Source: a virus. From it: 64,000 bases of DNA. Below the pieces are notes generated by a model. It searched no databases, had not been told where the DNA came from, and saw nothing but the letters and a program-made list of their open reading frames with translations. The position numbers and the translations under genes were made by a program. Shown here piece by piece: positions 1 to 64,000 of the stretch (position 1 is the stretch's first letter; each line of letters begins with the position of its first letter). The stretch is from IMG/VR virus record IMGVR_UViG_3300034418_008897, positions 1-64,000 of that record; one strand, 5' to 3'.

Positions 1-3000
1 GATTTCTTTTACAATTTTTAATTCTTGCTCTAAATCTTTTACTTCTTCTAATTCACCTTCTTCTTTCTTTTCTTCGATCTCTAATTCTAAATCTTCTTCA
101 CTTTTCCCAGACAAATTAATATCAAATTCAATTTCTACGGGGTCTTCTGTATTTAAATTTAATATTAAATTTTCTTCGTTATTTAATAAACCTTTTTCTT
201 CTTTTATTTTTAATATTTCGTCGTTAATCTCAGCTTTATCAGAAATAGTTATATCTTCAATGTCAGATAATTTATTCATTAAAATATCGAACCCTCTAGG
301 AGTAACTTCTTGATTAGCTAGTTGGATGAATTCAGATTTTATTGTAGCTACATATTTTTTGTAACCCTCTTCATTATTAGCTTCATTTTCTATATCAGCT
401 GTATTATCAACTAGTTCATTAAAATATTTATCTGTAAAAATCACTTTATCCTGATCAACAGAACTTATAGCTTTATCTATACTGTTTTTCCAAGATTCTA
501 GGTTAGTAGTATCATCTCCTCTTTGAGTAGCTCTATTAATAAATGTTTCTTTATCTATAGATATTATTTTATCAAAGTCTTTTGCATTTTCTCTTAAAAA
601 TAACATATCAGAAACCACAAGAAATTTATTTGTTTGCTTTGCTTCAATTAAAGCCTCACCCCAATATTTCCTCATAAGGTCGCTAAATTTTTCTTCATTT
701 TTAGGATCCTGTTTACGCCATTCATTTAAACCCTCACTGTTTTGTTTATCTATAGGCAGCTCTAATTCTTCTGCGATTTTTGGTTTAAAGTCTGTATCAA
801 AGTCTAAAACAGTGTCAGGATTATTTTCTTTAAAAGTAGTTTTACCTAAGCCTGGGTGCCCCCAAATAATTTTATCTTGGGGTTCTAAATAGTCAGTATA
901 GGTAATAGGTTCAACGTCTTCTGCTTTTTTAACAATATAAGTAAATTCGTCTTCTTTCAATAATTTATTAGAAGCTATACCGTCTTCGTAAGCATTACCA
1001 TAGTCATCAAATACTATAGCTTTATTTACACCTTTATTATTATCAAAAATAATCTTTCTATCTCCATCCCATTTTTTAACTATATAAGACACTCCTTTGA
1101 TTTTTATTTCTGTGCCTTCAGAAATCTCAGCTAAATATTTTTCTAGTAATTCTCTAGCTTTTTCTTTTTTAGCCAAGTTTTCCTCAATTCTTCTTTTTTC
1201 TGCCTCTTCTTTTTCTTTTTCTTCTTCTGCTCTTAATTTAGAATCTTTTTTAACAGCTTCTGCGTTTATAGGTTGTATGGTAGAATACATAGCTATTTTT
1301 AAATCTTTTGCTTCACGAGCTAAACTTTCATCCAATGATTTATCTACTATGAAAATATCATCTGAAATTACAGAATTTAATGTTCTACTAGTTTCATTAT
1401 GTATATAAGAAAAATATCTTGCTCTTCCTATAGTTGTAGCTAATTTAGAAGCAGCTGCTTTTTCTTTAATAGAAGCGTTAGCCCCATGAGATGCAAAAGA
1501 ATCTCCTATATCCTCTTTAGTAACAATAGAAATAACGTAATCAAATTCTTGTCCTTGAACAGAATTATGAGTAGTTAATTTAAAATTATCTCTGTAAGAC
1601 TTTATTAACGTACCTAATTTAGTATCTTCAGCTGGCACATCTTGCAAAGAAGGTAAAATTATACCAATTTTAAATGGCTCTGAATCTCCTTCTTTTATAG
1701 CATCTTCTATATTACGTTGTATATTATTTATGAATTCTTCATCATTAAATAAGTCTTGTCTAGTTTTACCTTTTTCTGAAAATTTAATACCACCTAATAA
1801 TTTTTCATCTGTGCCTTGAACATAACCGTAGCTGGAAGTAATATTATCAACGTTATTATCTGCTGTAAATAATACTTTTAAATTTTCCTTATTTTCTTTT
1901 AAAATTTTATTTCGTACAAATATATTTATGGATTCTATACGAGTCCTAAAATTATAAATTAATTTAGGAGTTCTAAAAAAGCCTATAGCAGCAGATAAAT
2001 TTTTAGGTTCTCCGTCTTTACTGTAGTATCCATTTTGAGATGGATCTCCTGTAAAAATAATTCTTAAAGCAGGTTCATTTGTTTTTTCCCTTGCTTTATT
2101 TATATCTTCTACTTTTTGCAGTAATTTAGCTAAGTCAGTTTTATTTTTATAATCTACTTTTTTAGCATCTTCACGAGTATATTCTAAGTAAGTAGCTTCA
2201 TCAAAAACAATAGCATTTATATCTTTTGTGTTTTCTATTTTAGATAAAAATCCTAGTAGTTTTTTAGGTGTCCATTTACCATTAACAACCTCTTCCGAGT
2301 GAAATGAATGCTCACTAGTAGAAACACCAAATTTTTGCATTGTTTTACTTAATATATCAACTTGTTCAGGTTGATTAGAAGCCAATAAAACTTTACCTTC
2401 ATTTATTATTTGAGCTATTTTTAAAGCAGTTCCTAATACATAAGAAGATTTACCTGAACCTTGCACACCGTAAACTACAGCTGCATGCCTATTTCCTTCT
2501 TCATTATTGTACGCGTAATCTATAAATTTAGAGCCTGCATCAGAAGTTAACTGAGCTACTAGCTCCATAATAACAGTATCTTGTTCTCCAGTAGAAGTTT
2601 CTGGTCCCTCAGATTCTTGTAATATTTTATTATATTCGCTATAAAATAATTCTCTGTTTAGTTCTAAAGTTATAAATGCATTTTTTATTTTTTCTTTTTT
2701 TGCTGTGTCTGCTAAAGGAGAATTATTTTCTGTTAAAGCTGATACATATATAGTGTAAGCATCTATTATTTTACTTTTTTCTTCTGATGATAAATTAAAT
2801 AATAAAGATTTTACAGCTGTAACTTTTTCAAAGTTTGCTATTATATCTTCATCAAGTTTAAAACGTTCATCTTGAGTTCTTTCAGCCGTCCAATTTGTGT
2901 AATCTTTTATTATTTCGTTACTACCTAAATCAGTTGCATCTAATAAACTTAATAATTCATCCTCTTCTTTTTTCATAGCAGAGATCATACTATCTTTATG

Positions 3001-6000
3001 TATAGTAGCGCCGCCCTTTAAATTTTCTTTACCTTCTTTTGCTAATTCTTCTAAGGATTCTAATCTGTTTTTTAAATCTTTTAAAAAAACATAGCTTTCA
3101 GATAAAGCATTTACTTTTCCAGATAAAATAGAAAATTCTTTTTCTTCTTCTTTAGTTTTATTTTCTTTGTTAAATAATTCTGCGTATTTATTATTATCTT
3201 GTATTAAAGAACCAAAAGTAGATGCATTTAAATTAGGATATAACTTTTTTAAATTGTCATAGGCTAAAACTCCTTTAGTAGTATTGGTTTTAATTTTTTC
3301 TTCTCCTGTGTCTAAGTCAATGTAAGAAAAAGAATTAGATTGTAATAAAAAATCAACTTGTTCTAAACGGGCCTTTACTTGAAATAAAGCAGATTGGACT
3401 TCTTCTAGAGAGTTAAAAGTGTTTATATTAGGGTTTTTTATTCTTTCGTCATTTTTTTGTTTTTCTAAAGCTTCAATTATATCTTTTAAATTATTAGAAC
3501 TTTTTAATTTATTTTTATCTCCGCTAAACCCTTTAATTAAATGCTCTACACTTTTAGCTCCCTTTAAGTAATCTAATTCCTCTAAGTCAACTAAATTTTC
3601 TTTATTTTTAGTTAGAGCATGTAATTCCTTTAAAAGTAAATAATCTTCACTTTCAAAATTTAAATATTCATTATATTTAGCTAAACCTTTTATTCTATTT
3701 AAAGTAATTTTATCATATAAATTTATTTTTATTTGTTCAACTAAAGCTCTAAAATCTACTAAAGTATTAGACTCTGAATTTAATAAATCCTCTAATTTTT
3801 CTTCATAACTTATAGGTATACCATATTCATCAATTAATTCAGGTAATAATTGGTCAGCCGTCAACCCTACTAAGTTCAATAACGGTGTTTTTAATGGGTC
3901 ATTAAACTCAACAGCTTCTAGTTCTTTGATAGTTTCTGCTGACTTTATATCAAAATCAATTTTGTTTTTATAAAAATTTTGAGCTAGAAATAAGTATCTA
4001 TTTTTTGCATCTTCACTTGTTAATGAATTATACTCCGGTGATTTTGTAATGTTTTCTACACTATAAAACTCTTCTGCTTTTTTAGTTAACTTTTCTTTAA
4101 AATTTTTTATACTTTTTTCTGGGGATTCATAATTTTCGTATAAATCTGTGATTTTGTCCTTAGCTTTTTGAGATAAATAAACTATTTTACCTTCCTTTAA
4201 TAAGTGAGTAATAGTATCTATATTAGATAAATCATTTTTTAGTTCACTTATTAGCTTGTCGTTTTCTTTTATTACATTCGCTATTTCTTCAAAATTTTCT
4301 TCAGAAGCTTCAATTTCCTCTTCAGAATTTTGTATTAAATTATACAATATATTCTTACCAAATTTTTCTTGCATGTCTTCAGATAGATTATCATAATCTA
4401 AAGAAGTACCTTTTGATAAAGCTTCAAAGAAATATTTAGACGCAGACTTACCAGTTTTTATATCGTTAAGCTCTTTTTCTATTTCTACTAATCTTTCTAC
4501 ACTAGCAGTATCCATATTATAAGCAGTAGCAAAATTATCTATTTTTTGTTTCTGCTCATCTTCTGTTAATTTAGGATCATAAATAGTTCTAGAACCATTA
4601 GGATTACTACTAGGTTCAGCTCCTGCTGTAGCCATAATATCTAAGTACTCTCTACTTAAATCTTTAATATCTTTTACTAAAGAGTTGTCAGTTAGAGCCT
4701 TTACTATTTCTGGTTTATTTTTAGCAATTTGTTTAAATATATCTACACCGCCTAAAGCATTTATAACAGAATTAACGTACTCGTATTGTTGCAATAAAAT
4801 ATCTTTAGTGGCATCATTCATACTTTGCAACTTATTATCTTCAGTTACAGGTATAAAAGTTTGAGTTTCAGGGTCATAAACTGTACTAAGTTTAGTATCT
4901 GCTAATTTACCTTCTTTATGTAATTTATTTATAGCATCTTTATAAGCCTCTCCTTGACCAGACATAGCATAATCAAGCATACTTTCTTTAACTTCATTTT
5001 GGTGAGGTTCGCCTAATATTTTTCTAAATCCCGGGGCTTTAGTTATTGCACCACCAATAAAACCACCCACAGCACTACTAGTTATACCTTCTTTAAAATA
5101 CTCCCAATAACCAGGATCGTAAGGACTTAAAAAATGTCCTTCTCTACCACCTTCTGCTTCCCAAGGAAACATATGTTTTAAAGCTTGGAATCCTTGTTTT
5201 ACTGCTTCTTCTGATAAAAATTCAGCTGTTTCTTCTGCTGCTTCTTTAGTACCAGATTCTAAAACACCTAAAATACCAGGGGCAGTTTTAGCCCAGTTTT
5301 CTGAAATGCTACTTAATTTAGAAGTATTTTTAGCTATATTACCCATAGTTTTACTAAAAATATTTTTAGTAACTTTACCGGCTGTTTCATCTAATATAGC
5401 TTTTTTAGCTGATTCCTCACTAGCTTCATCTGCCATTCTAAGACCGCTGATAATAGTTTTATGTAAACCGTCTATTTCCGGCTTCATAACTTTCATTACT
5501 GATTTAGCAGTAGCCCAAGATTCATAAGCATTTTGTAACGGGTTCATAAACTTATTAACTAACAACATAGAACCAAAAACACCTGTATATAAAGTAGCAG
5601 CTTCTCTAGCACTAAAACCAGCCGCCAAAGCAGATTGGTAAGTGTCTTTAGCACCGTACAAACTCATACCAACTATAGATCCTGTTGCAGCAGCTTTATT
5701 ATATAAAGACCCTGTTTGTAATGCTCTTAAAGCAGCTTTAGAACCTAACCCGGCCCCAGCTCTTAAACCATAACTAGTCAAAGCTACAGCCGAAGAAGCC
5801 ATAGCACGACCAGACAGTAATTGTAAAATTACATCTGAAACCAACCCAGCAGCAGCATCCCAACTGCCTAAAGCGCTACCTTCTCTTGTTTCAGCAGCAG
5901 GTTTAATAGTAGCTAAGTTTGTTCTAAGTAATACAGGAGCCCAGTCTTCTGCTGCTTCATTACCTCTAATAAAACTATCTGCTGCAGCCCCTAAATTTAT

Positions 6001-6870
6001 AACTGTACCTTCTATACCAGAAGCAAAATTTAAAAGAGATCTAGGAACAAAATCGAAAGCACCTGCTTCTCTAGAAGTTCTAGGGTTATAAATATCCCAA
6101 ATAGATGCTGTTTCTAAATGAGCGCTATCTAAATATTCTCCTTCTAGTATGGCTTGATATCCAGGTTTCATTTTAGATCCTTCTTGAGTAGACCCTTCTC
6201 TGTAAGCCCAACCCATTACTTTTTTCCCATTTACTAAAAAAGAAGGATTGTCTATAGCATAATAAGCACCGCTAGCATCATCATCTGAAAAATAAGCAAC
6301 TGCTTCGTTTATTAAGTTTGATATTTTAGTAAAAGGGTTATCTGTAGGTAAGTTAGGGTGAGCAAATCTATAAGAGTTCATTACTTCTTCTTTACTAGGC
6401 ATTTTATGTGCTTTACCATCAGAAGTAAAAAATATATCAGAATCTGCATGTGCTTTAAATATATCTACAGTAGGAGCAGTTATTTCTCCAAATAAAACTC
6501 TAGCTCCGTCTAAACTAGCATCCGTTGCTCTTACATCAGTCATTACTTTTCTTTCTTTATGACCTGTTAAGTAACCCATACCAGGCATAGCAAAGTATTC
6601 AGATGTAGCAAAAACATTAAATTTACCCTCCCTATAATTTTGATAATCTTTAGCTAATACGTTGTAATCAGCTTCTATTTTATTTTTATATTCATCGCCA
6701 AACTCATTTTTATAAGCTTCAACAATCTGTGGGTCTTGTAAATAATCTTCTTTAGGTTTTAAATCAAATTCTTGTTCTGGGTTGTTATTTAAAATATCAG
6801 CGTAATTTCCCGACATTTGATTCAAAGTTCTTTCGTAAAACCAATCTTTACTTTTAATATTTTCTGGCAT
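1..6870 (-). CDS. Giant virion-type protein with SF1 helicase and kinase-like P-loop (partial, 3' end outside window)
   Basis: The frame is open from the ATG at 6870 to the left edge, giving at least 2290 residues with no stop. Residues about 280-640 are rich in Ala/Gly with glycine-zipper-like stretches (SSAVGGFIGGAI), suggesting membrane insertion. Residues about 650-1440 are charged and helical. A complete SF1 helicase follows: motif I GVQGSGKS (1468-1475), motif II IVFDEAT (D1557), motif III GDPSQN (from 1608), motif V-like HNSVQGQEFDYVI (about 1769-1781) and motif VI-like IGRARYFS (arginine finger candidate R1816). A second P-loop, WGHPGLGKT (2003-2011), starts a kinase-like domain to about 2155, followed by a very acidic tail. 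crAss-like phages place giant virion proteins, including their RNA polymerase, at this end of the structural block. I saw no polymerase active-site motif in the part present. Helicase call strong; virion location inferred. Confidence 0.85.
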   Translation of the reverse strand, partial: MPENIKSKDWFYERTLNQMSGNYADILNNNPEQEFDLKPKEDYLQDPQIVEAYKNEFGDEYKNKIEADYNVLAKDYQNYREGKFNVFATSEYFAMPGMGYLTGHKERKVMTDVRATDASLDGARVLFGEITAPTVDIFKAHADSDIFFTSDGKAHKMPSKEEVMNSYRFAHPNLPTDNPFTKISNLINEAVAYFSDDDASGAYYAIDNPSFLVNGKKVMGWAYREGSTQEGSKMKPGYQAILEGEYLDSAHLETASIWDIYNPRTSREAGAFDFVPRSLLNFASGIEGTVINLGAAADSFIRGNEAAEDWAPVLLRTNLATIKPAAETREGSALGSWDAAAGLVSDVILQLLSGRAMASSAVALTSYGLRAGAGLGSKAALRALQTGSLYNKAAATGSIVGMSLYGAKDTYQSALAAGFSAREAATLYTGVFGSMLLVNKFMNPLQNAYESWATAKSVMKVMKPEIDGLHKTIISGLRMADEASEESAKKAILDETAGKVTKNIFSKTMGNIAKNTSKLSSISENWAKTAPGILGVLESGTKEAAEETAEFLSEEAVKQGFQALKHMFPWEAEGGREGHFLSPYDPGYWEYFKEGITSSAVGGFIGGAITKAPGFRKILGEPHQNEVKESMLDYAMSGQGEAYKDAINKLHKEGKLADTKLSTVYDPETQTFIPVTEDNKLQSMNDATKDILLQQYEYVNSVINALGGVDIFKQIAKNKPEIVKALTDNSLVKDIKDLSREYLDIMATAGAEPSSNPNGSRTIYDPKLTEDEQKQKIDNFATAYNMDTASVERLVEIEKELNDIKTGKSASKYFFEALSKGTSLDYDNLSEDMQEKFGKNILYNLIQNSEEEIEASEENFEEIANVIKENDKLISELKNDLSNIDTITHLLKEGKIVYLSQKAKDKITDLYENYESPEKSIKNFKEKLTKKAEEFYSVENITKSPEYNSLTSEDAKNRYLFLAQNFYKNKIDFDIKSAETIKELEAVEFNDPLKTPLLNLVGLTADQLLPELIDEYGIPISYEEKLEDLLNSESNTLVDFRALVEQIKINLYDKITLNRIKGLAKYNEYLNFESEDYLLLKELHALTKNKENLVDLEELDYLKGAKSVEHLIKGFSGDKNKLKSSNNLKDIIEALEKQKNDERIKNPNINTFNSLEEVQSALFQVKARLEQVDFLLQSNSFSYIDLDTGEEKIKTNTTKGVLAYDNLKKLYPNLNASTFGSLIQDNNKYAELFNKENKTKEEEKEFSILSGKVNALSESYVFLKDLKNRLESLEELAKEGKENLKGGATIHKDSMISAMKKEEDELLSLLDATDLGSNEIIKDYTNWTAERTQDERFKLDEDIIANFEKVTAVKSLLFNLSSEEKSKIIDAYTIYVSALTENNSPLADTAKKEKIKNAFITLELNRELFYSEYNKILQESEGPETSTGEQDTVIMELVAQLTSDAGSKFIDYAYNNEEGNRHAAVVYGVQGSGKSSYVLGTALKIAQIINEGKVLLASNQPEQVDILSKTMQKFGVSTSEHSFHSEEVVNGKWTPKKLLGFLSKIENTKDINAIVFDEATYLEYTREDAKKVDYKNKTDLAKLLQKVEDINKAREKTNEPALRIIFTGDPSQNGYYSKDGEPKNLSAAIGFFRTPKLIYNFRTRIESINIFVRNKILKENKENLKVLFTADNNVDNITSSYGYVQGTDEKLLGGIKFSEKGKTRQDLFNDEEFINNIQRNIEDAIKEGDSEPFKIGIILPSLQDVPAEDTKLGTLIKSYRDNFKLTTHNSVQGQEFDYVISIVTKEDIGDSFASHGANASIKEKAAASKLATTIGRARYFSYIHNETSRTLNSVISDDIFIVDKSLDESLAREAKDLKIAMYSTIQPINAEAVKKDSKLRAEEEKEKEEAEKRRIEENLAKKEKARELLEKYLAEISEGTEIKIKGVSYIVKKWDGDRKIIFDNNKGVNKAIVFDDYGNAYEDGIASNKLLKEDEFTYIVKKAEDVEPITYTDYLEPQDKIIWGHPGLGKTTFKENNPDTVLDFDTDFKPKIAEELELPIDKQNSEGLNEWRKQDPKNEEKFSDLMRKYWGEALIEAKQTNKFLVVSDMLFLRENAKDFDKIISIDKETFINRATQRGDDTTNLESWKNSIDKAISSVDQDKVIFTDKYFNELVDNTADIENEANNEEGYKKYVATIKSEFIQLANQEVTPRGFDILMNKLSDIEDITISDKAEINDEILKIKEEKGLLNNEENLILNLNTEDPVEIEFDINLSGKSEEDLELEIEEKKEEGELEEVKDLEQELKIVKEI

Positions 6871-6895
6871 ATCTTGTTATATTATTATATTTATA

Positions 6896-8986
6896 TTATT
6901 CTAGATTAGATAAATTTACACCTATAGGGCTTATTGAAGTTTTTCCTGGATTTTCTAATTGTTGTTGTAAACTCATTTGTTGTTTTGCAACATAAGAATC
7001 CATCATTTTTGAATTAGATCTTGCAGGTATAACTATTTTATAGGCAAAAACTTCAGGTTCATCTGGGTTGTTGACCCAACCTACAATCAAAGGATCATAG
7101 TCTAAAGTTTTATCTGGTTGTACTATTTTACCTAAAAAAAGATCTACCATATCTGACATCGGCTTTACTAAATTTTCTTTTGTTACAGGAACATCATCAT
7201 CAAAAAATTTAGATGTGGAATAAGCAGTAGCTATATAAACTCTTTTTATTGTTACATTTTCTGGTAAAAAAGATTTTAATATTTTTTGATATTCTTGCTC
7301 ATAAGCTTCTGTTCCTTTTTCTGCGGTTATATTTTTAATTTTATTTGCATACTTTAATTTTTGTTCTTTTGACATAGTTAGATCAAAAACACTACCGTCA
7401 GCATTAATAGGTAAATAAGCCCCTTTTAAAGTATTTTTGTCTATAATACTACCACTTAATAAATCAACATGACTATCCCAAGGATCACTACCTGATACTT
7501 GACTAGCCCTTATATTAGTTGAACCTATAGTAGCTTTTGATAAATCAGCAATTTTATTAAATTCAGTTTCATTTTTTAAATAAACCTTATTTCTTTTTTG
7601 GTTATTAGCATCTGCTTGTATATAATCTTTTGCTTCATTAGCATCTGTATTATAGTATGCTGCTTGTATATATTTATTTCCTTTTAAAACATTTAACCCA
7701 TCTATAGTCTGCAATTCAAACTCATTAGCATCAGACCAATCCTTACCAGGACCTTCTAACTTAACTGCTCCAGTTAATTCTGCTATAGCCCCCGCTTTAA
7801 CTACTTCAGTATCATAAATTTTAGTGTAATCACCAGGCATAGTTACTTGGTAACGTTTTAAATATTCGTATTGTAAAATATTAGTTATTTGTTTTTCTTT
7901 TTCTTCTTCCGTTTTAGCATAAACTTTTTCATACTCACCTGTAGGATTTCCATATTCATCTAGTATAGGATCTCCTTTTTTGTATATTAATTCTTTATTT
8001 CCGTTTTCATCTAAAATAGGCTTTCCGTTTTCATCTTTTTTAATTTCCATTAAAGGCATAAAAGCTAATTTAGCATCAAAATATTTTTTAACTTTAGGGT
8101 CCATATTTTGCAATAAGCTTTGAAAAGCAAAATCTATATTTGTTTCATTAGTTCTTTTTCCTCTACTTTGTGTAAAATTCTCTAATATTTGACCAGTAGC
8201 ATCTGCTTTACCCCCTTGTGTAATTTTTGAAATATTATCAGTAAATCCTACATCGTTAAATGCTTTATCTATCCATTCATTTTTAATATATCTATAACTA
8301 ACACCATCTCTAAGGTTACTAATTATATCTCTATCACCTCTAAAATTAATATCTTCTGCCCTTAAATTAGCAACATCTTTATAAGTTAAAAGCTTAATTA
8401 ACTTCCATTGATCTCCTCCTTTTCTAAGTTCTTCAGGTGTTAAGTAAGAATAAGTTGATTTTTTATTACCTTCTTCATCCTCAATTAGAACACTAGCTAA
8501 AAATCTACCTTGATCATCGTAGTAATCAGAATTAGCTCCGTCTTGTTCATTTAAAGCTTTTATATTTTCTTTGTAAGCTTCTTCTTGAGCAAGATCGACC
8601 CTTTGTTGGGTATTTAAATAATATTCGTATTTACTTCTCAACTCAAAGTATTTATCTGTCTTTTCAAAACCATCTACATTATTTAGACCCCATTGAATTT
8701 CATCAAATAGTTGTTTAGCTTTTGTTTGAGTATCAAAATTATCTATAGGCAACCCCACAGCTTCAGGGTATTTCATTTCAGGTAATTTACTGCTTTTTTC
8801 TTTTTTATCACTAGCTGTTTTAGCAGTACTAGCTTTATATTTTTGTAATAAAGCAGAAGGATCATAAGGAGTATAAGGTATAGGCTGTATTTGATAAGTA
8901 GCGTAAAACGGTATATCTCCCCCTGTTTGAAATTTATTTATTTTTCTTCTCTTGATTTCTCTGTTTGAACGGAATAATAACGACAT
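6896..8986 (-). CDS. Putative virion cargo protein, 696 aa, N-terminal KFQTGG tag
   Basis: No known family recognised. The protein opens with a basic stretch and the tag INKFQTGGD (about residues 17-25), the same KFQxGG signature carried by other proteins in this window. The rest is soluble and charged, rich in Lys, Asp, Asn and Tyr, with no membrane segment. A short internal near-repeat, DENGKPILDENGNKELIY followed by a DEYGNPTGEYEK segment, lies around residues 315-350. It sits 25 bp upstream of the giant helicase protein and just downstream of a strong terminator, so it probably begins a new transcript with the giant gene. A virion or ejection role is inferred from position and tag. Confidence 0.6.
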   Translation of the reverse strand: MSLLFRSNREIKRRKINKFQTGGDIPFYATYQIQPIPYTPYDPSALLQKYKASTAKTASDKKEKSSKLPEMKYPEAVGLPIDNFDTQTKAKQLFDEIQWGLNNVDGFEKTDKYFELRSKYEYYLNTQQRVDLAQEEAYKENIKALNEQDGANSDYYDDQGRFLASVLIEDEEGNKKSTYSYLTPEELRKGGDQWKLIKLLTYKDVANLRAEDINFRGDRDIISNLRDGVSYRYIKNEWIDKAFNDVGFTDNISKITQGGKADATGQILENFTQSRGKRTNETNIDFAFQSLLQNMDPKVKKYFDAKLAFMPLMEIKKDENGKPILDENGNKELIYKKGDPILDEYGNPTGEYEKVYAKTEEEKEKQITNILQYEYLKRYQVTMPGDYTKIYDTEVVKAGAIAELTGAVKLEGPGKDWSDANEFELQTIDGLNVLKGNKYIQAAYYNTDANEAKDYIQADANNQKRNKVYLKNETEFNKIADLSKATIGSTNIRASQVSGSDPWDSHVDLLSGSIIDKNTLKGAYLPINADGSVFDLTMSKEQKLKYANKIKNITAEKGTEAYEQEYQKILKSFLPENVTIKRVYIATAYSTSKFFDDDVPVTKENLVKPMSDMVDLFLGKIVQPDKTLDYDPLIVGWVNNPDEPEVFAYKIVIPARSNSKMMDSYVAKQQMSLQQQLENPGKTSISPIGVNLSNLE

Positions 8987-9036
8987 ATTCTTATATAAAA
9001 GTTTAAAAGATTATATTAAAAGTGGTAATATTTTTA

Positions 9037-9068
9037 AAGTAAAAACCCCAGACCGAAGTCTAGGGTTT
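9037..9068 (-). terminator. Strong intrinsic terminator with UUCG tetraloop
   Basis: On the minus strand an 11-bp stem (9058-9068 pairing with 9043-9053, one G-U pair) closes a TTCG tetraloop and runs into a T tract. The polarity fits only leftward transcription. It lies 28 bp after the 408-aa gene and about 50 bp before the next start, so it separates the 9-14 kb cargo and lysis transcript from the giant-protein transcript. Confidence 0.9.
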
Positions 9069-9096
9069 GTTATCTCTCAGTAAAAATTTATAGTTT

Positions 9097-10323
9097 TTAT
9101 ACTTTAAAATTTGACTTTAATTTTGTGTAGTTTTCTTTTGCTGAATTTAATTCCTCTAAAGCCTGTTGAATTTTTTCAGGTTCATATTTTTGAGCATAAA
9201 CGTAATTATTTTTTGCCTTTAAATAATTATCATAAGCTAATTGTTGATCCATTAGTTGGCTTTCTGCTTGGTATTGTTTAGAAACTAATTTATTTTTCCA
9301 AACTCTATCTTGTAAATTTGCAAAAACAGTACCTAGATTTTGATATAATTGGCTGAATCTATTTTGTTCAGCTTGTGCTTCTGCAATATCTGCTTGATAT
9401 CTAGCTTGTTCATTAAGATTTTCTGCGTCTGTTCTATAAGCTTCGTTTTGAGCTATTTGTGCTTTTTGTTCATTTACAGCTTCATTGTAAGCTTTTAATT
9501 CGTTTACATTGAAAAGATTTTCTCTAGCAGCTAGTTCTCCTTTGGCTTTTTGAAGGTTAGCTTCTGTCATAGTATTAAGAATACCTGCTAATACTGGGTC
9601 ACTAGTTAATTTAGGGGTTCTAACTTTAGATATTGCTTCATTTTCAGCCCAAGTATTTAGCTTTCTAGGAGCTAAGACTTCATTTACAGGGCCTTTCATA
9701 GCTTTTACTTTCATAGGTTTAACACTAGCCACAGGGTTTTTAAACGCTTTGTAAGCTAAAATTCCTTGTGCAATATCTCCAAAACCTATAGGTATGTTAG
9801 GAGTATTTTCTCCTATAAACCTGCCAGCATCACCTGCCCCCTTTGTTATTAATCTACCTGTATTACCTGCTAATCTTTTAGCATTATCTAGAAGAGAAGG
9901 GTTTGTTGGTTGGTCTCCCGATAACTCTAATCCAGGTGCTGTCCACACTTTATCTCTTCTAGGTAACTCATCTACAGCGGGTTTTCTAGAAAGGCCTCTA
10001 CGAGGTAAATCTAAATAACTTCTATCTGCTAAAAATGGATTACCTAAAGTTAAATCACTTTTGTAAGGACCATCACCAGCAAATTTATATTCAGACATAT
10101 CTCCAGAATAAGGAAATAATTTTTCTCCGGGCTGAAGATTAACTCTCCCACTATTAGATTCTGGTAATGTCAATGAATTAGTATAATATTGTTGCCAATT
10201 ACTTCCAGAGCTAGGCTGAGAGAAAAAATAACTAGAAGGTATGTAGTTTAATTTAGGTTTAGGAATTAAACTACTCAACCCTCCGTCAGCTTTTAATACT
10301 AATTTTTTATTACTTTTATACAT
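9097..10323 (-). CDS. Putative cargo protein with C-terminal coiled coil, 408 aa
   Basis: Family not recognised. The N-terminus (MYKSNKKLVLKADGGLSSL) carries a divergent form of the Lys-rich double-glycine tag. Residues about 10-150 are Pro/Ser/Gly-rich and probably extended. A short Gly/Ile segment (about 170-190) precedes a basic linker, and residues about 235-408 form a long Ala/Gln/Glu-rich helix with strong coiled-coil character. The architecture of a flexible N-terminus and a helical rod resembles phage internal or ejection proteins. It follows the small doubly tagged protein and ends in a strong terminator. Structural or cargo role inferred. Confidence 0.6.
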   Translation of the reverse strand: MYKSNKKLVLKADGGLSSLIPKPKLNYIPSSYFFSQPSSGSNWQQYYTNSLTLPESNSGRVNLQPGEKLFPYSGDMSEYKFAGDGPYKSDLTLGNPFLADRSYLDLPRRGLSRKPAVDELPRRDKVWTAPGLELSGDQPTNPSLLDNAKRLAGNTGRLITKGAGDAGRFIGENTPNIPIGFGDIAQGILAYKAFKNPVASVKPMKVKAMKGPVNEVLAPRKLNTWAENEAISKVRTPKLTSDPVLAGILNTMTEANLQKAKGELAARENLFNVNELKAYNEAVNEQKAQIAQNEAYRTDAENLNEQARYQADIAEAQAEQNRFSQLYQNLGTVFANLQDRVWKNKLVSKQYQAESQLMDQQLAYDNYLKAKNNYVYAQKYEPEKIQQALEELNSAKENYTKLKSNFKV

Positions 10324-10373
10324 ACTTAACCCGTTAGAAGTAATCTTCTTTAATTTTTATATTTACTATAATA

Positions 10374-10679
10374 TTATAGTAATTTACCCCCTTTACGGAA
10401 TACTGGAGTTTCGTAGTTCATACGACCACCGTTTCTCATAGCTGGTTGAGCTTCTTGTGCTCCTCCCATCATTTCTAACAACATATCACAAATAGCTACA
10501 GCAATTTGAGGATCTCTTGTCTCAGCATACTGCATCAACATTCCTTCAATATCTGGTCCTTGTTGTGTTGGAGCTTCAGCCATTTCTGGAGCAGCAGCTT
10601 CTGGAGCCATTTCTCCACCCATTTGAAATTTACCAACTTTATTTTGTGTTCCGTAAACTTTTAAATAATCTTTTGACAT
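10374..10679 (-). CDS. Small protein tagged at both ends, 101 aa
   Basis: No family recognised. A KFQMGGEM tag near residues 17-24 and a FRKGGKLL tag at the extreme C-terminus bracket a Pro/Ala/Glu linker and one helical segment (about 45-75, MLMQYAETRDPQIAVAICDM). A further RNGGR lies just before the end. The gene has a noticeably higher GC content than its neighbours and uses codons like those of the two abundant capsid genes, suggesting strong expression. It reads like a minimal tag-helix-tag cassette. Function unknown. Confidence 0.65.
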   Translation of the reverse strand: MSKDYLKVYGTQNKVGKFQMGGEMAPEAAAPEMAEAPTQQGPDIEGMLMQYAETRDPQIAVAICDMLLEMMGGAQEAQPAMRNGGRMNYETPVFRKGGKLL

Positions 10680-10761
10680 TTTTGTTAAATTTGAAAATTT
10701 ATAATTTATTATATTAATATTTATTTAATTTAAAAGGTAATATTAAAATTTTGATAATTTT

Positions 10762-11028
10762 TTAACCCCATGATACAGCAGCTAAATCTGTTAATAATTG
10801 AGCGCTTCCTGATTTAGGGTCTTCAGCTGTAATTAAAAATCCCTCATCAAATCTAGTTTGACCTGTAGTAATTAATTTTGTTCTTAAACAAGGATACCCG
10901 AAAGAACCATTAATTTCTTTTTTAGCATAAACTGTATAAGTGTTATTACCGGATTCATAAGTAGCTAAAGGCTTAACCGAATCTTGGTTATAAGTAGCTG
11001 TTAATATATCTATAAGTTCTCTGTACAT
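10762..11028 (-). CDS. Small protein of unknown function, 88 aa
   Basis: A compact soluble protein with no membrane segment and no recognised motif. Helix (MYRELIDILTATY) and then beta-rich segments suggest a small alpha/beta fold. Its start lies 2 bp after the stop of the holin-like 73-aa gene, so the two are probably translationally coupled. An 82-bp AT-rich gap without a clear signal separates it from the next gene downstream. Confidence 0.55.
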   Translation of the reverse strand: MYRELIDILTATYNQDSVKPLATYESGNNTYTVYAKKEINGSFGYPCLRTKLITTGQTRFDEGFLITAEDPKSGSAQLLTDLAAVSWG

Positions 11029-11030
11029 AA

Positions 11031-11252
11031 TTATTTATTTTTATTTATATTATTAGTTTTTTGAGCGTGGAATAAAGCTTGACCGCTAAAAGCAACTGAT
11101 GTAATAACACAAGCTATTTCTAATTTAGGGTAATCTTCTAAATAATCACCTAACAATAATGCTGAACAAACAGCAGCCAATGTAGTAGCTAATCTACCTA
11201 ATATTTTATGTATTTTTGGGGTAGGGGCTTTTATTTTTTCTATTAGTTTCAT
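11031..11252 (-). CDS. Small membrane protein, holin-like, 73 aa
   Basis: Two hydrophobic segments are visible, about residues 18-35 (ILGRLATTLAAVCSALLLG) and 45-62 (LEIACVITSVAFSGQALF), with a basic amphipathic N-terminus and a basic Asn/Lys tail. Size and topology fit a class II holin or a small virion membrane protein. It sits between a membrane-anchored coiled-coil protein and an unknown, apart from the main lysis cassette at 13.9-16.4 kb, so it may be a second holin or antiholin. Family uncertain. Confidence 0.55.
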   Translation of the reverse strand: MKLIEKIKAPTPKIHKILGRLATTLAAVCSALLLGDYLEDYPKLEIACVITSVAFSGQALFHAQKTNNINKNK

Positions 11253-11263
11253 TTTAATTTCTT

Positions 11264-11569
11264 TTATTTCTTTTGAAGCTCTTCTAATATTTTAACAAAT
11301 GTTTCGGCTTGATTTGCTATAGTTTTTTCAGTATGCTGCACAGCTCTTCTTAACTCCGTATAGTGAAGATCCATAATTGTCTTTAAATTATTAATCTCTT
11401 GGGGTATACGATCTGTAATAGTTTCTATTTTTTCTTCGTGTTTTGTTTGTATCTTTTCTAAGCTATTATTTTTTTCCTCTAACTTAGAGAATCTATCATA
11501 TAATTTACCTAAGAAAAAAGAAACAATTAAAACCAGACCTGTAATTGTGTGTTGATAAATGTTTTCCAT
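11264..11569 (-). CDS. Membrane-anchored coiled-coil protein, 101 aa
   Basis: One N-terminal hydrophobic segment (residues about 8-24, TITGLVLIVSFFLGKLY) is followed by a continuous charged heptad-type helix to the C-terminus. This is the same architecture as the 108-aa protein of the main lysis cassette. It could be a spanin-like or holin-associated protein. Its neighbour is a second small membrane protein, so the two may act together at the inner membrane. No sequence family recognised. Confidence 0.55.
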   Translation of the reverse strand: MENIYQHTITGLVLIVSFFLGKLYDRFSKLEEKNNSLEKIQTKHEEKIETITDRIPQEINNLKTIMDLHYTELRRAVQHTEKTIANQAETFVKILEELQKK

Positions 11570-11612
11570 TTTTGTTAAAATAAGTTTCTAATTTTATTTT
11601 CTTATTTTCTTA

Positions 11613-12272
11613 TTAATTAGTTACGTAATCTTGTTCTTGATTATCGTGTATATCTAGTATTTTTAAAATAGATTCAGCTAATCCATTAGTGTCCCCCTTT
11701 TTAAATTTATCTATAAGTTCTTTAGTATGTTCTCTACTGAAAATAGTAACGCCAGAATCTATATTAGCAACTACATAACCATTTTCATCTAGAACCTGTA
11801 GTCTATCTTCTTCAGGTTTTACATCATCTATTTTTACTTTGTAGATTTTTTCTCCGACTAATTCAAAAGAACCACCTTCTTTAAATTTTCTTACACCTTT
11901 AGCTTGCACATCTAAATGCTCAAATGGTTCTATTTTTTGCCCTACTCTAAGATTTAACTCCTCTACAACTCCTTGATTTAATTCTAAAACCATTGCGCTA
12001 TTGTACATAGCAGGAACACCGGTTTTATCATTTTTATTTAAAGAAGCTGTTTGTAATATTGTCCAATTTTCATCTAAAAATAAAAAATCTAAACCAAAAT
12101 TCATATCTTTCATTACCATATGAACTCTCATAGGTTGAGGGAAAATAAATAACATACCCTTACGTTCCCCTAAATAATCTAAACCAGATAAACCTTTAGC
12201 CTGAGCCTCTGGAGTATCTGCAATAGCTACATCAAAACGAATGTTTTTTATTTTTAAAGGGTATAATGTCAT
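11613..12272 (-). CDS. DUF192 family protein with tagged C-terminal extension, 219 aa
   Basis: Residues 1-115 match the DUF192 (COG1430) pattern: VAIADTPEAQAKGLSGLDYL, GMLFIFPQP, a VHMVMKD segment where the family has MWMKNT, LDFLFLDENW, and a late VLELNQGVVEELNL with LRVGQKI. The biochemical role of DUF192 is unknown; bacterial members are usually exported or membrane-linked, but no signal peptide is seen here. After the domain comes RKFKEGGSF, a copy of the KKGG signature acting as a linker, then a second alpha/beta domain of about 90 residues. The start overlaps the stop of the glycine-zipper gene by one base, implying coupled translation. Confidence 0.75.
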   Translation of the reverse strand: MTLYPLKIKNIRFDVAIADTPEAQAKGLSGLDYLGERKGMLFIFPQPMRVHMVMKDMNFGLDFLFLDENWTILQTASLNKNDKTGVPAMYNSAMVLELNQGVVEELNLRVGQKIEPFEHLDVQAKGVRKFKEGGSFELVGEKIYKVKIDDVKPEEDRLQVLDENGYVVANIDSGVTIFSREHTKELIDKFKKGDTNGLAESILKILDIHDNQEQDYVTN

Positions 12273-13831
12273 TATAATAAAGATTTAGAATAATCGTATG
12301 TATTTTTTTCCAATTCTTCATGTAAAAACTTACCCAGCTCTTCTATGGCTTTTTTATCCCCAGCTTTAGCTTTTTTTCTAAGCTCTTGTATTACTTGGCT
12401 GGAAGCAGCGTTTACCATAAGCTCTAGGCTTTCAACTTCAGCTAATTTTTCAGCCCCGCCTTTTTTCATTTTTACAACTGGTAGTCCTTTATCTCCTTTT
12501 ACACCTGTATTATTTTCTTCTTCGTGGGAAGGACCTGCTAAAATTACATTTTCTTTTTTTAAATCCAGTTCCCCACCTCTTTTAAATATAGGTTTGCAAC
12601 CACAAGATGATTTAACAGCTTTACCGCCTTTTTTAAATTTTATTTTACCACCGCAAGAGCAATTAGGTTTTGCTTCTATTTTACCACCTTTTTTATAACT
12701 GGTAGGCATTATATTTCTTTTTTGCTCTTTTTGAGAAGCTATTTGTAAAATGTTAATAACTATTTTTGGGTCTATATTTAATTTAGCAGAGATTTTTTCT
12801 GGTTCATTACCATCTTTATATAAACTAACAACAGTACTAATAGCTTGTTTTTGTTGGTCTTCAGTTAAAGAAGATAAATCCAAATATTCTTTTTTAGGAA
12901 CATTTTCCCCTGTTACATTATTTACAAGCAAAGAGCTCTGCATTTTTTGGTAAGGGTTTTTAAATGTAGGTATTTTAGGTAAAGTTGGCATTGCTAATTT
13001 ACCACCTTTTTTAAACATAGGTTGTTGTTCTAACCCTTGTATTTGTTGCATTTTATATCTATCCCTTGCTTGAATACCATATTTAGTGTTTTGTTTCTTT
13101 ATAAGCTCATTGGCTCTATTTATAGCATCTTTCTGCTGGTTTCTTTCTTCTAACACTTTTTTCTTTTTAATAGATCCACCAATAACACCGCCTATAGCAC
13201 CACCAACAGCTCCTATAGCACCACCAACAAGACTACCTACACCAGGTAGTATCATACCACCAATAGTAGAACCCGCAGACATTCCTTTACCAGCCCATTC
13301 CAAAGCTTGAGAACCTACATAACCTTTTAAATTATCTCTTTCTAAAGCTTTATCTTCTAATTTTTGACCAGCAAATCCCATACCAGCCCCAGCCAATCCT
13401 ATACCTAAGCTTGCAGCGGCAGTACCCACAGTACCAACTTTACCAATACCAGTAGCAGCTTTTACAGCTCCGTCTTTACCTATTTTTAAACCAGTAGCTA
13501 TTTTAGTACCAGCTTTTGCAGTTTCTCTGGCTGCGGCTAAAGCTTTTGCTCCAGCTATTGCAGTAGTAGTTGCTTGGCTTATAGCTTGTTGTTTATCTCT
13601 CTGTACTTTATAAGGATCTACTTTATATTCAGGTTTAGCAATTTGTGCTTGTTCTACAAATCCTGATGGATCATTAGTGATTGGCGTTGTGCTAGGTATA
13701 CTACTAGAATAAGAAAAATTATTATTCTTTTTCTTTTCACTCGGCTTATATAAAAGCGGAGATGACCCCGAACCGCCATAAGGGCTGATTGTAGGGTACA
13801 TTGATCCAGCGTTAAATCTGTTGTTATTCAT
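12272..13831 (-). CDS. Glycine-zipper protein with five KKGG repeats and a CxC pair, 519 aa
   Basis: The N-terminal 70 residues are Ser/Pro/Asn-rich. Residues about 85-220 hold Ala/Gly helices ending in a classic glycine zipper (GGAIGAVGGAIGGVIGGS, about 203-220) followed by KKKK, typical of proteins that insert into membranes. Five tag-like elements follow: FKKGG (273), YKKGG (379), FKKGG (399), FKRGG (416) and MKKGG (455). Between them CSC (391-393) and CGC (410-412) could bind a metal. The C-terminal 90 residues are helical, with a GPSHEE segment. It lies directly downstream of the endolysin. A membrane-channel or pilot role in DNA ejection is an inference. Confidence 0.65.
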   Translation of the reverse strand: MNNNRFNAGSMYPTISPYGGSGSSPLLYKPSEKKKNNNFSYSSSIPSTTPITNDPSGFVEQAQIAKPEYKVDPYKVQRDKQQAISQATTTAIAGAKALAAARETAKAGTKIATGLKIGKDGAVKAATGIGKVGTVGTAAASLGIGLAGAGMGFAGQKLEDKALERDNLKGYVGSQALEWAGKGMSAGSTIGGMILPGVGSLVGGAIGAVGGAIGGVIGGSIKKKKVLEERNQQKDAINRANELIKKQNTKYGIQARDRYKMQQIQGLEQQPMFKKGGKLAMPTLPKIPTFKNPYQKMQSSLLVNNVTGENVPKKEYLDLSSLTEDQQKQAISTVVSLYKDGNEPEKISAKLNIDPKIVINILQIASQKEQKRNIMPTSYKKGGKIEAKPNCSCGGKIKFKKGGKAVKSSCGCKPIFKRGGELDLKKENVILAGPSHEEENNTGVKGDKGLPVVKMKKGGAEKLAEVESLELMVNAASSQVIQELRKKAKAGDKKAIEELGKFLHEELEKNTYDYSKSLL

Positions 13832-13871
13832 AACAGTTATATTCTATAGTATATATATAGTATTTTTATTT

Positions 13872-14387
13872 CTAAAGTACAGGGTATTTAATCCCTTCGT
13901 TTATAATAAAATTTTTATTATCTAATTTAGATTTTAATTCCCGCCAATTGTAGCTAGAACCATCTTCTTTTTTTAATTGAAAATGCGGATAATCTTTAAA
14001 TGATTTCCAATCTCCGCCCCATTCCCAGCCTTTCGACTTGAAATAATCAACTACTTCCATCCAATCAGCTTTGCCATCTTTATCACCGTCTTTTCTAAGA
14101 GACCAAGATGCCTCTTCAAAAGTCCCATTGCCATCATTATCATACAACAACACAATATCAAAAGCTAAGCCATAGTTGTGAATTGACTGACCACCTTTAG
14201 CATTAGTCACTTTAGGTCTTTTAGCATAAAGCTTATCCTGTTCTTCAATAGAACGATATACATAAGCAAACCTTAATCTAACACCCTTACCTAATAACTT
14301 GTTATTACACTCTGTGTACTCTGCTAATAATTTTTCTCTAAAATCTGGGTGAAAGGTATTTATTCTGTCTAATGTTATTTTGTCCAT
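13872..14387 (-). CDS. Endolysin, M15/VanY-type L-alanyl-D-glutamate or D,D-peptidase, 171 aa
   Basis: The protein shows the LAS metallopeptidase pattern: YRSIEEQDKLYAKRP, then GGQSIHNYGLAFDI with the H and D zinc ligands, and DYPHFQL with the third ligand H. It would cleave peptide stems in peptidoglycan. No signal peptide is visible, so release through a holin is expected. The start is 1 bp from the stop of the spanin candidate, inside a run of membrane genes, which supports a lysis role. Confidence 0.9.
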   Translation of the reverse strand: MDKITLDRINTFHPDFREKLLAEYTECNNKLLGKGVRLRFAYVYRSIEEQDKLYAKRPKVTNAKGGQSIHNYGLAFDIVLLYDNDGNGTFEEASWSLRKDGDKDGKADWMEVVDYFKSKGWEWGGDWKSFKDYPHFQLKKEDGSSYNWRELKSKLDNKNFIINEGIKYPVL

Positions 14388-14388
14388 A

Positions 14389-14940
14389 TTATTTTATAAT
14401 TAGTGCCCCTGTTAATATTAATACTATAACCGATAAAGTCTTTTTAATTTTTTTATCTTTCTTGTTAGAGTTAACTAATTCTTTATTTTCTTGTTTTTGT
14501 AAATCTATTATTTCCCTTTGATCTACAATAATAGTGTCTAGTTTATTAACTAAATCCTCATAGTACACTATAGTAGTGTTTTGATCTTTTATTATACTGT
14601 CTTGGTTATTTATTATAAGTGTTTGTTCATTAATAACTTCTTCTTGTTTGTTTACCAATAAAGTAGTATCATTATTAACTTTTATAACTTCTAATTCTTT
14701 TTGTAAAGAATCTAATTTACTTTTGTAATGATCAGTTTCTTTTTTAGAGGATTTTATATTATTCTTTAAATCTTCAATCTTTGATTTTAATTTTTTACTT
14801 TCTTCAGTATTAAAATTTATTTTTTGCTCTTTTTCTATAATTTTTTCTTCTACTTTTACAACTACTTTTTCTTTTTTACAGCACAGCAAAAATAATAAAA
14901 TTAAACCTAATAAAATTATAATTATATCTTTTATTTTCAT
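14389..14940 (-). CDS. Spanin candidate with terminal membrane segments at both ends, 183 aa
   Basis: An N-terminal hydrophobic segment ending in Cys-Cys (IIIILLGLILLFLLCC, about 6-21) precedes a long charged coiled coil (about 25-165) and a second hydrophobic stretch at the very C-terminus (TLSVIVLILTGALIIK). Both-end anchoring with a periplasm-spanning coiled coil is the plan of a unimolecular spanin, where the Cys would be lipidated. The lipobox is not canonical (FLLC), so a plain transmembrane anchor is equally possible. It sits between the 108-aa membrane coiled-coil gene and the endolysin. Confidence 0.6.
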   Translation of the reverse strand: MKIKDIIIILLGLILLFLLCCKKEKVVVKVEEKIIEKEQKINFNTEESKKLKSKIEDLKNNIKSSKKETDHYKSKLDSLQKELEVIKVNNDTTLLVNKQEEVINEQTLIINNQDSIIKDQNTTIVYYEDLVNKLDTIIVDQREIIDLQKQENKELVNSNKKDKKIKKTLSVIVLILTGALIIK

Positions 14941-14975
14941 ATTATTAAATACTAAACCTAATTAATTTAGGAGAT

Positions 14976-15302
14976 TTATTTTGTTTTTAATTCATGGATA
15001 GCTTGAATGATTCTAAGTTCCATCTGAGACATTTCTTGTTTTAATTCAACAATAGAAGCGTCATGTTTGCTGCGGTTATGTTCTACCTGTTGTTTTAAAT
15101 TTTCAATTCTAGTATGAATTATATCATTAGATTTCTGCTCACTTTGTTTAAGGTCACCATGTTCTTTGTTAATAGCTTCTTGTTTAACTTCAAGAATATC
15201 AACTTTATTTTTAACTTTAAACCAGAAGCCAGCAGCACCAATAACACCTGATATAAGTGATATTAAAGCTCCTAACCCTATTGTAATTGAATTTATTTCC
15301 AT
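14976..15302 (-). CDS. Membrane-anchored coiled-coil lysis-cassette protein, 108 aa
   Basis: The ATG at 15302 is preferred over a TTG at 15323. Residues about 5-30 form one hydrophobic segment (SITIGLGALISLISGVIGAAGFWF), and the remainder is a charged coiled coil (about 35-105). This layout fits an inner-membrane spanin or a holin-associated protein. It precedes the spanin candidate and endolysin in the same transcript. No family recognised. Confidence 0.6.
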   Translation of the reverse strand: MEINSITIGLGALISLISGVIGAAGFWFKVKNKVDILEVKQEAINKEHGDLKQSEQKSNDIIHTRIENLKQQVEHNRSKHDASIVELKQEMSQMELRIIQAIHELKTK

Positions 15303-15381
15303 ATCTAAAATTTTAAAAAACAAATATACTATAATATAAAAATTTTATTGGGCTTTTTAACTTAATAATTTCGTGTCGTAG

Positions 15382-15768
15382 TTATTCTTCAATTAAGCAA
15401 ACATCTAATAAAGGTTCAATTACTACAGCTTCTAATTTTAAATCATTAAGCTTATCAATACCAAACTTATAGAAGTCAATACTAACTTCTTCGTTTAAAA
15501 TATCATCCCATAAAGTAGTAGCTTCTTTCTCGTCTTTCCAATCAATTACTGTAATACCATTTTGATTTTTTGTAGAAACTTTTCCCTCTTCATCAATTTT
15601 TGCTAAATTTTTAATTAGTTCTTCTTTTGTTTCATTAATATCCAAAATAAAAGGTTTAACTAATTTTAAGTTTTTAGAGATTGGATACCAAGCAGAAGTC
15701 TTTTGTTGACTTAAATAAGTAAGTGATTCATTAATAGTTAACACTTCTTTTTTCTTTAACTTAATCAT
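15382..15768 (-). CDS. Protein of unknown function in lysis cassette, 128 aa
   Basis: A soluble, acidic alpha/beta protein without a membrane segment, signal peptide or recognised motif. It is flanked on both sides by AT-rich gaps of about 60-95 bp in which no clear hairpin is visible. Its position between the holin-like genes and the spanin-like genes suggests either a regulator of lysis or an unrelated small virion protein. Function not assigned. Confidence 0.5.
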   Translation of the reverse strand: MIKLKKKEVLTINESLTYLSQQKTSAWYPISKNLKLVKPFILDINETKEELIKNLAKIDEEGKVSTKNQNGITVIDWKDEKEATTLWDDILNEEVSIDFYKFGIDKLNDLKLEAVVIEPLLDVCLIEE

Positions 15769-15862
15769 ATTATATAATTTAAATTATTTACTTTCTTTTT
15801 ATTTTTTTTTAACATCTTGTCATTTAATATATAATAAAAAACTATTTTGTTATATAGGTAAT

Positions 15863-16156
15863 TTACTTATTATTTTTCTTTTTTACAAAATAAGTATAAT
15901 GAAATACAGCTGCCCATAAAAACAAAATAGCCAACCCAATATTCATTAATATTTCAGTAAATGGTGGCCTACTTAAAGTAATAAAGTTAAATAAAGCACC
16001 TGCTGATACTAAAGCAAGACCTGATTTAACAATCCATTTTTGTACTATACCAAACTTAGCAGTTACATCTAATCTACCAAATACAAATACCATAAAGGCA
16101 CTCACGCTTAAACAAATAACAACATTGCAAAAAGCATTAATTAACGTTAGTGTCAT
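15863..16156 (-). CDS. Holin-like membrane protein, 97 aa
   Basis: Three hydrophobic helices can be drawn, about residues 5-27, 42-62 and 67-88, with a basic KKKNNK tail, fitting a class I holin topology. The start overlaps the end of the preceding small membrane gene by 20 bp, so both are probably made together as a holin/antiholin or two-component holin pair. It lies upstream of spanin-like genes and endolysin. Confidence 0.6.
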   Translation of the reverse strand: MTLTLINAFCNVVICLSVSAFMVFVFGRLDVTAKFGIVQKWIVKSGLALVSAGALFNFITLSRPPFTEILMNIGLAILFLWAAVFHYTYFVKKKNNK

Positions 16157-16436
16157 CTTTCTTTTTATTTAAAAATTTATTACTAAAAAATTCTACTCCT
16201 TTCAATCCTAAAAAGCCTAATATAAAAGCAACAGACATCTGATACTTTACATCTACACGAGATAAATCCATTACTAATGGAGTAATGTAATTAGCAGATG
16301 CGACTCCTGAAACTATAGAAAAGAAAGTAGTCTTTAAATTAATAGTAGCTGTCTTACCTATAAGAAGTAAAGAACCAAATAAACCTGCAACAGATATACC
16401 TATGTTTATACCTATATTTTCTAAAATTTCTTTCAT
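16137..16436 (-). CDS. Holin-like membrane protein, 99 aa
   Basis: Hydrophobic segments at about residues 9-26, 36-55 and 68-86 and a basic C-terminal tail suggest a three-helix membrane protein. It opens the lysis cassette, starting 4 bp after the last tail-associated small gene and overlapping the next membrane gene by 20 bp. The pairing of two overlapping small membrane genes before endolysin is common for phage holin systems. Exact family not recognised. Confidence 0.6.
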   Translation of the reverse strand: MKEILENIGINIGISVAGLFGSLLLIGKTATINLKTTFFSIVSGVASANYITPLVMDLSRVDVKYQMSVAFILGFLGLKGVEFFSNKFLNKKKDDTNVN

Positions 16437-16440
16437 TATA

Positions 16441-16671
16441 TTAAATTATTGCGTTTTCAATAATTGCATCTCCCTTATATATCGAACCCTCTAGGGTAGA
16501 TATTATTGTAAAGTTAGTTAAATAAGATTGAATTAAATTATCCATAGCCTGTTTTGTTTCTAAAACATTATCATAAACAAAACTTAAAACTTGATCATTA
16601 TGTTTTACTTCATAAACAACCTTTGTGCCTTTTGTATTTAATTCATTTTCTAATGCTATAAAATCTGCCAT
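16441..16671 (-). CDS. Small tail-region protein, 76 aa
   Basis: A short soluble alpha/beta protein, unknown family. It follows the 215-aa tip protein by 3 bp. Similar-sized genes follow other fibre or spike genes here (85, 93 and 106 aa), so it may be a fibre assembly partner. There is no clear sequence match to the 93- and 106-aa proteins. Confidence 0.5.
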   Translation of the reverse strand: MADFIALENELNTKGTKVVYEVKHNDQVLSFVYDNVLETKQAMDNLIQSYLTNFTIISTLEGSIYKGDAIIENAII

Positions 16672-16674
16672 ATC

Positions 16675-17322
16675 TTAATATTTTAATTGTAAATGAGGTC
16701 TTACACTACTTCTATTTACACTTGTTGGTTTAACTGTATCTGAATATTGATACGCACCTTTGTTCGTACTTGCACTTGTGCTGTCCGTATCCCAAAACGG
16801 ATAATTTGTTGAATCATAAGCACCGTCATTATTAATCCACATAAATACTACGTTGTCTGTACCATTATAACAAAAGTTAGTAGAAAAAGTTAAGTCTTTC
16901 CAACCTGCTGCCGATGTCTGAAACCAACTTGAATCAAATACAGTCGTTTCATCTGAAACTGGTAAAAAAGCATTTACACCATTAAGAGTTAAACCACTTC
17001 CAAATGTACCACTTGTGTTAATAGTTGAAGCTGGTAACTCTGTAGCAGTAGTATGATACATCTTAATAGTCTGATTTAATTGTGTTATACCTGAAGGTTC
17101 TGTATAAGCTTTTTCAAGTAACAATCCTGTAAACTGTTTAGCTGCACCTAATTCAGCAGCTGTCATTAACCAAATTCCTAATGAGTAATTGTAATATCCT
17201 GAGTATGGAACATAATGTAATACAGTTCCTGCACCATTAATATATGTAGTGGTTGTACCTGTAACAGGAGCACAACGAGGTGATCTTGAACCCTGATTAA
17301 AAAATTGTCCTAAGTGTATCAT
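16675..17322 (-). CDS. Putative tail-tip adhesin, lectin-like, 215 aa
   Basis: The beta-rich sequence is full of Thr, Ser, Asn, Tyr and Trp. The segment FCYNGTDNVVFMWINNDGAY (about 152-171), followed by a YQYSD and SSVRPHLQL ending, resembles modules of Bacteroidota surface proteins (pattern F.Y.GT.N.....N.DG with a later R...RP). That recollection is from memory and not checked. It follows the large 1052-aa fibre by 3 bp, so it is probably the terminal receptor-binding part of the same appendage. No catalytic motif seen. Confidence 0.55.
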   Translation of the reverse strand: MIHLGQFFNQGSRSPRCAPVTGTTTTYINGAGTVLHYVPYSGYYNYSLGIWLMTAAELGAAKQFTGLLLEKAYTEPSGITQLNQTIKMYHTTATELPASTINTSGTFGSGLTLNGVNAFLPVSDETTVFDSSWFQTSAAGWKDLTFSTNFCYNGTDNVVFMWINNDGAYDSTNYPFWDTDSTSASTNKGAYQYSDTVKPTSVNRSSVRPHLQLKY

Positions 17323-17325
17323 ATT

Positions 17326-20300
17326 TTATTGATAATCTTGTGCGTAATTTCCAAATAAATTAATACCATCATAATAAAATACAATAGTATCAATAGCAAA
17401 TGGACTTGTAGTAATAGTAGGTGCTGTACCTCCTGGCCATTTAACAGAACCTCCTGATACTATATAAGTTCCAATATCTACAAAGTTTGCTGATTTTTGA
17501 ATAACCTTTAAGAAGTAAGTTCCACCTGATTGCATATTAGTGAATGTTAAAATTATATTTGCTGTAGCATTAGTCAAATCTAACACCATACTGTTACCGT
17601 TATCACAATTAAAAGTAGCAAGGTTAGTTGTTACTCCTGTAGAGTGTTGAGGAGAATAGAATTGACCATCACTTCTAACATTACCACCAAACCTATTAAG
17701 CTCAGAACCTACTTGGTATACACCATAAACATTAGTTGCTGTACCTTGAATACTAAAAGGCTCTATTCTAATACCTGAAACTGTACCTACAGTATCTCCT
17801 GAAGAGACTCTTAACATTCTAATATGGAAACCATTTGCAAGACCATGATCGTATTGAGTAGCAAAGTCTAATGAATACCCATTTAATGAATCTGAAGTAA
17901 CGTTTAAAAAACTACCTGTAACAGCGTGTATTGATGAAAATGCACCTTTAACTGTAGGTTGTGCAGTTAAACTTAATTGAGACTTTATAGGTGAATATAA
18001 TCTTGTTGCCAAATCATTATCAGAAACAAAACCTGAAACTTGAAAAGTTTGTTTAGAACCACCTGTATGAACACCTATATTCTTAGATATAAGAACTCTA
18101 TCTCCATCATCCTGCATTATTCCATTTACTAAAGTATTAGTAGTTGAATCCCATTTAGGAATTACATTTGCAGTATAACTACCAACGAGTGCATAACCTG
18201 CTGTAGAGTGGTCTCCCCAACCGTATGCTATATCCCATTGACCTACTTTAGGATCTGTAATAGTATTAACACCCATGTCAATATTAAACAAGTTAGCATC
18301 TAATGTACCACCTAATTGTGGGGTTGTATCATCTATTAAGTTAGACATACCACTAACTGCAGGTGTTTGCCAAGAAGCGTTACCGTTTGAATCAGAAGTA
18401 AGGACTTTTCCTGCTGCCTGTAAACCATCAACTAATTTAAGAGAGTAAGCGTTTCCTGAACCACCGTTTGAAGCTTCAAAATATCCGCCAACATTATCAG
18501 ATGAACTATCAATAGAAACTATTGAGTAAACACCATATTGCTTATTAGTTACACCTGTAAAAGTACCTGTAAGTGAAGATAAGTATCCAATATTAGAATC
18601 AGCTACACCATAACCGTTTCCAATATTTGTAACAACACCATTAATTGTTGTTGTAGAAGCAGTTGAAAGACCATACAATTGGAAAGCAGCACCTGTTACA
18701 ATAGAAGTAGTTGAAGAACTACTTATATGTAAACCTACTTGCTTAGATGTAGAAGCAAAAAGCACCGTACCTGGCGAAGGGGCTGTTCCATCTAAACCAA
18801 TATTACCTAATCCATTATCTCTAATAGAGCCACTCTCTAAAGTATTTGTAGTACTGTTCCAACGTGGAACGCGAGTGTCTGAGTAAGTACCTACCTTAGC
18901 GTAAGTTCCTAAATCTGTAACATCAGCCTCTGTAATATCTGCCCAATTAGCTTTACCATCTGACGTAACAGATTTTAAAAACTTACCTATTCCTTGCGTA
19001 CCATCACTTAATCTAACTGAATAAGGATTAGTACCATTAGCTATAAATACACCACCAACGTTTTCAAGAGTAGACCCTGTAGCTACGGCAACTATACCGT
19101 TATTTGTACCTGAATTAATTCCTTGAGTAGATAATTGAAGAGCAGAAGCATTTGATCCCCCTGAATAAGAATTTATATTATACTGTGTGAACTGTAAAGG
19201 ACTTGATATTCTTAAAGTGTTATTTGCATCAGGACTTACATTGATACCTAATGTTGTACCATTATCTCTAATTAATGAATCACCTAATGTACTTCCATCA
19301 GGAGTCCATCTAGCGACATAATTATTAGTGCCTGAACCTTCTGTAAAAGTATTTGTTGTTAAATATGTATGTTGTGCATTTGTTAAATGAAAATATTCTC
19401 CACCAGTCCCACCTTGTATCCCTGAAAGATCATTATGAGCAGTTACATTTGTCGATTTAAATACTAAATCAAATGCAGAATCTACTGATACAGGAGAACT
19501 ATTTCCTTGTTGACAAATTACTCTACCAACAAGTATAGTATGTGATTCTACTAATTCAGGTATAGAAGGAGAAGCTTCTAATTCGGCCGCAGCTAAAGAG
19601 TTATGTTCTTGTCTACCTATAACTTCATATAAATGACTACCAGATTCTATACCTTTATAATACCAATTTGTTACATATTTACCAGAACCTAATGCAACTA
19701 GATTAGTTCCATTATCGTAATTAGTGTTATTAGCAATTCCTGATCCTGCCCCAGTTACAGTTCTATCCCATACTCCTGCTGTATGATAATTAGAAAAAAG
19801 AACATCATCCCAGCTATTAATTGCTGGTGTAATTTCTCTATTAGCGCCATTCCAAATATCTCCAGCAGCAATATTTACTTGAAGTGGGTCATTACCACCT
19901 GTAGTTATTCCTAAGCCACTAGCCCTTTCAAATTTATTAGTTTCATATATTCTATGTAATAATTTATTACTTAAACCAGAACCTTCAAATCCCCAGTCTA
20001 AAATATGTAAAAAATTACCTGCTCTATATAATGTTATATATTTTGCTCTATCTGATCTATTATAATCAGGCTCTGATGTTGTAATAACCCATTGTGGAGA
20101 CCCTAAATTATAATCTAAATATATATAATTTGTTGATTCATCAGTAAGAGCAGTTAATTCAGTGCCTGTTGTACCACCTGCAACTGTATAATTATTAGCA
20201 ACTCCTGTCCAATTTTGATCGTTATAAAGAGTAACATCTACCGTAGGTATAGTAAGAGTACCATCTAAATTATCTGTCCATGTAGAACCAGTATGCAAAA

Positions 20301-20484
20301 TACCATTCGACCCTAAACCATTAAGTTGTATTCCTAATGCTACCCAATTAGACCCATCATAATAATAATTTATACCTGTGCTGTTATCAATTGCTTGATC
20401 ACCAATTGTTGCACTATGTACAGGTACAGAATCGCACATGTAAACTGTAATTCCTTGTTCTAATTTTGAATATACTATTGCCAT
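17326..20484 (-). CDS. Long tail fibre, 1052 aa, with three internal repeats
   Basis: The N-terminus (about 1-60) is a small beta domain typical of fibre attachment (NYYYDGSNWVALG). Three repeats of the type V[PA]RWNSTTNTLESGSIRDNG occur, around residues 390, 545 and 785, each followed by a beta-structured segment. The C-terminus (SGGSVKWPGGTAPTITT, then a short FYYDG segment) is the common end domain of Bacteroidota phage fibres. A trimeric fibre is expected. It is 2 bp from its neighbours on both sides. Function strong at the level of tail fibre; receptor unknown. Confidence 0.75.
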   Translation of the reverse strand: MAIVYSKLEQGITVYMCDSVPVHSATIGDQAIDNSTGINYYYDGSNWVALGIQLNGLGSNGILHTGSTWTDNLDGTLTIPTVDVTLYNDQNWTGVANNYTVAGGTTGTELTALTDESTNYIYLDYNLGSPQWVITTSEPDYNRSDRAKYITLYRAGNFLHILDWGFEGSGLSNKLLHRIYETNKFERASGLGITTGGNDPLQVNIAAGDIWNGANREITPAINSWDDVLFSNYHTAGVWDRTVTGAGSGIANNTNYDNGTNLVALGSGKYVTNWYYKGIESGSHLYEVIGRQEHNSLAAAELEASPSIPELVESHTILVGRVICQQGNSSPVSVDSAFDLVFKSTNVTAHNDLSGIQGGTGGEYFHLTNAQHTYLTTNTFTEGSGTNNYVARWTPDGSTLGDSLIRDNGTTLGINVSPDANNTLRISSPLQFTQYNINSYSGGSNASALQLSTQGINSGTNNGIVAVATGSTLENVGGVFIANGTNPYSVRLSDGTQGIGKFLKSVTSDGKANWADITEADVTDLGTYAKVGTYSDTRVPRWNSTTNTLESGSIRDNGLGNIGLDGTAPSPGTVLFASTSKQVGLHISSSSTTSIVTGAAFQLYGLSTASTTTINGVVTNIGNGYGVADSNIGYLSSLTGTFTGVTNKQYGVYSIVSIDSSSDNVGGYFEASNGGSGNAYSLKLVDGLQAAGKVLTSDSNGNASWQTPAVSGMSNLIDDTTPQLGGTLDANLFNIDMGVNTITDPKVGQWDIAYGWGDHSTAGYALVGSYTANVIPKWDSTTNTLVNGIMQDDGDRVLISKNIGVHTGGSKQTFQVSGFVSDNDLATRLYSPIKSQLSLTAQPTVKGAFSSIHAVTGSFLNVTSDSLNGYSLDFATQYDHGLANGFHIRMLRVSSGDTVGTVSGIRIEPFSIQGTATNVYGVYQVGSELNRFGGNVRSDGQFYSPQHSTGVTTNLATFNCDNGNSMVLDLTNATANIILTFTNMQSGGTYFLKVIQKSANFVDIGTYIVSGGSVKWPGGTAPTITTSPFAIDTIVFYYDGINLFGNYAQDYQ

Positions 20485-20486
20485 AA

Positions 20487-20807
20487 TTAACTATTTAATA
20501 ATTGTGTACACAATAAACTAACAGCATCTACAATTGGTTTATCATCACCTAAATCACTCACTTCTAATCTTACTACATCACCTTCATTCGGTTCTAAATC
20601 CCATGTATTACTTTCTGCTGTATGAACAATATATTTAATATCCGCAACTTTAGTTAATGCAAAAGTCTTAAGATTATCTAATACTGTTTTTTGTTCTGTT
20701 GTTAATTCAGAGTAGAATCGTGGAGTAGGGGTTAATTCTTCATTATCAGCAATAATCATTAACACTCCATCACTATCTCTATATACTATTTGTTTTACTG
20801 TTTCCAT
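20487..20807 (-). CDS. Small tail-associated protein with TEQKTVLDN motif, 106 aa
   Basis: Soluble alpha/beta protein of unknown family. It shares the motif TTEQKTVLDNLKTF (about 36-49) with the C-terminus of the 93-aa protein encoded 2 kb upstream (MTAEQKTVLDNFI). It lies between the 671-aa spike and the 1052-aa fibre. A role as spike adaptor or folding partner is inferred from this pairing. Confidence 0.55.
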   Translation of the reverse strand: METVKQIVYRDSDGVLMIIADNEELTPTPRFYSELTTEQKTVLDNLKTFALTKVADIKYIVHTAESNTWDLEPNEGDVVRLEVSDLGDDKPIVDAVSLLCTQLLNS

Positions 20808-20833
20808 GTGTTAAATATATTAACTTTTATTTA

Positions 20834-22849
20834 TTAAAAATCGTAACTTGTATCTTCATAAGTTGTACCTCCAACTAAAATGTTTGGTGCGTATGCTGTT
20901 CCGTAGGTTGTATCTGAAAAAGTATCTGCTAATCTAAACCCTGCTGCACCGTTTGTAACTACTCCAAAATTCATAACATCTTGTGCTGTCCCAGTATTAG
21001 ATGTTATTTGTAATGGTGCTAACCCATTTGCCACTTTTAAATATGGTTGTCCTTTTAATATGACTGTTGAAGTATCTGATTGCTTCCATATTAAACCTGA
21101 TTTTGAACCTGCTTGTGAGCATATAATCTTACCACCGTCTACAAACAGTTTACCACCAGCACTTACTTTTATTGCAGGTGTAGTTGTACTATTTTCAGTT
21201 CCAATTTTTCTAAAAAGTTCTATTGTACCACCATTAAGATTTACAGTTCCTGTTAAAACAGAAGTGTACCATTGACTATATGACCAACCTAAATAACAAT
21301 TACTTGGGATATTTAATGTACCTGCTAAATTACCTATAAACTTACAGAAAAATCTACCTGTAACAGTCATTTCACAACCTGCACCTATAGTAACTCCTGT
21401 ACAATTCTCCCCGCTAAAAGAGTCATAATTTCCAGAATTTTCAATATATAACTTACATGTACCACTTAATGATATACCTGATATACCATTTGCTATAGTG
21501 TTACTTCTCCCAGGTGTTATTATACCGATTGATGAACTTGCACCAATATAAGTACCTTGAAATGCAAGAACATTTACTAAACTATTATTGGTTATTGTAC
21601 CTATTGTTGTACCGCTAAATACAGCAAACCCAGTTGAACCTGAACCTGAGCCACCACTAACATTGATATTTGTATATCTTATATTACCGCTAAATACTGA
21701 ATCAGAGTAGCCATTGCCAGACTGTGCTTCTAGCGTAGTTCCGGACATATCACCTGTAAAATTCAATCCTGCAGTATAGTTGAATATATTAATACTTCCT
21801 ATTACTTTATCATTAACTGTTGCACCTGTTGATGTAGATTTAAAATCAAAAGCATTAACTGATGAAGGAGTTTGTGTTATACCCCAAGAATATAAATATC
21901 CCCTATTAATAGATATTCCACCAAGTAAGCCATATTTATTACCCTTCCAGTATATATTTCCATTAGTGTCAAACCATGCGATAGAACCTAGATTTGCTAT
22001 AAAATTAGGACAGTCTATGTTAATTGTATTAAAACTTTGTACACCGAAAAAGTATAATTGGTTACCTGTACCAATAGAGTAATAATCATGTAATGTAATT
22101 GATATGTCTGCTGTTCCTGATACTGAATTACTGTAATACAACACAGAAGAACTACTTGTCCCTTTTAAATATCCACCATTAACTTTAAAATTAACATTTG
22201 ATACGGATAATCTTTCAAACAATCTACCTGAAAATGCTATAGTAGAACTACCAAAATCATAACTAATTGCTTCTTTATACCAATTTCCAGTAGCAACAAA
22301 ACTACCGTTTAAAACTAACGTATAAGCCTTGTACCAAGTTAATGTTGTTCCTACAACAGTTGATGTAGTTGCTTTAGAAATTGTTATAGTGTTTAAATCG
22401 CCCCCCTCATTTCCCTTAGAAACAATTGTTGTACCATAAGCAACACCACTACCAACAATATACATACCTACTTCTAATGTAGCATTATCAGCATCTGAAA
22501 TACCACTAATAGTAGTATTAGTGTTAGTATTACCAGTAATAGTTGCTGTATTGTTAATTTGTGTTAAAGCGTATTCAGGTGTTAAGAAAGGTTTTGACAG
22601 ATCACCGCTAGTAGCCTCATCAACTCCACTTACTGAATCTACATATAAAATTTGAGCTTGTGAAGTAGATGTTTCAGGTGCATAAGCTCCTATTACAACT
22701 CCATTAGTATCTTTATAATTTACTATTTCTGTTGCTATATCATAAAAATAAGTGTCATTAGGAACACTAGCCCAGTCTGCTGAATCAGCTGTAGTATGAG
22801 TGTATTTAACACCCGCTACCATTTTTGTTGTTATTGCAGTTACTGCCAT
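20834..22849 (-). CDS. Tail spike, right-handed beta-helix type, 671 aa
   Basis: After an N-terminal domain of about 80 residues the protein has YVDSVSGVDEATSGDLSKPF (about 89-108), a common lead-in to pectate-lyase-like helices (order x-V-x-x-x-x-G-x-x). A long run of short beta repeats follows, rich in Gly, Ser, Thr and Asn up to the end. No catalytic triad could be picked by eye. The genes on either side are the two homologous small proteins. A trimeric spike that binds or trims host surface polysaccharide is likely. Confidence 0.7.
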   Translation of the reverse strand: MAVTAITTKMVAGVKYTHTTADSADWASVPNDTYFYDIATEIVNYKDTNGVVIGAYAPETSTSQAQILYVDSVSGVDEATSGDLSKPFLTPEYALTQINNTATITGNTNTNTTISGISDADNATLEVGMYIVGSGVAYGTTIVSKGNEGGDLNTITISKATTSTVVGTTLTWYKAYTLVLNGSFVATGNWYKEAISYDFGSSTIAFSGRLFERLSVSNVNFKVNGGYLKGTSSSSVLYYSNSVSGTADISITLHDYYSIGTGNQLYFFGVQSFNTINIDCPNFIANLGSIAWFDTNGNIYWKGNKYGLLGGISINRGYLYSWGITQTPSSVNAFDFKSTSTGATVNDKVIGSINIFNYTAGLNFTGDMSGTTLEAQSGNGYSDSVFSGNIRYTNINVSGGSGSGSTGFAVFSGTTIGTITNNSLVNVLAFQGTYIGASSSIGIITPGRSNTIANGISGISLSGTCKLYIENSGNYDSFSGENCTGVTIGAGCEMTVTGRFFCKFIGNLAGTLNIPSNCYLGWSYSQWYTSVLTGTVNLNGGTIELFRKIGTENSTTTPAIKVSAGGKLFVDGGKIICSQAGSKSGLIWKQSDTSTVILKGQPYLKVANGLAPLQITSNTGTAQDVMNFGVVTNGAAGFRLADTFSDTTYGTAYAPNILVGGTTYEDTSYDF

Positions 22850-22851
22850 TT

Positions 22852-23133
22852 TTAAATATTATTAGATGTTATAAAATTATCTAAAACTGTTTTTTGTTCC
22901 GCAGTCATAGAATCGTAATCTAATTCTACAACACTTTCAGGAATACCCATTTTTATATTATAGAATTTTATTATTCTTTTAATCGGTTGATTAACATTAA
23001 TTGTTAATAAATCTTGCGTGTCCATAAAAGTAGATTCAAATGTAGTGTCATTAAAAGTTGTGCCTGCTTGTTGTTGCATATCAGCATCGTATCTATATAC
23101 AACATTTTCTATTATGTCAAATTTTTCTGTCAT
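22852..23133 (-). CDS. Small tail-associated protein with AEQKTVLDN motif, 93 aa
   Basis: Soluble protein, unknown family, paralogous to the 106-aa protein in the short motif MTAEQKTVLDNFI near its C-terminus. Its start overlaps the stop of the 423-aa beta-helix protein by one base, and its stop is 2 bp from the next spike start. Location between two spikes suggests an adaptor or chaperone. Confidence 0.55.
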   Translation of the reverse strand: MTEKFDIIENVVYRYDADMQQQAGTTFNDTTFESTFMDTQDLLTINVNQPIKRIIKFYNIKMGIPESVVELDYDSMTAEQKTVLDNFITSNNI

Positions 23134-24404
23134 TATATTAAAATATTACCTTGTGAATCACTTGTGTTTGTAATTGTCTGTGTTACATTTGCTGTATTAA
23201 CAGGTGTAGTTGAACCAATAAATGTGTTATTAGCGATTGCAGAAGTTGTTCCACCTGATGCTGTTAAACAGTATGCACTAGCATCAGAAACTTGTAGTAC
23301 ATTATTCTGAATATAGCAAAATGTTGCACCAACTGTACCACCAATTGCATGACCACCAGCATTTGCCCAACCAGATTTAATTGTACAATTTTGTATAGTT
23401 CCTAATCTGCCAGTTAATGCAACATTTGAAGTTGATTCTATAACTGAATTTCTTAATATACAAGAACCTGCAAAAAATGTATAATAACCAACACCTGATG
23501 AAGACTTTACATGGCAATTATCTAATTGACTAGACGAAGCACCATAATTACTTGTTGAAATGCCTATAGAATTTTTAAAAGCTCCACCACCTAGACCAGC
23601 ACCACTTGTAGATATACCGACAGAATTATACCCAAAATTACTAACAATACCACTTCCACTTGTTGAACGCCCTATACAATTAGATACAACACCATTACAA
23701 GTTATAGCTGTCACAGATATAGATATACCAGTACAATCATAACAATTACCAGTAGGGTTAGTTATACCTGAACCTGTACCATAACTTTCAGCAAAACAAT
23801 TATACATTGTAGAACTAACTGTTCCTGTTAATGCATTACCATATGCTCTAACATTTAATCCTTTAATTGTACATCTAACAACAACACCTGTACCATAGTC
23901 ATTATCACAATACACACTACTAAATTCAACAACAGATATATCAAAATTTGAATAAAAACAATAACCTGTTTCGCCTATTGCTCTCCCTGTTCTTAGAACA
24001 TTAAGATTTTTAACTTTACATCTTGTTGAATTAGGTACAGTAAAAGCATTAGTTGCATCATCAACACTTAAAGTGTATGTATGACCATTACCATTTATTG
24101 TAACTTCATTTTTTAATGTTATTGTAACACTACCAGTTTCCTCAACATCAGCAAACATTTCAATAGTATCGCCGCTAACTGCCGCAGCCATTGCAAGAGT
24201 TAATGTTGCATAATAAGTGTATTTACCATTTCCGTCAGATATACCAAAAACACCTGTAGGTATTAAAGTAGAAACTAAACCACTGTTAACACCACCATTA
24301 GCATCTACTCCTAATAGTTTTACTATAGGATCTGCAGAGTAATCTTGCTCTATTAAAGCAGTGTTTACTTTTAATAACCCTTTTATATATTTAACTAAAG
24401 ACAT
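23133..24404 (-). CDS. Cysteine-rich beta-helix spike, 423 aa
   Basis: The segment YTYYATLTLAMAAAVSGDTIEMFADV (in parts, about 63-88) is the usual entry to a parallel beta-helix. It is followed by regular rungs with NxxV/I and G/S/T turns, many containing Cys (CKVKNLNV, CFYSN, CTIKG, CYDCTG). Such internal Cys or Asn stacking is typical of long beta-helices. No catalytic residues recognised. A short basic/hydrophobic N-terminus (MSLVKYIKGLLKVN) probably docks it to the tail. Confidence 0.65.
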   Translation of the reverse strand: MSLVKYIKGLLKVNTALIEQDYSADPIVKLLGVDANGGVNSGLVSTLIPTGVFGISDGNGKYTYYATLTLAMAAAVSGDTIEMFADVEETGSVTITLKNEVTINGNGHTYTLSVDDATNAFTVPNSTRCKVKNLNVLRTGRAIGETGYCFYSNFDISVVEFSSVYCDNDYGTGVVVRCTIKGLNVRAYGNALTGTVSSTMYNCFAESYGTGSGITNPTGNCYDCTGISISVTAITCNGVVSNCIGRSTSGSGIVSNFGYNSVGISTSGAGLGGGAFKNSIGISTSNYGASSSQLDNCHVKSSSGVGYYTFFAGSCILRNSVIESTSNVALTGRLGTIQNCTIKSGWANAGGHAIGGTVGATFCYIQNNVLQVSDASAYCLTASGGTTSAIANNTFIGSTTPVNTANVTQTITNTSDSQGNILI

Positions 24405-24406
24405 AA

Positions 24407-24664
24407 TTATAATTCTTTAAAATATTTTAGTATATTATCTTCTATATATAAATCACCTGGTAAAAATTTAGGCTTAATATCTAAAGTAATCTCTGAAGGA
24501 AAAATTATTTCTTTCTCACCTTCTAAAACTATCTCTTCCCCTAAATAGTTATATATAGTTTCACCAACAATAAAAGCTATTTGTAGTTCTTTATTTGCTA
24601 AATAATCTAATCCTTCCTCTAAAGAATTGAATTTTAATAATATTATGAATTCTTTTTCTAACAT
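24407..24664 (-). CDS. Small tail-associated protein, 85 aa
   Basis: A soluble acidic protein of unknown family, with a helical N-terminal half and beta-like C-terminal half ending in KYFKEL. It lies 1-2 bp from the 767-aa spike upstream and the 423-aa spike downstream. As with the 93-, 106- and 76-aa genes, position suggests a spike partner. Confidence 0.5.
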   Translation of the reverse strand: MLEKEFIILLKFNSLEEGLDYLANKELQIAFIVGETIYNYLGEEIVLEGEKEIIFPSEITLDIKPKFLPGDLYIEDNILKYFKEL

Positions 24665-24665
24665 A

Positions 24666-26969
24666 TTAGTAAATTAAATCTGTTAATATTGTTATTTCTC
24701 CTAATAAATTTGTTATCGTATAATTTGTATTTACTAAAGTATTAGATGATATAACTGAATTAGTACCTGCATATTCTATGCCGTCCCCTGTATTTGAATA
24801 AATACTAGAGTTTAAAATCTGTAAATCTCCGTTGTTAGTTGAGTTTGTTAAAGTATTATTTGTACCTAAATTTACTATATTACTGTTTAATATTGCAACA
24901 TTTAAATATTTACCATCAGCTCCAACATTTACATCACTATTTAATTTTAAAACAGTATTTATAAAGCTTAAGCTAGATAAAGTTGTAGAAGTGTTGTTAT
25001 ACAATTCTGCTCCTGTCACTGTAGATTCTATATTAGAATTAGTGAACAAAGTAATAGATCCGTTTTTAGTGTCGGTTAAAGAAGCAAACTTACCTTCTAT
25101 ATTACCTTTAAAAATAACTTTATTATTTGCACCGAAATTTATAAATAAAGTATTTGTAGTATCAGTAGTACCTTCTACTTTAATATTACCTTCTATATTT
25201 ATACTATTATTAGAACAGTAACCAGATCCAAAAGCACCATTTGCGCAATGTACAATAGTTTTGCCACTTCCTGTGTTAGTTTTTAAAATTATATTTCCTT
25301 TGTAATTTATTACACTATTAGGGCCTATCATTTCAAAAAGAGAACCACCAAAACTATTTTCATAAGCTTCTTCTAAATCTCCGTAGATATTTAAAACAAA
25401 ATCTGATAAAGAAGATGGATCGAATACTTCAGTTATTACGCCATTACCATAAGTAGCTGTATTTCTATCAAAAAGTATTTTATCTATTTTTATATTTATG
25501 TTTTTATGTTTAACCTCTCTAAGCCTTATTAAGTTTTTAGTTAAGTTAGAACAATATTTACCTGTAAAATTAATAATAGAAGAATCAGAAAAAGTTGATC
25601 TTATATAAAAAGGGTAACCAAATCCTACTATACTAACATAATTATAATATCTTCTTTCCGTATTTATATTTATAAATACTTCAGCGTCAGTACCAGCACC
25701 CATAATAAAATACATAGAACCAGCTCCACCGTTACCGCCAGAATAACTAAAATATTCTTCTTGACAATTTATATTTAAATTGATAGAAGTAGCAGCAGTA
25801 TTACTTTTTACTATAGTAATAATATCATTATGGTCACTATATAAAGTTTTTAATTCTACATTAAAAGTATAACCACCGTCAGTAGCTGCGTCGCTAAGTA
25901 AAAAATAACCTTTACCGTTGCTACTATCAGGACCGTTACCATAGTTATAAAATTCTAAATAACCTTCTACAGTACAAGTTTCCCCTGAAACAACTCTACA
26001 ATCAAATAAAGATAAATTTTCCCCAGCAGAATTTTCGTTATGAATTTCTATTTTACAATTAGGTTCAAAGTAATAAGTAACTCCATCTTTCCATAAATCT
26101 ATCTCTGCTTGTCTTCCATTCCATTGATTAGAAGTAGAGTTTCTATTATCGTAAACAATAGTCTGAGAGAAAACATAAATTAAATCTCCTGAAGTAGCTG
26201 CAGTTTTAGCTGCGTATAAAGTAGCATAAGGGTAATTAATATTTCCTTTTTGTGCTAAAGAATTGTCCCCATTTTCAGAAACGTATAATATATTTCCTAA
26301 GTTTAAATATTTAAGATCTTTAAATACTATATTATCAGTATTAACTACAGGTAACTCTGTTATTTGTTCATAAATTCTACCTGTACTTTCTACTTTCCAT
26401 AATCTGAAATAAAACTCACTTGTTTTATTCGAGATTCTTGTTAATATCCAACCTTCAGTAGCTCCATCACCAATTCTAGTTAATTCATAATCCCCATTAT
26501 AAAATTGAGAGGTTTGATCTTTTACCAATACTTTCATACCTAAAAAAGGCGTTACACCTTGTAAAGTAGGGAAAATATCTGTTCCTAATGCATTAAGAGA
26601 GTTATTAGAAATATTAAAAGGGCCGATTAATTCCCCCACAGTCTCTACATCTACATAAGCTAAAGAAGGACTATAATTTGCTTCTACAAAATTAAAAGAT
26701 CTATTTGAATAGTCTATACCGTTAGCTTGTATATTAACTGGGTACGTAATACTAGCAGGTAAAACGCCTGTAGAAGATTCTTTCCAAATGTATTCTTGTT
26801 CTTCTTCTACTACATAAACTTTCATACCTTCATAATATCTAAAAGCCTCAAAATTTGAGGCCCCTAAATCAATTAATTCAGCTAAAGTATTAAATACTAG
26901 TCTATCATCAATAGGAGTTTGACTACCAACCCTCCAACCAGTAGATATAATTTTTTTGTTATCGTCCAT
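24666..26969 (-). CDS. Tail spike, beta-helix, 767 aa
   Basis: The N-terminal domain (PIDDRLVFNTLAELIDLG ... VYVVEEEQEYIWKESS, about 20-65) is a fibre attachment domain shared in outline with the 515-aa fibre (SPLDSRLAPLALIADL). After a second small domain, ILYVSENGDNSLAQKGNINY (about 225-244) begins a beta-helix that runs to the C-terminus with regular Asn- and Ile-rich rungs. No enzyme active site recognised. The start overlaps the stop of the 228-aa gene by one base. Confidence 0.7.
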   Translation of the reverse strand: MDDNKKIISTGWRVGSQTPIDDRLVFNTLAELIDLGASNFEAFRYYEGMKVYVVEEEQEYIWKESSTGVLPASITYPVNIQANGIDYSNRSFNFVEANYSPSLAYVDVETVGELIGPFNISNNSLNALGTDIFPTLQGVTPFLGMKVLVKDQTSQFYNGDYELTRIGDGATEGWILTRISNKTSEFYFRLWKVESTGRIYEQITELPVVNTDNIVFKDLKYLNLGNILYVSENGDNSLAQKGNINYPYATLYAAKTAATSGDLIYVFSQTIVYDNRNSTSNQWNGRQAEIDLWKDGVTYYFEPNCKIEIHNENSAGENLSLFDCRVVSGETCTVEGYLEFYNYGNGPDSSNGKGYFLLSDAATDGGYTFNVELKTLYSDHNDIITIVKSNTAATSINLNINCQEEYFSYSGGNGGAGSMYFIMGAGTDAEVFININTERRYYNYVSIVGFGYPFYIRSTFSDSSIINFTGKYCSNLTKNLIRLREVKHKNINIKIDKILFDRNTATYGNGVITEVFDPSSLSDFVLNIYGDLEEAYENSFGGSLFEMIGPNSVINYKGNIILKTNTGSGKTIVHCANGAFGSGYCSNNSINIEGNIKVEGTTDTTNTLFINFGANNKVIFKGNIEGKFASLTDTKNGSITLFTNSNIESTVTGAELYNNTSTTLSSLSFINTVLKLNSDVNVGADGKYLNVAILNSNIVNLGTNNTLTNSTNNGDLQILNSSIYSNTGDGIEYAGTNSVISSNTLVNTNYTITNLLGEITILTDLIY

Positions 26970-27655
26970 TAGTAAACTAATTTATAGCGGTAAACAGCTG
27001 GTGTTAATGCTAGTTTTGAAACATATATTTTTCTGCTATTAGAAGCATCTACTATTGTATTAAATTCGCTTAATACACTAGAATCAGTATTATCTGAAAT
27101 ATCTAATAAAGTACCGAAAGAATCAGGTACTACAATAACAATTCTACCTGTATTAACTGCTGTAATAGTAAACAAATTAATAGACTGTAACTGAGATAAA
27201 TCCGTCAAAGTACCTTCTATAGCTGGTGTTAAATCTCCAGGAATAGTGATATCATCACCAGGTAGAGCTAATTGACCAACTAAAGTTTTAGCCAATACAG
27301 TTACATTTACTGTAGCATTAGTAGTAAAGTTAGAACCATTAGCATCTTGATAATCTATAATTAATGTATAAGTATAAACACCAACTGTAGTAGGCTCTGC
27401 AAGTAAAACATGGCTAATAGTATTACCAAATCCTGAAATTAAAGAAACATTAGAAGAATCTCTTAAATCCCAAGTAATGCTTACTCCATCATTAGGAGTA
27501 ATAACACCATCTATAGTAACAGAAATAGGAGTATCTGATTCATAATAATAGTCAGGTGTAGCTGTCAATATAGCAGTAGGTGCAGCAAAGCCACTCACGC
27601 TATTACTAGAAAAGCTATTATCTAAAATATTTTTTAATTGTCTTGCGCTAATCAT
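26969..27655 (-). CDS. Tail-fibre associated beta-sandwich protein, 228 aa
   Basis: The region from about residue 30 to 120 looks like an Ig-like/PKD-type domain (DGVSITWDLRDSSNVSL, then TYTLIIDYQDANGSNF). A C-terminal domain (GRIVIVVPDSFGTLLDIS) is paralogous to the C-terminus of the 232-aa protein upstream (GRIYIVMPVGTSPIVSVT). The two genes each precede a larger fibre gene, so they probably form matching adaptors. Confidence 0.6.
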   Translation of the reverse strand: MISARQLKNILDNSFSSNSVSGFAAPTAILTATPDYYYESDTPISVTIDGVITPNDGVSITWDLRDSSNVSLISGFGNTISHVLLAEPTTVGVYTYTLIIDYQDANGSNFTTNATVNVTVLAKTLVGQLALPGDDITIPGDLTPAIEGTLTDLSQLQSINLFTITAVNTGRIVIVVPDSFGTLLDISDNTDSSVLSEFNTIVDASNSRKIYVSKLALTPAVYRYKLVY

Positions 27656-27656
27656 T

Positions 27657-29204
27657 TTAAGAAAGTTTTTTTATAGTTAAAGTTCCACCATAACCTGACA
27701 TATTTTCAAGAGTAGAATAAGCCGAACCTAAATAACAAGATATAGCTTCTCTAGTAGTCATTTTTATTAGATATTTAACTGTCATAGTATAGTGTTGAGT
27801 GCCAGCCTCAGAAAATTGACCTGCAGGACTGTATATAGCTTTTAAACCAGAAAAACCTGCAGGATAAGCAGTAGAGCTAGTTATCACATCAGTAGATTTA
27901 ACTAAATTTATATAAAAAACCGGTTGAGCATCGTTAGTACTATAAAATTTACAATCATATTCTATTTCAAACAAAGTACCATTTACAGAGTCTACCCATT
28001 TAGGTTTAAAACTATAAGCCGAAGTAATTCCGTTTATAGTATCAAAATCAAAATAAGAATCTAAATTACCAGTTGCTGTTCTGCTAAACCTTAAAGCATT
28101 AACACTATCGTTGAAATCACCTACTGGTACTTGCTCTAAGGCATATTGAGTTACCATGTCTTTAGGAGACTCTATCATAAACCAATTTGAAGGATCTGAT
28201 CCGTTTAAACCTGCAGGTAACATCCATATACCAAAATTTAAAGGTTGGCCTATAGACAAGCCTTTTGATGGTGTCATATTAACATACCTATCTTCATTAA
28301 CTATAGTAGTTATTTCTGGAAATGGCGGCGATGGAGGTTGTGGCGGTGTACATAAATCAGCTAAAAAAGTAGCTGTATTTGATGCAGCTGAATTTAATCT
28401 TAAAGTACTCCAAGTTATAGAAATTTCATTTTTAGGATAAGGTTTTATAGTAATTATATCATTAGTAAGGTCTATTCTTTCACTAGGAGCAACAGTTAAA
28501 TTATTTTGTTTAGTTTCATTTAAAATTTTACCTTGATTAGCAGATAAAGCGGTATTAATAGAAGTACTAGTTAAACTATCTTCTACAACTAAGCTTAATA
28601 CTGTATTAACCCAGTCGGTAGACTTAATAAATTGAGTAGCTGAAACTTGTACTATAGCTGTGTCTTGTTTTTCAAAAGTAACAGATTCATTTCCTACAGT
28701 ACGACCTCTTAAATCCATATTGAAGCCATCTTCTATTACAATTTTACCTGTATTAGCAGATGTATAATCTTCATGCTTTAAAGTCAATGTTTGCCCTACA
28801 CCTGTAAAGAAAGTTAGTTTTACATCGTCTGGGAAATTAGTAATAGTTTGTACCGAAGCAGTTGTACCACCTACAATATTTACTAAAACAGAATCACACA
28901 GCTCTATACTAGGAGAAACTAAATTTAAATCTAAATTTGTAGTTAAAGGTGTTATATTTAAAGTACCAGTAACTAATCCCGCAGAAGATTGTTTTACCCA
29001 GATTAAAAACCCAGGATTATTAGGGTCTTCTTCTACTCTATAGTTAGAATTATCCTCTTGTACATATATAGTTGCCCCTAAAAATAGAAAATTATCAGGG
29101 GTCATAGGATTAGGTAAGTCTGCGATAAGAGCTAAAGGAGCTAATCTACTGTCTAAAGGACTAGCTTTTTTAAGGTCAAAATCGTTATATATTTCTGCAG
29201 GCAT
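27657..29204 (-). CDS. Tail fibre, 515 aa
   Basis: The N-terminal segment (SPLDSRLAPLALIADL, then IYVQEDNSNYRVEED, about 14-60) parallels the attachment domain of the 767-aa spike. Around residues 205-235 a helical stretch (LTSTSINTALSANQGKILNE) is the typical 'SANQGK' element of phage fibres. A Pro-rich linker (PPQPPSPPFP, about 289-298) leads to a beta-rich C-terminal domain that may bind the receptor. Trimeric fibre likely. Confidence 0.65.
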   Translation of the reverse strand: MPAEIYNDFDLKKASPLDSRLAPLALIADLPNPMTPDNFLFLGATIYVQEDNSNYRVEEDPNNPGFLIWVKQSSAGLVTGTLNITPLTTNLDLNLVSPSIELCDSVLVNIVGGTTASVQTITNFPDDVKLTFFTGVGQTLTLKHEDYTSANTGKIVIEDGFNMDLRGRTVGNESVTFEKQDTAIVQVSATQFIKSTDWVNTVLSLVVEDSLTSTSINTALSANQGKILNETKQNNLTVAPSERIDLTNDIITIKPYPKNEISITWSTLRLNSAASNTATFLADLCTPPQPPSPPFPEITTIVNEDRYVNMTPSKGLSIGQPLNFGIWMLPAGLNGSDPSNWFMIESPKDMVTQYALEQVPVGDFNDSVNALRFSRTATGNLDSYFDFDTINGITSAYSFKPKWVDSVNGTLFEIEYDCKFYSTNDAQPVFYINLVKSTDVITSSTAYPAGFSGLKAIYSPAGQFSEAGTQHYTMTVKYLIKMTTREAISCYLGSAYSTLENMSGYGGTLTIKKLS

Positions 29205-29245
29205 AATTTATTATTTGAATTTTTATATTAAAAATAACTCTATAT

Positions 29246-29944
29246 TTAAGAGAAATTTATTGTGAAGTATTTCAGGTTAGTACCAGTTAATTGAGTATCC
29301 CATTTTAAAATATAATAAGTAAAAGAACCACTGACTATAATATTAAAATCAGAAACAGGATAAATAATACCATTACTCTCTGTAACTGAAACAATAGGAG
29401 AAGTCCCTACAGGCATAACAATGTAAATTCTACCAAATATAGAATTTGTCATAGAAAAAGTTAAATTGGTATTTGCTTGTTTTGATAATCCTGTAATATC
29501 TGGAGTAAGTGAATTAGCTTTTACACCATAATACATAGGTAAAACAGCTGTCATAGTGTGGCTACCGTTTAATACAATATCTGGATCAACTCCATTTGAT
29601 AAAGTAACAGTTGTTGTAACTACAAAAGTAGAACCTACTGCGCCTAAAATAATTGTAGTCGATGCTCCTGTTAAAGTATCTGTACTTCCTATTGTATCAG
29701 GCGCTCCATTAGGATAACTGATTACGTGGCTGCTTGCTTGAACTGAGTAACCAGAAGGTATATTTACTACAGTAGAAGTATAAGCAATGCTCCCGTTATA
29801 GTTTTCTTCTAATTCGTTAACACCTAAAGAGTTAGTCAATACTACTCTAGGTACTACATTGCTACCGCCACCGCTACCACCGCTACCACCGCCGGCTTTT
29901 AGTATTAGTTCTGAAATTGTTAAATCATAAATGTTAGATTCCAT
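29246..29944 (-). CDS. Tail-fibre associated protein with Gly-Ser linker, 232 aa
   Basis: A short N-terminal peptide (ESNIYDLTISELILKA) is followed by the flexible linker GGGSGGSGGGS, then beta-sandwich-like domains and a C-terminal domain paralogous to that of the 228-aa protein. The linker suggests that the N-terminal peptide docks on the muzzle or tail while the rest swings. It is the first gene after the 1792-aa tail protein. Confidence 0.6.
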   Translation of the reverse strand: MESNIYDLTISELILKAGGGSGGSGGGSNVVPRVVLTNSLGVNELEENYNGSIAYTSTVVNIPSGYSVQASSHVISYPNGAPDTIGSTDTLTGASTTIILGAVGSTFVVTTTVTLSNGVDPDIVLNGSHTMTAVLPMYYGVKANSLTPDITGLSKQANTNLTFSMTNSIFGRIYIVMPVGTSPIVSVTESNGIIYPVSDFNIIVSGSFTYYILKWDTQLTGTNLKYFTINFS

Positions 29945-29956
29945 TGTTCTATTTTA

Positions 29957-32900
29957 TTAATTAAATGAATAAACAAAAGACGATAATATAGCTTGTATAG
30001 TTACATAATCGTACCCTTCGTAAGTAAATTTTATTTTTATTGCTTTATCTCTAATGTCAACGCCTTTATCGTTTTTACCAGCTTCTATATAAAGATGGTC
30101 CTCTATATATTCCATATTTTGCTTTATAATACCAAAGTCAATAGTGTTAAAAGTAAAACCAGCCGGTAAAGTACCTGATATATTATTACCATTTTGATCT
30201 AAAATTTCATTGTAAAATACACCATTTGAATCCTGAACTTTTTTTCCTATTATGTAAATTACCCCTGCAAATACAACATAACCGCCTTCTAACCTTTCTA
30301 CTTCTTGTTCACTCATATCAGCAATATTTATAACTGCATTACTAGATAAAGTAGATGTTGTTATATTCCAACCAACAGAAGGCTCTAGCTCTTGTCTTTG
30401 TTTTAATTTTTGTTCATAATCATTGTTATTACTCAAAAAGTTATCGTAATCAAAATCATTTTCTAATAAAGTATAAGTAACTCTACCAGGGAAAGCTCGG
30501 TTAGAAATAACCATTAAGCTATTTATTACTTTTTGAACAGCAGATTTATCTACTAAAACAAATTCAAAAATAAATTGTTCTTGATTTCCATATATATAAG
30601 AATAAGGAACCTTATCAGAAAAATGTTTCCATATACTTTCTCTATCTGCAATAGCATTAAAAGAATATAGATTATTTTCTATATTAAACATCCATAAAGG
30701 GTTCCAAGATAATTTAGATACCCATTTTTGTAAAGTTTCATTATAATAAATAGAAGCTATTTTATTTTTATCGCAAATACTTTCATAAGTACCTATATAT
30801 AAATTTTCTTCTCCTTCCCTAACTTTTCTATTGATTTCTGCTTCAGCCCTTCCTCTATTAATTTCAAATTCCCCTTCAGCCCTTTCTGCAGCATTATTTA
30901 AAAATTGATTAGCGCCAAATACTTCTGCAGATTGACTAGTATTACTAACTTGCACCTTATTATTTATGTAATCTAAAGCAGGGCCTAAAGCAGGATTATA
31001 TGTTTCTGCTTTGGTTGTATCTCTTACAGTTGTATCTTTTACGGTTGTAGTTCTTACTATTTCTGTTTCCTTACAAGAACCTAACACATCAGTAGTAAAT
31101 TTGCCGTTTTCTAGGTTCATATAAGAAAATACAACATCATTACGTTCTCTATCGTAGTTAGCTTTTACATAATTACGAGCTGGAGAATTGTTTATCCTCT
31201 TTTTATATTCTTTTAATACAGATTGTACAGCAAAATCACTGATAATTTCTAAGCCGTACTGGCTATTAATTCCCACAACACGCCAAATTCTGTTTTTTCT
31301 TAAATCACAACCGTATATAGCTTGATCTGTTTTTATAATACTAAATTGCTGGTCACTACCATATTCTGTAGATATAACTTGCATTTTAGGAGCTAGTACT
31401 TCAGCGTTGTCTATAAATACCCCGCCGTCTTGTTGTGATAACATTGTTTTTTGGTTGATAGGTATCACACCAACACCTTGCTCAAATATACAATAAACAT
31501 TGTTATTATGTGTAATAAGCTTGGTTATTTGACCAAATTGTCTATTGTAGTCTTTAAAATTTAATCCAGAAAAATCTAAATAACCATTTTCAAAACTACC
31601 TGATACACTCGCTTCAGAAACATAAACTCTATTACTAAAATCTAAATTAAACACAGGCGATCTATCGTTTAAAGCCACTGAGAATTTGTCGTGTATATTA
31701 TCATTATAACCAAAGTTATAAGCTGAAGATTCTCTTTGCCTAGAATCTCTAATACTATTTATAGATCTAACTGGGTAAAAACTTCTACCTTGCCCATATA
31801 TACTAAGTTCGGTCGCAACACTTTTATCTTCTATTCTTAAATTTACATTGTAATTATTTTCAGTTACTAATGGCATTACAAAACCCTTTTCTATTAATCC
31901 TGTAGAACGATTTCCATCAGTGTATCCAGTAGGATCTGTAGCAATTGGGTTTTCTTGTATACCTAAACCAAGCATTATATTTTTATATATATGCGCTATA
32001 TAACAATCCCCGGAATATAAACTGACTTCAGTTAATGTATTTAAATCATCTAAAGTATATCTTTCAGTAATAGCGTAGTAGGCTTCCGTGCTTGACAAAG
32101 AATTATATTTATTTTTCCAATTAGTTTGAGTTAAAACCCCATCCATGGAATCATAAACATTAGTTAATACGCCTAAGTTAAAGCCATTAAATTGAACTTG
32201 CCATACATAATCTTGGATATCATTACCAGTTAATCCTTGCCCATTGCCTTTACCAACGTTTGAAAAAGTATTTATATTTTTCACTCTATAAGGGTCATTT
32301 TCCAAAGGTACAACTAAGGCATTATCCCCTTGTTTGGCTTTTATACCTATATAATCAGAATATTGAGTATTAGAGCTGAATAATTCAGAAGCAATATTTG
32401 TGCCCGTAGAGACAACATTACTAGGCCAACTTGGCTCAAAAGTTGCTGGATTTTGACTAGCAGAAGCAGCATAATAAATATTTCTATCTTCTTTAGCAGA
32501 GAATTGCCTAGCTCCAAAAGCATCTTGATCATAGCCTATATAAGATAAATTATAAGTGTTATCACTTATTAAATCTAAAGGGTTAGTAAAATTACTTTTA
32601 AAATTTTCTAAGTTTAAAACTTTTATTGGGGTTACCTCAGCGGGATCAACACTTATACTAGGCCCAAAAGAGTAAGAAGAAATTTTTAACTTATTAAGCA
32701 CAGGTGTTTGAACAATAAAGACATTAGAAGTATAACCATTAATTTGTTTTAAGTTACTGTGGTTAGATTTTTTTCTAACATGATAAACACCAAAATTTAT
32801 TGCTATCTGTAAATCTGTATTTAAAGGTGTATTAGGTGTTATATAAGGAAAAGTACTGTTAGCTTTTAATTTAGGTGCAAAATTACCGTCCTGTGTTTCC

Positions 32901-35335
32901 CAGTTGTCATAAGCTGTTATCCTTGTATATTTGCTGTATACTATTTGATTAGCACTATTTACTTCTATATAAAGATAAAATCGTTCTCTCTGATTATTAT
33001 TGTTGCCCCCTGGATCAAATTTATTAACTGCATTTATTCTCCATTTTTGAACGGTAACACCAGTACCAGCAGTAGTTGAAGATTGGCCTAAATAATTCCA
33101 GTTACCTATCAAATCTTCTATTTCCATTCCATTATTACCGACATTACCAGCAGAAGAAGCACCATAAGGAACTAATTGTACATTATTTAATGCGGTATTT
33201 CCACCAGAAACAGCATTAGGCGCAACTATACTATTTGCTTTTATAGGGTCTGTTACGCCATTAAAAAATAATCCTTTCTGGCTGCTGTTGAAAGTAGTAG
33301 CCATTATAGCAGGGTCAGCTAATTGGTCAGCAGCATAAAAAGCCCAATACATCTCTGGAAGCCCCCCATTAAATTCATTTTGCCCAGTATTTGCGTAACT
33401 CCAATCTTGTGCTGGATAAATTTGACCTTGTTTAGATATAGGCACATGATTATTTACATCATCAGTACTATCTTTAGTTATTTCTTGAATTCTACCTGGG
33501 CAAGGTAATATTTTCAAAGGCACTTCTTTTATATCATTGTAAGCTCCAGCGCCTATAGGACCATCAATATCAGCTATAAACTCTCTGTCATCTAGTCCAC
33601 CTGTGTACCACTCTGTGTAAGAAGTATTATAATCATATCTACCAGTGTTTCTTATTTTTTGATTTACAGGTAACCTATTAGTGTTTGTAGTAAACCCTTG
33701 TACTATACAATCTCTTTTACGTTCTTTCCTAGTAAAAAAGAAACCTGTAGTTTCATTTTGAACCACGGTACTACTCTTTAAAGGAGTTAAATCTATATCA
33801 AAATATTTTATTTCTGTAGTATCTGCATCAAAATTACCAGTAGAATTTTTAAACATAGTTCTGTTTTTATAAGTACGATATATACCTAATCTATTTTCAG
33901 AACTATTTGTTTTAAACCCATTATCGCCAAAATTGTCACCTGAAGTATAAACAAAATTACCATCATAATTATCACCGCCCCTTATAGGCAACGCAGGAGA
34001 TAGAGTACCGTCTTTCATCATAAATACTATACCTAATTCATATGTTTCCCCCGCCCAATAACCTAATTTATTATATACATTATCAGGTTTAGCATAACCT
34101 TCGCCTAAACCTTTTATTAATAAATCTTCGCTTTTTTCTTTTACTTTTAATTGTAAAGCTACTGTTCTTAAGTCTTCGTAGTCATTTAAATTTGTGGTAA
34201 CATTCCCCAATAATAATCGATCATCATATTGAGTCATTGTTTTTACTGTATTAATAGAAGAATAAGTTAAGTTTAAATTGTTTCTATCATATAATATACT
34301 GTCTTCGTTACCATAAATAGTAATACTTATACTTTGAGTAGGAGAGGTTATATTGTTAGGTATATCATATATATCAACAATCTCGTATACTAAAGTAGAA
34401 GGGCTGACTAAATCTTGTCCTTCTGAATAATAAACTTTAATACCTGAAAATTTTGTATCTAGATTAGATAAAGTAAATTTTACAGCTTTTCCTGTGTTTT
34501 CATCATTATTAGCGCCTATATTATCATAAGCAAAAATAACTAACCTAGATTCTTCTACAACATCAGTTAAAGAACCGTCGCTATCTATATATCTAAAATA
34601 AAATCTACGCCCACCACCTTTATGAGCTCCGCCTGGAAATACGCCATCAAATTGTAATTTTAATATTTGACTAGTAGTTTTAATTAATTTAGTAGCGTCA
34701 AATTCTAAATTAGAATAAGTATTGGTGTCTTTCTTTTGTCTTCTATTTGCAATAGCAGCCCTTTTACCGTCTTCATGTAATTTAAATCTACTATTCACTA
34801 GTCTTACAGGGTTATAATCATCTGTAAAAATTATATTAATAGATTCATCATAAGAAGGTTGCAATTCTATTTCTATTAACCTATCAGCTTGAAAATTTAA
34901 TTTAGCTGTTCTAAAAGGGCTTTGGTGAGAAATATCAGTTGAAGCTAAAGGATTAGTACCACTATAAAAATTATGCAAAGGAGCATAGGCTTGTACTAAA
35001 GGAAAATATTCTTCAGGATCTTGAGAATTATTTATAGCCGTCCAATCAGGGCTAGGAAAAGTACCTATTTCACCTGAGATAAAAGTACCATCATTATGAA
35101 ATTTACCAGATAATATATAAGCAATATTTTCATGAACTGCTACTCCTAAAGGTCTATAATCTTTAGTCAAACTAGAAAATAGATCTGTACCCTTCATATT
35201 TTGAAGAATTAACTGGTTAGCTCCATCTGTTGTTAATGCGGCATTAATAGCATCAACCATAGTATCTGCTTTAGCATTTAATGGGTGCGCATCAGTATTT
35301 AATTCTGTAAATGTATTAAACGTAGAATTGCTCAT
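29957..35335 (-). CDS. Muzzle/stabilisation-type tail protein, 1792 aa
   Basis: A very large beta-rich protein in the position of the crAss-like muzzle or tail-stabilisation protein, with an N-terminal HPLNAKADTMVDAINAALTT region followed by long propeller-like repeats. Such proteins close the short tail and plug the channel before infection. A charged low-complexity stretch near residues 1410-1510 (TTTVKDTTVRDTTKAE, then Arg/Glu repeats) interrupts the beta sequence and may be an exposed helix or protease-sensitive loop. The gene begins inside the upstream 257-aa gene (20-bp overlap) and precedes all fibre genes. Confidence 0.75.
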   Translation of the reverse strand: MSNSTFNTFTELNTDAHPLNAKADTMVDAINAALTTDGANQLILQNMKGTDLFSSLTKDYRPLGVAVHENIAYILSGKFHNDGTFISGEIGTFPSPDWTAINNSQDPEEYFPLVQAYAPLHNFYSGTNPLASTDISHQSPFRTAKLNFQADRLIEIELQPSYDESINIIFTDDYNPVRLVNSRFKLHEDGKRAAIANRRQKKDTNTYSNLEFDATKLIKTTSQILKLQFDGVFPGGAHKGGGRRFYFRYIDSDGSLTDVVEESRLVIFAYDNIGANNDENTGKAVKFTLSNLDTKFSGIKVYYSEGQDLVSPSTLVYEIVDIYDIPNNITSPTQSISITIYGNEDSILYDRNNLNLTYSSINTVKTMTQYDDRLLLGNVTTNLNDYEDLRTVALQLKVKEKSEDLLIKGLGEGYAKPDNVYNKLGYWAGETYELGIVFMMKDGTLSPALPIRGGDNYDGNFVYTSGDNFGDNGFKTNSSENRLGIYRTYKNRTMFKNSTGNFDADTTEIKYFDIDLTPLKSSTVVQNETTGFFFTRKERKRDCIVQGFTTNTNRLPVNQKIRNTGRYDYNTSYTEWYTGGLDDREFIADIDGPIGAGAYNDIKEVPLKILPCPGRIQEITKDSTDDVNNHVPISKQGQIYPAQDWSYANTGQNEFNGGLPEMYWAFYAADQLADPAIMATTFNSSQKGLFFNGVTDPIKANSIVAPNAVSGGNTALNNVQLVPYGASSAGNVGNNGMEIEDLIGNWNYLGQSSTTAGTGVTVQKWRINAVNKFDPGGNNNNQRERFYLYIEVNSANQIVYSKYTRITAYDNWETQDGNFAPKLKANSTFPYITPNTPLNTDLQIAINFGVYHVRKKSNHSNLKQINGYTSNVFIVQTPVLNKLKISSYSFGPSISVDPAEVTPIKVLNLENFKSNFTNPLDLISDNTYNLSYIGYDQDAFGARQFSAKEDRNIYYAASASQNPATFEPSWPSNVVSTGTNIASELFSSNTQYSDYIGIKAKQGDNALVVPLENDPYRVKNINTFSNVGKGNGQGLTGNDIQDYVWQVQFNGFNLGVLTNVYDSMDGVLTQTNWKNKYNSLSSTEAYYAITERYTLDDLNTLTEVSLYSGDCYIAHIYKNIMLGLGIQENPIATDPTGYTDGNRSTGLIEKGFVMPLVTENNYNVNLRIEDKSVATELSIYGQGRSFYPVRSINSIRDSRQRESSAYNFGYNDNIHDKFSVALNDRSPVFNLDFSNRVYVSEASVSGSFENGYLDFSGLNFKDYNRQFGQITKLITHNNNVYCIFEQGVGVIPINQKTMLSQQDGGVFIDNAEVLAPKMQVISTEYGSDQQFSIIKTDQAIYGCDLRKNRIWRVVGINSQYGLEIISDFAVQSVLKEYKKRINNSPARNYVKANYDRERNDVVFSYMNLENGKFTTDVLGSCKETEIVRTTTVKDTTVRDTTKAETYNPALGPALDYINNKVQVSNTSQSAEVFGANQFLNNAAERAEGEFEINRGRAEAEINRKVREGEENLYIGTYESICDKNKIASIYYNETLQKWVSKLSWNPLWMFNIENNLYSFNAIADRESIWKHFSDKVPYSYIYGNQEQFIFEFVLVDKSAVQKVINSLMVISNRAFPGRVTYTLLENDFDYDNFLSNNNDYEQKLKQRQELEPSVGWNITTSTLSSNAVINIADMSEQEVERLEGGYVVFAGVIYIIGKKVQDSNGVFYNEILDQNGNNISGTLPAGFTFNTIDFGIIKQNMEYIEDHLYIEAGKNDKGVDIRDKAIKIKFTYEGYDYVTIQAILSSFVYSFN

Positions 35336-36089
35336 ATTTCTCTTTATGTATACGTTGTAATCGTTTTTTAACTACTTTTTTCATAATAGCATCATGAAAT
35401 CTTCCTAATGCTCTAAAAAATCTTACTTCACCTGTTTTATCTATAAATCTTACTTCTTCGCCTCTTTTAAGCTCCTCTAGTAAAAGATTAAAACAATGTA
35501 CAACAAGTTTTTTTACTTTATCTTCTTGAATATAAGAAAAGGTATCATAAAGGTACGGTAAAAAATAATCTATACTCCTTGGTCTTACTGAAAATTTTTC
35601 TCCGCTATTAGCGTGTGCTACCATATTATTATATATGTCTTTAGGTACATATATTTTTAATTCTTTTTTCTTTTGTCTAGGTGCAAACCTAAAAGTTAAA
35701 TAAGGCACAGTGTTATTGGTTTGTGTCATATCCACGTAGCCTAATTTACCATGCTTTACTTTACTCCTAACAATAGCATCATTTAATTCTCCAACAAAAA
35801 TAACAGCTTTACTATTACCTGGAAATTTAAATGAACATTTACCTGTTGCTACTTCCCACAATATAGCTTGCAATAAAGTATTAAATATTTTTCTAATTAA
35901 GGCAGGGTTGTCTTTACAACTATAAAAATTTCTTATTCTTCCTTTAGGAGCAGTTTTCTTTTTAACTAAATACTCTTTACAAGTTTGTCTGTCAGAAGGA
36001 AAGATATCTTTAGATGTCAACATTAAAGTTGTATCATATTCTGATCTTTTATATCCTTTTCCTTTTTCATTTATACCATAAAAAGGCAT
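35316..36089 (-). CDS. Conserved-position structural protein, 257 aa
   Basis: Family not recognised. The N-terminus is basic and rich in Lys (KGKGYKRSEYD, KKKTAPKGRIRN); the centre is mixed alpha/beta and the C-terminus is a strongly basic helix (DAIMKKVVKKRLQRIHKEK). Its overlaps of 1 bp upstream and 20 bp downstream indicate coupled synthesis with the ring-type protein and the muzzle. A nucleic-acid-contacting or tail-assembly role is possible. Confidence 0.55.
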   Translation of the reverse strand: MPFYGINEKGKGYKRSEYDTTLMLTSKDIFPSDRQTCKEYLVKKKTAPKGRIRNFYSCKDNPALIRKIFNTLLQAILWEVATGKCSFKFPGNSKAVIFVGELNDAIVRSKVKHGKLGYVDMTQTNNTVPYLTFRFAPRQKKKELKIYVPKDIYNNMVAHANSGEKFSVRPRSIDYFLPYLYDTFSYIQEDKVKKLVVHCFNLLLEELKRGEEVRFIDKTGEVRFFRALGRFHDAIMKKVVKKRLQRIHKEKYEQFYV

Positions 36090-36853
36090 TATTGTAGGGG
36101 TTTATAACTTGAATTAAAAACTTTTCTATTATGAGTTGTCATAGCAGAAAATACTCTATTCCATTGGTTTTGTGTAATATATTCTGGTATTTTAGCAGCA
36201 GCCATTAATCTCCCTGCTTCTTGCTTAATATAAGGTAATATAGAAGCTGCCCCCGGGTCTCTCATAAATAGTTTCTTTTGAGTATCTATAAAAGCTAATT
36301 GAGCCGCAATAGCTTCAGCTTCTTTTCTGTATAATAAAGGGTTATTATCATCGTCTACACAAATACCTCTATAAATACAAGTACCACTGAAACCTATTAA
36401 TTCTTCTGTAAATTGCAAGGATTTATTTCCACCTTTATCTCCAATTAAATTATAAGGCATATAAGAACCTAGAGGATGTAGCTCGCTATTTTGCGGTAAT
36501 GGTACTCTTGTATAAGTTGGGTCATTTACTACATCCGCTAAATAACCGTTGGGTGAAATATTAGAATCAGAATACAGTAAAGTAAAGTCTCCTTCTGCTC
36601 CAGTAATACTATTACCCTCATTACTAGAAACCGCTTCAATAAATTCTACGTTGCAAGGTAGCTCTACAATACCAGATTGTGGTACAGTAAATTTAAAAGT
36701 ATAAATACCTGTAGCTATATTACCTATAGATCTAAAAACGTTGTAAGCACGCTCTAAATAATCATCTGGTTGCATTTCTATATCATACAAATCTCTAAGT
36801 AAATACTTAGGATACATAAAATCATAAAATGGAGAAGCTGCTTGTTCTTGCAT
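36089..36853 (-). CDS. Putative ring/tail-hub structural protein, 254 aa
   Basis: A mixed beta/alpha protein whose helical C-terminus (YIKQEAGRLMAAAKIPEYIT, then WNRVFSAMTTHNRKVFNSS) resembles the adaptor-type proteins that stack below the portal in crAss-like phages. Placement just before the muzzle gene supports a ring or hub role. It overlaps the downstream gene by one base. Assignment is by position and general architecture only. Confidence 0.55.
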   Translation of the reverse strand: MQEQAASPFYDFMYPKYLLRDLYDIEMQPDDYLERAYNVFRSIGNIATGIYTFKFTVPQSGIVELPCNVEFIEAVSSNEGNSITGAEGDFTLLYSDSNISPNGYLADVVNDPTYTRVPLPQNSELHPLGSYMPYNLIGDKGGNKSLQFTEELIGFSGTCIYRGICVDDDNNPLLYRKEAEAIAAQLAFIDTQKKLFMRDPGAASILPYIKQEAGRLMAAAKIPEYITQNQWNRVFSAMTTHNRKVFNSSYKPLQ

Positions 36854-36857
36854 ATTT

Positions 36858-37478
36858 TTATTTTTTGTATATTAAACTATTTAAAATACCGCCTTTTTTC
36901 CATAATTCAGTACAAGCTAAATGTCTTGCTGTACCTGGTTTCGCAGTACTACATTTATGTCTTGCTTTAAAAGCTTTTCTTTTGGAGTCTACATTATTTA
37001 CATAACGTTTATCTCCTGCATGGACTAGTTTCTTTTTACCATCTATACAGTAAAGCTTCATAATTTTTTTATGCTTACGGGTAGATCTTTTAGTTTGACC
37101 GCATTTCATATCTGATTTTACAGACCCGCCCTTTTTATATAGCAACATTCCTAATTTAGCTTTTGAAACTTTTTTACCCATACCTTTATTTTTCTTTTCG
37201 GATATTTTCTTTTTTAAATTTTTACCTTTAGGCATATTAGGAGTTTTTGAGCTGACTTTTTTACTGGGTCTACAATACTCAGTTTTACCACCTGAACCGC
37301 AATCTTCACCAGAAATTTTATCTTTCCATTTTTCGTCTCCCCATCTTTTTAAATCCGACCCTTTTTTAGTTTTTCTTACATCTCCTTTAGACTTTCTACA
37401 TTTAGCAATAAGTTGACTACGCCTAGCAGAGTTGGGCATTTTAGCAGCAAATTTTTTATAACAAGCATCTTTACTCAT
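36858..37478 (-). CDS. Highly basic Cys-rich protein, DUF5872-like, with KKGG tags, 206 aa
   Basis: Over a quarter of residues are Lys or Arg. The segment GSDLKRWGDEKWKDKISG (about 40-57), followed by CGS...TEYCRPSKKVSSKTP (about 61-80), matches my memory of DUF5872, a small domain of phages and large viruses. Two tag elements are present: LLYKKGGS (about 112-119) and KKGGILNSLIYKK at the C-terminus. Spaced Cys residues could bind metal. The start overlaps the ferritin stop by one base, so both are made together. DNA- or iron-core-binding in the virion is an inference. Confidence 0.65.
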   Translation of the reverse strand: MSKDACYKKFAAKMPNSARRSQLIAKCRKSKGDVRKTKKGSDLKRWGDEKWKDKISGEDCGSGGKTEYCRPSKKVSSKTPNMPKGKNLKKKISEKKNKGMGKKVSKAKLGMLLYKKGGSVKSDMKCGQTKRSTRKHKKIMKLYCIDGKKKLVHAGDKRYVNNVDSKRKAFKARHKCSTAKPGTARHLACTELWKKGGILNSLIYKK

Positions 37479-38044
37479 TACTTAGCTAATTCAGCCATCT
37501 CGTTATCTAAAAACCTTAAAGCAGTAGCATCTGTACCAAATGCTTCTAGCTTGTCTAACCAAGTTTGCATTTTAGTAAGCTCTTCATGTTGTTCTTTAAC
37601 ATATTTCAAAGCAAGCTCATATAACATATGATCTCCATGAGACATTGCTGCAGATGCTAATTCTTTGCATTGTTTAGTGATCTCTACCTCATGCTCATAA
37701 GATTTTTGTATAATATCTGGTAATCCTTTATAATCAGAAATTATCTTAGGCATTTCTCTTATTTCAGGTTGTATACCTAAACCTAAAAGATAAGCTCTAG
37801 CCCAATCTACATGGGCCATTTCTTCATGAGCATATTTATGCCATAAAGCCCCAGCTCCAGTATAACCTAAATTATCTAAAAACATGTACATATCTTCATA
37901 CATTCGAGAAGACTTTTCTTCTTCTTGAGCGCGAAAATTTAACATATCTATACAATGCTCGCTAATCAAACTATTTTTGATTAACTTTTTTTCAGTTTTA
38001 TCTCCTGTTGGAGTGTCGTTATTTAAAATCTCTTTTAAAGCCAT
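37478..38044 (-). CDS. Ferritin with complete ferroxidase centre, 188 aa
   Basis: Four ferritin helices are visible. Every iron ligand of E. coli FtnA has a counterpart at exact spacing: E17/Y24/E50/H53/E94/Q127/E130 correspond to E42/Y49/E75/H78/E119/Q152/E155. The third-site residues E49, E126 and E129 correspond to E74, E151 and E154. Relative to FtnA there is an extra N-terminal arm of about 25 residues. Ferritins oxidise Fe(II) and store iron in a hollow shell. The gene sits within the head-tail structural operon, 2 bp after a ring-type gene and overlapping the DUF5872-like gene, so co-production with virions is expected. Family call very secure; virion association is inferred. Confidence 0.93.
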   Translation of the reverse strand: MALKEILNNDTPTGDKTEKKLIKNSLISEHCIDMLNFRAQEEEKSSRMYEDMYMFLDNLGYTGAGALWHKYAHEEMAHVDWARAYLLGLGIQPEIREMPKIISDYKGLPDIIQKSYEHEVEITKQCKELASAAMSHGDHMLYELALKYVKEQHEELTKMQTWLDKLEAFGTDATALRFLDNEMAELAK

Positions 38045-38046
38045 AA

Positions 38047-38742
38047 TTATTGAACTATATCATTTTGTTGATTAGGTAAAGGTTGTACATTTAATTGTCT
38101 AAAGTATCTAATATACTTCTCAGTTAAAGTATCTATAATAGCCATTTGCATATGTAAAGGAGCTGGATATTCTTTATCTAAAGCGTCAGGGTCTAAAGCT
38201 AAAATATCCATTGGGTGATTAAACATTGCTCTTAAAGAAACATATTTAAGTGGGTTATACTTGCCTAAGTTAAAGAAATAAATAGTATTTTTACCATTGT
38301 GGTTCATAGATGTATCTACCCAAGCAAAAGGTTTATGGGCAGTTCTTATTCTCACCCTGTGATTTTGAATATCATCTGTATTATAATAAACAGCAAATTC
38401 TTCTTGTTTATTTGCTAACCCTAAAAACTCTATAGCACTGTCATCAGGAGTGGCTAATAAAGTAGGCACTTCTATAGCAGGCACTTGTGAGTCACAATTA
38501 GGAATAAAACTACAAATAGTTGAAGCTAAATCTTTTTGCTCTAATATTATATTATCAAGTGTTTGTATTAAATATTTACTATTTAGTTTAAAAGTAGTAG
38601 AATATTTATTTACAAAATCAGCCCTAGCTAAGTCTATTTCATCATATAATTGCTCTATACTGAAAGATTGATCGCTGATGTTACCAGATAATCCATCTGC
38701 CACTCTATTTCTAATACTACTAGCAAGTTCTAAAGAAGTCAT
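38047..38742 (-). CDS. Putative head-tail ring/adaptor protein, 231 aa
   Basis: Helical N-terminus (ASSIRNRVADGL, then QLYDEIDLARADFVNKYS), beta-rich centre and helical C-terminus (MQMAIIDTLTEKYIRYFRQ). This order resembles the adaptor or ring subunits below the portal. It begins the transcript after the strong terminator of the abundant 339-aa capsid-type gene and is followed 2 bp later by ferritin. No motif-level proof. Confidence 0.55.
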   Translation of the reverse strand: MTSLELASSIRNRVADGLSGNISDQSFSIEQLYDEIDLARADFVNKYSTTFKLNSKYLIQTLDNIILEQKDLASTICSFIPNCDSQVPAIEVPTLLATPDDSAIEFLGLANKQEEFAVYYNTDDIQNHRVRIRTAHKPFAWVDTSMNHNGKNTIYFFNLGKYNPLKYVSLRAMFNHPMDILALDPDALDKEYPAPLHMQMAIIDTLTEKYIRYFRQLNVQPLPNQQNDIVQ

Positions 38743-38794
38743 AAAAATCTTATTTATGAAATATAATATAAAAGATAAGCCGAAAAACTAAGTA

Positions 38795-38826
38795 AAATAA
38801 AAAACCCCCTTAACTTAATAAGAGGG
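38795..38826 (-). terminator. Intrinsic terminator after the 339-aa capsid-type gene
   Basis: On the minus strand CCCTCTTA (38819-38826) pairs with TAAGGGGG (38805-38812) around a 6-base loop, one G-U pair, followed by a T-rich tail. It lies about 28 bp after the stop of the abundant capsid-type gene and before the ring gene, limiting read-through. Confidence 0.85.
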
Positions 38827-38854
38827 CTTAGTATATAGGTTGTTAGTATTCCTA

Positions 38855-39874
38855 TTATGCGATAAAAGCAGCGCTTGTAGCAACAGAAGAACCATCAGCT
38901 AAAATTAATACTTCTGATGTTTCTTGAGCTAAAGTTAAAGGCGCAGCAGTTACAGTAGCAGTTAAATCAGCTAAAGCAGCAGCTCTTAAAATAGCAACAG
39001 CAGCTAATTTATCAGCAGCACCGTTAGCAGCCAAACAAGTCGCTTCATTCATCCAAAGAACGAACTCGTGAGTAGCTGGTAATGGACCGTGGTCTGCAGC
39101 GATAGTAGAGATTTTTTCTGTGTAAGGAGCAGAAACTTTAAAATATAAAGCACTATAAGTTCCTCTTAAATCAACTCTAGTATCAGCTGTATCAACTCCG
39201 TATGGATCAACATTTCCTGGAGTAGCCATTCTAATAGACTCTTCTAAGAATTTACCTAATCCTTCACCTTCGAAAGCAGTAGCAACAGTTGCGTTTAAAG
39301 CTAAAGCTACCCAATTTTGAGAACCAATTCCTTGCGCACTTCTTCTGATTTCAACTCTTTTAAAAGAAACTGATTCGTATCCAGATAAAGTAGTTAAACG
39401 GATATCAGCTGCACCATTAGATGCTACTGAAAAAGGAAAAGCAGCAGTTGGGAATTCAGCAATAAAGTCAGTGTAAGCAGTAACTAAAGCTGTACGAATA
39501 TCAGCAGCAGCAACAGCAGCTAAAGGCTTAGTTGTTAAAGAAAAAGTTCTTGTTCTTCCTAATTTAGAAGCAACTGCTAATTCTGATTGGTAGCGAGTAG
39601 TATCTACTTCAACTCTCAACTCAACAACTTCACCAATAGCAATACCTGCAGGAGCAGTTACAGTAAAGTCTTTACTTTCGTTAACAGCAGCTCTACCTCT
39701 ACGTAATTGGATATCAGTAATAGCTGATAATTCGAAGTGTCCGAAACCTTCGATTAATAATTTGTCTGTTGCAGCTACAGCAGCAGCAGTCGTTCTTTCA
39801 ACACCTGCGCTAGAAAATACTCTTACGCTATCAGGAGTGTTGATAACTCTTTGTTTGTCAGATAATGTAAACAT
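38855..39874 (-). CDS. Abundant capsid-type structural protein (auxiliary capsid candidate), 339 aa
   Basis: An Ala/Thr-rich beta protein with low Cys/Trp content and strongly biased codons, far richer in GC than neighbours, a pattern shared here with the major capsid gene. It has its own upstream palindrome and weak terminator and a strong downstream terminator, so it is probably made in large amounts as a single-gene message. In crAss-like phages an auxiliary capsid protein lies a few genes after the major capsid gene, which fits. Exact role by synteny only. Confidence 0.65.
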   Translation of the reverse strand: MFTLSDKQRVINTPDSVRVFSSAGVERTTAAAVAATDKLLIEGFGHFELSAITDIQLRRGRAAVNESKDFTVTAPAGIAIGEVVELRVEVDTTRYQSELAVASKLGRTRTFSLTTKPLAAVAAADIRTALVTAYTDFIAEFPTAAFPFSVASNGAADIRLTTLSGYESVSFKRVEIRRSAQGIGSQNWVALALNATVATAFEGEGLGKFLEESIRMATPGNVDPYGVDTADTRVDLRGTYSALYFKVSAPYTEKISTIAADHGPLPATHEFVLWMNEATCLAANGAADKLAAVAILRAAALADLTATVTAAPLTLAQETSEVLILADGSSVATSAAFIA

Positions 39875-39907
39875 TTGTTTAATTAATTTTTTGTGTAACT
39901 TGTACCA

Positions 39908-39919
39908 GTGTAATTACAC
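39908..39919 (-). promoter_or_regulatory. 12-bp perfect palindrome in the 5' leader
   Basis: GTGTAATTACAC reads the same on both strands. With one bulged base it extends to a 15-bp inverted repeat (ACC ... GGT). It lies about 34 bp upstream of the start of the 339-aa capsid-type gene. It may be a leader hairpin protecting an abundant message or a protein-binding operator; no promoter boxes could be fixed. Confidence 0.5.
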
Positions 39920-39924
39920 GGTTT

Positions 39925-39949
39925 ATAAAAAAAGGAGCTGGTATCCCCT
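39925..39949 (-). terminator. Weak intrinsic terminator upstream of the 339-aa gene
   Basis: On the minus strand AGGGG and CTCCT form a 5-bp stem with a 7-base loop followed by seven T residues. It lies about 50 bp after the stop of the 253-aa gene. The stem is short, so partial termination is the most that can be claimed. Confidence 0.5.
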
Positions 39950-39997
39950 AAAACTACTGTAATATTACAATTTTATTTTAATATATAAGGTAAATTA

Positions 39998-40759
39998 TCA
40001 CGTAGTGCTTTGATTTACTTGAACATGTGTATTTAATCTAGGATCAGAACTGTTCTCTAAAATTAATTTTACAACTCTTTTGATAATTTCGTTGCAAACA
40101 TACTCTGGAAATTCTAATACCGCAGACGTATCTACTGGTACGTCTCTTTGACCTACAGTAAGATTAACTACTTCTGGTTTTTTTAAATAATCTAAACTTA
40201 CTTCAGTAATGTTAAATTTTTTACTGTCACCATAATAAAAAGTTAAATTAGGTAAAACAGAACCGGCAGAGCCATCTGTAAAATCATGAAATACTCTACT
40301 TGCACTTGGCTTTAAATAAGCATTGTTTATAATACCGTTTGCAGTATGACTATTTAATTTTTTAGATGGTTTAGTGTCTTCATGTCCTTTTGGGTAGCAT
40401 TTATAAGGGAATTTAGCAACTGTAGTTACGTTAGTTCCTACCATATGCCAATAATTATCAGGTGCTGGAAATTTAATAAAATCTGAACTATACCTTTTAC
40501 CTGTAGTAATGTTTAAAATTACTGCAGGGTTAGAAGAATAATAGCCTGTATTATTAGAAATAATAAAGGTATTAGGTACAATTAATGGGCTGATATCATC
40601 CGTTATTTGTTGGCTTACTTGAAATTTATTATATCTTTCATTTATATACTCTTGAATACCTTTATTAATAAAATAATTATAATCATCAAGATGTAAAGAA
40701 GGGGCTTTTGCCTTCCTTAATTCTCTTAATATATTTTCATAAGCCCCTTTTACAGTCAT
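39998..40759 (-). CDS. Head-completion or tail-connector candidate, 253 aa
   Basis: The N-terminal helices (GAYENILRELRKAKAPSLHL, then INKGIQEYINERYNKFQVS) are followed by a beta-rich middle and a helical C-terminus (YVCNEIIKRVVKLILENS). The plan is that of crAss-like connector proteins encoded after the capsid gene. It is 16 bp downstream of the 287-aa gene. Family-level evidence only by architecture and position. Confidence 0.55.
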   Translation of the reverse strand: MTVKGAYENILRELRKAKAPSLHLDDYNYFINKGIQEYINERYNKFQVSQQITDDISPLIVPNTFIISNNTGYYSSNPAVILNITTGKRYSSDFIKFPAPDNYWHMVGTNVTTVAKFPYKCYPKGHEDTKPSKKLNSHTANGIINNAYLKPSASRVFHDFTDGSAGSVLPNLTFYYGDSKKFNITEVSLDYLKKPEVVNLTVGQRDVPVDTSAVLEFPEYVCNEIIKRVVKLILENSSDPRLNTHVQVNQSTT

Positions 40760-40775
40760 TTTAATTACGTTTTAA

Positions 40776-41639
40776 TTATTTTCCCTCTTCTAATTTCTTT
40801 TTTCTTGCTTCTTGAGCTAATTCAATAGGAGTTTGTTTTTTCTCTGTAGTTGGTTTAGCTATAGCTTTTTTAGAATTATAATAATCAGGATCTACATCTC
40901 TTTCTAATAACTCTAAAATATCTTCATTTTGTTGTAAAAAAGCAATAGCTGACTCATCAGATAACCCTAAAATAGTAGTACCATATTTAATTACTCTTGT
41001 TTCTGGGTCTTCAATAATGAAACGTGCTTTTTTAGCTTTTAAATACAACAAATTAATTTTCATTGATTTATCTCTATAAATACGTTCAATAGTCTTAGGT
41101 TCTGTTTTTGCTTTTTCTAATAAAAACTCTTCAACAGTATCTGGATTTTCACCTTCCATATCAAAACCTAATAACAAAGCTCTATTAACATGGTTAGATC
41201 GAGGATCATTAATAACTAATTCCATAGCTTTAAAAATGTCCATTGACTTTTTGTTTTTAATCTGAGACTCTCTACCTTCGATATGAACATAGAATAAAGC
41301 TTTAGAAGATTGAGCTTCCTCAAAAGACATAGCTATTTCCGGACAATGCTTTAACCATTGCCATGTTATTTTATCTACTTCCGTATTTAAATCTAAAATC
41401 AAACCGTCTTTTAAAACTAATTTAGTATTTAAATGCGGGTCTACTTTATTACCCACTGTTACATAATATTCTCTGGCTTCTTTATCTCGATCAGATAATC
41501 TTTCTACACCAGCCCACCAGTTTGTCATAGGGTCATATGCTGGTTGTACAGTATGTTTAGTAGTTTTGTAAACCGCTTTAATTTCTATAACTCTATCTGT
41601 TACAGTTCCATTTTCTAATTGTTCAATTTCTGTTATCAT
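40776..41639 (-). CDS. Protein following the capsid gene, 287 aa
   Basis: Function not recognised. The first 110 residues are alpha/beta with several aromatics (YDPMTNWWAGVERLSDRD). The second half is helical and ends in a Lys-rich, probably disordered tail (TPIELAQEARKKKLEEGK). It starts a new unit after the capsid terminator. crAss-like genomes often carry a conserved protein of similar size at this place, but I cannot name it. Confidence 0.55.
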   Translation of the reverse strand: MITEIEQLENGTVTDRVIEIKAVYKTTKHTVQPAYDPMTNWWAGVERLSDRDKEAREYYVTVGNKVDPHLNTKLVLKDGLILDLNTEVDKITWQWLKHCPEIAMSFEEAQSSKALFYVHIEGRESQIKNKKSMDIFKAMELVINDPRSNHVNRALLLGFDMEGENPDTVEEFLLEKAKTEPKTIERIYRDKSMKINLLYLKAKKARFIIEDPETRVIKYGTTILGLSDESAIAFLQQNEDILELLERDVDPDYYNSKKAIAKPTTEKKQTPIELAQEARKKKLEEGK

Positions 41640-41700
41640 ATTTACATATTTTATTATTATGGTATAATATACTTAATATTTTTTAAAAAATAAGGGGAAT

Positions 41701-41728
41701 AAAATAAAAAGGGCAGCCTAAGCTACCC
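41701..41728 (-). terminator. Intrinsic terminator after the major capsid gene
   Basis: On the minus strand GGGTAGC and GCTGCCC (one G-U pair) form a 7-bp stem with loop TTAG, followed by TTTTTATTTTATT. It lies about 28 bp after the capsid stop codon and would end most capsid transcripts. Confidence 0.9.
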
Positions 41729-41756
41729 TCTTTTGTATTTTTTATTTCACTGTTAA

Positions 41757-43172
41757 TTAAGCGATTCTTGCTTCTTGTACAATGAAAGATTTGTAAGGAT
41801 TGAATACAACAGCTCCAGAGTATCCTAATAAGTGGTATTCTGAACCGTGAACTCCTGTAGAAACTTCTCCTGAAGTTTTTCCATCAGCTCCACCCATTCC
41901 ATGTAAGTTACCAGAAATCATTTCTGATCCTTCTAATGTGAACGTAGCAACGTTTGGACGTCCTGAAGATAAATCAGCACCAGTATCTAAGAAAATACCG
42001 TATCCACCTTCTGGGTACTCTTGAGAAAGTACTCTATCTGGCATAAAAGAGATAGTGTTTCCTTGGAAGTGGTAAGTATCAAACTCAGCACCAACTTTAA
42101 CTTTTCCACCAGCTGCTTTAGAGTAGAAGTATGCTCCATCTGCTGAAGATTGGAAACGTAATTCAGAACTCATCAATTTACCAACTTGGTCGTAGAAACG
42201 CTCGTTACAAATAACTGCGTAAATGTTTCCTGTTGGAGCATCAGATTTTTCACGCATAGTAGCTAATACGTCATCTAATACGTCGATAGTCAAGATAGAG
42301 TAAGAGAATTTATCACAGTATCTTTCGATTTGTGGAATAACTCCGTCTCCCATTGGAATATCGCGTCCATGATCATCTTGATCTAAACATTTACCGTTAA
42401 CATCGTAGTTAGTTTCAGAGAACAAACAGTTTTGCTCACGAGAAATTAAGAAAGTATCTAAACATTCTTTCTCTTTTTTATTCATCTTGTAATAAGAAGA
42501 AGAATCTTTACTATCTTTTCCAGTTTGGATATAAATATCTTCCATCATTGCGAAATCAGCTGACCAAGAAGTAGAAGCTCTTTGACGAGATAAGTAGTTA
42601 CGGTGAGTTTCAGTGTTAGAAATCCACTTAGTATAACCTCTTTCAGATAATTCTGGGTGGTAATTTGAACGATAACGAGTATCTTTACCAGCAGCAGCAT
42701 AAGCAGTGTTGATAGTCTTAGACATATCATTACCAACTAATACCACTTTGTATTCCCAACGAGATTGAGATAATTTCTTAGGAGTAGAAACAACGAATAA
42801 TTGTTGTTTATTATCCAATGTGAAAGTATCGTTTTTATCGTAGTATCTTTCAGCTAAGATAATAGACTCTACGTTTTTGTTAGCTCCATCTCCAGAAATA
42901 GAACCCACGATTCTTACTTTTTTAATAAAGTTTACGTCGATATTCCACTCAATAACCATAGAGTTAATTGGTGTGAAAGATCCTGAACCTTTTTTAGGGT
43001 TGTAATAAACGTTTTTTAACGCGTCTGTCAACGTAGCTAAAGCTAGTTGTTTGTACATAGTAACTACAGTACCTAATTTATGAGGCTTAGCTCCTAATAA
43101 AGTACCGAAATTTTGTACAGTTTTTGTGTCGCCTAGATGCTGAACGACTGAATTTCTGTCTACAATTTTCAT
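41757..43172 (-). CDS. Major capsid protein, 471 aa
   Basis: The sequence has the look of crAss-like major capsid proteins (HK97 fold): an early helix-rich arm, VVTMYKQLALATLTDALKNV (about 36-55), a long mixed alpha/beta core and a C-terminal VFNPYKSFIVQEARIA. It follows the scaffold gene, is unusually GC-rich for this genome, has a leader hairpin just upstream of the ATG and an intrinsic terminator downstream. All of this fits the most abundant virion protein. No prohead protease gene was recognised nearby. Confidence 0.85.
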   Translation of the reverse strand: MKIVDRNSVVQHLGDTKTVQNFGTLLGAKPHKLGTVVTMYKQLALATLTDALKNVYYNPKKGSGSFTPINSMVIEWNIDVNFIKKVRIVGSISGDGANKNVESIILAERYYDKNDTFTLDNKQQLFVVSTPKKLSQSRWEYKVVLVGNDMSKTINTAYAAAGKDTRYRSNYHPELSERGYTKWISNTETHRNYLSRQRASTSWSADFAMMEDIYIQTGKDSKDSSSYYKMNKKEKECLDTFLISREQNCLFSETNYDVNGKCLDQDDHGRDIPMGDGVIPQIERYCDKFSYSILTIDVLDDVLATMREKSDAPTGNIYAVICNERFYDQVGKLMSSELRFQSSADGAYFYSKAAGGKVKVGAEFDTYHFQGNTISFMPDRVLSQEYPEGGYGIFLDTGADLSSGRPNVATFTLEGSEMISGNLHGMGGADGKTSGEVSTGVHGSEYHLLGYSGAVVFNPYKSFIVQEARIA

Positions 43173-43188
43173 TTTGCTTTTGTTTTGT

Positions 43189-43205
43189 GGATGGTAGTGC
43201 CACCC
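43189..43205 (-). promoter_or_regulatory. 5' leader hairpin of the major capsid gene
   Basis: On the minus strand GGGTGG and CCATCC pair (one G-U) around the loop CACTA, ending 16 bases before the capsid ATG. There is no T tract after it, so it is not a terminator. A role in message stability or translation control is inferred. Confidence 0.5.
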
Positions 43206-43266
43206 TTTGTTTATAATTAATTAATACTTCCTTAAATTAAAAGATTTTTAAACTTTAAGGGAAAAT

Positions 43267-44433
43267 TTAAAAATCACTGTGTAAATCATCTAAATCTACA
43301 AAATTTTCTTTTCTAATAGGTTCTTCTTTACTAGACCCTGAAGTGCTATTGTTATTTATACTCCCACTTATTGGTCTAGAAGGCATACCATTTAAAGCTT
43401 CATTTTTACCGTTTTGATAAGCTTTAGCAATTTCTTTTTTATAATATTGTTCTAAATTGTCGAAATAAGCTTCTCCATTTTTATACATCCAAGCAGCTTT
43501 AAATAAAGTTTTAGGATCAGAAAAAACTTCTTCCATAAATAAAGAGTCTCCATATTCATTAGTCTCTAGTAAATCATGTAAGATATTATTTTTATCTTCA
43601 TCACTAACTTTAAAACCGGCAATATCGTTAATATCTTGTACTACGGTTACAATAGTAGACCTTTGTTCTTCCAACATATTATTGAACTCTTCTTGTTGTT
43701 GTAATTCTACGGTTCTATTAATTTCTTCTTGTTGTTTTGTAAATTGCTCTCTTAGGCGATTTACATTTTTTTCATACAATTTACTCTCTTTCTGCCTAGT
43801 AAGTTCTTCCGCTAAATCTTCTTCTGAAGCTTCTGGGTCACTTTCTTTTAGCCATCTCATCATAACTGCATCGTCAGCCATACTAGAAAAATCTGTAGAA
43901 TTAGATTCGTTAAAAGCTAAAATTTGCTCTACCCTTGCTTGTGCTAATGATTCAATAGATTGTTGTAGCGGTTGGTTTTGCTGTCTTAACCAGTTAATTA
44001 AACCTATTTCTTCTTCATCTAAACCATATCTAGACTCAATATCTGGAGAAGATGTAGCAGATAAATCTTGTAAAATATTGAATTTTTCTGATTCTGTTAA
44101 CTCATTGAAATGTTTAGCCTCACCATCTTCAAAGTTAATCATACCCCCTACAATCCCATACTTAGATAAAAATTGTTCAATACCTGGTGTATTATCATCT
44201 ACTTGAGACTCTCCTTCAGCTCCTATTTGGCTTCTGTCTGAACTTGTTTGGTCACTTTGACTATCTTTTTCATTGCTTGCACTAGTTTCAGAGGCACTTT
44301 GCCCTTCGGCTGTTTTTTCAGTTCCTTCTGTGCTTTCTGCATTTACTTCAGATGTAAATTGCGTTCCTTCTTGTGTTCCTTCTTGAGCGTCATCATCGTT
44401 ATGTAACGCGTCAAGGTTTAATTCTTCACTCAT
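43267..44433 (-). CDS. Capsid scaffolding protein candidate, 388 aa
   Basis: A very acidic protein directly before the capsid gene. Residues 1-85 are a Ser/Thr/Glu/Gln low-complexity region; residues about 100-330 are helical with coiled-coil segments (LREQFTKQQEEINRTVELQQ); and the C-terminus is acidic (FVDLDDLHSDF). Acidic, helical, low-complexity and next to the capsid gene is the usual profile of a scaffold. The N-terminus (NLDALHNDDD) and C-terminus carry related LDxLH motifs, also found in a 60-aa protein near terL. Confidence 0.75.
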   Translation of the reverse strand: MSEELNLDALHNDDDAQEGTQEGTQFTSEVNAESTEGTEKTAEGQSASETSASNEKDSQSDQTSSDRSQIGAEGESQVDDNTPGIEQFLSKYGIVGGMINFEDGEAKHFNELTESEKFNILQDLSATSSPDIESRYGLDEEEIGLINWLRQQNQPLQQSIESLAQARVEQILAFNESNSTDFSSMADDAVMMRWLKESDPEASEEDLAEELTRQKESKLYEKNVNRLREQFTKQQEEINRTVELQQQEEFNNMLEEQRSTIVTVVQDINDIAGFKVSDEDKNNILHDLLETNEYGDSLFMEEVFSDPKTLFKAAWMYKNGEAYFDNLEQYYKKEIAKAYQNGKNEALNGMPSRPISGSINNNSTSGSSKEEPIRKENFVDLDDLHSDF

Positions 44434-44494
44434 ATTATCTTATTTATTTGTTATTAACTTTCTTATTATAAAGAAAAAATTTTAATCTTTCTAG

Positions 44495-44926
44495 TTAGTT
44501 TGTACTGTCACTAGCAACCCTTAAGTAAAATTTACCATTTATAATAGTTCCAAACCAAACTTGTTTCTTACCTGCTGTTACAGTATAAGAGTTTGTGGTA
44601 TTAGCCGGATCATCTAAAAATACATACTCAGGAGAAAAGTTAAAAACTTTGTCTAAAGTATTATTAGAATTATCTAAAACAAAACTATGTAAACTTCTAT
44701 TTTCAGCTTTAGTAGGATAAGTAAAACTTACCGGCAATCCATTACCTATAGGTGAAATATAATGTATATAAGAATGGTCATGCATTAGATTAGGAGTAAT
44801 AACTGAACTATTATCTGTGATTAATATCTGTCTGCTATCTGTGTCAGGTTTGTTAAAAATCTGCATAGCTCTAGGATTCCTAGTTGATTGTCCTAGTATA
44901 GTGTTATTTAATTGCGTGTTTGGCAT
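44495..44926 (-). CDS. Small structural protein, 143 aa
   Basis: The ATG at 44926 (MPNTQLNNTILGQ) is preferred over a TTG at 44980 that would overlap the upstream gene. The sequence is beta-rich with Asn, Ser, Thr and Tyr and no membrane segment; it ends in a VWFGTIINGKFYLRVASDS strand pair. It lies between small virion-region genes and the scaffold gene. It could be a decoration or head-fibre protein, but family is not recognised. Confidence 0.55.
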   Translation of the reverse strand: MPNTQLNNTILGQSTRNPRAMQIFNKPDTDSRQILITDNSSVITPNLMHDHSYIHYISPIGNGLPVSFTYPTKAENRSLHSFVLDNSNNTLDKVFNFSPEYVFLDDPANTTNSYTVTAGKKQVWFGTIINGKFYLRVASDSTN

Positions 44927-44949
44927 AATATATTTATTTAAAATTTTCT

Positions 44950-45384
44950 TTATTGGTAAATTCCGCTGCCTGTATTCCAAGGACTACTACCTAAACTAGT
45001 CGGAGTTCCTGTTGGAGGTACGTAAGGACTTCTACCAGGAATTCCTGTGGGTGGTACGTAAGGACTTACTGTGGGTGGAGCAGGATTAACATGATAATTA
45101 GTTTTATCTATTGTTTTGTTTCTTACTTTTTTACAAGGGTTTTTATCTATGGCTTCTCTTAAGCACATTAATAAAGCCTCGTCTTCTCTAGGATTACTAT
45201 GATCGTTGTTTTCAAAATAATCAATAATCCCAGAAATAATTATAGCTTGAGCATATAATTTATCTAGATATTTAGAAGCCCCCATATAAGGTTCTTGCTG
45301 GGCTAAATTAAATTGTATATCCCCTAATAACAATCTACCATTTTCTATGGTATTAATATAATCATCTGTGTAATTTAATAGCAT
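44950..45384 (-). CDS. Small protein with Pro-rich repeats, 144 aa
   Basis: The N-terminal 85 residues form helices (GRLLLGDIQFNLAQQEPYMG, then YAQAIIISGIIDYFEN). The C-terminal tail carries two copies of SPYVPPTG[IT]P with a PTVSPYVPPTGI lead, followed by a Gly/Ser end, a proline-rich extended repeat suited to a binding arm. Unknown family; virion-region position. Confidence 0.55.
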   Translation of the reverse strand: MLLNYTDDYINTIENGRLLLGDIQFNLAQQEPYMGASKYLDKLYAQAIIISGIIDYFENNDHSNPREDEALLMCLREAIDKNPCKKVRNKTIDKTNYHVNPAPPTVSPYVPPTGIPGRSPYVPPTGTPTSLGSSPWNTGSGIYQ

Positions 45385-45392
45385 AAATTTTA

Positions 45393-46472
45393 TTATTTAC
45401 AAGTACAACCATTATCATAAATACACATTTGGCATAAAGCCCTAGAACTTTCTAGGATACATTGTGCTTCATGATATATTTCAGAATTAAATTGGACATA
45501 AGCCCCTAATCTTTTTTGCATTAGTTTTTGATAATGTAAAATAGAAGATGACCCAAAAGAAGGATGCTCACAACAATTACATTGTTTTTTCAATTCTTCT
45601 AATATAGCTTTATTTAATTCAACAGTAACTAAATGTTGCGTTTCTATATAATATATAGGGTCCCCTGGTAATGTTGAGTCTGTATATCCTCTCATAAAAT
45701 CTAACCATTCTTCAAAGTTAGGATTAGGAGACCAATTTGTTGTATCTGGCATCATTAAACCAGGATTGTTGGGGTCTGGAACTAAAGAACCACCAGAGCC
45801 TGTGCGGTTAATGTAGAATTTACTTTGTGGTTCATAATAAACAATAGATCCTGTTGCAGCTCCATTTAAAACTGGGTCAACTACAGACCACTTTTTACAA
45901 GCAATAACATAACTAGTGTACCAACCGTCCAAGTAGATTCTATTATTTTCAACATTAGCTGGTAAAAATGAAGTTAAATGTGGCGCTCTATAAAAAGCTG
46001 TGTAAGCAGGTGTTCCTGGTGCAATATTAGCTTGAGCAGTTAAAAATTGTTTAACTACTGTAAAACCTTGGCTATAATCAAAAGGAAAATTAGCGTAATC
46101 AGCTGGATCTGTTAAATTTGCTAATTCTGGATTATAAGTAAATTCACTAGGTTTATAAGACCATTCATTTGAGTTATTATAACCAGGGATTTGATTTAAA
46201 TCGGCCTCTGCCCCTGATTCAATCAATACAGTTTCAACCATCTGACCTGTCGAACAGTTTTTACCATTATAAGTCAAAAAAGTTTTTTTCACCATATCAG
46301 TACCTATTTGATAAGGTAAAATGTTATAATCTAAGTTATAATCAACTAAGTTTAAAGTTTGGCTAGGCTCATCCCAAGTCAAACTTATGTTTTCCAATGT
46401 TGGATTGACCCTAAACACAGGATCCATTAAACCACCACTAGTTGCCAAAGATTCTACTACTCTAATATCCAT
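45393..46472 (-). CDS. Conserved structural-region protein with C-terminal Cys cluster, 359 aa
   Basis: A beta-rich N-terminal two-thirds with many Asn, Pro and Tyr residues is followed by a helical C-terminal region containing QCNCCEHPSF (about 295-304) and ending CILESSRALCQMCIYDNGCTCK (in parts). Nine or so Cys residues in the last 70 could bind one or two metal ions. Gene sits 3 bp downstream of the tagged 216-aa gene, near portal. Not assigned to a family. Confidence 0.55.
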   Translation of the reverse strand: MDIRVVESLATSGGLMDPVFRVNPTLENISLTWDEPSQTLNLVDYNLDYNILPYQIGTDMVKKTFLTYNGKNCSTGQMVETVLIESGAEADLNQIPGYNNSNEWSYKPSEFTYNPELANLTDPADYANFPFDYSQGFTVVKQFLTAQANIAPGTPAYTAFYRAPHLTSFLPANVENNRIYLDGWYTSYVIACKKWSVVDPVLNGAATGSIVYYEPQSKFYINRTGSGGSLVPDPNNPGLMMPDTTNWSPNPNFEEWLDFMRGYTDSTLPGDPIYYIETQHLVTVELNKAILEELKKQCNCCEHPSFGSSSILHYQKLMQKRLGAYVQFNSEIYHEAQCILESSRALCQMCIYDNGCTCK

Positions 46473-46474
46473 AA

Positions 46475-47125
46475 TTATTCTATTGTTCTATATATAACAT
46501 CTTGTGCTTCATCATTTAAAATCCAGTTACCCACACCTTCTAATTTATAAGCGTAAGGCACTGTGCTTTTTTCTCTAGTTACAGTTTTATTACCATCTTT
46601 ATCTGTAGTAATTACAGTAACATATTTATAAATAGCATCTTTAAACTCTTTTGTTGGAGAGTTTTCTTCAAGTTCTATTTTTGGTTTTAATTCTTTAGAA
46701 GGAGAAATCTCAACAATAGATAAAGCCGCCCTCATTGGCATCTTATCTACTTTAGGCTTTTCTTTTTTAACTTCTTCAATTTTTGGAACAGAAGCTGCAA
46801 CAGTTTTTAAAACTACTTTTTTAGGTTGCTTTATATCTTCAAAACTGCTTATATTAAACGGTTGATTATTTTTAGCTTCTAACCTTTTAATAGCTGGTAC
46901 TATAACAGTAGCCTCATAAGATCTATTTTTTTCAGTATAATCTTGGTATGCTTTAACTTTTTCCTCTTGAGTATTTAAAGTTTTTAATTTAGATTCTAAT
47001 TCTTTAAAATAATTAAAAACTTTTGCGCTATCCGCTTCACTTTCTTTTAAGCCAGTTAAAGCTATGGGGTCTGTTGTGTAATAAACCCCGCTTGTACCAC
47101 TCTGATATTTTTTTAGTAGTGACAT
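46475..47125 (-). CDS. Tagged protein after portal, 216 aa
   Basis: The N-terminus MSLLKKYQSGTSG is a clear copy of the LLxKKYQxG tag. A helical segment (about 25-75), a Lys/Pro/Val-rich linker (about 100-145) and a beta-rich end follow. The start abuts the portal stop. It is the only clear N-terminal tag carrier inside the head module, suggesting an internal head protein. Function unknown. Confidence 0.6.
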   Translation of the reverse strand: MSLLKKYQSGTSGVYYTTDPIALTGLKESEADSAKVFNYFKELESKLKTLNTQEEKVKAYQDYTEKNRSYEATVIVPAIKRLEAKNNQPFNISSFEDIKQPKKVVLKTVAASVPKIEEVKKEKPKVDKMPMRAALSIVEISPSKELKPKIELEENSPTKEFKDAIYKYVTVITTDKDGNKTVTREKSTVPYAYKLEGVGNWILNDEAQDVIYRTIE

Positions 47126-49495
47126 TTATAAATTATTTTTTATTTCCCTTGCATTACCCGCTACATTTTCTGCATATAACTGCTCTCTTTCTAAACGAAC
47201 TACTTCTTTATCTTTCTCTACTTCAGCTGTAGCTGTTTTTTCATCTAAATCTAATCTTCTTTCGCTGATTTTAATTCGTTCTTCAGATTCTTTTTTACGA
47301 ATCTCCAGATCTTGCATTTTATATTCTCTATCTGATTTTTCAAGTTTTTCTTTTTCTTTTTGGGTTTTTTCTAGCTCTGTTTGCAATTGTTTAGCTTGCT
47401 CAGAAAGTTGCTCCAATTGTTGAGCCATTTGTTGCAGTTGATTATTCTCTTCTTTTTTCTTTTTAATACTTTCTGACAATAATAGATTAGCTTCTGTGAT
47501 AGAGTCAGTCATCATCAATTTCATCAATACCTCGTCTTCTATAGAGCCTTTACCTGCTAATTGAGGCGCAAGAGCGTTCAATTTTTCTAATTTTAAGTTT
47601 TCTTTACTAGAATTTACTAATTGAATATTGAAATCAGTAAACCTAAAGTTTTCTGGAGAAGCATTAAATAAAATGTTTCTATGGCCAACTATATAAGCTC
47701 CTTTCTTACCTTCTTTATAAGTAATTTTAGCTTGGTTTAATAAATCAATCAAAACAAATTTTCTACTATCAAAAACTAATTCAAATAAATCTTTTGTAAT
47801 TAAAGATGTTTGTTTAATACCAGTTTTAACATTTGTGACTGCATCTCTTTGTTCAGCAGCTGCATACATATATCTGTTTATACCTGTAACAATATCAGCT
47901 TGTGCTTGTATAGATTCTAAAACAACATTTAATTGTTGTATAATATTTCCATTTAAAGAACCTCTGAAATCCCCATAATGTTGGAATAAACCAGCTCCTT
48001 CTTCTGTTGGGTCGTATAATTCTAATCCTTGTTTACGGAAAGCTACAAATTTAAGTAATCTTTCCATAAAATCTTGCCCTAATACTTTTGGTATAGCAGC
48101 TAAATTAACACGAGAGCCATCTACACCTGCGTTAGCAATTAAATTATCTCTAAAGAAAGTAATTACATCATAAGAATTTTGTAAGTCTTCTAGAGACAAC
48201 GCTACTGAATATGGCCTAGTATTTCTATCGTTATAACCAACTCCATTTATAGATAAAGTAGTTTTCCAAGGCGCACTTATACTTCTAGGTGGATTTTTAC
48301 TCTTACCTAAATTTAAATAAATGTCCCAACCAATTCTAACTCCTTCATACCTATCTAACCTATAGCCTTTCTTATTAGGTTCGCCGTAACCAGCATCTTT
48401 TCCACCTCTGAGGTCTTTATCTAAAACTTCGCTGTAATATTTGCTCTTTTTTATGGTTTCTACTACTTGATAGCTTTCTTTATCTTCTCCCGCAATTTCT
48501 ACTTCATTGTTCGCTAACCATTCTACATGGTATACAGGTAAAGTATCCCACATAGAATTCAAATGTTGGTTGTAGGTAGTATTCGCAGCTAATTCATAAA
48601 TCCTATCCAACTGCCTTGGGTCCCTAATAACTTGAGCGCCTGATGAATCTGATTTACCGTATAAAATAGTTTTTTGTTCGTCAGTCATTACATGACCCCA
48701 TTTATTTAAAATAGCTGTTCTAGTCATATAAGTCCTGTGAACTACTGCAGTTACATTAGGTTCGTTTCCGTTAGATAAAAACTGAAAGTTTGTATTTTTA
48801 CTAAAAAATACATTTTCAGGTTTACATATTTCTAATTTTGGGTCTTCCCCTTCTCGGTCTATATAAGTTCTATAATAAGCTTCCCCCGTTATTAATAAAT
48901 CTAAAAGATATTGTTTTAGTTTTTGTTTTAAATCTATAGTAGGGTCTTGCTCAAAAAATTTAATTAAAGATTGAGCTGCAATTTCGTATTGAGAAACAAA
49001 ATCACTATTTAATGTTTTATTCAAATTTTCAATGAAGCTTTCTTCATAAGCTGTTTTAGGGCTTTCTTTACCGGCTTTTATTGCTTCTGTTGTATCTTTT
49101 TTAAATTGCTCTAACTTTTTTAATATTTCTTCGCTTTTCTTTTTCATCTTTTGCGCTTCTATATTATTTATAGTTTGAGCGTCATTCATAGAAATGCGAT
49201 AGGTATACTCTTCATCTAAGAATATACCTATTAATACATCTATTTTAGTTTTTACTAGAGGAGTCATTTTTACAGACATAGGAGTTTCTATGCCAAAAAC
49301 TTGCTCTAAATATGCAAATTCTTCTTTATCCCGCACACCATCATATAAATTTCTAGCTTTTCTGATGTGTTCTTTTTCTCTAACTAAAGCAGAAATATAA
49401 AAATCAACGCTTTGACTTAAATAGTCAAATTTTGATTTATCCTCTTCAGATATAGAAACATCTTCAATGTGGTAGTAACGTTGTATAAGACTCAT
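47126..49495 (-). CDS. Portal protein, 789 aa
   Basis: The early helices (DFYISALVREKEHIRKARNLY) and the following KMTPLVKTKIDVLIGIFLDEE segment are typical of crAss-like portals. The body is mixed alpha/beta. A long helical coiled coil rich in Gln, Glu and Lys occupies about residues 670-785 (QMAQQLEQLSEQAKQLQTEL), fitting the portal barrel or crown. Position after TerL and before scaffold and capsid agrees. The portal forms the DNA entry ring at one vertex. Confidence 0.8.
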   Translation of the reverse strand: MSLIQRYYHIEDVSISEEDKSKFDYLSQSVDFYISALVREKEHIRKARNLYDGVRDKEEFAYLEQVFGIETPMSVKMTPLVKTKIDVLIGIFLDEEYTYRISMNDAQTINNIEAQKMKKKSEEILKKLEQFKKDTTEAIKAGKESPKTAYEESFIENLNKTLNSDFVSQYEIAAQSLIKFFEQDPTIDLKQKLKQYLLDLLITGEAYYRTYIDREGEDPKLEICKPENVFFSKNTNFQFLSNGNEPNVTAVVHRTYMTRTAILNKWGHVMTDEQKTILYGKSDSSGAQVIRDPRQLDRIYELAANTTYNQHLNSMWDTLPVYHVEWLANNEVEIAGEDKESYQVVETIKKSKYYSEVLDKDLRGGKDAGYGEPNKKGYRLDRYEGVRIGWDIYLNLGKSKNPPRSISAPWKTTLSINGVGYNDRNTRPYSVALSLEDLQNSYDVITFFRDNLIANAGVDGSRVNLAAIPKVLGQDFMERLLKFVAFRKQGLELYDPTEEGAGLFQHYGDFRGSLNGNIIQQLNVVLESIQAQADIVTGINRYMYAAAEQRDAVTNVKTGIKQTSLITKDLFELVFDSRKFVLIDLLNQAKITYKEGKKGAYIVGHRNILFNASPENFRFTDFNIQLVNSSKENLKLEKLNALAPQLAGKGSIEDEVLMKLMMTDSITEANLLLSESIKKKKEENNQLQQMAQQLEQLSEQAKQLQTELEKTQKEKEKLEKSDREYKMQDLEIRKKESEERIKISERRLDLDEKTATAEVEKDKEVVRLEREQLYAENVAGNAREIKNNL

Positions 49496-49501
49496 CTTTT
49501 A

Positions 49502-50089
49502 TTATAATGTATATAAAATATCAAACTGATTAACTGTTTTCAATTTACAATCACTTTCATTTAGTATAAGATTTCCACAAAATGGATCAAAAGCTACAAC
49601 AGTGCCTTTTTTATATTTTTTAGCTTCTGGACCACAAGAAATAACTTCACCTTTTTGAGTTAAAGCTGATCTTGGATCTTCTTTACTATCATCATAAATA
49701 CCGTCTTTTACAAGACCTTCACCTATAATCTTAACTAAAATTCTATCACCTGTTGGTTTTACTGTTTCTTCTGTCATATTTTCAAAATTACTTGTTACTT
49801 TGGCCACTATATCATGACCTCTAATTATCTTACAGTATCCATCTGTAGTTGGAACTCCATAACCTGCAAACTGAGAAAAAATAATATTTTCTCCCTCTTT
49901 CAGTTCAGGACACTGGCTTTCTTCAGTTGCTTTATCTCCTAACTTTAAAGCACTACCGTAATAGTACTCAATATTACTTTTAGTAGCAACTGGACCAGAA
50001 CCAATATAGATTTCTCCATTTAAATTAGGTAATTCTGTTACTTCAGCTAAAACGTTAAACCCTTCTGGTTTAATTGTTAATTTCTCCAT
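49502..50089 (-). CDS. Tandem GroES-like co-chaperonin, 195 aa
   Basis: Two copies of a cpn10-type fold are visible. The second (about 110-195) reads KPTGDRILVKIIGEGLVKDG, ... TQKGEVISCGPEAKKYKKGT, VVAFDPFCGN, ... NQFDILYTL, matching the GroES order RPLHDRVIVK, GEVLAVG, VGDIVIF and ESDILA. The first (about 5-95) is more diverged (KPEGFNVLAEV ... GENIIFSQFAGYG ... GHDIVAKV). The mobile-loop equivalent of the second copy (LVKDGIYDDSKEDPRSALT) differs from bacterial GroES. T4 gp31 is a known phage GroES replacement needed for capsid folding. Its place between terL and portal fits a capsid-folding role. Confidence 0.7.
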   Translation of the reverse strand: MEKLTIKPEGFNVLAEVTELPNLNGEIYIGSGPVATKSNIEYYYGSALKLGDKATEESQCPELKEGENIIFSQFAGYGVPTTDGYCKIIRGHDIVAKVTSNFENMTEETVKPTGDRILVKIIGEGLVKDGIYDDSKEDPRSALTQKGEVISCGPEAKKYKKGTVVAFDPFCGNLILNESDCKLKTVNQFDILYTL

Positions 50090-50150
50090 ATTGACTTATT
50101 TACATATTATAGAAGTATATTAACAATTAAAACATACAGTTTAAGGTAAA

Positions 50151-52424
50151 TTAATCATACATATATTTAGGGTTTTTAGGGTCTGTCATATCTATCCACC
50201 TAACCCCACCATGTCTATTGAAAGATTGCGCATCATTTCTAATTTGGTTTTTAAAAGCTTTTTCTTCGCTGTTTTGGTTAGGAATAACACCGTATCTTTT
50301 TATTTTTTTACCATTAACATATTCAGAATAGTACCCAAATAATTGCAAACCTTCTGTTGCTTTTTCTGGTGGTTTAGCTTCTCTACCCATAAGATCTTCA
50401 TCAGACAGCTCACATAATCCCATAGCAATAACAAAATCGTATTTTGTTCTGTCTTCTCTATTGTAATCTTGTAATTGCTCTAATAATTCAGGAAACCAAA
50501 TAATATCGTAAAAATCATCTATATAAGCCTTTATTTTTTGGTCCATATGGTCAATTATGGGACCAGCAGCTGTAGTACCTATAAGATTAGTATGTTTGTT
50601 TGGATCGGCATTTTGTAAATTAATAGATGGCCTTTTCTTTAGTAAGTGATAGAAGCCTTGATCTCTAAACCAACTTACAATACCTATTTTAGTGTATTCT
50701 ATATTTACTTCAGCATTAAAATAATAAGCTAATTTTAAAGCATTGTCCCAATCATCTCTTACATTGTCGGATCTTTTGTTATATTTAGCCACATATATAT
50801 TAGAAGTAGTTCTAAAATAACCTTTAGACAAAATCCTTTTCTTTACTAATATTGCTAATTCTGATCCTTTTCTATTATCTTTTGCATAAGATGAATCTGC
50901 TAAACCTTGGTCAATACTATCACAACCAGCAACATATAAATTAGACATAGGTTCTTTTTCGTCGTCCGCCGCGTCTTCTGATAACCAGTGAGGGTGCTCT
51001 AAAATTTCTACATCCCCAACAGGGCTAGGGTTCCAGGTAACACCTATAATTTTACCGTTTTCAGCCCTTTGCCATTTTAAAAATCCTTTACCTGGTTTTG
51101 GGCAATCTGGGTTATGAGAAATATTTATACGTTGAGTGGCTATTTTATCTTGGTTGAATATATTAGTACCTCTTCTAGTAAATACTTCTTTAATATTCAT
51201 AGGGTATTCTTGCAGTAAACCAGAATAAGTTTCAGGTTCATTTTTAGCTGCTTCTCTTTCTTTATTTACTTGCTCTGTAGCAAGTTCTACATCAGGGCAA
51301 CCAGTTACTTCCCAAGTACCAGCTCTTTTAATATGAGTTGGGCAAAAGAAACCTGATTCTATTTCAAAGTCGTTAGTTTCTAAAATTTCATGGGCCCTAG
51401 GATTACAAAATATACCTTCAGCTTCGTCATTCTCTATAGTACCACCAGTACCAGAATAAAGCACTTGACATTTTTTAATACTACCCATTACATACCATGA
51501 ACCACGACTTTCTCTTTTACAAGCCCCTAAAGACCCTTTTTGGTGGGAAGGCGGGAAAGCTGCAAACTCTTCTATTAATTGCTTAGTTGGACGCTTACCC
51601 CTTGTTTTACCGGCGTTTTTACCGTAGATGATTTTTTCATATTTACTTAAATGACCTCTATCTTCTGTAGTACCGTCGGGTAATTCTACCCTTTCTCCTG
51701 CATATTTCATATCAGAAGAGTCTGTAATAAGTTTTAATTTTAAAGGTCTATGTAAAGCTTCTATAGCATTTAACCCGGATTCTATTTTATTCCAAGCCTC
51801 GTTTGTTGTTTCTTCATTGGTAGAAGATACCAAGATATGGCTTTCAACCATAAGTCTAAACTCACGGTCTAATATACAGTTGTACATGAAAGATTTACCT
51901 ACACCACGACCACCCATAATGGCCGCATCTTTATTGTTTAAATAAGCTTTCCAACAATAATCAAAGAAGTATCTATCTATATTACTGTATTGAGGGTGAG
52001 AGGTTGTAAAGTCTTCTGTTGGTTTTCCATCTATATAAATAGGAACAGGAAAAACAAAAATATTTAACCAGTAAACAAAAAATGGATTATAATATTCACC
52101 ATCAATAAATACTCCATCGTAGCAGTAATCTATTAAAGGCTTATACCATTCTTCCATATCTAAGCTGTCTGGGTGAAAACTAGGTATATTTCTCCAAGCT
52201 GTTAATTCTTTAGGCAAAGGCCTGTACACTAAATAATCAGTTAATTTTATTTCTTCATGGCCGGTAGGAACACCAGTTAATCTTTTAGGGGCATTAGTAA
52301 CTTCAAATTCGCCATTCCATATTCTACCGTGCTCATCCTTTCTAAGAAAATCTAAGTCAAAAGGGTCATACTCATTTTTTACTCCAAAAAGTTCTGGTAT
52401 TTTATCTACATTAACTGTTTTCAT
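50151..52424 (-). CDS. terL: Terminase large subunit, 757 aa
   Basis: ATPase motifs are clear: Walker A GGRGVGKS (171-178), an acidic Walker B-type LIEEF (283-287) and a coupling segment around VLYSGTGGT. The C-terminal part has nuclease-type acidic clusters, beginning with LYVAGCDSIDQGL. The length and motif spacing match crAss-like terminases. It cuts and pumps the genome into the procapsid through the portal. The start lies inside the end of the upstream small-terminase candidate (14-bp overlap). Confidence 0.93.
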   Translation of the reverse strand: MKTVNVDKIPELFGVKNEYDPFDLDFLRKDEHGRIWNGEFEVTNAPKRLTGVPTGHEEIKLTDYLVYRPLPKELTAWRNIPSFHPDSLDMEEWYKPLIDYCYDGVFIDGEYYNPFFVYWLNIFVFPVPIYIDGKPTEDFTTSHPQYSNIDRYFFDYCWKAYLNNKDAAIMGGRGVGKSFMYNCILDREFRLMVESHILVSSTNEETTNEAWNKIESGLNAIEALHRPLKLKLITDSSDMKYAGERVELPDGTTEDRGHLSKYEKIIYGKNAGKTRGKRPTKQLIEEFAAFPPSHQKGSLGACKRESRGSWYVMGSIKKCQVLYSGTGGTIENDEAEGIFCNPRAHEILETNDFEIESGFFCPTHIKRAGTWEVTGCPDVELATEQVNKEREAAKNEPETYSGLLQEYPMNIKEVFTRRGTNIFNQDKIATQRINISHNPDCPKPGKGFLKWQRAENGKIIGVTWNPSPVGDVEILEHPHWLSEDAADDEKEPMSNLYVAGCDSIDQGLADSSYAKDNRKGSELAILVKKRILSKGYFRTTSNIYVAKYNKRSDNVRDDWDNALKLAYYFNAEVNIEYTKIGIVSWFRDQGFYHLLKKRPSINLQNADPNKHTNLIGTTAAGPIIDHMDQKIKAYIDDFYDIIWFPELLEQLQDYNREDRTKYDFVIAMGLCELSDEDLMGREAKPPEKATEGLQLFGYYSEYVNGKKIKRYGVIPNQNSEEKAFKNQIRNDAQSFNRHGGVRWIDMTDPKNPKYMYD

Positions 52425-53022
52425 TGTCTCGTCTTCTTACTAAACTACCTCTTTCTATGAGTGACGAACCTTTATTACCCCTAACTCTACCGGAATTTTC
52501 CATCTTTTTAGCAGCGTTCATAACACTGATTTTCAATGTCATTAGTTTACCTATATTTTCCGCTAATTTAGATAATATGGTTTCATTAGAAGCGAAACTA
52601 ACTACACCAGTAGATTCGTTAACATTCCTAATTATTTCTATTTCTTCTTCTTCTAGTTTAGTACGGGCTTCATCTATCTTTTTATCGATAGCCAATACAG
52701 CTCTTTCAGCAGAAGTTTCGTTGAAAAAGTTGTAAGCATCAATAGCCGCGTCTATTAATTTTTGTTCTTCAGCTGTAAATTTATCTTTTTTACCGGCAAA
52801 AGCCCTAACCATAGCTTGTTCAGGCTTCATACGATAATCTAGATCCCTCATAATATTGTCTTCTGACAAATCACAACAATAATAGACATAAATTAACATA
52901 CGGTTTCCTAAATCTTCTGATTTTTTCTTTTTCCCGTATGCTAATATATTGTTGAATTCTTCTATTAATACTATATTGGGATCTATACAAACTTTGCTGT
53001 TATGTACAGTAAACTTTAGCAT
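52411..53022 (-). CDS. Terminase small subunit candidate, 203 aa
   Basis: An all-helical protein (EEFNNILAYGKKKKSEDLGN; ERAVLAIDKKIDEARTKLEE) with a basic, probably disordered C-terminus (SLIERGSLVRRRD). It precedes terL and overlaps its start by 14 bp, the typical arrangement for a small subunit. No clear DNA-binding helix-turn-helix was identified, so the call rests on position, size and helicity. Confidence 0.55.
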   Translation of the reverse strand: MLKFTVHNSKVCIDPNIVLIEEFNNILAYGKKKKSEDLGNRMLIYVYYCCDLSEDNIMRDLDYRMKPEQAMVRAFAGKKDKFTAEEQKLIDAAIDAYNFFNETSAERAVLAIDKKIDEARTKLEEEEIEIIRNVNESTGVVSFASNETILSKLAENIGKLMTLKISVMNAAKKMENSGRVRGNKGSSLIERGSLVRRRDNENS

Positions 53023-53243
53023 AATTTTTCTAAATCTTTTGAGCTAAAAGTTCTCTCTTGATACAACCCATCTTTTGTAAACCAAAAACAAGTTATACCT
53101 AATAAAATAGGTTTTTTAATAGCAGTGTCCTCTTTTGTAGGGCGGATTTTGCTAATTTTTTGCACAACCATTGTAGGTTTATGCGGGAGATCTTGTTTTA
53201 ATTGCACTAAGTCTCCTGTGTGGAAGTAAACGTGTAAACTCAT
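53016..53243 (-). CDS. Small YodC/DUF2158-like protein, 75 aa
   Basis: The pattern FHTGDLVQLKQDLP, P.MVVQKI, GITCFWFTKDG, and ERTFSSKDLEKL follows the order of DUF2158 (YodC): GD.VqLK, P.MtV, C.WF and F....L, a small SH3-like barrel. Function of the family is unknown. The end overlaps the start of the terminase small-subunit candidate by 7 bp. Confidence 0.6.
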   Translation of the reverse strand: MSLHVYFHTGDLVQLKQDLPHKPTMVVQKISKIRPTKEDTAIKKPILLGITCFWFTKDGLYQERTFSSKDLEKLC

Positions 53244-53307
53244 ATTATCTTATTTTCTTTATTTATAAAGATATTATAAGACAAATATTTTAAATTTTCA
53301 AGTTAAT

Positions 53308-53490
53308 CTAAATTTTATATTTATCCCATTTACTATCTTCTTCCATCTGCGGTCTGTGTAATCTTGCAATAGTAGTCTCTTTATAAGTTTTGTGTAAAGG
53401 ATCTTTTTTAATTTTAGGTTCTACAATTTTTTTATTGTCATCGTAAACTTCAAATCCTTCGTCGCTGTCGTGTAGATCGTCTAAGTTCAT
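53308..53490 (-). CDS. Small protein with LDDLH motif, 60 aa
   Basis: The N-terminus MNLDDLHDSDEGFEVYDD repeats the motif found at the C-terminus of the scaffold (VDLDDLHSD) and, weaker, at its N-terminus (NLDALHNDDD). The rest is polar and basic. It ends in TAG, uncommon here where TAA dominates. It could bind the same partner as the scaffold, for example the capsid protein. A 64-bp AT-rich gap without signal lies downstream. Confidence 0.5.
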   Translation of the reverse strand: MNLDDLHDSDEGFEVYDDNKKIVEPKIKKDPLHKTYKETTIARLHRPQMEEDSKWDKYKI

Positions 53491-53491
53491 T

Positions 53492-55228
53492 TTAATTTTG
53501 TTTTTGATAGATAATTTTACCGTTTTTTATTTGTTTTATTATATTACCTTTCGAGTCAAAAAAATCTATTACTCTAGAATCTGCCCCTAAAGTATTATCT
53601 AAAACTTCTTGCTCTCTAGATACAGGGTTTGTTCTTCTTGAAATATAGGGCTCAAATCCTTCTTCTATAGTAGTCTTTATAAATCTATCTTTATAATTAG
53701 AGTTAGTTTCTATGCTTTTTTTCATTAAGTCTCTTGCTGATTTTTCCCTTAATCTAGTTGCTTCTTTTAATTGATTAAACTCATCTAAATTTCTAGGCAT
53801 ACCAAGGCGAACAGAGTTAAAACTTTGAGGTTTTTCAACAGAAAGAAGAGTTGGTTGTTTTGCTTTTTTAATTGGGTATTTTAAAGCCATTACAGCAACC
53901 GGGTCTATCATTACATCAGCGATGGTATTAGTAACAGGATTATTTATTCCTTTGCTTTGTAAATAAGAACTTGGAGTTAAATGTTTGTTATTTGTAAACG
54001 CAGACATCATCATGTTTTGAGGAATGCTAAACATATCTAATAAAGTAGTATTATTAGATAATTCTATTTTTTCTGTACCAGGTTTATTATTTCTTAAATT
54101 ATCTTCGTAAATTTTATTTTTAACATCTTCTTCTTGTGCAGGTATAGCATTTTTATTTAACTCTGCTGCACGTTTACCATCTGGATCTTTAATTGGAACA
54201 TATCCGTTTGTTTTTCCAGGAATATTAATCATCCAACCAAATGCACCTTTCTGGTACCTTACACCTGGTCTACTTGGGTAGGTGTAGGTAACTGGACTTG
54301 TGCCATTTTGGTATTTTTTAATGTATAAAATTCCGCCTTTGCGAGCCATCATTATTTTATTTTTATTATTTGTATTAGCAATAGTATTAAAAATTTCTAA
54401 TAAATCATTGTCATTAAATCTCTGCTCTAATTGTTCAAGTTGATTTCTCCCATTTATACCTTTCATTTTAGCTTTTATTTTTTCTAAAATTTCCGGGGTC
54501 ATTGTTTCTGTATAAGGATCGAAAATGTTATTATCTTTTGCAAATTGCAATATTGCATCTTTTCTAGCACTTATTTCTTCTAATCTACCTAAATAATTTA
54601 ATTCCTTCAAGTTATTAATAATATGTTGCTTGCCTTGGTCGGTTTTTAAAAAATCTTCATAAGGCATCGACATAAAGAAATTATTTTCTTGTTCATATTT
54701 TAATTTAGCGTTTTGTGCTAATTTTGTGTCTTTAAAAAGCTCATATGCTTTATAAGGATTATTGTAATCAAATATAATTGCTTTTGCTTCAGGCATTTTT
54801 TCTGGCGTTGCAATTTGCCACTTTTGGTAATCATATTTTGGGAATGTATGGCCAGTTTCATTACTATTAGACATATGTCTATATTCATGAGTTTTAACAT
54901 AAGGATTATAATCTGGCATATTTGTAAACAAAGTAACATTTCTTTTACCTTCATAATAATTAGGGCTAGGATTAGCTTCCCCTAATACATTTGATAAAAT
55001 AGGAGGTTCATTTGTTTCAAAATCATTTAAATTTTTTAACCTTTCAGTTATTATTTCATCTGCTTTCAGTTGTAATTCTTCTTTATTTAAATTTGGAAAA
55101 TCTTTACTTAAAGAATTCAGTAATAATTCTTTGTGTTTAGGTGAATTAAACCAACCTTCTAAATATTCTTTTGAGTCGCTTGGGCTAACTAAAGTATTAC
55201 CTTTTTGATATTTTTTTAATAATGCCAT
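53492..55228 (-). CDS. Fusion cargo protein: zincin-like metalloprotease plus second tagged half, 578 aa
   Basis: The N-terminal tag MALLKKYQKG is followed by a zincin-like domain with HEYRH (114-118, HExxH) and a likely third ligand in LEEISARKDA (E218 or nearby), the usual spacing of a gluzincin. At 297-309 RKGGILYIKKYQN reads as a C-terminal tag joined to a new N-terminal tag. The second half then begins with the shared module PSRPGVRYQKGAFGW ... VPIKDPDGKRAAELNKNAIP (about 318-363) and continues with a hydrophobic region (SIPQNMMMSAF; IADVMIDPVAVMALKY). This looks like two cargo proteins fused in frame. Protease activity is inferred from motif. Confidence 0.7.
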   Translation of the reverse strand: MALLKKYQKGNTLVSPSDSKEYLEGWFNSPKHKELLLNSLSKDFPNLNKEELQLKADEIITERLKNLNDFETNEPPILSNVLGEANPSPNYYEGKRNVTLFTNMPDYNPYVKTHEYRHMSNSNETGHTFPKYDYQKWQIATPEKMPEAKAIIFDYNNPYKAYELFKDTKLAQNAKLKYEQENNFFMSMPYEDFLKTDQGKQHIINNLKELNYLGRLEEISARKDAILQFAKDNNIFDPYTETMTPEILEKIKAKMKGINGRNQLEQLEQRFNDNDLLEIFNTIANTNNKNKIMMARKGGILYIKKYQNGTSPVTYTYPSRPGVRYQKGAFGWMINIPGKTNGYVPIKDPDGKRAAELNKNAIPAQEEDVKNKIYEDNLRNNKPGTEKIELSNNTTLLDMFSIPQNMMMSAFTNNKHLTPSSYLQSKGINNPVTNTIADVMIDPVAVMALKYPIKKAKQPTLLSVEKPQSFNSVRLGMPRNLDEFNQLKEATRLREKSARDLMKKSIETNSNYKDRFIKTTIEEGFEPYISRRTNPVSREQEVLDNTLGADSRVIDFFDSKGNIIKQIKNGKIIYQKQN

Positions 55229-55252
55229 ATTATTATATATATTATAAATATT

Positions 55253-55408
55253 TTATTTTTTCAAGTTATGTATAGAATCTATTATATAATTTAAACAAGT
55301 ATCATTATATTTAACGTAATATTTAGCAAATTTTGTTAAGTTATTTATATTTTCCGGGCTAGCATCTGCCATATCCCCTTTTAAAACTTCAGGTAAATCA
55401 AAATTCAT
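55253..55408 (-). CDS. Very small protein, 51 aa
   Basis: The ATG at 55408 is preferred because it follows the stop of the 738-aa gene by one base; a TTG at 55438 would overlap it. The peptide (MNFDLPEVLKGDMADASPEN then a helix ending HNLKK) is polar and has no recognised motif. It may be a small partner of the neighbouring cargo proteins. Confidence 0.45.
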   Translation of the reverse strand: MNFDLPEVLKGDMADASPENINNLTKFAKYYVKYNDTCLNYIIDSIHNLKK

Positions 55409-55409
55409 A

Positions 55410-57626
55410 TTACTTATTTCCTTTGTTATAATTTTCAAGGTCTTTTTTTACTCTGTCCATATGTCTTTTTGCCATATAGCCTAGAGGAATACTTGTTGCG
55501 CCAAGCAAACCAGCAGCCCCCTTTATAAACTTATTATTTGAAGCTTTATCCCAGTCTCTAAGCACATCCATTTGCTTTGTATTAGCTGCATTTTTAGTAC
55601 CCAACATAGTTAATTTAGCTGTTGTTTTTTGATTATCTCCTAAAGTACCTGGAGAAAATTCTTCAATAGTTTCAATAAGCTTATTGCCTTTATGATCAAA
55701 AAATTCACCTGAATCGTTGTAATATATTCTATTTTTCAAATCAAAAGGTTTACCACCTGTTAAAGAAGAAACTTCAAAATCTCTGACTTTATTAGGTAAG
55801 AATTTCATCTTTTTTAATGGTTGTAAATCCCATGTATCTGTAAAATCAATAAATTTTCTACCTTGCTCATCTACACCTTTTGTAATCCAACCATTACCAT
55901 GCACACCACCAAAATTTAATTCTTTTTCAATTTCCATAGTACCAAATGATTTTTTAGGATTATCTATTATTTTTTGCAGTTTATTCTTCTCTAATTTAAA
56001 ATCATTCAGCGCTAATGTATTATCTGCGTTTTTAGAGAAAGTATTAAACTCAGGTTCTAATCCGTTGTATAATCTCCAAGAATCAAATCTATTTTTAGTA
56101 GCGTAAGTTTTTGGCTTAAACTTCAAAGCTTTAGGTGTTATTACTTCTAATGGGGCTCCAGCTACTGTAAATAAATCATAACCTATAGGAGTTATAGATC
56201 TATTAACAATTTTACCTAACAAATTATTTTTAGCTTGCTTTGTATAGGTTTTCATTATTTCTTTTTGTCTCTCAGGACTAAATCTAAAACCAAAACCTTC
56301 ATATTTATTTGTAAATTGATTCCATTTAGCATCATTATATTTTCTTTTTAAACCTTTTAAAAAATCACCTTTGGGGGCAACAATATCTTCTCCAAGATTA
56401 ATTAAATCTTGTGGAGCTACATGAGAAGCTACTCCATGAATAAAATCTACCTTATTTACATTTATATTTTTAAGTTCTGGATTTAATTTTACTAAAGATT
56501 CATATACAACATTTAATTCAACTGGCTCTACAAGTCCTGCTTGAGATCTTCTAGCAAATTCATTTAATCTATTAACATCAACTCCTTCTGGTAAAACATA
56601 GTCATGCCCAAATTGAGGATTTACAAGTTTTGATTTTTTAATAGAAGGTTCAAATTTTTTAGTAACAAAATTATAATAGGAATCAGAATTCTTTTTAATA
56701 GCATCCACTGCTCTATAATGTACAGGATCTATACCTACTTGAGTCTTAGCAGATTGTAAATTATATTTTGGAAATTTATATTCAAAATTAGGTGAGCCTG
56801 GTAGTTGTTTAGTAAAATTATTAGCTAATAAACCCCTAGCATCATCTGCATATTTACCTAATACTTTACCGCCTAATCTTACCACATCAGGAGCCTTGTA
56901 TAATAATCCTGCAGGAGCTGTAACTATACCCGGCAAAGAAGCTGCATTTAAAGTATTTGGTGTGTATCTACCTGATAAAGCATCTCCTAATGTAGTAGGT
57001 TGATCGGCATTAGTAGCATATTTCATAACAAATGAACCTGGTATATCTGCAAAAGAAAGAGCATCAGCAGCATTTCCTAATTTTTGCATTACACCTTTAG
57101 GGTAGTAATATTTCGCTTCTTCAGCTGGAGTTAATCCTTTTATATCAGGTGTAAAAGTCGGTCCTTGCTTTCCTGTTAAATTTAAGAAGCTGTTAGCTGC
57201 GGATACTGCTCCACCTTTGGTTCTTGCCCACAATGAAGGCTCTATATATTTAGCATATTTAGAGTTAGGCATTGCTTTAGAAAGAATCTTAGCGTTAACT
57301 AAGTTATTCATTATAGACTCTCTATCTGTAAGATCTATATTATTTTCTTTAGCATACTGCTCTATAACATAATTATTTCTATCATAATCATATCGATTGT
57401 GTATCCTTTGTTCAGCTTGCTCAGGAAAATTTCTTTCGTTTACATTAAATAAATTTTGTAGTCCTTTATTACCTTTGTTTAAGTAATTATCTTTTTCATT
57501 TATAAGGTAATCACGATAAGGATTTTTAGAATTATAATCATTATAATACCTAGTTAAAGGAGTTATAGATGTTTCCTTTAACGTCTTTCCTTTTTGGTAT
57601 TTTCCTATTTTATTATATAACATCAT
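55410..57626 (-). CDS. Tagged cargo protein of unknown function, 738 aa
   Basis: The N-terminal tag MMLYNKIGKYQKGK marks it as a member of the tagged group. Residues about 175-260 are Ala/Gly/Leu-rich and hydrophobic (LSFADIPGSFVMKYA; LPGIVTAPAGLLY), perhaps membrane-active. The middle is mixed with a repeat-free alpha/beta pattern (HYRAVDAIKKNSDSYYNFV, FIHGVASHVAP). The last 30 residues hold a hydrophobic segment (AAGLLGATSIPLGYMAKR). No enzyme motif recognised. Neighbours upstream are the polyvalent protein and two wall hydrolases, suggesting delivery into the host. Confidence 0.6.
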   Translation of the reverse strand: MMLYNKIGKYQKGKTLKETSITPLTRYYNDYNSKNPYRDYLINEKDNYLNKGNKGLQNLFNVNERNFPEQAEQRIHNRYDYDRNNYVIEQYAKENNIDLTDRESIMNNLVNAKILSKAMPNSKYAKYIEPSLWARTKGGAVSAANSFLNLTGKQGPTFTPDIKGLTPAEEAKYYYPKGVMQKLGNAADALSFADIPGSFVMKYATNADQPTTLGDALSGRYTPNTLNAASLPGIVTAPAGLLYKAPDVVRLGGKVLGKYADDARGLLANNFTKQLPGSPNFEYKFPKYNLQSAKTQVGIDPVHYRAVDAIKKNSDSYYNFVTKKFEPSIKKSKLVNPQFGHDYVLPEGVDVNRLNEFARRSQAGLVEPVELNVVYESLVKLNPELKNINVNKVDFIHGVASHVAPQDLINLGEDIVAPKGDFLKGLKRKYNDAKWNQFTNKYEGFGFRFSPERQKEIMKTYTKQAKNNLLGKIVNRSITPIGYDLFTVAGAPLEVITPKALKFKPKTYATKNRFDSWRLYNGLEPEFNTFSKNADNTLALNDFKLEKNKLQKIIDNPKKSFGTMEIEKELNFGGVHGNGWITKGVDEQGRKFIDFTDTWDLQPLKKMKFLPNKVRDFEVSSLTGGKPFDLKNRIYYNDSGEFFDHKGNKLIETIEEFSPGTLGDNQKTTAKLTMLGTKNAANTKQMDVLRDWDKASNNKFIKGAAGLLGATSIPLGYMAKRHMDRVKKDLENYNKGNK

Positions 57627-57628
57627 TT

Positions 57629-60142
57629 TTAATTTTGTTTTTTATTCCAAGGGTTATAAAGTAAAGATCCTAAACCTATTGGAGCTAATGCCTTATATAT
57701 ATTAGGGTTAGTCATGTCAAACATTCCATTATTACCTATTAAAGATTTAAGTCTATTGTTACCTTTAAAGAATATTACATCATCCCCTATATCTTCTCCT
57801 GGTTTTAACTTTAAAGAATTATCATAATTATCTACAACATTTTTAGCTGTAAAAGAATCGAACCCTTGTTTTTTATATCTTTCTGCTAATTTATTAGTAG
57901 TAAGAGGCGAAGTTTCACGAGCATTAGGATCTAAAAAATCATTTTTTTGGATTGTCATATCTTTTTTATAAGGGGCAGATTCAGGTAAAGATTTTAAATA
58001 TTTTTCTGCTGCTTGTTTTGATCTAAATGTATTTCCTTCTGGAGACAGCATATTACCAAAAGCATCATATTGCATACCTTCTTTATTATTAGAACCTACG
58101 ACATAACCACTTTTCTTACCTATCCAACTATTTCCTTTATAATCTACAGATTTATTTTTACCTAAATTTGCTCCTAATTCTAGCACCTTACCTTTATCCC
58201 CAGCATAAGTTTTAGCTATGTTTTTGTTAGTAGTCGTAAAAATTAGGTCAGGGTATAAATTTCCACTAGTTAATCTTTCTGCTTTACTTAAATCAAATTC
58301 TGTTAAATCTCTAGCTGGAGTTCCGTGGTATAGTACATTTTTATACATATTTTCAGCTTGTTTTTCCCCCCCTGCAAATCTTGTTAAATTTTTAGATTTC
58401 ATTTGGACAAACTGTTCTGGACTACCGTTGAATTTAGTACCGTCACTATATTTCATCCATGTTCCATCAGCTTTAGCTTGTTGCTCAATAGCATTATACT
58501 CTTGCATTAAAGCTTTATTTTCTGGTATTTCTTTATTCCATTTACCCCAATCTATTTCAGATTTAAAATCTTGAGTAGGTAATAAATCAGATAAGTATTT
58601 ATTTGTATTGATTACTTTAGATTTATCTGCTTTTGCTACTACTTCATCTATACTGTTTTTCCATTCTGTTATATCGTATTTAGCACCGCGTTTTTCTATT
58701 CTTTTTACAAACTCATCTTTTGGTATATTTATAATTTTATCAAAAGAGTCTAAATTATTCCTTAATAAGTTTGTATTTGATGTAAACAATACTTGCCCTT
58801 TACTTTTAGCTTCTTTTTTAACTTCATCAAATAAAGACTGCATCATTTGATTATATTCTTTATTCCATACTTCATTACCTCCGTTCTTTACTTGATATGT
58901 AGAAATATTATACTTTTTTGCAATATCATTTACTGAATTATTTATAACATCTGCATAGTCATCATCTAAAGATAAAAACCTATTGTCACCGGCTTGCTTT
59001 AAATAACTTTTACCTATAGTTGGATGACCAAATATAATTTCATCTGTGTTATTTATTACCGGTTCAAAAACACTTCCTGTAGCTTGCCCTACATCTTGAG
59101 CTTTTGCTCCTACAACTGCTTTATTATAAGCTTTTCTAACAATTGGATTATATTTTGCACTAGCTGGGTTTAATTGAGGCACTAACACAGATCTGAAATC
59201 GTTAGCTACACTAGTTGGAGTGGAACTAATCCTAGGAATTATTTTATTACCTATAATATTGTTTAATTTAGAAGAGTTGCTTAACCTCATAGTTTCCAAA
59301 GCAGCGCTTTCTCCCATGTTCATTAACCTACCAGAACGACCAATTAATTTAGTACCTGGTATAAGATCTAAAGCCGTAAATGCCGTTGAAGTTAAAGCAT
59401 TTTGCCAATCCTCCATTTTACCGCTTTTTATTGCTTTTCTTATGTCCTCTTCAGTGTAAAGAGCATCATTACCAGCATTAATTAAAGCAGTAGTTGGGTG
59501 TAAATATGAAGCTGCGTTTAAACCTTTTAAAACAGTGTTATTATCAAAAACGGGATCTGAAAATCCAGGCGATCTTTCCATAGCACTATAATTCATAGGC
59601 ATATTGAAAGGCCCAGGTTTTAAAAAATAAGCTGTTGCTACTAGAGGGTTTCTAATTATGTTTCCAGCTTTATCTGCCCAAGTATATTCAGGAGCCGATT
59701 GTATTGTCCCAGGATCTTTCGGATATACCATTGCTGGTATATAACTATCTATTTTGTTTGTATCTAATAGGATTTTAGCTTTATCTTCTTCAGACAACCA
59801 ATTAGCATTTTTAATTTTATCTACTACTATAGATCTTTCAGCAGCTCTTCTTTTTGAACCCTCTTCAACTATATTAGCAGCTGTATTAGCTATAAGTAAA
59901 TTTTTTGGTTGAGTTGATTCAGCAACTTCTACTCTAGGTAAAGAATTAAAATTAGCTGTATTAAAATTAGAATAAGGTATAGCGTTCTTATTTAATTCTG
60001 CTGTTCTTTGTTCTACATTTCCAGCAGTTAATGGTAAATATTTACCATTAATTTCTTTAAACCATTTATCTCCTTCTTTCTTATAATTGTGGTTATTATA
60101 TCTATAATACCCGCCGTCTTGATATTTTTTTAATAATGCCAT
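57629..60142 (-). CDS. Polyvalent cargo protein: kinase-like P-loop plus ADP-ribosyltransferase-like domain, 837 aa
   Basis: Order: tag MALLKKYQDGG (1-11); shared module ending RTAELNKNAIP (46-56); a hydrophobic stretch (about 205-280); a P-loop domain with FGHPTIGKS (371-379), SLDDDYADVI and FDKIINIPKDEFVKRIEKRG (467-486); a linker TWMKYSDGTKFNGSPEQFVQ (561-580) typical of phage and conjugative polyvalent proteins; then an ART-like domain with YHGTPARDLTEFD (605-617) and FTTTNKNIAKTYA (635-647). The usual catalytic Glu was not located with certainty. The P-loop domain is paralogous to one in the giant protein. It probably enters the host with DNA and modifies host targets; this is inference. 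Confidence 0.7.
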   Translation of the reverse strand: MALLKKYQDGGYYRYNNHNYKKEGDKWFKEINGKYLPLTAGNVEQRTAELNKNAIPYSNFNTANFNSLPRVEVAESTQPKNLLIANTAANIVEEGSKRRAAERSIVVDKIKNANWLSEEDKAKILLDTNKIDSYIPAMVYPKDPGTIQSAPEYTWADKAGNIIRNPLVATAYFLKPGPFNMPMNYSAMERSPGFSDPVFDNNTVLKGLNAASYLHPTTALINAGNDALYTEEDIRKAIKSGKMEDWQNALTSTAFTALDLIPGTKLIGRSGRLMNMGESAALETMRLSNSSKLNNIIGNKIIPRISSTPTSVANDFRSVLVPQLNPASAKYNPIVRKAYNKAVVGAKAQDVGQATGSVFEPVINNTDEIIFGHPTIGKSYLKQAGDNRFLSLDDDYADVINNSVNDIAKKYNISTYQVKNGGNEVWNKEYNQMMQSLFDEVKKEAKSKGQVLFTSNTNLLRNNLDSFDKIINIPKDEFVKRIEKRGAKYDITEWKNSIDEVVAKADKSKVINTNKYLSDLLPTQDFKSEIDWGKWNKEIPENKALMQEYNAIEQQAKADGTWMKYSDGTKFNGSPEQFVQMKSKNLTRFAGGEKQAENMYKNVLYHGTPARDLTEFDLSKAERLTSGNLYPDLIFTTTNKNIAKTYAGDKGKVLELGANLGKNKSVDYKGNSWIGKKSGYVVGSNNKEGMQYDAFGNMLSPEGNTFRSKQAAEKYLKSLPESAPYKKDMTIQKNDFLDPNARETSPLTTNKLAERYKKQGFDSFTAKNVVDNYDNSLKLKPGEDIGDDVIFFKGNNRLKSLIGNNGMFDMTNPNIYKALAPIGLGSLLYNPWNKKQN

Positions 60143-60147
60143 AATAC

Positions 60148-61953
60148 TTATTTTGCAAAGTTTTTAGCAAAATTAGCCTTCTTGACCATCTTACTACTAT
60201 ATTTATTCTTATTAGCTAAAATATGGCTAGCTGCTTCTTGAACATCCATGCCCATTTTTGTAGCTTGCGCTTTAAATGTACCTTTCTTTTCAGGATCTAT
60301 TTTTATAGTATTTCCTTTTTTATATAAAAGACCACCTTTTTTAAAAATTGCAGTTTGAGGTATACTCTTACCTGCTGTTGATCTTATATAATTATCTAAA
60401 TTATACATGGTTTTATTTACATACTTATTTTTTGTGGCATCACCACGCAATAGTACACCTGGACTACGCCAAGCAGTTGCCCATCTTTCTTCAGGGCTTA
60501 ATTCTACATTACCCTCTGCTTGCCTATAAACTTCACCGTTTTTTACACTGTATAAATTGCCTTGATTGGGGTAGTATTTTTCTACTTCTTTTCTTAATAA
60601 AGCAGTTTTATATTGATCATCAACGTCATAATTTAAGAATACTCTTTTACCATTAGGTAGCATATAATAACCATCAAATGTTTCATCTGGTTTTTGAAAT
60701 GAACTACCTCTTAAATCCCTGGAAAAGAATTGCTTAGGTGAAGACCACATACCAGGAGCTTCTTTACTTTTAATAACCCTAGGATTTTCATTACCCCTAT
60801 TATATAAGCTCTTAGAAGATTTATCCAATTGGCTCAAATATATCATAGAAGCTAAACCAGCTTTATAAGGATCTTTTAAATCAGATCTAGATCTAATACC
60901 ATATTTATCCGCTATACTCGCTAACCTAGGGTCGTTAAAAATATTATCTGGGTTTATTTGAGTCATACCTATACTACTACCTACTAATTCTGAAGCATAC
61001 CCTTTGATTCCCTTCAAAGATTTACCGCCTTTGGTTTCGGTCATAGCAGTTGCGGTTAAAAAGTTAACCATTTGTTTGTATTTATCTGGGTCTAAATTTA
61101 AATCTTTAGCTAAATTATTTGCGTGTTGAACTAAAGCTAAAGTAAAATTACCTAAATCATGAGTTAAATATTTTTCCCCCTCACTACTATTATTTACTGC
61201 TTTTTCAAAACCAACTGATTTTTTAATTTTATCATAAGGATTTTGCACTTCAAAATCGTAGGATTTATTTTGCTCATCAAAAAACTTTTGAAAAAATTCT
61301 CTATTTAAATTTAAATTTTCTTCTGGTGCTATAACTGTTTGCAAATTATATTTTTTCCACACTTCTCTAGCTTCTGATAAAGTATATAATTTTTTATCAT
61401 AAGCATCCATTAATATAGATTCCCCAGTATCTTTATCCCATCCTACTTTGATCATAGTATGGTTAGAATTTTTATAGCCTTTGGCTTTAGAATAACCATA
61501 TGGGTGCATATCTTGATCAGGTCCCCATAAATAAAAAGTACCTACAGGGGTATCTAAATCAAAATTTTCATTTCTATTTTCATCTAAAATATTGTAAAAA
61601 GTCTTACCACTATCTGCGTATACCCCTGCTAAATCCCAACTGTCTACAGATCCCTTGTAATCACCTTTTAAATAAGGGTATTTTTCTATTTGTTCTGGTG
61701 TTGGTTGAGTAGATGTTGTCAATAAACCTCTAGCGTTTTCTATATCACCTATAGTTTTTACTCCAGGAATATAACCTAAACCTTTAGTATATAACAAACA
61801 AGCGTCCCCTTTACAATTACCCAGAGTACCTTCTAACATATTATCTCTAAAAAAGTCAGAATTAGCTCTGTCTTCTGCAGTATAAATTACTTTATCTATG
61901 CGAGTATTAAATCCTTTACCTGGTTGAAATTTTTTTACTTTGTTATATAGCAT
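60148..61953 (-). CDS. Bifunctional cell-wall hydrolase: Cys peptidase/amidase-like plus lytic transglycosylase-like, 601 aa
   Basis: The N-terminus MLYNKVKKFQPGKG is a tag. Residues about 40-200 show an NlpC/CHAP-like order: GNCKGDACLLY (C47 or C52), SNHTMIKVGW (H165) and LMDAYDKK (D183). Residues about 260-380 show a lysozyme-like domain: TAMTETKGG (E306), SSIGMTQINPD and DPYKAGLASMIYL, as in SLT transglycosylases. FKKGGLLYKKG lies about 50 residues before the C-terminus. Clustered with a second transglycosylase, it probably opens the peptidoglycan during entry. Peptidase class uncertain. Confidence 0.7.
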   Translation of the reverse strand: MLYNKVKKFQPGKGFNTRIDKVIYTAEDRANSDFFRDNMLEGTLGNCKGDACLLYTKGLGYIPGVKTIGDIENARGLLTTSTQPTPEQIEKYPYLKGDYKGSVDSWDLAGVYADSGKTFYNILDENRNENFDLDTPVGTFYLWGPDQDMHPYGYSKAKGYKNSNHTMIKVGWDKDTGESILMDAYDKKLYTLSEAREVWKKYNLQTVIAPEENLNLNREFFQKFFDEQNKSYDFEVQNPYDKIKKSVGFEKAVNNSSEGEKYLTHDLGNFTLALVQHANNLAKDLNLDPDKYKQMVNFLTATAMTETKGGKSLKGIKGYASELVGSSIGMTQINPDNIFNDPRLASIADKYGIRSRSDLKDPYKAGLASMIYLSQLDKSSKSLYNRGNENPRVIKSKEAPGMWSSPKQFFSRDLRGSSFQKPDETFDGYYMLPNGKRVFLNYDVDDQYKTALLRKEVEKYYPNQGNLYSVKNGEVYRQAEGNVELSPEERWATAWRSPGVLLRGDATKNKYVNKTMYNLDNYIRSTAGKSIPQTAIFKKGGLLYKKGNTIKIDPEKKGTFKAQATKMGMDVQEAASHILANKNKYSSKMVKKANFAKNFAK

Positions 61954-61968
61954 ATCTTTTTTTTTGTT

Positions 61969-62862
61969 TTATTTTTTATACAATAAACCGCCTTTTTTGA
62001 ATTTGTAAGTTTTAACAGCTTTAGCATATTGTCTTTCAAACTCAGGGTTAGATTTATATAAAATTTTATTTACATAATCTCTAGTTTCTCTAGGTAGCTC
62101 GTTCATCCACTCTTTCCCTTTATAAATATCTACGCCTTTTTTCTTTTGTTCATTCAAATATTCTAAAAAATTACCTCTTCCATGGTTGTAAGCTGCTAAA
62201 GTTTTAGCTAACCTTATCTCATTAGATTGATTAGGTTTATTAATGAAAGATGCATTATACAAATCAGTCATGTACCATTTCTGAATCTTAGCACTAACTT
62301 CAGGATCATATAAACTATCTGTAGATTTTATTATTCCTGCTTTTACAGCATCCCCCTTTACATCAGGCATTATTTGCGCTAAGCCAGCAGCACCAGCGGG
62401 AGATACTGATTTAGGGTTAAAGCTAGATTCTTTAAATTGTTGTCTTAATAAAAAATCATTAGTGAATATTTCAGAATTTACTTTAGGCTCTGCTTTAGGC
62501 TCAGGTTTAGCATCTGATACAAGTTTAGGCTCAGAAGAATCTTTAATATATCTTTCTGGTTTTTCTGGTTCACCAAAGAAAGACTTACCATAAGCAGGTA
62601 CATCTGTTCTTAGTTGTGTAGATGGTAATCTAAGCTCATCATTTAACTTTGATTTGCGAGATCCATCGGGGTCTTTTATAGCTACATAGTAACCATTAGT
62701 ACTTTCATTCTTTATAAACCAATCATCAAAAGCATCTTTCATATAAGTAGATCCTGGTCTTTCAGGGTGTACATATATTTTTTTATCGAAAATATCTGCT
62801 TCATTTATAGTTCTACCTGGAGCTTTAGGTTTTGGTTTTTTATCGTTGTACAATAAAGACAT
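61969..62862 (-). CDS. Lytic transglycosylase (SLT family), tagged, 297 aa
   Basis: The ATG at 62862 (MSLLYNDKK) fits the tag pattern and avoids overlap; a TTG at 62874 is less likely. Residues about 30-70 carry the shared module (HPERPGSTYMKDAFDDWFI ... AIKDPDGSRKSKLN). A linker rich in Lys, Pro and Glu leads to an SLT domain: QQFKESSFNP with catalytic E145, SPAGAAGLAQIMP, AAYNHGRGN and LPRETRDYVNKIL. The C-terminus is the tag YKFKKGGLLYKK. It cleaves peptidoglycan glycan strands and is likely used during DNA entry. Confidence 0.88.
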   Translation of the reverse strand: MSLLYNDKKPKPKAPGRTINEADIFDKKIYVHPERPGSTYMKDAFDDWFIKNESTNGYYVAIKDPDGSRKSKLNDELRLPSTQLRTDVPAYGKSFFGEPEKPERYIKDSSEPKLVSDAKPEPKAEPKVNSEIFTNDFLLRQQFKESSFNPKSVSPAGAAGLAQIMPDVKGDAVKAGIIKSTDSLYDPEVSAKIQKWYMTDLYNASFINKPNQSNEIRLAKTLAAYNHGRGNFLEYLNEQKKKGVDIYKGKEWMNELPRETRDYVNKILYKSNPEFERQYAKAVKTYKFKKGGLLYKK

Positions 62863-62870
62863 AATTAAAA

Positions 62871-63125
62871 TCAATTCATTAAACTAAATTTTTGTCTGTA
62901 AGCTAATTTCTTACTAACTACCTCATTATCAGCAATTTCTCTTACAGAACAAAATATAATATTTTCTTCTCCATACTTATCATACATATTTTGTATAGCT
63001 TCTACAGGATGTTTTCCTTCTCTTAAAAGCTTAAGATGTACAGAAACACTAGCATTAAAATCTTGAGTAGTATTAATGTAGATGTACTCATCTTGTATAC
63101 TAGTTATGTAGTAAAGAGTTGCCAT
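62871..63125 (-). CDS. Degenerate GIY-YIG domain protein, 84 aa
   Basis: The sequence follows GIY-YIG nucleases closely: LYYITS...YIYINTTQDF, then VHLKLLREGKH, IQNMYDKYGEENIIF and SVREI, matching I-TevI-like order GIYQI, YVGSAKDF, RH, L.KG.H, LQ..F.KHG and EEI. The catalytic Arg after YVGS is replaced (NASVS), YIG has become YIN, and the Glu helix is degenerate. It is therefore probably not a nuclease; it may bind DNA or be a relic. It ends in TGA, 8 bp before the transglycosylase ATG. Confidence 0.75.
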   Translation of the reverse strand: MATLYYITSIQDEYIYINTTQDFNASVSVHLKLLREGKHPVEAIQNMYDKYGEENIIFCSVREIADNEVVSKKLAYRQKFSLMN

Positions 63126-63147
63126 AGAAATTTATAGTAAATAAAAA

Positions 63148-63177
63148 AGAAAAAACCAGAATAAATTAATATCCTGG
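63148..63177 (-). terminator. Intrinsic terminator
   Basis: On the minus strand CCAGGATA and TATTCTGG (one G-U pair) form an 8-bp stem with loop TTAATT followed by six T residues. It lies about 28 bp after the 248-aa gene, separating it from the GIY-YIG-like gene and the rest of the cargo cluster. Confidence 0.85.
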
Positions 63178-63205
63178 CTGAAATTTTTATATGTAAAATA
63201 ATAAA

Positions 63206-63952
63206 TTAAAATCTATATTTTAAACCTGCTCTGATATTATAATTAGAGTCGTATTTACCTTTATCATATCTACCTTCTAAATTACCTGATAATTTAGGCG
63301 TGAAATATTTTTCGGCATTAATATTAGCGCCTACTCTGTAGTTTTCATTCTTACCTAGACCTTTTTCAGCGGAAGCAGAAACCCCTAAATAACCATTCTT
63401 CAAAGGCACTCCTTTATTAACATTATAGCCTAAAGAAAAGCTAGGGCGGCTTATACCTTTATATGTCACAAATTCAGGAAATCCGGGTGCACTAGGTATT
63501 TTATCCATAGCGTAGTTAGCCTCAGCCTTGACCCCTAGGGACCCTAAATTTTTAGGTAAGTCTTTGTATAAACTAGACTCGAACCTATTAAACTCTTCTA
63601 TCTGCGGATATTGTTCTATTATTTTTTCACCATTTTTATCTACATCTTCATAAATTCTCATTCTCTTTGCCTTCTCAAGGCTAGCCATACCATCAACTCT
63701 AAAACCTTTAGGCAAAGCAGCACCAGCACCACCCATTTTCATATAGTCATTGGGAGCTTCTAATCTTTCTTCATGGCTCCACCCATAAGCAGTAGGATTC
63801 CATCTACCAACAGGAGCTGATAAATTTATCCTAGGTTCTTCTTTTTCTACTAAAGGGCTGGTATTCATAAACTTATGTTTAAGGTCTAAATCCTTTATAT
63901 AGGAATTTATAGTACCTTCTGTTTGATATTTTTTAGTATATAGTAAAGACAT
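63206..63952 (-). CDS. Tagged protein with outer-membrane beta-barrel-like C-terminus, 248 aa
   Basis: The N-terminus MSLLYTKKYQTEGT is a tag; no signal peptide is present. The last 110 residues alternate polar and small/hydrophobic residues in strand-turn-strand order (SFSLGYNVNKG, YLGVSASAEKGLG, YRVGANINAEKYF, LSGNLEGRYDKG, YNIRAGLKYRF) and end in Phe, as outer-membrane barrels do. About six strands can be drawn. A virion protein that inserts into or mimics the host outer membrane is possible; a soluble beta protein is the alternative. Confidence 0.6.
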   Translation of the reverse strand: MSLLYTKKYQTEGTINSYIKDLDLKHKFMNTSPLVEKEEPRINLSAPVGRWNPTAYGWSHEERLEAPNDYMKMGGAGAALPKGFRVDGMASLEKAKRMRIYEDVDKNGEKIIEQYPQIEEFNRFESSLYKDLPKNLGSLGVKAEANYAMDKIPSAPGFPEFVTYKGISRPSFSLGYNVNKGVPLKNGYLGVSASAEKGLGKNENYRVGANINAEKYFTPKLSGNLEGRYDKGKYDSNYNIRAGLKYRF

Positions 63953-63954
63953 AA

Positions 63955-64000
63955 TTATTTTTTATTATATAATATTCCTCCTTTGTTAAACTTATAACTA
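63955..64000 (-). CDS. C-terminal end of an upstream tagged gene (partial)
   Basis: Only the last 14 codons are in the window: SYKFNKGGILYNKK then TAA. The end is nearly identical in pattern to the C-terminus of the 297-aa transglycosylase (YKFKKGGLLYKK), so the gene belongs to the tagged cargo group. The stop lies 2 bp before the start of the 248-aa gene. The rest is outside the window. Confidence 0.6.
   Translation of the reverse strand, partial: SYKFNKGGILYNKK

What the first reader, a model, noticed from the sequence alone, without database searches (positions are those of the whole stretch)
53492..64000. A shared LLYxKKYQxGG / KKGGLLYKK tag on about fourteen otherwise unrelated proteins
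Seen directly: N-terminal copies MALLKKYQDGG (837 aa), MALLKKYQKG (578), MSLLKKYQSG (216), MSLLYTKKYQTEG (248), MLYNKVKKFQPGKG (601), MMLYNKIGKYQKGK (738), KFQTGG (696) and KFQMGG (101). C-terminal copies YKFKKGGLLYKK (297 aa), YKFNKGGILYNKK (partial gene at right edge), KKGGILNSLIYKK (206) and FRKGGKLL (101). Near-terminal or inter-domain copies in the 601-, 519- (five times), 219- and 206-aa proteins. The carriers include wall hydrolases, a protease, an ART-like protein, a DUF192 protein and a ferritin neighbour, so common descent of whole genes is unlikely. A virion packaging, sorting or double-glycine processing signal is my inference; I know of no described function.
Basis: partly seen in the sequence, partly recalled or inferred. 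Interest (0 to 1): 0.88.

Follow-up and report, generated by a model that had tools for sequence, protein, structure and literature searches.

The report
Shared cargo tag in crass-like phage
A group of crass-like phages puts the same short peptide tag on the ends of many otherwise unrelated proteins (wall-cutting enzymes, a peptidase, barrel proteins), most likely as a label that loads them into the virus particle for delivery into the next host cell; experiments with a tagged reporter protein would test it.

Summary
The tag is real and not chance. In the 80.5-kb source record, 10 of 60 minus-strand (late) proteins carry K[FY]Q within the first 25 residues (0.35 expected) and none of 43 plus-strand proteins do. 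Two further carriers lie beyond the right edge. The tag has two halves in mirror order: M-x-LL(Y)-K-K-Y-Q-x-G at N-termini and FKKGG-LLYKK at C-termini. Codons and upstream DNA differ between copies, so the peptide is what is conserved. Relatives keep it on non-homologous genes in an island upstream of the terminase gene. Internal copies sit where genes that are separate in relatives are fused. A tagged peptidase is homologous to phi14:2 gp081, a virion protein found by MS/MS that also carries the crass cargo-1 domain. A 60-aa island protein shares a DDLH motif with the scaffold ends and with nothing else in the lineage. Best explanation: a docking tag that loads ejected cargo into the procapsid, like T4 capsid-targeting sequences but double-ended and apparently uncleaved. 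Double-glycine processing is not supported. No virion proteomics exists for this lineage. New variant of a known kind.

The parts
63958..63996 (-). C-terminal tag YKFNKGGILYNKK of the 474-aa ORF (63955-65379 of the record; its N-terminal tag MSLLYVEKFQKGRR lies beyond the window)
63914..63952 (-). N-terminal tag MSLLYTKKYQTEG of the 248-aa protein
62836..62862 (-). partial N-terminal tag MSLLYNDKK of the 297-aa SLT transglycosylase (likely ATG start at 62862)
61972..62007 (-). C-terminal tag YKFKKGGLLYKK of the 297-aa SLT transglycosylase
61912..61953 (-). N-terminal tag MLYNKVKKFQPGKG of the 601-aa protein
60316..60345 (-). internal tag FKKGGLLYKK of the 601-aa protein, at the start of a C-terminal module that is part of a short separate gene in relatives
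60110..60142 (-). N-terminal tag MALLKKYQDGG of the 837-aa protein
57585..57626 (-). N-terminal tag MMLYNKIGKYQKGK of the 738-aa protein
55199..55228 (-). N-terminal tag MALLKKYQKG of the 578-aa zincin-like peptidase protein
54302..54343 (-). internal tag RKGGILYIKKYQNG of the 578-aa protein, between its peptidase half and a second domain; reads as a C-tag joined to an N-tag
53308..53490 (-). 60-aa island protein with scaffold-end motif NLDDLHD at its N-terminus; candidate adaptor
47099..47125 (-). N-terminal tag MSLLKKYQS of the 216-aa protein next to the portal gene
43267..44433 (-). scaffold protein (388 aa; assigned by position between portal and major capsid genes); DDLH-type motif at both ends
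37125..37148 (-). internal tag MLLYKKGG of the 206-aa protein, at the junction of two genes that are separate in a relative
36861..36902 (-). C-terminal tag WKKGGILNSLIYKK of the 206-aa protein
12455..13015 (-). stretch of the 519-aa protein (cargo position) with five [FYM]K[KR]GG copies
11871..11885 (-). FKEGG copy behind the DUF192 domain of the 219-aa protein
10614..10631 (-). N-terminal KFQMGG of the 101-aa protein (RFMQQGG in the same-position gene of MT835470)
10377..10400 (-). C-terminal FRKGGKLL of the 101-aa protein
8918..8986 (-). N-terminal tag MSLLF...KINKFQTGG of the 696-aa protein (cargo position)

Best explanation
The tag is a virion-loading (cargo-docking) peptide. Shown: a hydrophobic-basic LL(Y)K anchor sits at the extreme N- or C-terminus, followed on its inner side by a basic-aromatic, glycine-ended hinge (KYQxG or FKKGG); it is conserved as peptide, not DNA; it marks exchangeable modules and stays at the junction when modules fuse; carriers are encoded with late genes. 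Inferred: during procapsid assembly the anchors bind a common receptor (scaffold, the 60-aa scaffold-end mimic, portal-bound cargo, or capsid), so that wall hydrolases, peptidases and barrel proteins without signal peptides are packed and ejected ahead of the DNA to help entry. The tag is probably retained, not cleaved.
For: Enrichment and late-strand restriction. Peptide-level conservation with varied codons and unrelated upstream DNA. Island-wide tagging of non-homologous genes in relatives, Fisher p = 7e-12 with deliberately loose patterns. Fusion junctions carry the tag: window 206-aa = 118-aa (72%) + 84-aa (89%) genes of a relative; a 296-aa protein contains a 163-aa stand-alone gene (69%) starting at its internal tag. 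The tagged peptidase profile (578-aa and a 298-aa relative tagged at both ends) hits phi14:2 gp081 at E = 9.8e-9; the reverse search of 2057 lineage-locus proteins finds only these two tagged peptidases and no decoy. gp081 is annotated as found by MS/MS and has the Crassvirus cargo protein 1 domain, 2.8e-10. phi4:1 gp040, found by MS/MS, starts MAIRKKYKRG and holds all four [FYW][QK].GG copies of the 101 phi4:1 ORFs examined. MT835470 carries KYQTGG-type tags in the cargo position. DDLH motif shared only by scaffold ends and the 60-aa island protein, with a matching change in one relative. Carriers without obvious signal peptides include SLT lysozymes and a low-confidence predicted 8-stranded barrel.
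Against: No virion proteomics for any tagged phage of this lineage; the virion link rests on one homologous domain and on phi4:1 gp040. crAss001, phi14:2 and cr85_1 load cargo without this tag. Homology of the 519- and 696-aa proteins to crAss001 gp45/gp46 was not supported by profile comparison, so their cargo role is positional. No receptor is identified. Some island genes are untagged (patatin, small ORFs), and several loci 62-73% identical in terminase show no strict tag near TerL, though most are contig ends or carry degenerate forms.
Confidence: 0.62

Rival explanations
1. Packaging tag that is removed: a maturation protease cuts after GG (T4 CTS / prohead-protease style, or double-glycine style), releasing the LLYK anchor from cargo.
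For: In both orientations a cut after GG would separate the LLYK anchor from the domain. T4 capsid targeting sequences are cleaved (PMC9026906). Some tagged proteins are peptidases.
Against: The second G is absent in roughly two thirds of N-terminal copies, while K-Y-Q-x-G is kept. Pfam scans of ten morphogenesis proteins beside the portal and capsid genes found no protease family.
Confidence: 0.12
2. Post-delivery address: the tag directs injected proteins to a place in the host (membrane or a host protein) rather than into the virion.
For: Hydrophobic-basic terminal peptides can bind membranes; several carriers act at the envelope.
Against: The internal 578-aa and 206-aa copies and copies on other proteins (DUF192, 101-aa) do not fit an envelope address well; the neighbouring scaffold-end mimic points to assembly.
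Confidence: 0.12
3. DNA-level linker: the copies are recombination boundary sequences that help swap modules, with no function as peptide.
For: Genes in the island turn over fast and fuse or split at the tag.
Against: Leu, Tyr, Gln and Gly codons vary between copies and the 20 bases upstream are unrelated; tags are not more alike within a genome than between genomes (p = 0.29).
Confidence: 0.04
4. Initiation-context artefact: A/T-rich codons after ATG give LLKKY by composition.
For: All codons of LLKKYQ can be A/T-rich and the genome is A/T-rich.
Against: Absent from 43 plus-strand genes and from core morphogenesis genes of the same genomes; C-terminal and internal copies exist.
Confidence: 0.02
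5. Remnant of one ancestral N-terminal domain: carriers are a duplicated family that diverged.
For: A ~55-aa domain next to the tag is shared by six proteins; the P-loop domain of the 837-aa protein recurs in the 2290-aa ORF.
Against: Most carriers share only about ten residues; the tag also occurs at C-termini and on very small proteins of 52-84 aa.
Confidence: 0.08

Closest known systems
T4 capsid targeting sequence (CTS) of internal proteins IPI-III and Alt
   Same: About ten N-terminal residues shared by otherwise different proteins; sufficient to load foreign proteins into the head, which are then delivered to the host (PMC9026906).
   Different: T4 CTS is removed by gp21; here a mirrored C-terminal form exists, the cut site is not conserved, and no gp21-like protease was recognised.
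P1 DarB N-terminal packaging signal
   Same: First 30 residues direct a reporter to the capsid (PMC9024508).
   Different: Described for one protein; no C-terminal form and no family of carriers reported there.
Crassvirus cargo proteins C1 and C2 (crAss001 gp45, gp46)
   Same: Virion cargo of crass-like phages stored in capsid and tail (PMC10172136); phi14:2 gp081 joins the cargo-1 domain to the same peptidase family.
   Different: There the domains are part of the cargo protein; here they are separate polypeptides with a tag. crAss001 has no such tag.
Phage polyvalent proteins
   Same: Late-gene-encoded enzymes (peptidases, ADP-ribosyltransferases, peptidoglycan hydrolases) thought to be packaged and injected (PMC5512222).
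   Different: Those are fused in long polypeptides; here modules are mostly separate and tagged.
Encapsulin cargo-loading peptides (recalled, not tested)
   Same: Short terminal peptides on flexible linkers that bind inside an HK97-fold shell.
   Different: No encapsulin shell or matching peptide sequence was looked for or found here.

Membership tests
Crassvirales-type phage (host genome of the tag) | Crassvirus major capsid, muzzle and portal proteins | tested here: met
   Crass_capsid 5.8e-17, crAss_MUZ 1.5e-33, portal 5e-19 to crAss001; CrAss_Ring_2 5e-6, just below its cut-off
T4-type capsid targeting sequence | Short terminal peptide shared by several different late proteins | tested here: met
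T4-type capsid targeting sequence | Removed by a prohead protease at a conserved site | tested here: not met
   No conserved site after the tag; no maturation protease family in the morphogenesis genes scanned
T4-type capsid targeting sequence | Sufficient to load a foreign protein into heads | not testable with these tools
   needs a reporter experiment
Crassvirus cargo proteins | Present in virions | tested here: inconclusive
   Only by homology: peptidase domain of phi14:2 gp081, annotated from MS/MS
Crassvirus cargo protein 1 | Sequence homology to gp45 / PF25725 | tested here: not met
   519-aa protein: no PF25725 hit, hhalign not significant; only a Gly-rich stretch by phmmer
Double-glycine leader peptides | Invariant GG before the cut | tested here: not met
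Encapsulin cargo-loading peptides | Encapsulin shell and matching peptide | not tested
   comparison from memory only

The most novel reading that the evidence does not exclude
A two-part cargo-loading code: a double-ended tag on swappable effector modules plus a small adaptor that copies the scaffold protein's end motif (DDLH), so that any module with the tag is packed into the crass-like procapsid and ejected. The adaptor would link the tag (directly or through cargo) to the site the scaffold ends bind.
Probability: 0.3. Interest if true: 0.86.

Novelty: new variant of a known kind. Interest (0 to 1): 0.7.

Why it matters
How crass-like phages select and load their ejected proteins is not known. 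A short, portable tag would make this directly testable, would give a sequence rule for finding unknown injected effectors in uncultured phages of Bacteroidota, and would add a further example, beside T4 and P1, of address peptides for virion cargo. The modular fusion pattern also links separate tagged effectors with the long polyvalent cargo proteins of other phages.

Tried and rejected
Looked for the tag in crAss001, phi14:2 and cr85_1: background only. Strict IMG/VR pattern scans for MxLL..KYQxGG found mostly this lineage. Homology searches with the 519- and 696-aa proteins in IMG/VR and phage records found no relatives; profile comparison with gp45/gp46 failed, so I do not claim they are C1/C2 homologs. 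Concerted evolution of tags within a genome: no signal. DNA-level repeat: rejected. AlphaFold of the 248-aa protein alone was useless (pLDDT 34); the 185-aa relative gave a low-confidence 8-strand sheet (pLDDT 49) whose Foldseek hits are mostly outer-membrane barrels, none below E = 0.001. Literature searches found no description of this motif. In one search the phi4:1 slice was mis-selected (gp040 in place of gp041), so that profile is effectively phi14:2 gp081 alone; the result stands as a one-sequence reverse search.

Full report
Observation. The window is the first 64,000 bases of an 80,524-base virus record. Late genes run on the minus strand up to about 66 kb and early genes on the plus strand after that. 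The phage is crass-like: Crass_capsid 5.8e-17, crAss_MUZ 1.5e-33 and a portal related to that of crAss001. K[FY]Q in the first 25 residues occurs in 10 of 60 minus-strand proteins (0.35 expected, maximum 3 in 1000 shuffles) and in none of 43 plus-strand proteins; [hydrophobic][KR][KRNE]GG occurs 14 times against 1.1 expected. Two further tagged ORFs lie at and beyond the right edge of the window.

Anatomy. Across relatives the N-terminal form is M-x-[LI]-L-[KRY]-K-Y-Q-x-G. In 43 extracts (a few of them chance matches from early genes) the K is kept 42 times, Y 38, L 33, G 31 and Q 30. Longer versions separate two half-motifs, for example MGILYNKGTRKFQEGG and MLLNTKKGSMLPKFQNG. C-terminal forms have the halves in reverse order: FKKGG then LLYKK. 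Thus the LLYK half lies at the very end of the chain and the aromatic-glycine half faces the folded domain, at either terminus. One relative begins MALLYTYQKGGLLYKHP, both forms run together.

Peptide, not DNA. Copies use different Leu, Tyr, Gln and Gly codons and have unrelated upstream bases. Tags are not more alike within a genome than between genomes (p = 0.29). This argues against a recombination linker or recent copying.

Where it occurs. In related IMG/VR contigs the tag marks most larger genes of an island between the early genes and the terminase cassette, while terminase, portal, capsid, scaffold and muzzle genes lack it (loose-pattern Fisher p = 7e-12). Island genes turn over quickly and most share nothing but the tag. 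Among 80 terminase-selected loci the tag is found where terminase identity is about 41% or more and is almost absent below 36%. The human-gut record MT835470 (portal 31% identical) carries KYQTGG-type N-termini on proteins between its muzzle homolog and its RNA-polymerase-size genes, the usual position of crass cargo genes.

Modules. The window's 206-aa protein equals two separate genes of a relative (72% and 89% identity), with the tag LGMLLYKKGG at the joint. A 296-aa protein of another relative contains, from its internal tag onward, a 163-aa stand-alone gene of a third (69%). The last 57 or so residues of the 601-aa protein, starting at LLYKKG, are part of a 99-aa gene elsewhere (68%). These internal copies are therefore fusion joints, and the tag travels with the module.

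Link to virions. The first half of the tagged 578-aa protein and a 298-aa relative (MSLLRKYQKGD ... SKKGGLLYKP) are zincin-like peptidases (HExxH seen in the sequence). Their profile finds phi14:2 gp081 at E = 9.8e-9. In reverse, the gp081 peptidase finds only these two tagged proteins among 2057 proteins of the lineage loci and nothing among reversed decoys. gp081 is annotated from MS/MS and also holds the Crassvirus cargo protein 1 domain (2.8e-10); its close relative phi4:1 gp041 is likewise annotated from MS/MS. So a domain that is fused to a cargo protein in one phage is a separate, tagged protein here. phi4:1 gp040, also annotated from MS/MS, begins MAIRKKYKRG and contains NFQAGG, SYQNGG, TFQIGG and KKFQSGG, the only [FYW][QK].GG sites in the 101 phi4:1 ORFs examined. 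crAss001, phi14:2 and cr85_1 have no such tag.

Carriers. Recognised domains are SLT transglycosylase, DUF192, a weak glucosaminidase match, zincin-like peptidases, and a predicted all-beta protein whose structural neighbours are mostly outer-membrane barrels (low confidence). By eye none has a signal peptide. Envelope-acting proteins without signal peptides, made with late genes, fit packaging and ejection.

Second motif. A 60-aa protein (53308-53490), with orthologs in the islands of seven relatives and a more distant one in an eighth, begins NLDDLHD. The pattern [LIV][DE][DA]LH[DENS] occurs in the 528 lineage proteins only here and at one or both ends of the scaffold. In one relative the scaffold ends GNLWDNEE and the likely counterpart small protein begins with DISDIWGDGEE, a single case of matching change. 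I infer that both bind the same assembly partner, and that the small protein may connect the tagged island to the procapsid. This step is inference.

Mechanism and limits. Most likely the tag docks cargo during procapsid assembly. Shown: distribution, peptide-level conservation, modularity, homology of one carrier to a mass-spectrometry-supported virion protein. Inferred: the receptor, retention of the tag, ejection. Cleavage after GG is less likely because the second glycine is often absent and no maturation protease was recognised. The 519- and 696-aa proteins are cargo candidates by position only; homology to gp45/gp46 failed.

Known relatives of the idea. T4 capsid targeting sequences (about ten N-terminal residues, cleaved) and the P1 DarB signal work in this way. 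No paper describing this motif was found in the searchable library, which does not cover most subscription journals.

Noticed in passing
window 49502-50089: 195-aa protein with GroES (Cpn10) similarity in two stretches, encoded between terminase and portal and conserved in relatives.
   Followed up: partly
window 37478-38044: Ferritin-like protein (PF00210, 7e-18) within the late structural genes, untagged, conserved in relatives.
   Followed up: no
window 1-6870: 2290-aa ORF, cut by the contig end, with helicase-like and P-loop regions; its residues 1981-2164 are homologous to the tagged 837-aa protein (1.1e-19).
   Followed up: partly
window 53492-62874: A ~55-aa domain (..YVPIKDPDG..LNKNA..) next to the tag in several carriers (578-, 837-, 301-aa, also the 474-aa ORF) and in two relatives.
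   Followed up: partly
L011 4675-5592; L015 5265-6173: Patatin-like phospholipase (4.9e-30 for L011) encoded inside the tagged island of relatives but without a tag.
   Followed up: no
L023 2465-5854; L099 8461-11715: Terminase large subunit ORFs of 1129 and 1084 aa, about 350 aa longer than relatives: possible intein or other insertion.
   Followed up: no
L006 (MT835539): Only about 37% coding density with the standard code although it has a portal relative: possible stop-codon reassignment.
   Followed up: no
L080 3252-3470 and 17473-18657: Small island protein (DISDIWGDGEE) and scaffold C-terminus (GNLWDNEE) both differ from DDLH in a similar way.
   Followed up: partly
L044 (G003:C1:67009-67146): 45-aa ORF starting MKKYQIWLD just downstream of the portal gene, with similar small ORFs in several relatives.
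   Followed up: no
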